Virus record (IMG/VR): IMGVR_UViG_3300031688_000113
Location: 1-26,484 of that record
Length of the DNA: 26,484 bases
Strand: one strand, 5' to 3'
DNA from: a virus
A program made the translations under genes and the position numbers. The notes under the pieces are model-generated. The model was not told the origin of the DNA and ran no database searches. It saw nothing but the letters and a program-made list of their open reading frames with translations. This document shows positions 1 to 26,484 of the stretch, in pieces (position 1 is the first letter of the stretch; every line of letters starts with the position of its first letter).

Positions 1-1
1 A

Positions 2-151
2 AACGAAGGAGATTTAATAGGTTTTACACCTAACAGTGAATATGAGTTTATAGTTGATGGTCAAAGACTATATAGGGTTTTATCTAATTTTATTACAATT
101 AAATATGAATATCAAGGAAACGAAAAGGAATATAATCCAAGCTGGACATAG
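2..151 (+). CDS. GroES-like co-chaperonin, C-terminal part (5' end outside window)
   Basis: An open frame enters from the left edge at base 2 and ends at TAG 149-151, giving 49 residues. It contains GDLIGFTPNSEYEF, then VDGQRLYRV and a beta-type tail ending NPSWT. The pattern of GD.(I/V).F, EYEF, (I/V)DG..LYR and a closing hydrophobic strand resembles the C-terminal half of the GroES fold, including phage-encoded versions such as T4 gp31 (family knowledge). A co-chaperonin would cap host GroEL during folding of the capsid protein, and its place just before the packaging and head genes fits that. The N-terminal half and mobile loop are outside the window. It overlaps the next gene by about 47 bases. 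It is the only gene here ending in TAG. Confidence 0.55.
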   Translation, partial: NEGDLIGFTPNSEYEFIVDGQRLYRVLSNFITIKYEYQGNEKEYNPSWT

Positions 152-377
152 AGCAGTAGATGAATTAATCAAGGTAGCTAAAGAACCTATAGTTGAAACA
201 GATGATGACATATCAGCTGACAGACTTAAAAATGCTGCCGCTACAAAAAAGCTAGCTATATTCGATGCGTTTGAAATATTAAACAGGATACAAAACGAGC
301 AAGACATACTTGATAACAAACCTAAAGAAGATGAAAAGAAAAGCTTTGGTGGTTTTGCAGAAAGAAGATCTAAGTAA
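105..377 (+). CDS. Putative terminase small subunit
   Basis: A 90-residue, charged, mostly helical protein beginning MNIKETKRNI and ending GGFAERRSK. No family signature is recognised with certainty. The call rests on size and position: it lies directly before the large terminase, its TAA shares a base with the terL start (TAATG, 375-379) so the two are translationally coupled, and small terminases are short helical DNA-binding proteins. An upstream ATG at 54 would give 107 residues but would bury 98 bases inside the GroES-like gene. The ATG at 105 is the last ATG, and I see no GTG or TTG in frame after it; it still overlaps the upstream gene by 47 bases. It would recognise phage DNA and load it onto the packaging motor. 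Confidence 0.5.
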   Translation: MNIKETKRNIIQAGHRAVDELIKVAKEPIVETDDDISADRLKNAAATKKLAIFDAFEILNRIQNEQDILDNKPKEDEKKSFGGFAERRSK

Positions 378-2581
378 TGTATAAGCAAAGTTTATATGAG
401 GTTATAGAACCTATAAAGATAAACACCATAAAAAGGCTAAACAAAAAGAAAGCCTGGGAATATGGTTATAATAAAGAACATGATCTTATTGTTATAAGCA
501 AGACAGGTCAGATAGGTGAGGTGTATAGCATACAAAATTTAAGAATAGCATTACCGAAGGTAACTGGTGTAAATAAGTTTGAAAATGATACGTGGCAAGT
601 AAGTCCACAACCTAAAGCTTTATCTAGATTAAAAACTATATTTGATTGGAAAGAAATACCTAAAGATTTCAAAGAACAACATATAGATTACATAGAGGAA
701 GAGTTTAAAAGAAGAGAAGAAGGATTTTGGTTTAAAAACAAAGGAGTAGATACTTACATAACCGGTACACACTATATGTACTTACAATGGTCTAAGATAG
801 ATGTAGGCCAACCAGATTTTAGAGAAGCTAATAGATTATTCTATATATTTTGGGAAGCTTGTAAAGCTGATAAAAGATGTTATGGTATGTGTTACCTTAA
901 AAACAGACGTTCAGGTTTTTCTTTTATGGCGTCAGGAGAGTTAGTTAATATGGCTACAATATCTAGTGATGCTAGATTAGGTATATTATCTAAAACTGGA
1001 CCAGATGCTAAGAAAATGTTTACAGATAAAGTTGTACCTATATCAGTCAACTATCCTTTCTTTTTTAAACCGATTCAAGATGGTATGGATCGACCTAAAA
1101 CAGAATTAGCATATAGAGTACCAGCATCTAAATTAACAAGGAGAAAAATAGAATCAGGAAGTGATCAAGAAGACTTACAAGGATTAGACACTACCATTGA
1201 TTGGAAAAATACAGGAGATAATAGTTATGATGGTGAAAAACTAAAACTACTAGCTCACGATGAAAGTGGTAAATGGGAAAGACCTAATAACATACTAAAC
1301 AACTGGCGTGTTACTAAAACTACCCTTAGATTAGGTTCTAGAATTATAGGTAAGTGTATGATGGGTTCAACATCAAATGCTCTAGACAAAGGAGGAGATA
1401 ACTTCAAAAAACTTTACAATGGATCAGATGTTAAAAAAAGAAACCGTAATGGACAGACTAGCACAGGATTATATTCTTTGTTCATACCTATGGAATGGAA
1501 CTACGAAGGATTCATTGATGCTTATGGACACCCTGTCTTTGATACGCCGGAGCAAGAGGTTAAAGGACCTTACGGAGAATACATCGAGATGGGAATCATC
1601 GAGCACTGGCAAAACGAAGTTGATGGCTTAAAAAATGATGGAGATGCTTTAAATGAATTTTACAGGCAATTTCCAAGAACTGAAGAACATGCTTTCAGAG
1701 ATGAGACACAAAACAGTATATTTAATTTAGCAAAGATATACGAGCAAATAGACTACAACGAGGAGCTTAATGTTCCTTTGACAAAAGGTAATTTTCAATG
1801 GGTTAATGGTGTTAAAGATGGTAAAGTTATATTTTACCCAAATGCTAACGGTAGATTTAAAGTTAGCTGGACGCCTAAGTCTGAATTACAAAATAAGCAT
1901 ATAATAAAAAATGGAATTAAATATCCTGCTAACGAACACATGGGTTCATTTGGATGTGACTCTTATGATATATCTGGCACAGTTGATGGTAAAGGATCTA
2001 AAGGTGCTTTGCACGGTTTAACAAAGTTTAGTATGGAGGATTGTCCTCCCGCACATTTCTTTTTAGAGTATGTAGCTAGACCTCAAACAGCCGAGATCTT
2101 CTTTGAAGACGTTCTAATGGCACTTGTATTTTACGGGATGCCTATATTAGCAGAGAATAATAAACCTCGTCTATTGTATTATTTGAGAAGACGTGGTTAT
2201 AGAGGATATTCAATGAATAGACCAGATAAGTCTTGGAACAAGCTATCTGTTGCTGAAAAAGAAGTTGGTGGAATACCTAACTCAAGCGAAGACATAAAAC
2301 AAGCTCATGCAGCTGCAATTGAAATGTACATACAAGATCACGTTGGTACGAAAATAGATGGAACACACGGTGATTTATATTTCATTGAAACATTACAAGA
2401 CTGGGCTAAGTTTGATATAAACAATAGAACAAAATTTGATGCTGCAATTAGTTCGGGATTAGCTATAATGGCTTGTAATAGACATTTATATAGACCTAAT
2501 GCAGAAGTAAAAAGACAGAAACTAAATATAAGCATATCAAAATTTAAAAATAAAGGGATGCATTCAAAATTAATAGATTAA
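377..2581 (+). CDS. terL: Terminase large subunit (packaging ATPase and nuclease)
   Basis: A 734-residue motor that pumps DNA into the prohead through the portal and cuts the concatemer. The ATPase half has a deviant Walker A, KNRRSGFS at residues 175-182, in place of GxxxxGK[ST]. Walker B is KLLAHDE with D295 and E296, and the coupling motif is GSTS at 330-333. The C-terminal RNase H-like nuclease has candidate metal-binding acids D528 (FGCDSYD), E577/D578 (FFEDVLMAL) and D688 (KFDAAISSGLA). Upstream, GTHYMYLQW around residue 130 is a motif I associate with crAss-like and marine Bacteroidota phage terminases (memory). It starts at an ATG overlapping the previous stop, and the portal starts three bases after its own stop. 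Around 1545-1625 the codons are noticeably richer in G and C than elsewhere in the gene. Confidence 0.92.
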   Translation: MYKQSLYEVIEPIKINTIKRLNKKKAWEYGYNKEHDLIVISKTGQIGEVYSIQNLRIALPKVTGVNKFENDTWQVSPQPKALSRLKTIFDWKEIPKDFKEQHIDYIEEEFKRREEGFWFKNKGVDTYITGTHYMYLQWSKIDVGQPDFREANRLFYIFWEACKADKRCYGMCYLKNRRSGFSFMASGELVNMATISSDARLGILSKTGPDAKKMFTDKVVPISVNYPFFFKPIQDGMDRPKTELAYRVPASKLTRRKIESGSDQEDLQGLDTTIDWKNTGDNSYDGEKLKLLAHDESGKWERPNNILNNWRVTKTTLRLGSRIIGKCMMGSTSNALDKGGDNFKKLYNGSDVKKRNRNGQTSTGLYSLFIPMEWNYEGFIDAYGHPVFDTPEQEVKGPYGEYIEMGIIEHWQNEVDGLKNDGDALNEFYRQFPRTEEHAFRDETQNSIFNLAKIYEQIDYNEELNVPLTKGNFQWVNGVKDGKVIFYPNANGRFKVSWTPKSELQNKHIIKNGIKYPANEHMGSFGCDSYDISGTVDGKGSKGALHGLTKFSMEDCPPAHFFLEYVARPQTAEIFFEDVLMALVFYGMPILAENNKPRLLYYLRRRGYRGYSMNRPDKSWNKLSVAEKEVGGIPNSSEDIKQAHAAAIEMYIQDHVGTKIDGTHGDLYFIETLQDWAKFDINNRTKFDAAISSGLAIMACNRHLYRPNAEVKRQKLNISISKFKNKGMHSKLID

Positions 2582-2584
2582 CAA

Positions 2585-5011
2585 ATGGCAGAATCAATTA
2601 CAAAAGGTTATTTTCCAAGTCAAGTTGTCAGCGACTCTGAGAAGGTTGGACGTGACTATGGTTTAAAAGTTGCTAAAGCTATAGAGAGTGATTGGTTTGA
2701 TCGTGATTCTGGTAATACTAGATTCTACAACAACCAAAACGAATATCACAAACTAAGACTATACGCTAGAGGAGAGCAATCAATACAAAAATATAAAGAT
2801 GAATTATCTATTAACGGTGATTTGTCTTATCTTAATTTAGACTGGAAACCTGTACCTATTATACCTAAGTTTGTAGATATAGTTGTTAACGGTATGGCAG
2901 AAAGAACCTACGATATAAAAGCTTATTCTCAAGATCCTTATGGAATGAGTAAAAGAACTGAGTATATGGAATCTATAATGAGAGACATAGAAACTCAAGA
3001 GCTTATAAAATTTGCTCAAGAATCGTTAGGAATAAGTCTACAAGAAAATCCACCTGAAAAGCTACCTGATAGTGAAGAAGAGTTAAACCTACACATGCAG
3101 CTTAGTTATAAACAAGAGGTTGAGCTAGCTGAAGAGCAAGCTATAACTACTATATTAGCTGGTAATAAGTTTTCTGAAACAAGAAAAAGATTATATTACG
3201 ACATAACAACTATAGGTATAGCTTGTGTAAAAGATAGATTTACAACTTCACAAGGTGTTAAAATAGAATATGTAGATCCTGCTAATATAGTTTATTCACA
3301 TACTGAGTCACCTTACTTTGATGACTTGTACTATGTAGGTGAAGTAAAGACGATACCTATAAATGAATTAAAAAAAGAGTTTCCTAATTTAGATCAAGAC
3401 GAATTGATGAAGATCATCAAGCAACCTAATCAAAAATCAAACTTAAATTATAGAACATCCAGTAGCAGTAATAGAGCTGATAAAAATACAGTAGATATAT
3501 TATACTTTAACTATAAAACTTACATGAACGAAGTTTATAAGGTTAAAGATACTATGAGTGGTGGTAGTAAAGTTATACTAAGAGATGATACTTTCGATCC
3601 ACCTATACAAGATATGGTTGGTCAATATGAAAAAATAGAAAGATCATTAGAAGTATTATATGAAGGTGCTTTAGTTTTAGGTACAGACAAACTACTTAAG
3701 TGGGAAATGGCTAAGAACATGATGAGACCTAAGAGTGATTATACTAAAGTTAAAATGAATTATAGTATAGTTGCACCAAGAATGTATAAAGGTAAGATCG
3801 AGTCATTAGTAAAACGTATAACTGGTTTTGCTGATATGATTCAATTAACTCATTTAAAAATACAACAAGTGTTATCAAGAATGGTACCAGATGGTATATA
3901 TTTAGATGCTGATGGACTTGCTGAAATAGATTTAGGTAATGGAACTAACTACAACCCACAAGAAGCATTAAATATGTTCTTTCAAACGGGTTCTGTAATT
4001 GGTAGATCATTCACTTCAGAAGGTGATATGAATCCTGGTAAAATACCTATTCAAGAAATAACAAGTGGTAATGGTGGTGGTAAAATACCTGTTTTAATAC
4101 AAAACTATAACTACTACATGCAAATGATTAGAGATACTACTGGTTTAAATGAAGCTAGAGATGGTAGTACGCCTGATTCTAGAGCTTTAGTAGGTGTACA
4201 AAAATTAGCTGCCGCTAATAGTAACACTGCTACTAGACATATATTAAATGCTGGTTTGTATCTTACAGCCGAAGTAGCTGAGTCTATATCATTAAGAATA
4301 TCTGATATACTAGAATATTCACCAACAAAAGAAGCTTTTATTCAAAAGATTGGTGGTCACAATGTTGGTACATTAGAAGATATAGCTAGTTTACATTTGT
4401 ATGATTTTGGTATATTCTTAGATGTAGCTCCTGATGAAGAAGAAAAACAACTATTAGAAAACAATATTCAAGTAGCTTTAGGTCAGCAAATGATAGACTT
4501 AGAAGATGCTATTGATCTTAGAAACATTAAAAATGTTAAATTAGCTAATGAATTGTTGAAGGTTAGAAGAAAAAAGAAAAGAGAAAGAGACGAACTACTA
4601 CAACAAAAAAATATAGAAACTCAGGCTAACGCTAATGCTCAAGCTCAAAAGGTAGCTGCACAAGCAGAAGTGCAAAAAAACCAAGCTTTGATGCAAAGTA
4701 CGATGCAGCTTGAAGAAGCTAAAATGATGTTAGGCCAAAAGAAAATGCAACAAGAAGCTCAAATCAAAAAAGAACTTATGAATCATGAGTTTATGATTAA
4801 CATGAGGCTTAAAAACATGGAGCTTAATGTAACAAAAAACAAAGAAACTAACAAAGAAGATCGTAAAGATGAAAGAACTAGAATACAAGCTAGTCAACAA
4901 TCTGAATTAATAGATCAAAGAAATAACAATAAATCACCTAAAAAGTTTGAATCAATGGGTAATGATAGTTTAGGTAACCTAGGTAATCTAGGAAGTTTTG
5001 ACCCGAGATAA
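2585..5011 (+). CDS. Portal protein
   Basis: An 808-residue protein directly after terL, in the expected place for the dodecameric ring through which DNA enters and leaves the capsid and on which the tail assembles. Residues 87-104 (WKPVPIIPKFVDIVVNGM) and the RDTTGLNEARDG segment at 516-527 look like conserved portal elements, the second resembling the region near the channel. Residues from about 659 to 790 are a long, charged, Gln/Lys-rich predicted coiled coil (RRKKKRERDELLQQ, repeated Q-A-N-A), as in portals with an extended C-terminal barrel or crown. The last residues contain a short tandem, LGNLGNLG. Codons are strongly A/T-ending. The start is the ATG after TAA-CAA. Family assignment rests on size, order and these motifs. 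Confidence 0.85.
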   Translation: MAESITKGYFPSQVVSDSEKVGRDYGLKVAKAIESDWFDRDSGNTRFYNNQNEYHKLRLYARGEQSIQKYKDELSINGDLSYLNLDWKPVPIIPKFVDIVVNGMAERTYDIKAYSQDPYGMSKRTEYMESIMRDIETQELIKFAQESLGISLQENPPEKLPDSEEELNLHMQLSYKQEVELAEEQAITTILAGNKFSETRKRLYYDITTIGIACVKDRFTTSQGVKIEYVDPANIVYSHTESPYFDDLYYVGEVKTIPINELKKEFPNLDQDELMKIIKQPNQKSNLNYRTSSSSNRADKNTVDILYFNYKTYMNEVYKVKDTMSGGSKVILRDDTFDPPIQDMVGQYEKIERSLEVLYEGALVLGTDKLLKWEMAKNMMRPKSDYTKVKMNYSIVAPRMYKGKIESLVKRITGFADMIQLTHLKIQQVLSRMVPDGIYLDADGLAEIDLGNGTNYNPQEALNMFFQTGSVIGRSFTSEGDMNPGKIPIQEITSGNGGGKIPVLIQNYNYYMQMIRDTTGLNEARDGSTPDSRALVGVQKLAAANSNTATRHILNAGLYLTAEVAESISLRISDILEYSPTKEAFIQKIGGHNVGTLEDIASLHLYDFGIFLDVAPDEEEKQLLENNIQVALGQQMIDLEDAIDLRNIKNVKLANELLKVRRKKKRERDELLQQKNIETQANANAQAQKVAAQAEVQKNQALMQSTMQLEEAKMMLGQKKMQQEAQIKKELMNHEFMINMRLKNMELNVTKNKETNKEDRKDERTRIQASQQSELIDQRNNNKSPKKFESMGNDSLGNLGNLGSFDPR

Positions 5012-5039
5012 TAATCGTTTAATTTTATAATATTATATT

Positions 5040-6260
5040 ATGGCAGAAAAAGAAAAGCCGCAAGAGGTAGTCGAAGAACTACCAACTGCACCAGCAGCAA
5101 TCAAGGATAGTGAAACTATAACTGATGCTAAAATCGAAACCTCACCAAGTGAAGGCGGAGATATGAAAATGAAAGAAAAACCTAAAAGACCTAAGCAACT
5201 TGTTAATCAAGATGTCGATGACGTTATAAAGGTTGATCTTTCTAAAAAAGAAGAAGTTACTCCTGTAGAAGAAACAGAGGTAGAAGATACACCTGTTGTA
5301 GAACAAGAGGTTAAAGAAGAAGAACAAACTTCAGTAGTTGAAGAGATTACAGACGAAGAGGTCGAAGAGCAGACAGAAAATCTACAAGAAAAAGTAGAAG
5401 AAGCTGTACAAGAGTCTCAAGACACAGCTGAACCATTACCAGAAAACATACAAAAAGTTGTAGACTTTATGAATGAAACTGGTGGAAGCTTAGAAGAGTA
5501 TGTTAGATTAAATCAAGATTACTCTAAACAAGATGACAAATCTCTACTTAAAGAATACTACAAGCAAACAAAACCTCATTTAAATGATGATGAAATTGGT
5601 TTCTTAATGGAAGACAATTTTGAGTTTGATGAAGAAATTGATGAGGATAGAGACATTAAAAGAAAAAAATTAGCGCTTAAAGAGCAAGTTGCCAGTGCTA
5701 AAAGCCACCTAGACGGGCTAAAGTCTAAATATTACGAAGAAATTAAAGCTGGAAGCAGGTTAGCGCCTGAGCAAAAGAAAGCAATTGATTTTTTCAACCG
5801 TTACAATCAAGAAGTTGAAACTTCACAAAAAGTAGTCAAGGAACAACAAACAAAATTTCAAGAAAAAACCAATCAGGTTTTTAACGACAAATTCAAAGGT
5901 TTTGAATATAACATCGGAGAAAAGAAATTTAGGTTTAATGTAAAGGACAGTGACAAGATTAAAAATGACCAAAGCGATATTAATAATTTCATCAAGAAGT
6001 TTCTTGATAAAGATGAAGTAATGTCAGATGCTAAAGGTTATCACAAATCTTTATTTACTGCTAATAATCCTGACGCTGTAGCGAAACATTTTTACGAACA
6101 AGGTAAAGCCGATGCTATCAAGGATAGTATAGCTAAATCAAAAAACATCAACATGGATCCTAGACAAGCACAGTCAAATGTGATTCCTACATCCGGTTGG
6201 TCCGTAAAAGCGGTTCCTGGTGATTCAGTTTCTGACTTTAAGATTAAGATTAGAAAATAA
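5040..6260 (+). CDS. Putative head scaffolding protein
   Basis: A 406-residue protein between portal and major capsid protein, the usual scaffold position. Residues 1-135 are low-complexity and very acidic, rich in Glu, Val and Pro (runs such as VEEQTENLQEKVEE), hence likely disordered. Residues 136-205 contain a compact acidic helical region (QKVVDFMNETGGSLEEYV, then DDEIGFLMEDNFEFDEEIDED). Residues 206-290 are a charged predicted coiled coil, and the C-terminus is basic (FKIKIRK), as in scaffolds whose basic tail docks on the capsid protein. It would chaperone capsid assembly and leave before or during packaging. No protease motif is evident. The leader is A/T-only with no ribosome-binding site. 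Confidence 0.72.
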   Translation: MAEKEKPQEVVEELPTAPAAIKDSETITDAKIETSPSEGGDMKMKEKPKRPKQLVNQDVDDVIKVDLSKKEEVTPVEETEVEDTPVVEQEVKEEEQTSVVEEITDEEVEEQTENLQEKVEEAVQESQDTAEPLPENIQKVVDFMNETGGSLEEYVRLNQDYSKQDDKSLLKEYYKQTKPHLNDDEIGFLMEDNFEFDEEIDEDRDIKRKKLALKEQVASAKSHLDGLKSKYYEEIKAGSRLAPEQKKAIDFFNRYNQEVETSQKVVKEQQTKFQEKTNQVFNDKFKGFEYNIGEKKFRFNVKDSDKIKNDQSDINNFIKKFLDKDEVMSDAKGYHKSLFTANNPDAVAKHFYEQGKADAIKDSIAKSKNINMDPRQAQSNVIPTSGWSVKAVPGDSVSDFKIKIRK

Positions 6261-6288
6261 ATATTAACTTAATTAAAAATTTAAAATT

Positions 6289-7710
6289 ATGGCATTAGCT
6301 GGAACAGGCGCGGAGTTATCGCACTTAACGCCGAGACCGAATAAAACTTTATTTGGTTCAAATTATTTATCAATCGCTGGCAACGACTTCAATTTCACAA
6401 AACAATTCCTACCGGAAGTTTATGAAAAAGAAGTTGAAAGATACGGAAACAGAACTATTTCTGGTTTCTTATCTATGGTCGGTGCTGAAATGCCTATGGC
6501 TTCTGACGAGGTCGTATGGTCTGAACAAGGTAGAATCCACGTAGCTTACGACGATGTCGTAGGTACTGACGTTTCTGCAAACTTACTAACATTTTCTGCT
6601 GCTCACTTACTAAGCATCGGTGATACTATCATCGTTAGCAAAGCTGGAGCAACGTTAAAATGTTACGTATCTGCTGTACCTAGTACAACTACTATAACTG
6701 CACAACCTTATACTGCTGCTGATATTTCAGGTATCGGTGCTGATGGTGTTGCTGCTGTAAAAGTATTTGTTTATGGTTCAGAATATGCAAAAGGATCAAG
6801 CAACGCTGGTAACAAAAAAGATGCAACATTTACTTCTTTCTCGAATAAGCCAATTATTCTAAGAGACAAGTATAGTGTAAATGGATCTGACACTGCTCAA
6901 ATTGGGTGGGTTGAAGTTGCTACTGAAGCTGGTACTTCTGGATACTTATGGTACTTAAAATCTGAGCACGAAGCAAGAATTAGATTTGAAGATCAATTAG
7001 AAATGTCTATGATTGAAGCAGAGAAAAAAGCAGCATCATCTGCTATCTCAGCTGCAGGAGTTTCTGGATCTGAAGGTCTTTTTGCTGCTATTAGCTCAAG
7101 AGGATTAGTATACAACAACGCTGATTTTGACGATGGCGTTTCTTCTGGAGTTCATGTAGGTTTAGCTGAATTTGATTCTATACTACAAGAACTTGACAAG
7201 CAAGGAGCTATCGAGGAAAACATGATGTTCTTAGACAGAGCTACAGCTCTTTCAATTGACAATATGTTAGCTGCTCAAAATTCTTACGGATCTGGTGGTA
7301 CTTCTTACGGAGTATTCAACAATTCTGAAGAAATGGCGCTTAACCTAGGTTTTTCTGGTTTCAGACGTGGATCTTACGATTTCTACAAAACTGACTGGAA
7401 ATACTTAAATGATTCAACTACTAGAGGACTTGTAGCTGATATTGAAGGTGTTATCGTTCCTGCTGGAACTTCAACAGTTTACGATCAGATTATGGGTAAA
7501 AATATCCAAAGACCATTCTTACACGTTAGATACAGAGCTTCTGAAGCTGACGACAGAAGAATGAAATCATGGATTACTGGTTCAGTTGGAGGTAACTATA
7601 CAAGTGATGAAGATGCAATGAACGTACATTTCTTATCTGAGAGATGTTTATGTGTTCAAGCAGCTAACAACTTCGTATTGTTAAAATCTACTGATGGTAT
7701 CCAAGGATAA
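6289..7710 (+). CDS. Major capsid protein
   Basis: A 473-residue protein following the scaffold, with no signal peptide or coiled coil. The N-terminal arm (residues 1-80) includes KQFLPEVYEKEVERYGNRT. Residues about 90-165 form a beta-rich insertion (LLSIGDTIIVSKAGATLK, then TTITAQPYTAADISG) resembling surface insertions seen in some marine phage capsid proteins. The C-terminal part (WITGSVGGNYTSDEDAMNVHFLSERCLCVQAANNF, split here: WITGSVGG, FLSERCLCV, AANNF) is the conserved-looking end. An HK97 fold is inferred from context. Codon choice differs from its neighbours: many C-ending codons for Phe, Asn, Asp and Tyr, as expected for the most highly expressed virion gene. A strong hairpin terminator follows. 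Confidence 0.85.
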   Translation: MALAGTGAELSHLTPRPNKTLFGSNYLSIAGNDFNFTKQFLPEVYEKEVERYGNRTISGFLSMVGAEMPMASDEVVWSEQGRIHVAYDDVVGTDVSANLLTFSAAHLLSIGDTIIVSKAGATLKCYVSAVPSTTTITAQPYTAADISGIGADGVAAVKVFVYGSEYAKGSSNAGNKKDATFTSFSNKPIILRDKYSVNGSDTAQIGWVEVATEAGTSGYLWYLKSEHEARIRFEDQLEMSMIEAEKKAASSAISAAGVSGSEGLFAAISSRGLVYNNADFDDGVSSGVHVGLAEFDSILQELDKQGAIEENMMFLDRATALSIDNMLAAQNSYGSGGTSYGVFNNSEEMALNLGFSGFRRGSYDFYKTDWKYLNDSTTRGLVADIEGVIVPAGTSTVYDQIMGKNIQRPFLHVRYRASEADDRRMKSWITGSVGGNYTSDEDAMNVHFLSERCLCVQAANNFVLLKSTDGIQG

Positions 7711-7722
7711 TCAATAGTACTT

Positions 7723-7765
7723 AAAAGGTAAGGGTGCTTCGGCACCCAACCCTTTTATTTTTTTT
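7723..7765 (+). terminator. Intrinsic terminator after the capsid gene
   Basis: A perfect six-base-pair GC-rich stem, GGGTGC (7732-7737) and GCACCC (7742-7747), is closed by a TTCG tetraloop. An outer stem pairs AAAAGG (7723-7728) with CCTTTT (7751-7756) across a small internal loop. A run of eight T follows at 7758-7765. It lies 12 bases after the capsid stop and 25 bases before the next start, so it would end or attenuate the head transcript while allowing some readthrough into the tail genes. Confidence 0.88.
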
Positions 7766-7790
7766 ATAAACTTTTTAATTATATTATATC

Positions 7791-8570
7791 ATGACAAATA
7801 CAAAACAAGTGCCAGGAATTCCAGAAGGAGTTAACTGGGAAATGAAAGATAGAGTTTACTATCTAACAACAAAAGAACAACCTTTAGTTTTCTCTTTACC
7901 GAGTAAACACACTAGAAGAAAACCATTATTATGGTTTGATACGGTAGCAGGATTTCAAAAAGAATTAAGATACGCTACAAATCAACCATCACCATTGGTA
8001 GACGATCAAAAAGGTATAGCGACTTTAGGTCGTATAGTTTTTAGAGACGGCTCATTAGCTGTCCCTGCTAGAGAGCAAGCTTTGCAAAAGATGCTTTCAA
8101 TTTATCACCCTCTTAAAAACGTAATTTTTAAAGAGCTAGATGAGGTAGAAGAAGCAAGCGATGACTTAGAATACATGGAGCTAGAAATAGAAGCTTTAAC
8201 TATAGCTAAAGATTTAGATTTAGATATAGCTGAAGGTATATTAAGAGTAGAGCTTGGAAGTAAAGTTACAAGCATGGCTTCAAAAGAAATAAAGAGAGAT
8301 TTACTACTATTCGCTAGAAGGAATCCAGCTTTATTTATAAACTTAGCACAAGACGATAACGTACAGTTAAGAAATTTTGGTATTAAGTCTGTTGAAGCAG
8401 GTTTAATTAAGTTGTCTCCAGATAACAGACAATTTACTTGGGCTACAAACGGCAGGAAATTAATGACAGTGCCATTTGATGAGCACCCATATTCAGCATT
8501 AGCTGCGTGGTTCCAAACCGATGAAGGTTTAGAGGTCTTTAATAATTTAGAAAAACGAATGAAAGAATAA
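7791..8570 (+). CDS. Phage structural protein of unknown function
   Basis: A 259-residue soluble protein just downstream of the capsid gene and its terminator. The first 100 residues are mixed alpha/beta (VYYLTTKEQPLVFSLPSKHTRRKPLLWFD). Residues 115-185 are acidic and helical (ELDEVEEASDDLEYMELEIEA), and the C-terminal 60 residues include a well-formed module ending in HPYSALAAWFQTDEGLEVF. I do not recognise the family. Position between capsid and connector genes suggests a head completion, decoration or assembly role. The leader before the ATG is pure A/T without a ribosome-binding site. Antisense open frames here are shadows. Confidence 0.75.
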   Translation: MTNTKQVPGIPEGVNWEMKDRVYYLTTKEQPLVFSLPSKHTRRKPLLWFDTVAGFQKELRYATNQPSPLVDDQKGIATLGRIVFRDGSLAVPAREQALQKMLSIYHPLKNVIFKELDEVEEASDDLEYMELEIEALTIAKDLDLDIAEGILRVELGSKVTSMASKEIKRDLLLFARRNPALFINLAQDDNVQLRNFGIKSVEAGLIKLSPDNRQFTWATNGRKLMTVPFDEHPYSALAAWFQTDEGLEVFNNLEKRMKE

Positions 8571-8583
8571 CAATCACTTATAG

Positions 8584-8613
8584 AGGTAACCATCTCTATC
8601 GAGGTGGTTGCTT
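8584..8613 (+). other. 13-bp intergenic hairpin of unknown role
   Basis: In the 62-base gap between two structural genes, AGGTAACCATCTC (8584-8596) can pair along its full length with GAGGTGGTTGCTT (8601-8613). This gives thirteen pairs including three G-T wobbles, around a TATC loop. What follows is ACTATAAATA and an A-rich leader, not a T run, so it is not a normal intrinsic terminator. It ends 19 bases before the next ATG. It could block or time translation of the connector gene, or be an RNA processing or stability element. Confidence 0.6.
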
Positions 8614-8632
8614 ACTATAAATAAAAAAAATT

Positions 8633-9358
8633 ATGGCGGTAACAGTAGATACAGTATATCAAAGAGTTTTAGCAATAGCTAACAAAGAACAAAGGGGTTA
8701 TATAACACCTCAAGAATTTAACTTGTTTGCTAATCAAGCTCAAATGGATATATTCGAACAGTATTTTTATGACTTAGATCAATTTTTAAAAATGCCTGGT
8801 AATGATTCAACTCATGCAGACATGGTAGATATTATACAAGAAAAAATTGACATATTTGAAAAATACAGAGAAGCAGTTGTTATGGCTGACGGTGGTGTAG
8901 GTACTTTACCTGAACATTATCGTATGGGAGAATTATACACTAATAAATGTGGTAGTTACGTAGAGGTTGAAAAGATCAATCAAAACAAAGTACATCACAT
9001 AATAGCATCCCCATTAACAAACCCAACAATAACATATCCCGTATATGTTAGAAATTCTGGATCAACAGAAGTATTAAGAAAAAGATCAATACAAATTTAT
9101 CCCACAACAATAGGTTCAAGTGACACAGTAGTGTGTAACTATATAGCTAGACCTATTAAAGTAGTTTGGGGTTTTACTACTGTATTAGATGAAGCACTTT
9201 TTAATGCTACTACATCCACAAACTTTCAGCTTCATGAATCTGAGGAATCTGAACTAGTTATAAAGATATTAGAATTAGCTGGTATCACAATAAAAGATCC
9301 ACAGCTTTACCCAATAGCTGCTCAAGAAGAAGCACAGAACGTTCAACAAGAAAAATAA
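8633..9358 (+). CDS. Putative head-tail connector (adaptor/ring) protein
   Basis: A 241-residue protein. The N-terminal 52 residues are helical and look well conserved (VYQRVLAIANKEQRGYITPQ followed by EFNLFANQAQMDIFEQYF). The middle is beta-rich (GTLPEHYRMGELY, ITYPVYVRNSG, SIQIYPTTIGSSDTVVCNYI), and the C-terminus is a short acidic helix (SEESELVIKILELAGI) followed by a Gln-rich tail. The helical N-terminus with a beta core and C-terminal helix fits the adaptor or ring proteins that sit under the portal. The position between head genes and the large nozzle protein agrees. The family name cannot be fixed from sequence alone. The start is the ATG after an A-run leader, 20 bases past a hairpin. 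Confidence 0.55.
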   Translation: MAVTVDTVYQRVLAIANKEQRGYITPQEFNLFANQAQMDIFEQYFYDLDQFLKMPGNDSTHADMVDIIQEKIDIFEKYREAVVMADGGVGTLPEHYRMGELYTNKCGSYVEVEKINQNKVHHIIASPLTNPTITYPVYVRNSGSTEVLRKRSIQIYPTTIGSSDTVVCNYIARPIKVVWGFTTVLDEALFNATTSTNFQLHESEESELVIKILELAGITIKDPQLYPIAAQEEAQNVQQEK

Positions 9359-9364
9359 TAGAAT

Positions 9365-10471
9365 ATGCCTTTATTCACAGGAACACAACAACAATACTAC
9401 GATAACAGTAATCAATTTACGGTAGACTCTGCCAGTAATTCCAATAGTTACGTAACATTAATATTCAGTCCTTTACCAAGTGTAGAAGGAGAGTTTGATG
9501 TTTTTGTAAATGGAGATCAACTAGGAGCATCGTCTTATTCTTATGATGCTTCAAATGGTAGGTTAACCTTTATAGCTTCTGCCAACCCCGCTGTTGGTGC
9601 TATAATAATAGTTAGGCAAAGAACATTAGTAGAGAGTTTAGGTAACTATGAACACATAACATTAAAAGATATTATACAAAATTTTATAATAACATATGTT
9701 GGTGAAGATAAGTTGTTACCAAAAGCTAGCAGAACAGATGTAATGTTTCACGCACAAAGAGGTATTCAAGAATTAAACTACGATACTTTAAGATCAGAAA
9801 AATCACAAGAAATAGAAATACCACCTTCGCTTAAAATGGCTTTACCTCATGATTATGTTAACTATGTAGGTTTAAGCTGGAGAGATTCAGCTGGTATTGA
9901 AAGAATAATATATCCTGCATTGAAAACTGGTAACCCATCAGCTGTATTACAAAGCAATGACTTTGATTATATGTTCGCTGACGGTGGAGAGTTACTACAA
10001 ACTTTTGAATCAGAAACATGGAAACAATTTAAAGCTCAAAGTAGCACATCTAATAATAGTGATAACCCTAGAGATGATGATGCTTATGATGCTACTTTAG
10101 CACAAGGTAGAAGATATGGTATGACGCCATCTATGTCACAAGGTAATGGGGTTTACTATATAGATCATGCAAAAGGTTTTATACATTTTAGCTCTGATTT
10201 AAATAGTAAAATAATAACATTAAAATACATAAGCGATGGACTAGCTGATGATATAGATTCTGTAGTTCATAAGTTTGCTGAAGACGCAATATATAAATAC
10301 ATGATACATGCTATGTTAGCTGCTAGAACATTAGTGCCAGAGTATTTAGTACAAAGATTTAAAAAAGAAAGATTTGCAGCTATAAGAAAAGCAAAATTAA
10401 GATTAAGTAATATAAAAGCAGAGGAAATCTCACAAGTATTGAGAAACAAATCTAAGCAAATAAAACACTAA
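9365..10471 (+). CDS. Connector/structural protein with N-terminal fibre-type beta domain
   Basis: A 368-residue, two-part protein. Residues about 22-88 form a small beta domain (VTLIFSPLPSVEGEFDVFVNG, split as VTLIFSPLPS and FDVFVNG, then GRLTFIASANPAVGAIIIVRQ). It has the Y.V..G.(L/I).F..AP.xG..I.(I/V).R layout known from N-termini of T7-type tail fibres. Residues about 98-368 are an adaptor-like domain (DVMFHAQRGIQELNYDTLRS, then LPHDYVNYVGLSW, and a C-terminal helical pair ending in basic residues). Lying between a connector candidate and the nozzle, it probably bridges portal ring and tail and may anchor fibres through the beta domain. It starts six bases after the previous stop. Confidence 0.6.
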   Translation: MPLFTGTQQQYYDNSNQFTVDSASNSNSYVTLIFSPLPSVEGEFDVFVNGDQLGASSYSYDASNGRLTFIASANPAVGAIIIVRQRTLVESLGNYEHITLKDIIQNFIITYVGEDKLLPKASRTDVMFHAQRGIQELNYDTLRSEKSQEIEIPPSLKMALPHDYVNYVGLSWRDSAGIERIIYPALKTGNPSAVLQSNDFDYMFADGGELLQTFESETWKQFKAQSSTSNNSDNPRDDDAYDATLAQGRRYGMTPSMSQGNGVYYIDHAKGFIHFSSDLNSKIITLKYISDGLADDIDSVVHKFAEDAIYKYMIHAMLAARTLVPEYLVQRFKKERFAAIRKAKLRLSNIKAEEISQVLRNKSKQIKH

Positions 10472-10474
10472 GAT

Positions 10475-13400
10475 ATGCCGAAGTTAAAAAATCACTTCCG
10501 TGCGGGTAAAATGCAAAAAGACCTGGACGAAAGATTAGTACAGGAAGGTGAATACAGAGATGCTTTGAATATACAAGTTGCTAGCTCTGAAGGATCTGAC
10601 GTAGGTGCTATTGAAAATTTACTGGGTAATTCTTCTCGTATTAACAAAACATTTAACAAAGATACTGGAGCTTATACTGTTTTTAATGAGTCTACCGCTT
10701 CTTTAGATGTATTTGGAATACCAGATACAGGTACAGGAGCTGTTAAAACATTAGGATCTATAAAGTATGATAAAACAGAGTGTATATACTGGTTTATAAC
10801 ATCAGGTACTATAGATGCTATTATAGAGTACAATCAATCTACAGACGTTGTATCGCCTATTGTAGTTGACAAAGGTAATATTTTAAAGTTTTCTAAAAAT
10901 CATTTAATAACTGGTATAAATATAATAGAAGGTTTATTATTTTTTACAGATGACAATAGTGAGCCTAAGTGTTTAGATATAAAAGAATTTAGAGAAGCTT
11001 CAGCTTTATCAACTAGTGGATTTACAAATCATACTCAAATATATGGTAGGGGATTTGTAGAGCATGATATTACTGTTATAAAAAAATCACCATTAACTCC
11101 ACCAACCGTAACAAAAAGTGACTCAAGAAGAGAGGGAGTTGGTACAGGTATAAGTCCTTTAACAACATTAAAAAAATTCACTCAAAATATTGCAGGCACA
11201 GATCCAGTAGAGTTTGAAAGTATACCAAGTGGAACATCAACAACACTATCTTTTGGAGCTGCACCAAACTATCAAGTTGGTGATATATTATCATTAAAAA
11301 ATGAATATTCTAGTGGTAATAATGATTTAGAAATATTTGAAGTTACTGTTCAAATAACAGCTGGAGCTAGTCAGTTTTCCACTGTTACTGTAGATATATT
11401 GTCTAACCCAGAAAATATGCCTAACGAGTCATTGGTGTGGGAGGTTTTATTACAAGAAGATGAGGCTATGTTTCAGTACAAGTTTCCAAGGTTTGCTTAT
11501 AGATGGAAATACTTAAACGGTTCTTACTCTACGTTTTCACCATTTACACAAGCTGTATTTTTACCAAGTAAGTTTAAATATTTATCAGCAGATGGTTATA
11601 ATTTAGGTATGACTAATAACGTAAGAAAATTAACTATTGGCGGATTTGAAACTCCACCAGCTAACGTAAAAGAAATAGAGGTACTATATAAAGAAAGCAA
11701 CAGTAACTTAGTTTACAGCGTTGATGAAGTTCCTTTAGGTTCAGGTCAAACATTAGAGATAGAATCTGAATTAATACACAAAGTAATAGAGGCTAATCAA
11801 ATATTAAGACCTTATGACAATGTGCCGTTAAAAGCTAAGGCACAGGAAATAATAGGTAATAGGCTTTTATATGCCAATTATTTACAAAACTTTAACGTAA
11901 ATGACAACTTAGGTACAAACTTCTTTGTATCAAGTGTATTAAATCCAAGCCCACAAACACCTGAAGAATCTATAAAGTCAATAAGAAACTATCAACTAGG
12001 CGTGGTTTGGAAAGATGTTTATGGTAGAGAAACACCAGTATTTACTAGTAAAGAATCTACATTGTTACTAGGAGGTGTTGACTCTGACAAAATAAATAAG
12101 CTAAAAGCTTCAATAACTACTACAGCTCCGGCTTTTGCAACACATTATAAATACTTTATAAAAGAAACTGCAAACGAATATTACAATTTAGCTTTAGATA
12201 GATTTTATCTAGCTGAAGATGGTAATGTTTGGTTAAGTTTTCCTTCATCAGAAAGAAATAAAGTAGATGAAGAAACATACTTATATTTAAAGAAACAACA
12301 CGACAATGATTATACTGTAAAAGAAGTTCCTAAATATAAAGTTTTAAGTATATCAAATAAAGCTCCTGATTTTATAGCTGAAGTCGCTAAGACAATAGCT
12401 AATGCTGATGTTGAAGCTACGTCTTCTGCTAATCCAGGTTCAGATGTAACTACATTTGAATTTACTGGACCAGGTGGAACTAGTGGTGATCAAGATGCTA
12501 ACCCAAGTTTTTACACTGCTTTTAAAGCTCAAAATTTTATTAGCATAGTAAAAGGTGGAAGTTCTACTAGAGATTATGAGATAAAATCTGGTGGACCAAC
12601 TGGTGAAGATAATAAATTTAGAGTATCTATAACGCTTCCAATGGAAGAAGCTTTCTTAGATGCAATAACAAATGATTCTGCTTCAACAAGAGCTTTTGAA
12701 ATACTTGTTAAAGAAAAAGTAATTGAAAGAAAACCTGAATTTGAAGGTAGATTTTTTGTTAAAATAAATAGAGATGCAACTTTTAAAACTAATATAATAG
12801 ATGCTTTTGGTACCGTTGAAGCTAGCTATGGAATAGTACAAAGCTCAGATGTTCCTAATGTTGTTCCCGTAGGTAGTGGCGCAGCGATTGGTGGTGGTGA
12901 TAGTGCACAAGGTTTTGGTTGGAAAGATCACAGGGCTGTTCCCTCTATAATGAAAGGTAGACCTGTAGCTCAGTCGGATGAATTTAGTTTAGTTTGGGCT
13001 GGATATGGTGGTGGTGGAGCTAGTCCAATAAATACTGGAATACCAACTCATGAAATTATTGATAAATACCTACAAGGTGGTGAAAATCAAACTGTTAGAT
13101 TTTACGATGCTAGCGGTAATAAAAGTGAGGTTTACACGGTTAAAGAAAGTGCAATACATTGGGATAGAAGAGGTATAACCGGTTTGTTTGGTGGACAAAG
13201 AACTAATGCTAGTAACGCTAGAAAATGGGTTGAAATTGTAATGACAAAAAACTTTCAATCTGGATTTGGTACTGTTACTGGTGTAGAAATAGTAGAAGAG
13301 CTTACGTCTAGTGGTAATGATATATTATCATCAACAAACCCAGCTGTATTCGAAACTGAACCAAAAGAACAAGCTGAACTAGATATATACTATGAAGCTT

Positions 13401-14557
13401 CTCAAGCATTTCCTATCGCTGAAGCCGCTACAATAAAAACATTAAGTTGGTTTAACTGTTACTCTTTTGGTAATGGGGTTGAATCAGATAGAGTAAGAGA
13501 CGATTTTAACGCTGTGAGAATAGGTAAAGGTGTTAAAGTATCTGCGGTGTTAGATGAACCTTATGCTGAAGAAAGAAAAGGTAATGGTTTTATATTCTCT
13601 CAAATATTTAACTCTACATCTGGAGTGAATAGATTAAATCAATTTATTTTAGCTCTACCTATAACTAAAGATATTAACCCAGCTTATGGATCAATACAAA
13701 AGTTACATGCTAGAGATACTGATCTTATAACATTGTGTGAAGATAAGGTATTAAAGGTTTTAGCCAACAAAGATGCTTTATTTAATGCTGACGGTAACTC
13801 TAATATAACTTCTAACAAAGCGGTGTTAGGACAAACCATACCTTATATAGGTGAATATGGTATATCAAAAAACCCAGAAAGCTACGCATCATATGGTTTT
13901 AGATCTTTCTTTACAGATAAAAACAGAGGTGTAGTACTAAGATTATCACGTAATGGATTAGATGAAATATCTAGCAAAGGTATGAGTGATTATTTTTCAG
14001 ATAAGTTAAGTACGGAAAATACTATTATAGGTAGTTATGATGATTACTCTAATTGTTATAATATATCTTTTAGCGATGAAACAGTTGGTTACAAACAAAA
14101 TTTAGATGGCTTTCCATCAAGAAAATCTTTTGTGCCTGAATCTGCTTTGTCTTTAAATAATAAATACTATACTTTTAAAGGTAGTCAAATATGGTCGCAT
14201 GATAATGAAGTAAGGAATAATTTCTATGGTTTACAATATAAATCAACAGTTAAACTAATATTTAACAAAGCACCTTCTAGTATTAAAAACTTTAAAACAA
14301 TAGCATACGAAGGTGATAGTGGTTGGACAGTGCCTTTAATAACAACAGATCAACAAACTGGTAAAGTACCTACGTTTAAAGCAAAAGAAGGTTTATACTA
14401 TAACTTTATAAAAGGTAATGCTAGTACTTGGAACGGTACATCTGGTACTTTAAATTCAAAAACATTTCCTACTCAAGGTATAGATATACTTGGTTCTGCA
14501 TCAGGTGATTTAACACCAACAACGTTTACTTTAACGGTAAAAGAAAATAACGACTAA
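10475..14557 (+). CDS. Large tail nozzle/muzzle-like protein
   Basis: A 1360-residue protein beginning MPKLKNHFRAGKMQKD, with the motif NIQVASSEGSDVGAIENLLG at about residues 32-51. I associate this opening with beta-propeller nozzle proteins of short-tailed phages (T7 gp12 and P22 gp10 type, and the muzzle of crAss-like phages). Beta-rich repeats follow (IKYDKTECIYWFITSGT, LLFFTDDNSEPKCLDIKEF). The C-terminal third has RLNQFILALPITKDINPAYG and LHARDTDLITLCEDKVLKVL, again propeller-like. At 1360 residues it is much longer than T7 gp12 (about 800), with a probable insertion in the middle (about residues 640-960). It would close the tail channel and open on contact with the host. It is spaced three bases from the previous stop and one base from the next start. 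Confidence 0.68.
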   Translation: MPKLKNHFRAGKMQKDLDERLVQEGEYRDALNIQVASSEGSDVGAIENLLGNSSRINKTFNKDTGAYTVFNESTASLDVFGIPDTGTGAVKTLGSIKYDKTECIYWFITSGTIDAIIEYNQSTDVVSPIVVDKGNILKFSKNHLITGINIIEGLLFFTDDNSEPKCLDIKEFREASALSTSGFTNHTQIYGRGFVEHDITVIKKSPLTPPTVTKSDSRREGVGTGISPLTTLKKFTQNIAGTDPVEFESIPSGTSTTLSFGAAPNYQVGDILSLKNEYSSGNNDLEIFEVTVQITAGASQFSTVTVDILSNPENMPNESLVWEVLLQEDEAMFQYKFPRFAYRWKYLNGSYSTFSPFTQAVFLPSKFKYLSADGYNLGMTNNVRKLTIGGFETPPANVKEIEVLYKESNSNLVYSVDEVPLGSGQTLEIESELIHKVIEANQILRPYDNVPLKAKAQEIIGNRLLYANYLQNFNVNDNLGTNFFVSSVLNPSPQTPEESIKSIRNYQLGVVWKDVYGRETPVFTSKESTLLLGGVDSDKINKLKASITTTAPAFATHYKYFIKETANEYYNLALDRFYLAEDGNVWLSFPSSERNKVDEETYLYLKKQHDNDYTVKEVPKYKVLSISNKAPDFIAEVAKTIANADVEATSSANPGSDVTTFEFTGPGGTSGDQDANPSFYTAFKAQNFISIVKGGSSTRDYEIKSGGPTGEDNKFRVSITLPMEEAFLDAITNDSASTRAFEILVKEKVIERKPEFEGRFFVKINRDATFKTNIIDAFGTVEASYGIVQSSDVPNVVPVGSGAAIGGGDSAQGFGWKDHRAVPSIMKGRPVAQSDEFSLVWAGYGGGGASPINTGIPTHEIIDKYLQGGENQTVRFYDASGNKSEVYTVKESAIHWDRRGITGLFGGQRTNASNARKWVEIVMTKNFQSGFGTVTGVEIVEELTSSGNDILSSTNPAVFETEPKEQAELDIYYEASQAFPIAEAATIKTLSWFNCYSFGNGVESDRVRDDFNAVRIGKGVKVSAVLDEPYAEERKGNGFIFSQIFNSTSGVNRLNQFILALPITKDINPAYGSIQKLHARDTDLITLCEDKVLKVLANKDALFNADGNSNITSNKAVLGQTIPYIGEYGISKNPESYASYGFRSFFTDKNRGVVLRLSRNGLDEISSKGMSDYFSDKLSTENTIIGSYDDYSNCYNISFSDETVGYKQNLDGFPSRKSFVPESALSLNNKYYTFKGSQIWSHDNEVRNNFYGLQYKSTVKLIFNKAPSSIKNFKTIAYEGDSGWTVPLITTDQQTGKVPTFKAKEGLYYNFIKGNASTWNGTSGTLNSKTFPTQGIDILGSASGDLTPTTFTLTVKENND

Positions 14558-14558
14558 T

Positions 14559-16826
14559 ATGGCATTAACTAATTGTACAATAACAGAAAGTAGTTTAATA
14601 GGTAAAGTAGGTGGTGCCGCAATAGGTACTGATAACATACAGTTGATCATAACACCTAAACCTGGTTACGTAGTTTCTGCTGCTGCTTTTACAAACAATA
14701 CCGGTAGTTTATCTGGTATATCAAGTATATCATTTTCTAACAGTGGTACGGCTAATACATTAGGTAATACTGTTTTAGTTGCTGTAGATTTAACAGATAC
14801 ATTTGTAATGCCATCTGCAGACACAACACTAACTATAGATGTTGATGGTGCCGCAATATTAAGACAATACGCTTTAACTGGTAGTTTTACAACAGAAGAA
14901 ACCAATACAACAACTACCTCTGGAACATCAAACTATAGCGCTGGTGGTAATTTTGGAACACAAGTTATTGTTTTTAATAAAACATTTACAGCTAATAGTG
15001 GTTTTAGTTTTTCTGAGCATAATTTAAAAGGAGCTCTTATAAATATAATATCTCAAGACAATAACGATAGAACTTTAATAACTTCTAGTAATACTTTAGA
15101 TAGTGAAGGAAGAATAATAGCATGCACTTTTACTGTTAAGTATACTTTTCCTAATGAAGATATATCTGGACAAGAAATTTACTTTGTAGCTAAAGCTGAA
15201 CAATATTTTGTTCCTGTTGTTGAAATAATTGCGTATAACATAATAACAACAAATATAGATCCAGTAGGTGTTACTAGAAGAATGAAAGTTTATGGTACAC
15301 CAACAGCTGTTTTTAGTTTAGCTGTAACGAACGAGGATTCAACGTCAATACATTCAATATCAAATCTTACAATAGGTGCTACTGGCAAACAAGAGTTTGA
15401 TATAACTTTTCCAACAGTAACAGATAGTGATCATTACGACTTTATTTTAACAGGTAGTAATGTTTCAACTAACTTTGGTGGATCAGGTGAACAAGCTCAC
15501 TCTTTTAGAATTAGACAAGATCTACCTATAACAGTACAAGCTAGATTATATTATTCAGGTACCGCACCTTCTGGTGTTTCAATATCAGCTAACAAATCAA
15601 TAACATTACAACCAAACTCTATTAATTTTGACTTTGATAACGGAGAGAACTCCATGTCAAATACATTTACAATAACTAGAGCAGCTGGTTTACAAATAGA
15701 CAATGCTACTGGTAACGTGTTACAATTTACAAACATGTCATCTAATGGTGGAACTATATTTGGTTCAAACGAAACTACTCCACAATTTTTTAATAGTTTA
15801 ATTTTTACAGCTACTAACGCATCTACAATTTCTGCTCAACTGTTAGGTATGGTTGAAGTAAGTGGTGGTGATGATGTAATTTCTTCATTTGATTTACAGT
15901 CTTATATATCAGCTGGTAATACTGCTCCTGTAGCTAACACAGTAAGTGTTTCTTCTAATAAAGGTGGTGGTGTTCTTGTAACGTTAAATGCTACGGATGC
16001 TGATAGTGATAGTTTAACTTACACTATAGTATCTGTACCAAGTCAAGGTTCTTTATTTACAGACGCTAGTAAAGGAACTGCTGTAAGTGCTGGAACTGCT
16101 TTATCTGCAGCCACAGTATATTATGAGCATAATAATTCAAGTAATTTTACAGACGCATTTACTTATAAAGCTAATGATGGTACAATTGATAGTAACACAG
16201 CTACTGTTAATGCTGCTATAGGTGTTTCACCCGGCGCTTCAATTACTACTACTGGATCAGCTGGTGTTTATTTAATACCTATTGTTTTAGGTACAGGTGC
16301 TGGAACATTTAAAGCTCACTGTAACGCTCAAACTGTTCCTGATAGATTCGAGATACTATACTCTAACCTTGACAACGCTGCTGGTAATACACTAGCTAAC
16401 ATGGATGTTCAAGCAGATTCATTATTTGTTGGTGATGGTATAAGTAGTACAGCTCCAGCAAGACAACAATTCGGCCCAAGTGGTATGGGTTTATTTACAT
16501 ACAATGGATCTAGCTTTGACACTACTAGCTCAAACTCTCAAACAGTAACTATTACAAATGATGATGTTGCTAGTAATGCAACTGGAAACAGAAGTAATGC
16601 TTCACCTAATGGAGCTTCTTTTGGTAGTGGTAATCAATCTGGTGTTCAAAACTTAGTATTCACATCAGCATCAGATACCACTGGATCATCAAACTTACCT
16701 CACAGTGATGGTAATATATGCTTAACATTTACAAAAGCCGCTACAACAAACACTTTCTTAGCTTACTTAAGAATAACTGGAGTTGGTGGTACGTCTTGGA
16801 ATCTATTTCAAACTGAATTCGTTTAA
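14559..16826 (+). CDS. Tail fibre or adhesin with Ig/cadherin-like domains
   Basis: A 755-residue Ser/Thr/Asn/Gly-rich, almost entirely beta protein. Residues about 1-110 form one beta-sandwich (LIITPKPGYVVSAAAFTN, ending TLTIDVDGA). Residues about 454-555 form a clear cadherin-like or CSPG-repeat module: NTAPVANTVSV, NATDADSDSLTYTIVSVPSQ, GSLFTD, TVYYEHN, FTYKANDG. Such modules bind carbohydrate or protein on cell surfaces, and their DADSDS loop is a usual calcium site. The C-terminal 200 residues (TFKAHCNAQTVPDRFEILY) look like another beta-sandwich, possibly the receptor-binding tip. It follows the nozzle gene by one base, so it is probably the host-recognition protein. No enzymatic motif is seen. 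Confidence 0.7.
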   Translation: MALTNCTITESSLIGKVGGAAIGTDNIQLIITPKPGYVVSAAAFTNNTGSLSGISSISFSNSGTANTLGNTVLVAVDLTDTFVMPSADTTLTIDVDGAAILRQYALTGSFTTEETNTTTTSGTSNYSAGGNFGTQVIVFNKTFTANSGFSFSEHNLKGALINIISQDNNDRTLITSSNTLDSEGRIIACTFTVKYTFPNEDISGQEIYFVAKAEQYFVPVVEIIAYNIITTNIDPVGVTRRMKVYGTPTAVFSLAVTNEDSTSIHSISNLTIGATGKQEFDITFPTVTDSDHYDFILTGSNVSTNFGGSGEQAHSFRIRQDLPITVQARLYYSGTAPSGVSISANKSITLQPNSINFDFDNGENSMSNTFTITRAAGLQIDNATGNVLQFTNMSSNGGTIFGSNETTPQFFNSLIFTATNASTISAQLLGMVEVSGGDDVISSFDLQSYISAGNTAPVANTVSVSSNKGGGVLVTLNATDADSDSLTYTIVSVPSQGSLFTDASKGTAVSAGTALSAATVYYEHNNSSNFTDAFTYKANDGTIDSNTATVNAAIGVSPGASITTTGSAGVYLIPIVLGTGAGTFKAHCNAQTVPDRFEILYSNLDNAAGNTLANMDVQADSLFVGDGISSTAPARQQFGPSGMGLFTYNGSSFDTTSSNSQTVTITNDDVASNATGNRSNASPNGASFGSGNQSGVQNLVFTSASDTTGSSNLPHSDGNICLTFTKAATTNTFLAYLRITGVGGTSWNLFQTEFV

Positions 16827-16838
16827 AAATAAATAAAT

Positions 16839-17189
16839 ATGCCTAGTATAACATTAAACTTTAACAACCCTATAAACGTTTCAATACAAGAAAACAGCGA
16901 TAGCTCTACTAGTTATGCTGGTGCAGATATAGTATACTTTCAAACATCGAGTAATGTTATTAGCGAAATAGGACCTTGTAAAGGTGTAACAGAAACATCA
17001 GTTACTTGTGAAATAGCTAACGCTTCTCCACGTCCTTCAAATGGTGACTATATCTTTTTTGCTAAAGCACCACAAACTAATATATCTGGTATAGTGGGTT
17101 ACTACGCAGAGGTTGATCTAGAAATTACAGCTACAACTAAGAAAGAGTTGTTCGCTGTTAACTCTGAAATCTTTGAATCGAGCAAATAA
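16839..17189 (+). CDS. Small phage structural protein, function unknown
   Basis: A 116-residue beta-rich protein ending in KELFAVNSEIFESSK. GDYIFFAKAPQTNISGIVGY followed by YAEVDLEI and a short polar linker before that end resembles small virion proteins I have seen in marine phages (memory, unverified). Two cysteines (in GPCKG and VTCEI) could form a disulphide only outside the cytoplasm. It lies directly after the fibre gene and may be a fibre or decoration partner. The leader is AAATAAATAAAT with no ribosome-binding site. Confidence 0.65.
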   Translation: MPSITLNFNNPINVSIQENSDSSTSYAGADIVYFQTSSNVISEIGPCKGVTETSVTCEIANASPRPSNGDYIFFAKAPQTNISGIVGYYAEVDLEITATTKKELFAVNSEIFESSK

Positions 17190-17225
17190 TGTGTAATTAT
17201 AATAATAACTTAATAAATAAATAAT

Positions 17226-17891
17226 ATGATAGGAGCAATGGGACCCGCTGGAGCAGTTATTGGTGGTCTTACCGGAATAGCTGGTGGGATTATAGGAAGC
17301 GGTAAAAGAAAACGAGAACAAAGAGAGGCCCAAGCGGAATTTAACCGTAACAAAGCAAGATATGAAAACTTAGATACTAGTAACTTAGCTAGTAATCTAG
17401 ACAACGCATATGAAGACCTAACAGTAAACCAACAACAAGCACAGTTTGCTTCTCAACAACAACAACAAGCCCTATCAAATACAATGGGTAGTATGCAAGG
17501 TGCAGCAGGTGGTGGTGGTATTGCTGCTTTAGCTCAAGCTATGGCTGGTCAACAATCACAAAACTTACAATCTGCGTCTGTTAGTATAGGTCAACAAGAA
17601 TCTAGAAATCAAATGCAAGCTGCGTCTGGTGATATGCAGAATCAAGCTGCAGAAATACAAGGCGCTCAACAATCAAGAGCTGCTGAATTAGATAAAACAG
17701 AGACAATGTTAGGTATGTCACAACAAAGATTAGGTGCTGCAAACGCAGCTAGAGACAAAGCAACACAGTCTTTAGTATCTGGTATAGGTGGTTTAGCTGG
17801 AGGTGTTGGAGCTGCTCAATCATCAGGTGCCGATCAAATAGGTGCAGGGAAAAGCAACTTCCTTAAAGAAACAATGACCGGATTATTTTAA
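17226..17891 (+). CDS. Putative internal virion (ejection/cargo) protein
   Basis: A 221-residue Gln/Ala/Gly-rich helical protein. Residues 4-24 are a hydrophobic Gly-zipper segment (GPAGAVIGGLTGIAGGIIGS) immediately followed by a basic patch (GKRKREQRE), the arrangement expected of a membrane-inserting helix. Residues 30-180 are amphipathic and rich in QQ and SQQ runs, with a Gly stretch (GAAGGGG) near 92. A second Gly-rich hydrophobic patch (SGIGGLAGGVGAA) lies near residue 185. This matches the character of T7 gp14-type and P22-type ejection proteins, which are packed in the head and form a conduit through the host envelope. It starts the three-gene block of likely internal proteins. Confidence 0.62.
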   Translation: MIGAMGPAGAVIGGLTGIAGGIIGSGKRKREQREAQAEFNRNKARYENLDTSNLASNLDNAYEDLTVNQQQAQFASQQQQQALSNTMGSMQGAAGGGGIAALAQAMAGQQSQNLQSASVSIGQQESRNQMQAASGDMQNQAAEIQGAQQSRAAELDKTETMLGMSQQRLGAANAARDKATQSLVSGIGGLAGGVGAAQSSGADQIGAGKSNFLKETMTGLF

Positions 17892-17902
17892 TATAAAGAA
17901 AC

Positions 17903-19111
17903 ATGGCAAATCAAAACTTAATTAAAGGAGCATATATGGGGCCGCAAAACGCGGGTATAGCTGACTTGTATTTAAATAGCATAGCTAAGAAACAAGGTAG
18001 AATGCCTGGCAGATATGGTGGTAGAATACCCGTACCTTATAAAAACATGCAGAACTATCTTAATAAGAAAGTAGATACATATATAGATAACTTACCAGCT
18101 GGATATGAAGTTGAAAAACTTCCTGCAAGTATGAGAGATGGTGTTACTAACTGGTCTAAAGATATGCAAATACAAGCTGGCAACTGGGCTAGAACAATGA
18201 AGAAAAACAAACCTGGTTCTTCAGCTTACATAGAAGCTAAGTCAGGTTTTCAAGGTATTAAAAATCAATTTAAAAATATAAGTACAAACTTAGATCAATT
18301 TAAAGCTTCTAAAACAGAGTTCTTACAAGATTACGATAGTAAAACAATATCAGAAGGAGCAGATACAGATATGCTTAAGTTATTATATTCTAGTGAAAAC
18401 CATAATTATACATTGGTTAATGGACAATTGCAATTTAGACTACCAGATGGTAGCATGATAGACGGTAACAACTTACCTAAGTATTTTAACAAAAACTCCG
18501 ACGGAGCAAACAAGTTAATGCAACTAAATGAATCATCGTATAAATCAGGTGGGAGCTGGGATAGTTACACTAAATCAATGTACGAAAGAAAAGTTAGAAA
18601 TATTGTACAAGAAAAAGGTAGGGAAGGTTTATTATCTTTAGCTACAGATAAGTTCTTAGATGCGCCTATAATAGCTAAGGACAACCCTAACGGTTGGTTG
18701 TTGCAAGAAGAAAATCACGAACAACTAGAACAATATGTCATAGACCAGTATGTTAGTGGTATGGAATCAGCTGCAGGTCAAGGTTATGAAAGAAAGCAAA
18801 AATCAACTACAACAGGTGGTGGTAACGCACAAAGTTCTTTGGCATCTGTAGAATATAGAGATCAATACTGGGGAAGTGGTAATTTAAATATGATTACAAA
18901 TGAACCTGGTTGGCCAAGTACACATGAGGTTGTTGATAATGGAGATGGAACTTTTGATGTTGTATATAGATCTAGAGCCAACGCACCTATAAATGTTTTA
19001 GGAAAAAATTTAGACCCAACAAATCCAGATCATAAAAGATATTGGGATAACATAATTGGTGGTGGAAGCACTCCAGCATCATCATCTAGTATAGATACAA
19101 ACTCAATATAA
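17903..19111 (+). CDS. Putative internal virion protein, unknown detailed role
   Basis: A 402-residue soluble protein beginning MANQNLIKGAYMGPQNAG. The first 60 residues are basic and Gly/Pro-containing, and residues 60-150 are helical with aromatic anchor positions. The end (DGTFDVVYRSRANAPINVLG, then a Ser-rich tail) is a small beta unit. No enzymatic motif was found. It lies between the Gly-zipper protein and the giant virion protein, as T7 gp15 lies between gp14 and gp16, so I infer a core or ejection protein. Its stop is one base before the next ATG. Confidence 0.55.
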   Translation: MANQNLIKGAYMGPQNAGIADLYLNSIAKKQGRMPGRYGGRIPVPYKNMQNYLNKKVDTYIDNLPAGYEVEKLPASMRDGVTNWSKDMQIQAGNWARTMKKNKPGSSAYIEAKSGFQGIKNQFKNISTNLDQFKASKTEFLQDYDSKTISEGADTDMLKLLYSSENHNYTLVNGQLQFRLPDGSMIDGNNLPKYFNKNSDGANKLMQLNESSYKSGGSWDSYTKSMYERKVRNIVQEKGREGLLSLATDKFLDAPIIAKDNPNGWLLQEENHEQLEQYVIDQYVSGMESAAGQGYERKQKSTTTGGGNAQSSLASVEYRDQYWGSGNLNMITNEPGWPSTHEVVDNGDGTFDVVYRSRANAPINVLGKNLDPTNPDHKRYWDNIIGGGSTPASSSSIDTNSI

Positions 19112-19112
19112 T

Positions 19113-22100
19113 ATGGAAGAACTTTACAGACAACTATACGAAAAATATAGTCCAGGTCTAAGTGAAGAAGAGTTGAATACTAAACTTCAATTCGCTTCTG
19201 AACAAGACCCAGACGAGTGGGTAAATGCGTTTTATCAGAAGTACACAGGCTCAGGTCCGAGCGAAGAACAATCAAACTACATATCGAATTACATTAATCA
19301 ACCTAAGCAACCCTCAAATAGAGAGAAGATAATGGCTAAGGAAGAGGAGCCTGGTTTTTGGGATAAGTATTCTCCATTTGCTAAAGCTGACAAGCTTAAG
19401 TCTATGAACGACGCTTTGTTGGATATTGACGGCGAGTATAACCAAGAGCAGATTAATAATATCATTAAAAACAATAATAATCCCCAGCCTATTTCTGATT
19501 TCACTAAAGATTTCAATAAAGAGATAGAGGACAGAAGAGTTCAATTTAAAAAAGATAATAATGGTGAAGAACCAAATGCTTTTGAAGATACTAAAATGGC
19601 TTTTGGAGCTTTTAAAAATCACCCAAAGCAGGCGCTTTTAACAGCTTACGAGTCTTTAGTACAAAACACAGTTTCATTGTACTCTGGAGATGCTAGGGCC
19701 GTTGGTATAAGTACAGCTATAGCTGGTGCAAATGAATTTAGAAAAGGTAAAAAAGGAAAAATAAGTACGAAAGCCGTGGGATTTTTAGGGTCTATGTATT
19801 CTTTAGCACAAGGACAAGTTGATGCTGCTTATGCTTTAGACGAGTTAATAATGGAAGAGCTAGGAGAGGGTTACACAGGTAAAGACCTACAAGGCTTAAT
19901 GGAGAACAAGGAGCTGTTTAATAAAATGAGAAGAGCATCTTTAATAAAAGGTGGTACAACTGCTGTTGTAGATAAGTTAGCTATGAAGCTAACAGTCAAG
20001 GCTGGACCACTCGCTAATAGAGCAATACAACAAACTATTGGTAAAACAGCCCCTGGTGTTGTTTCAAAAACACTCGGAATTGCGGGAGGAGCAGTCGCAG
20101 CTGTAGGTGTCGAAGGTACCGCTGGTGCTTTTGCTGAGGCTGTCGGATCTGTTGCTAAAGATACTATTGGTATGGGTATGACAATGGATGAGGCTTTAGC
20201 GGCTTTAGATGGTGTTGAATTAGCTGGTGAATTTATAGGCGAAGGAGTTGTTGGTGGACCTGTTGCCGCTATACAAGCAGCAAAAGACATTGGGCCATCT
20301 AAATATACACTAAATGGTAAAGAGCATGGTCAAGCTGATTTCATGGAGTTAACAGGTGGTATGACAGATGAAGAGATTGCTCAAGTAGATTTTGATGTAA
20401 CAAATAACAGCGCCATACTAGATCCATTAACAAAAAGAAGAGCTGATGGTATTATAAAAAATAATCTAGATACTAGAGTAACGGATCAAGGTGATAGAGA
20501 TACTTTGTTTAAATTAGAATCAGAGTTACAAGAGTTAGAATCAAAGGGTTCAGTAACACAATCTCAAAAAAATGAAATAAGTAATAAAAAATCTGAAATA
20601 AAAGATATAACTAATACTTATTTTGAAAAAAATAAAGGTTTAGAAGAAAATAAACAAACCACAAACCAACAAGTATTAAAAAAAGCAGTTGGTTCAGATA
20701 TAGCTGAAGCTATGGGTGGTAATCAGGAAGTGCTTCAATACGATGAGGTTGTAGAAAGATTTGGAGAAAAAGCTGGTAGGCAAGCTGGTTTTATAGATGC
20801 TGAAACTGGTAAAGTTATTGTTAATAAAACAGTGGCAATTGACGCTGGAGGAAATCTTAATGTTGCTGGTCATGAATTTATACATCAAGCATTAAACGCT
20901 AGGTTAAATGGAAAAGACAAACAAGCTAGTGAAGCTGCACAAAAAGCTATAGAAAGCTTTAAACAAAAAATGGCTAAAGACAATGCAGATATTCACGCGA
21001 TGGTTTTAGATAATTTCAAACAACTAGACTACAGTAACGAAGAAGTTTCTGGTGTAAATGCAGATGAGTATTTAGCTCAACTATCAGATTTAATGTCTAA
21101 AGACAAAAGTATAGCTAGAAAAATACAAGGCAAAGGTAGAATAGAATCTTTTATAGATAGTGTTAAAGATCTTATATCAGATACTTTAGGTATACCAAAA
21201 GCAGAACTTAACTTTAAAACGGCAGATGACGTTACAGACTTCATGATAGCTCATAATAAAGCGTTTCAAACAGGTAAAACAGATGCTAGGTTTAAAAAAT
21301 TTACTAGTAAAAAGATTGCGTCGACAGGTAAGAGAAAATTTAGTAAAGTAAACCTAGACGGAGAGGGTACTTTAGAAAACAAGATAAATGCTTTAGCTGG
21401 TGATGCAAAAACAAAAGCTGAATTTCAAGGACCAAATGGTAATTTTGGTAAAGTTTATGAAGCTATAGTGTTTGGTGATTTAGATAGATTAATAACAAAC
21501 GTTAACTCAACACAAAGAGAATTAGTTAGAGAAGAACTAGCTATAAGACTAGCTGGTAGACCAAAAACAGCAAAAAAGATAGCAGAACTAGAAGCAAAAG
21601 GTATAGATCCATTAGCTGGTTATGATCCTGCTAAAGCAAAATTATTTAAATGGTTTGGTAGTAATATAGCTCAATCAAAGATGGTTGCTAATAAAGCTTT
21701 ATTTAAAGATAGCGAAAACAAAGGACCTAGCTTAGATGAAGCTAAGAAAAATGCTGAAGGTGATTCTTTTGCTACTCAAATAGAAGATACTACAGAATTA
21801 TTACCTGACGAAATACTAGACAAAAAACTTGCTGACGAACGAAAAGCTAAACAAGCTCCTGTAAAAGTAAAAGAAACATTGAGAAGAAAAATGGGCTTTG
21901 AAAGAAATGGCGATGTTCACAATAAAATCAAAAAAGCTGTTTCATTGAATATTCTTAGAAAAATGAATATTAAAAGAAAACCAGTTAAAGCTGAAAAATT
22001 AGCTGGAGTAGAGGTTGATAAAGATGGTAAGATTTCTGAAACTCTTGATATTACAGATTTAAGATGGCAAAAAGAAATAAGTAGAGCATTAGGTTTAGAC

Positions 22101-25100
22101 TTACAAGAAACTATGTATGATGTTATGGGTAGAAGCACCGTAGATTATACTAACTTTTTAGATAAGTTTATAGTAGAAGCTTTTGAAATGATGGATCAAA
22201 ACTTAATAAACAATAGATACAAAGATCTTGTTGTTAAAGTTGTTGATAGACAAGGTTCAACACAATCATCATTAGATAAGAAAGTTAAAAGCAAAACAGC
22301 TGGTAATGCTTTGTTTGAAAAATTACCTAAAACTAAAGAAGAATTAGTAGAATACTTTTTAAAGCGTGGTAGAAAAGAAAGTTTAGCTCAAGTGTTAGGC
22401 ACAGAGTTTGCTCACGATGCAACAATGGAAGTTTTAGCTGAACCAGAAATGATGAGTAAAGCTGAACAAGTACTTGTTAATAAAAACAACTTAAAAAATC
22501 AAGCTTTAACATCTCTTATAGCTAAACAAATAGGTAGAGACTCAAAATTAAAATTTAGTAAAGTTTTAGATTTAGATCAAAAGGCTGAATTTGTTGAAAA
22601 AAGCCAACCGTTTATAAACTTGATTAAAGGTTTTCCAGTAAACAGAAAAAACATAATAAACGCACTAGCTGTTCAGTTTCCTAATTGGGATGCTAAAACA
22701 TTAAATAGCTTTGCTGGAGAAATAATTAATCCAATAAGTAGATATTTAGATCCAAAACTTAAAAATAAAGGTATAAAAAATAAAAACATAGATCCTTCAA
22801 CTTTTATTTTTGAAAGTTTAAATTTAAAAATAAATAAACAAAACGATAACATAAATAAAATAACTGGAAATAAAGAATCTTTTAGAGATTTGTTCTTTAA
22901 TGATGATAAGCAAGCTAATGTTAAAGAAAATCTTAAAAACTACTTTTTAGACTCTATGAGTAAAGAGGTAATTATAGATGGTAAAAAAACTAAAGTGCCA
23001 ATAACTAATGACAAAGAGGTGATAAAGGTTCTTCAAGGTTTAATGCTTCATAAATCTCACAACACTGTTGGTGGTAAAAACTTTAAAAAAAGATACCAGT
23101 CTTATAGTAGCGCTAAAGATTTTTACGACAATACATTTGCTTTTATACCAAATGTCACTGTAGTAGGTACTAAAACAAAACAAGGAATGTCTTACGCAAT
23201 ACATTATAAAGGTGTTAAGGTTAATTTTCCTCCAGCTGTATCACAATCAACTAAACTAGCGGTAAAAGGTAAAAGAGTTAATAAAGCTAAAGCATGGTGG
23301 GTAGAAAACTATAATGACTATAAAGAAAGTGCAAAAAGAAACTTTGATGAAGTTAATAGGTATTTAGCTTACGTAGCTAAAATAGAAGATACTAGTGTTA
23401 AAGCTATGATGATAATGTCAATGAAGCAAGGTATGGGTTCTATGCTGAAGTCTGCTGCTCGTGTTGAATATCATTATGAAAGTAATTACAAAGGTGAACT
23501 GATGTTTGAACACATGGTACCTACTGAAAAAGCCTTGTTTGATTTATTAAGCTTTCACTCAGGTAATAAAAAATATACATTAAAACAAATACAAGACCAA
23601 TACGTTGTTGCTATTATTCCGAAAACAATGGACAACAATATAAACGTTATATTTAATCAAGATAGATTATCTAGTTTTGATTACATAACTGACGACGCTA
23701 GTTTACTATATTATAATCCTGCTACGTTTGGTTACACAAACATGTACGCTATGAAATCTATTAGTGGCGAAGGAGAAGTTATAGGCGAGCAATGGTCTAA
23801 TTTTAAAGGAAAAATAAACAGTAAAAAAAATCAACAAGCTTTAAATAGACTTAATAAGATACAAGATATAAGAAACAACAACTATAAGTTTTCTAAAACT
23901 CCTGATAAGGGTATGAGCATATTTGATTTTGATGACACACTAGCTCAATCAAACAGTATGGTTGGTGTTAAAATGCCTGATGGTAAGAAAAGAAAAATAA
24001 ATGCTACAGAGTTTGCTATTGAATCAGCTGACTTAGAAGCTGCTGGAGCTACTTTTGATTTTAGTGAGTTTAATAAAGTAATAGATGGTAAGAAAGGACC
24101 TTTCTTTGATTTAGCTCAACAAATAAATAGTAAGTTTGGTAGTAAAGAAATATATGTATTAACAGCAAGACCACAAGAAGCTTCTTATGCAATACATGCT
24201 TTTCTAAAAGGTATGGGATTAAATATACCTTTAGAAAACATAACTGGATTAGAAGATGGTAAAGCATCTGCAAAAGCTGATTGGGTTATAGCTAAAGTAG
24301 CTGATGGTTACAACAATATTTTATTTGCTGATGATGCAATAAAAAATGTTAAGGCTGTAAAAGAAGTATTAGAAATAGCAGAAGTAAAAAATGACGTAAG
24401 ACAAGCTAAGCTTAAGTTTAGTAAAACACTAGATGAAAACTTTAACACTATACTAGAAAGGAAGTCTGGTATTAATAAGAACGAAGAATACAGTAAAGCC
24501 GCTGGTAAAGCTGCTGGACTAGGTAAAGGTAAGTATAAGTTTTGGATGCCACCATCAGCTGAAGACTTTATGGGTTTAATGTATAACATTTTACCCTCTG
24601 GCGAAGCTGGTAATAAATCTCTTAAGTTTTTAACACAAGCTTTGATAGATCCATACTGGGCAGGTACAAGATCACTTAACGCTGCAAAGCAAGCTTTAGG
24701 TAATGATTTTAGTGCTTTAAAGAAAAGGTTTCCTAAAGCGTTTAAAAGCTTATTAAAAGATGTTGGTCACAAACAATATTCAAATGAGCAAGCTATAAGA
24801 GTTTATCTTTGGAACAAGGCTGGATTTGAAATACCAGGTATGTCTAAGGTAGATATAGAGAAGTTATCTGATATAGTAAGAAACAATAGTAACATGAGAG
24901 GTTTTGCTGATTTAGTCGGCGCTACAACGAAGTTAAAAGAAGGTTATATAAAACCTGGTCAAGACTGGGTTAGTGGCACTATAGCTTATGATTACTTTAG
25001 TATAGCTCAAAAAACAAATAGAAAAAAGTTCTTAGCTAGCTGGATAGAAAGAAAAAATGAAATATTCTCTGAGAAAAACATGAATAAACTCGAGGCTATA

Positions 25101-26450
25101 TATGGTGAAGATTATAGAAGTGCCTTAGAAGATATACTATGGAGAATGGAAAACGGTACGAATAGAACTACCGGTAAAAACAAACTAGTTAATAGTTGGA
25201 TGAATTGGGTTAACAACTCTGTTGGTGCTATAATGTTCTTTAACAGTAGATCAGCTATACTTCAAACAATATCTATGATTAACTTCATAAACTGGTCTGA
25301 TAATAATCCACTAAAAGCTGGTATGGCTTTTGCTAATCAACCACAATTTTGGTCTGATTTTAGTATGATATTTAATTCAGACATGTTAAAACAAAGAAGA
25401 TCTGGATTACAAAGTGATGTTAATGAAGCTGAAATAGCACAAGCTGTTGCTGGTAAAACAGATAAAGCTTCTGCTGCTATATCTTACTTATTGAAAAAAG
25501 GTTTCTTACCCACACAGATGGCAGATAGTTTTGCAATATCAATGGGTGGTGCTAGTTTCTTTAGAAATAGATTCAATACATATAAGAGTCAAGGTATGAC
25601 AGAGGCTCAAGCTAAAGATAAAGCATTTGGTGATTTTGCTAAAACATCAGAAGAATCACAACAATCTGCTGATCCTGCTTTAATATCACAACAACAGGCT
25701 GGACCGCTTGGTAGACTGATACTTGCGTTTCAAAACACACCAATGCAGTACGCTCGATTAATTAAAAAAGCTGTTCTAGACATTAAAAATGGTCGTGGAG
25801 ATGTAAAGACTAATATATCCAAGATTATATATTATGGTGTAATTCAAAACATAATATTCTCAACATTACAATCAGGTTTATTTGCACTAGCTTTTGACGA
25901 TGAAGAAGATGAGAAGCTAACACAGAAATTAGAAGATAAAAAGCTAAGAGCTTTAAACACATCTATTGATAGTTTATTAAGAGGTGGTGGTGTATATGGT
26001 GCTGGTATATCTACTATTAAAAATATGATACTTCAATTTAATGCTCAAAACGATAAGGATTATAGAGCAGACCATGCTTACACGATGATTGAAGCTATAA
26101 ACTTATCTCCTCCTATTGGTAGTAAGGTTAGAAAAATTTATTCAGCAACACAAACATATAAATTCAATAAAAAAGTTATACCTGAAATGGGTATGAGTAT
26201 TGATAACCCAGCTTTTTTAGCTATAGCTAATGTGGTATCAGCTTCTACTAATATTCCTTTAGATAGAGCTATAATGAAAGTTAATAACGTTATGGCTTCT
26301 TTAGATTCACAGAACAAAGCTTGGCAAAGAGTAGCTACATTTTTAGGCTGGAACACCTGGGATGTTGGTGTTAAGAACGAAGCTGTTGAAAAGGTTAAGG
26401 CTAGACTAAAGAAAACAAGTAATAAAAGAAAAACTAAATACAGAAAATAA
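19113..26450 (+). CDS. Giant multidomain virion protein (peptidase, HAD phosphatase, modular)
   Basis: A 2445-residue protein, the largest gene here. Order: an N-terminal helical region with YEKYSPGLSEEEL; a Gly/Ala hydrophobic stretch at about 314-347, possibly membrane-active; a zincin-type metallopeptidase with HEFIH at 587-591 and a candidate third ligand E652 (DEYLAQL); a stretch weakly like sigma-70 at about 836-892; a domain containing FEHMVP at 1465-1470; a HAD phosphatase at about 1598-1760; and a 670-residue C-terminal virion domain with a hydrophobic helix at about 2239-2261 and a very basic end. Four KFSK motifs lie at 742, 1147, 1592 and 1768. The layout matches phage polyvalent or ejection proteins, injected with the DNA. 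I see no RNA polymerase DxDGD motif. Base use near the 5' end is slightly more GC-rich. Whether the chain is cleaved is unknown. Confidence 0.85.
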   Translation: MEELYRQLYEKYSPGLSEEELNTKLQFASEQDPDEWVNAFYQKYTGSGPSEEQSNYISNYINQPKQPSNREKIMAKEEEPGFWDKYSPFAKADKLKSMNDALLDIDGEYNQEQINNIIKNNNNPQPISDFTKDFNKEIEDRRVQFKKDNNGEEPNAFEDTKMAFGAFKNHPKQALLTAYESLVQNTVSLYSGDARAVGISTAIAGANEFRKGKKGKISTKAVGFLGSMYSLAQGQVDAAYALDELIMEELGEGYTGKDLQGLMENKELFNKMRRASLIKGGTTAVVDKLAMKLTVKAGPLANRAIQQTIGKTAPGVVSKTLGIAGGAVAAVGVEGTAGAFAEAVGSVAKDTIGMGMTMDEALAALDGVELAGEFIGEGVVGGPVAAIQAAKDIGPSKYTLNGKEHGQADFMELTGGMTDEEIAQVDFDVTNNSAILDPLTKRRADGIIKNNLDTRVTDQGDRDTLFKLESELQELESKGSVTQSQKNEISNKKSEIKDITNTYFEKNKGLEENKQTTNQQVLKKAVGSDIAEAMGGNQEVLQYDEVVERFGEKAGRQAGFIDAETGKVIVNKTVAIDAGGNLNVAGHEFIHQALNARLNGKDKQASEAAQKAIESFKQKMAKDNADIHAMVLDNFKQLDYSNEEVSGVNADEYLAQLSDLMSKDKSIARKIQGKGRIESFIDSVKDLISDTLGIPKAELNFKTADDVTDFMIAHNKAFQTGKTDARFKKFTSKKIASTGKRKFSKVNLDGEGTLENKINALAGDAKTKAEFQGPNGNFGKVYEAIVFGDLDRLITNVNSTQRELVREELAIRLAGRPKTAKKIAELEAKGIDPLAGYDPAKAKLFKWFGSNIAQSKMVANKALFKDSENKGPSLDEAKKNAEGDSFATQIEDTTELLPDEILDKKLADERKAKQAPVKVKETLRRKMGFERNGDVHNKIKKAVSLNILRKMNIKRKPVKAEKLAGVEVDKDGKISETLDITDLRWQKEISRALGLDLQETMYDVMGRSTVDYTNFLDKFIVEAFEMMDQNLINNRYKDLVVKVVDRQGSTQSSLDKKVKSKTAGNALFEKLPKTKEELVEYFLKRGRKESLAQVLGTEFAHDATMEVLAEPEMMSKAEQVLVNKNNLKNQALTSLIAKQIGRDSKLKFSKVLDLDQKAEFVEKSQPFINLIKGFPVNRKNIINALAVQFPNWDAKTLNSFAGEIINPISRYLDPKLKNKGIKNKNIDPSTFIFESLNLKINKQNDNINKITGNKESFRDLFFNDDKQANVKENLKNYFLDSMSKEVIIDGKKTKVPITNDKEVIKVLQGLMLHKSHNTVGGKNFKKRYQSYSSAKDFYDNTFAFIPNVTVVGTKTKQGMSYAIHYKGVKVNFPPAVSQSTKLAVKGKRVNKAKAWWVENYNDYKESAKRNFDEVNRYLAYVAKIEDTSVKAMMIMSMKQGMGSMLKSAARVEYHYESNYKGELMFEHMVPTEKALFDLLSFHSGNKKYTLKQIQDQYVVAIIPKTMDNNINVIFNQDRLSSFDYITDDASLLYYNPATFGYTNMYAMKSISGEGEVIGEQWSNFKGKINSKKNQQALNRLNKIQDIRNNNYKFSKTPDKGMSIFDFDDTLAQSNSMVGVKMPDGKKRKINATEFAIESADLEAAGATFDFSEFNKVIDGKKGPFFDLAQQINSKFGSKEIYVLTARPQEASYAIHAFLKGMGLNIPLENITGLEDGKASAKADWVIAKVADGYNNILFADDAIKNVKAVKEVLEIAEVKNDVRQAKLKFSKTLDENFNTILERKSGINKNEEYSKAAGKAAGLGKGKYKFWMPPSAEDFMGLMYNILPSGEAGNKSLKFLTQALIDPYWAGTRSLNAAKQALGNDFSALKKRFPKAFKSLLKDVGHKQYSNEQAIRVYLWNKAGFEIPGMSKVDIEKLSDIVRNNSNMRGFADLVGATTKLKEGYIKPGQDWVSGTIAYDYFSIAQKTNRKKFLASWIERKNEIFSEKNMNKLEAIYGEDYRSALEDILWRMENGTNRTTGKNKLVNSWMNWVNNSVGAIMFFNSRSAILQTISMINFINWSDNNPLKAGMAFANQPQFWSDFSMIFNSDMLKQRRSGLQSDVNEAEIAQAVAGKTDKASAAISYLLKKGFLPTQMADSFAISMGGASFFRNRFNTYKSQGMTEAQAKDKAFGDFAKTSEESQQSADPALISQQQAGPLGRLILAFQNTPMQYARLIKKAVLDIKNGRGDVKTNISKIIYYGVIQNIIFSTLQSGLFALAFDDEEDEKLTQKLEDKKLRALNTSIDSLLRGGGVYGAGISTIKNMILQFNAQNDKDYRADHAYTMIEAINLSPPIGSKVRKIYSATQTYKFNKKVIPEMGMSIDNPAFLAIANVVSASTNIPLDRAIMKVNNVMASLDSQNKAWQRVATFLGWNTWDVGVKNEAVEKVKARLKKTSNKRKTKYRK
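20670..21317 (+). other. Metallopeptidase domain inside the giant protein
   Basis: Residues about 520-735. The catalytic helix is VAGHEFIHQALNARL with H587, E588 and H591. A downstream helix, VNADEYLAQLSDLM, offers E652 as the gluzincin-type third zinc ligand. Before it, a strand pair reads GFIDAETGKVIVNKTVA, the usual beta edge of such domains. The order of elements is what I know from zincin domains in phage polyvalent proteins. It ends just before the first KFSK motif. It could process this protein, other virion proteins or a host target. Confidence 0.68.
21336..21347 (+). repeat. KFSK motif 1 (residues 742-745)
   Basis: Reads RKFSKVNLD, just after the peptidase domain within a basic, probably unstructured linker. 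First of four copies in this protein. Confidence 0.7.
22551..22562 (+). repeat. KFSK motif 2 (residues 1147-1150)
   Basis: Reads LKFSKVLDLD, at the end of the segment that includes the sigma-like stretch and before the domain holding the EHMVP motif. Confidence 0.7.
23886..23897 (+). repeat. KFSK motif 3 (residues 1592-1595)
   Basis: Reads YKFSKTPD, ten residues before the HAD nucleophile D1605. It follows an Asn-rich linker. Confidence 0.7.
23904..24392 (+). other. HAD-superfamily phosphatase domain inside the giant protein
   Basis: Residues about 1598-1760. Motif I is FDFDDTLA, with D1605 as nucleophile, D1607 as acid/base and T1609. Motif II is VLTARP with T1684. A Lys-containing helix (GKASAKADWVIAK) supplies motif III, and motif IV is ILFADDAIKN with D1740 and D1741. 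All four motifs are present and correctly ordered, so the domain is probably active. LTARP resembles acid phosphatases and polynucleotide 3'-phosphatases. The substrate could be nucleotides or nucleic acid ends; this is not shown by sequence. Confidence 0.82.
24414..24425 (+). repeat. KFSK motif 4 (residues 1768-1771)
   Basis: Reads LKFSKTLDENF, immediately after the HAD domain and before the long C-terminal virion domain. Confidence 0.7.
24426..26447 (+). other. C-terminal virion domain of the giant protein
   Basis: Residues about 1772-2445, mostly helical. Elements include FWMPPSAEDFMGLMYNILPS, QAIRVYLWNKAGFEIPGMS, FFNSRSAILQTISMINFINW at about 2042-2061 and LGRLILAFQNTPMQYARLIK at about 2198-2217. 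A hydrophobic segment at about 2239-2261 could cross or lie on a membrane, followed by an acidic patch (DDEEDEK). It resembles C-terminal domains of large polyvalent phage proteins that I know as the LPD38 type (memory, uncertain). Probably the part that anchors the protein in the virion and acts in ejection. Confidence 0.5.
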
Positions 26451-26452
26451 CT

Positions 26453-26484
26453 ATGAGAAAACTATTTACATTATTAGCGTTGAT
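26453..26484 (+). CDS. Start of a gene with signal-peptide-like N-terminus (3' end outside window)
   Basis: An ATG two bases after the giant gene's stop begins MRKLFTLLAL and runs off the window. A two-residue basic start followed by a hydrophobic run suggests a secreted or membrane protein, such as a lysis component. Only ten full codons are visible, so nothing more can be said. Confidence 0.45.
   Translation, partial: MRKLFTLLAL

Follow-up and report, generated by a model that had tools for sequence, protein, structure and literature searches.

Recurrent KFSK motifs as candidate processing sites in a polyprotein-like giant protein of a probable marine podovirus

Why does one four-residue peptide return four times in a single giant phage protein? 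The question is raised by a stretch of 26,484 nucleotides that was analysed at its full length (IMG/VR record IMGVR_UViG_3300031688_000113; hereafter the window). Its terminal gene (19113..26450; like all features described here on the plus strand) encodes a protein of 2445 aa. The gene closes a cassette that comprises TerL (377-2581), the portal (2585-5011) and the major capsid protein (6289-7710), all three identified by PHROG matches, a scaffold-like protein inferred from position and charged composition (5040-6260) and a crAss-like muzzle (tail) protein (10475..14557; PF25729 crAss_MUZ_C, E 2.2e-11). The source is probably a marine podovirus with a crAss-like muzzle and a Bacteroidetes host. 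Syntenic giant proteins are annotated as structural in the Flavobacterium phage elemoA (gp21) and the Cellulophaga phage phi38:1 (gp101), and by analogy the protein of the window would be virion cargo of the polyvalent type.

The four KFSK copies are located at nt 21336, 22551, 23886 and 24414 (aa 742, 1147, 1592 and 1768), as the sequence-only reading of this DNA had reported, and read KFSKVNLD, KFSKVLD, KFSKTPD and KFSKTLD from the N- to the C-terminus. The common pattern KFSK[VT]xD, noted earlier for three of them, fits copies 2-4. Upstream of the first copy, the chain consists of an N-terminal region (aa 1-499, 19113..20609) and a zincin-like peptidase region (20610..21317) with the motif HEFIH at nt 20871-20885 (aa 587-591) and a third-ligand Glu at nt 21066-21068 (aa 652). 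Seam 1 (21336..21347) lies 155 aa past the HExxH, and its residues F-S-K-V-N-L are invariant across 6 homologues with identities down to 47 %. The stretch bounded by seams 1 and 2 is module B (aa 746-1146, 21348..22550). The module at this position in two relatives (L006 and L091) weakly resembles sigma-70 region 2, judging from Sigma70_r2 matches below the cut-off (E 0.005-0.01); the window itself gave no Sigma70_r2 match. Seam 2 (22551..22562), in which K-F-S-K-V is invariant in 6 homologues, is followed by module C (aa 1151-1591, 22563..23885), for which a Pfam search returned nothing above the cut-off.

Seam 3 (23886..23897) is positioned immediately upstream of a HAD phosphatase-like domain with the motif FDFDDTLA (23898..24413), and in many homologues the seam motif precedes the HAD motif by 12-43 aa. 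The domain was detected by phrog_415 (E 2.6e-4 across aa 1584-1755) and by weak PDB fold matches to HAD domains (E 0.1-0.5); its sequence relates it to the polynucleotide-kinase phosphatase family. Seam 4 (24414..24425, within KFSKTLDENFN) precedes a conserved helical C-terminal module (aa 1772-2445, 24426..26447; alignment A1) with hundreds of relatives in IMG/VR, where the family numbers at least 378. Its fold and sequence neighbours include viral proteins annotated as PolyVal/LPD. Sequence searches of the PDB gave nothing useful.

To judge the repetition within the protein, we compared it with chance. The earlier estimate of about 0.1 expected KFSK copies agrees with the value of 0.094 obtained from the actual composition (K 11.2 %, F 4.8 %, S 6.4 %), corresponding to a Poisson probability of 3e-6 for at least four copies, and 0 of the 11 KFSK anagrams are present in the protein. 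When the choice of the motif is allowed for, 21 of 1000 shuffles contained some 4-mer at least four times, and because of this the protein of the window taken alone is suggestive; it is the relatives that decide for seams of a non-chance nature. One more KFSK, at nt 10886 in the muzzle-like protein, looks like a chance occurrence. The proposed location at domain borders is supported by HSP ends, which are 2.3-fold enriched within 20 aa of the seams, a value equalled by 0 of 500 random sets. The seams also fall into low-pLDDT coil in two AlphaFold models that were built from 6-9 sequences and are of low confidence (pLDDT 42.5 and 55.4).

In the family set of 79 dereplicated homologues, KFSK was found 37 times versus 5.7 expected (individual anagrams: 2-7) and QFSK 31 times versus 2.65 expected. 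The relatives have distinct multidomain layouts composed of the peptidase, the HAD domain, the C-terminal module and variable middle modules, and homologous segments break at the seams. A check for KFSK-like sites at borders of unrelated domain orders had been suggested; the own dialect of each homologue (KFSK, QFSK, KFSE, KFKR, MFSRD or KASKK) recurs at non-homologous seams. Clear cases are L049 (KFKR/KFKR/KYKR/KFKR/KFKR), L053 with four copies of MFSR, L089 with five of QFSK and L024 with six of [KR]FSE. A blind search for the strongest repeated 5-mer recovered the seam motif in the window, L049, L089 and L053; it missed the motif in L090 and the cultured relatives, and its score was not clearly above shuffles.

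For quantitative tests of the dialects, seam 4 (the C-seam) served as anchor. Its 6-mer fits the upstream chain of its own protein better than the chains of the other family members (z 10.4, n=56), also at less than 65 % identity (z 7.6, n=30), with 0/2000 permutations as good, and all 24 offset and 10 anagram controls remained at |z|<=2.2. Own-dialect sites numbered 88, whereas permutations gave 41.4 on average and 65 at most. The concordance of K/R versus Q was significant (Fisher 1.3e-8; 2.5e-4 under 65 % identity), and 6-7 out of 8 phylogenetically independent K/Q contrasts on the tree were concordant upstream, with none discordant. The signal is limited to the stretch from the HExxH peptidase to the C-terminal module; no concordance was seen in the N-terminal part, the C-terminal module or the neighbouring genes. 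Homologues without the motif at equivalent borders, a result that would speak against functional seams, were encountered in part: the close relatives L002 and L004 have no KFSK at the HAD border, and an upstream own-dialect site was detectable in 42 of 71 homologues, leaving about 40 % without one at the threshold used. Inside one gene, the serines of the motif are encoded by a mixture of AGY and TCN codons, which argues for selection at the protein level. From these sequence comparisons, we consider it highly probable that some protein co-evolving with the seams recognises them.

The best placed candidate for such a recogniser is in the same chain. Across 34 diverse homologues the HExxH is invariant and the distal Glu at least 90 % conserved; HExxH is kept even at 9-25 % identity to the window and is present in 75 of the 79 giant proteins, the remaining four being incomplete contigs. 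This HExxH...E constellation points to a putative zincin-like protease, although no PDB zincin was matched by the family profile. No second protease was recognised within the window by Pfam. The part preceding the peptidase in the relatives is homologous (blastp) to HExxH-less virion proteins of cultured flavophages (phi38:1 gp101 and phi13:2 gp127), and two cultured relatives possess neither HExxH nor motif; among the cultured phages, phi38:1 is without the motif. The motif was unrecognisable in three cultured relatives that do carry HExxH (elemoA gp21, Gundel_1 gp074 and ctfjg026). We also considered a dialect co-diverging with the whole peptidase domain, but after controlling for C-module distance the correlation was non-significant (partial Mantel r 0.03, p 0.29; whole-domain distances).

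We assign a probability of roughly 60 % to the reading that the KFSK seams are processing sites of a polyprotein-like virion cargo whose own zincin most likely does the cutting. Taken separately, cleavage of the seams appears likely, and the embedded peptidase as the cleaving enzyme is somewhat favoured. Protease sites of a polyprotein had been one of two original suggestions, and the indirect but strong support for it comes from the concerted evolution of the motif, its confinement to the chain behind the peptidase and the invariant HExxH. As would be expected of a self-processing polyprotein, each chain encodes its putative protease and repeats at its domain borders a candidate recognition site whose copies vary together. 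Counterpoints to cleavage are the homologues without an upstream own-dialect site, a dialect that does not follow overall peptidase similarity, and the vRNAP of phage N4, which is packaged uncut. The latter two would suit a docking function, in which several cargo modules each carry a short linear motif, never cleaved, for binding to the same co-evolving partner, which could be the portal, a chaperone, DNA or a further cargo protein; concerted evolution requires a recogniser, be it a protease or otherwise. However, the signal is restricted to borders on the C-terminal side of the peptidase and ends where the last module begins, as expected of cuts that release modules, the sole recognised enzyme in the window able to use the motif sits in the same chain, and the two HExxH-less relatives are without the motif. 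Docking is thus rather unlikely in our view.

Cleavage in trans by another protease, from the phage (for example a prohead protease) or from the host (for example a flavobacterial enzyme), would equally explain why the dialect is untied from overall peptidase distance, and prohead proteases of other phages do cut packaged proteins at short motifs (SPN3US gp245, A-x-E; PMC10052503). Such enzymes usually also cut scaffold and capsid proteins, yet the neighbouring virion genes have no matching dialect; no protease beyond the embedded one was recognised within the window, and coordinated dialect switches suit a phage-encoded enzyme better than one of the host, making cleavage in trans improbable. 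The second original suggestion, a recombination or linker tag for swapping modules, is in line with the coincidence of motifs and homology break-points but found no support at the DNA level: a DNA-sequence tag is excluded by the codons, which differ between copies of one peptide within a gene (AGY/TCN serine), and the dialects switch in concert at the amino-acid level, so that we regard it as very improbable. An origin of the pattern by chance, or by common descent of a handful of linkers, is compatible with the 2.1 % of shuffles obtained for the window alone, but is contradicted by every family-level test, including the permutations and the phylogenetically independent contrasts, and is hardly credible.

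According to the favoured processing reading, the giant chain would be cut at the KFSK motifs, most likely by the embedded HExxH...E zincin; both the protease nature of the recogniser and its identity with the embedded enzyme are inferred. Five products would result: the N-terminal ejection part together with the peptidase, module B, module C, the HAD phosphatase-like domain and the conserved C-terminal module. Cutting may take place during head assembly or following ejection.

Several described systems resemble parts of this arrangement. Like the MPTase polyvalent proteins in the main text of Iyer et al. (2017; PMC5512222), for which autoprocessing was proposed there, the protein of the window is a very large phage polypeptide of several domains that contains a zincin-like peptidase and diverse enzymatic modules and is presumed to enter the host along with the DNA. 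Unlike that class, neither the giant protein nor the members of the C-module alignment matched any Pfam model above the cut-off, the curated LPD and MPTase-PolyVal models included. No site of this kind is named in that main text, where neither the strings RFSR and KFSK nor the word "linker" occurs, and no concerted dialect is described. It reports that DdrB of phage P1, a large packaged MPTase-domain protein, is processed proteolytically to 76 kDa ahead of packaging (PMC5512222); DdrB has one known mature product, whereas several seams and about five parts are predicted here. N4 vRNAP, according to the same text, is a very large protein of the virion that contains an MPTase region and is ejected with the DNA (PMC5512222); it shares the zincin-like region with the protein of the window, but differs in being packaged unprocessed and in lacking a known seam motif. 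PhicrAss001, a podovirus of the muzzle type, stores the giant cargo proteins gp45, gp46, gp47, gp49 and gp50 for ejection; the window likewise encodes a muzzle homologue, but the cargo of PhicrAss001 is RNA-polymerase related, and proteolytic processing is unmentioned in the main text of that study (PMC10172136). No support was found for a [KR][FY]S code common to all polyvalent proteins: six LPD38-type or related proteins contained 7 [KR][FY]S versus 22 [KR]S[FY] and, unlike the window family, showed no enrichment. A gammaproteobacterial prophage protein (L140) with RFSR, KYSR and MFSR around its HExxxH remains a lead.

In RNA-virus polyproteins, an embedded protease cuts repeated short sites at domain borders, and these sites drift together with the protease. 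If confirmed, the giant protein would work alike, but it is a virion protein of a dsDNA tailed phage and no homology is claimed. We see about even odds that an ejected virion polyprotein splits itself into separate effector modules (the HAD phosphatase-like domain and others) at a four-residue code that is specific to the lineage and drifts in step at all its sites, and that the cut sites of hundreds of uncultured marine phage cargo proteins can be read from sequence. A literature search for KFSK and phage found no paper, and the named sites and their concerted evolution appear to be undescribed so far, the autoprocessing of the polyvalent class having been proposed in 2017 without sites. The present analysis names candidate cut sites of a polyvalent-type protein to the residue and backs them by an evolutionary test. 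If the seams are cut, such phages would share a polyprotein strategy with RNA viruses, and it would become possible to predict the mature modules in many cargo proteins of uncultured phages. It would also open to study a family of zincins that recognise specific sequences and have changed specificity many times in nature.

Genes for TerL, the portal, the capsid and the tail lie on the 26.5-kb virus record analyzed here; matches to its TerL and portal came from 87 phage records, almost exclusively of Flavobacterium, Cellulophaga, Tenacibaculum and Maribacter. The protein encoded at 10475-14557 is a muzzle protein of the crAss type, and its C-terminal muzzle domain (PF25729, E 2.2e-11) extends the muzzle-type tail to this marine podovirus lineage. 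A 755-aa protein with cadherin-like/bacterial Ig domains (14559-16826; PF16184, PF17803, PF17963) probably serves in the tail or in adsorption. The cassette ends with ORF 19113-26450 (+), which encodes the giant protein of 2445 aa. The N-terminal region of the giant corresponds, in relatives, to a part with homology to virion proteins of cultured flavophages; then come a zincin-like peptidase region, two nameless modules, a domain resembling HAD phosphatases (phrog_415, E 2.6e-4) and, at the end of the chain, a conserved helical module (C-module, aa 1772-2445). The latter has at least 378 relatives in IMG/VR, and its structural neighbours include PolyVal- or LPD-annotated proteins.

KFSK occurs at aa 742, 1147, 1592 and 1768 (seams 1 to 4), exactly where the sequence-only reading had placed it. 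The composition of the protein predicts 0.094 copies, and none of the KFSK anagrams is present. Since KFSK was picked post hoc, the fairer figure for this protein is the 21 of 1000 shuffles containing some 4-mer at least four times. Taken alone, the four copies are thus suggestive of a non-random repeat, not conclusive.

To extend the analysis to the family, relatives were gathered by whole-protein search and C-module profile search, yielding 79 giants (≥900 aa, dereplicated at 80%). Here, KFSK was found 37 times compared with 2-7 times for its anagrams, and QFSK 31 times versus 2.65 expected. Reading the linkers revealed that each giant spells the motif in its own dialect: KFSK in the window clade, QFSK in loci L045, L076, L089 and L028, [KR]FSE in L024, KFKR in L049, MFSRD in L053, KASKK in L097, KLSENP in L055 and KNSKD in L042. 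A second [FY]S element (KFSE, RFSK, RFSD or EYSK) follows about 20 aa past seam 4 in a conserved stretch entering the C-module (window aa 1788-1793, EEYSKA; also homologues such as L006 and L010), and may be a further cut site or simply belong to the fold. Three family giants (L096, L097, L098) lie in contigs binned to a Candidatus Woesearchaeota MAG, probably an artefact involving phage contigs.

The dialects change in concert within a protein. For each giant, we scored the 6-mer from the seam that precedes the C-module against the giant's own upstream stretch (HExxH+100 to C-module) and those of other giants, using the double-centred BLOSUM62 maximum. The 6-mer fitted its own stretch better than those of the others, with z 10.4 for 56 proteins below 75% identity and z 7.6 for 30 below 65% (0/2000 permutations each), and about 5.9 for 22 below 58%. 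Controls with 12 offset 6-mers and five motif anagrams stayed at |z| ≤ 2.2 at each of the first two cut-offs, and concordance was absent from neighbouring genes, the part before the peptidase and the C-module itself. A K/R-or-Q table of this seam versus upstream sites gave 23/3/1/18 (Fisher 1.3e-8), and 10/0/1/7 below 65% identity; the table is illustrative, as sites in one protein are not independent. About nine K/Q switches fall on a tree of the C-module, and of eight independent pairs 6-7 were concordant and none discordant (p 0.016-0.03). The anchor seam of each protein was chosen with a generic [KQR][FY]S[KRE] preference, which shapes the 6-mers used and by itself cannot produce own-over-others matches upstream. 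About 40% of the giants show no own-dialect site upstream at the threshold used.

Within single genes, the motif serines use both AGY and TCN codons and the other motif codons vary too, indicating selection at the protein and not the DNA level. This rules out the recombination tag proposed earlier as a DNA-level feature and is also at odds with gene conversion. The proposed location at domain borders is supported: segments of homology shared between giants end within 20 aa of a seam 2.3 times as often as at random (0.0376 vs 0.0164; 0/500 random sets as high). Where present, the first-seam motif lies 131-170 aa past HExxH, and in many relatives a motif precedes the HAD active-site motif by 12-43 aa. 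In two low-confidence AlphaFold models, the seams map to coil or to the first residue of a helix, with low pLDDT in either case. The module behind the first seam gave weak sigma-70 region 2 matches in two loci (L091:5845-6387, L006:9630-10112; E 0.005-0.01, below the cut-off), and stretches of the same kind ('FDPxK...') recur in many giants, including window aa about 836-870; it is possibly an ejected sigma-like module.

Judged from sequence, the seams are probably cleaved (probability about 0.7), and the embedded HExxH enzyme, the window's sole recognised protease-like element, is slightly favoured as the one that would cut them. The protease-site reading gains from the conservation of HExxH and a downstream Glu in 34 homologues, which apart from the near-identical L017 share 9-25% identity with the window, and from two HExxH-less cultured relatives that also lack the motif, an absence that speaks against the main rival, a docking motif. 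Both estimates are held down by the missing correlation between dialect distance and whole-peptidase distance after control and by three HExxH-bearing cultured relatives in which the motif was not found; docking stays the main rival.

The class into which the giant fits is the polyvalent proteins described by Iyer et al. (2017; PMC5512222). That paper proposed autoprocessing by the MPTase and cites P1 DdrB as processed before packaging and N4 vRNAP as packaged uncut. The giant resembles these proteins in architecture but has no match to curated LPD or MPTase models, and so falls outside formal Pfam membership. Neither KFSK nor RFSR appears in the main text of that paper, nor does the word 'linker', and a literature search combining KFSK with phage gave no matches. 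A gammaproteobacterial prophage LPD38 protein (L140, aa 3745-3984) carries RFSR, KYSR and MFSR on either side of its HExxxH peptidase, which may represent a comparable code in a different lineage of polyvalent proteins. The FS code is not common to six LPD38-type or related proteins and is thus specific to this lineage. The syntenic giants elemoA gp21 and phi38:1 gp101 are annotated as structural proteins; therefore, the window giant is probably internal virion cargo.
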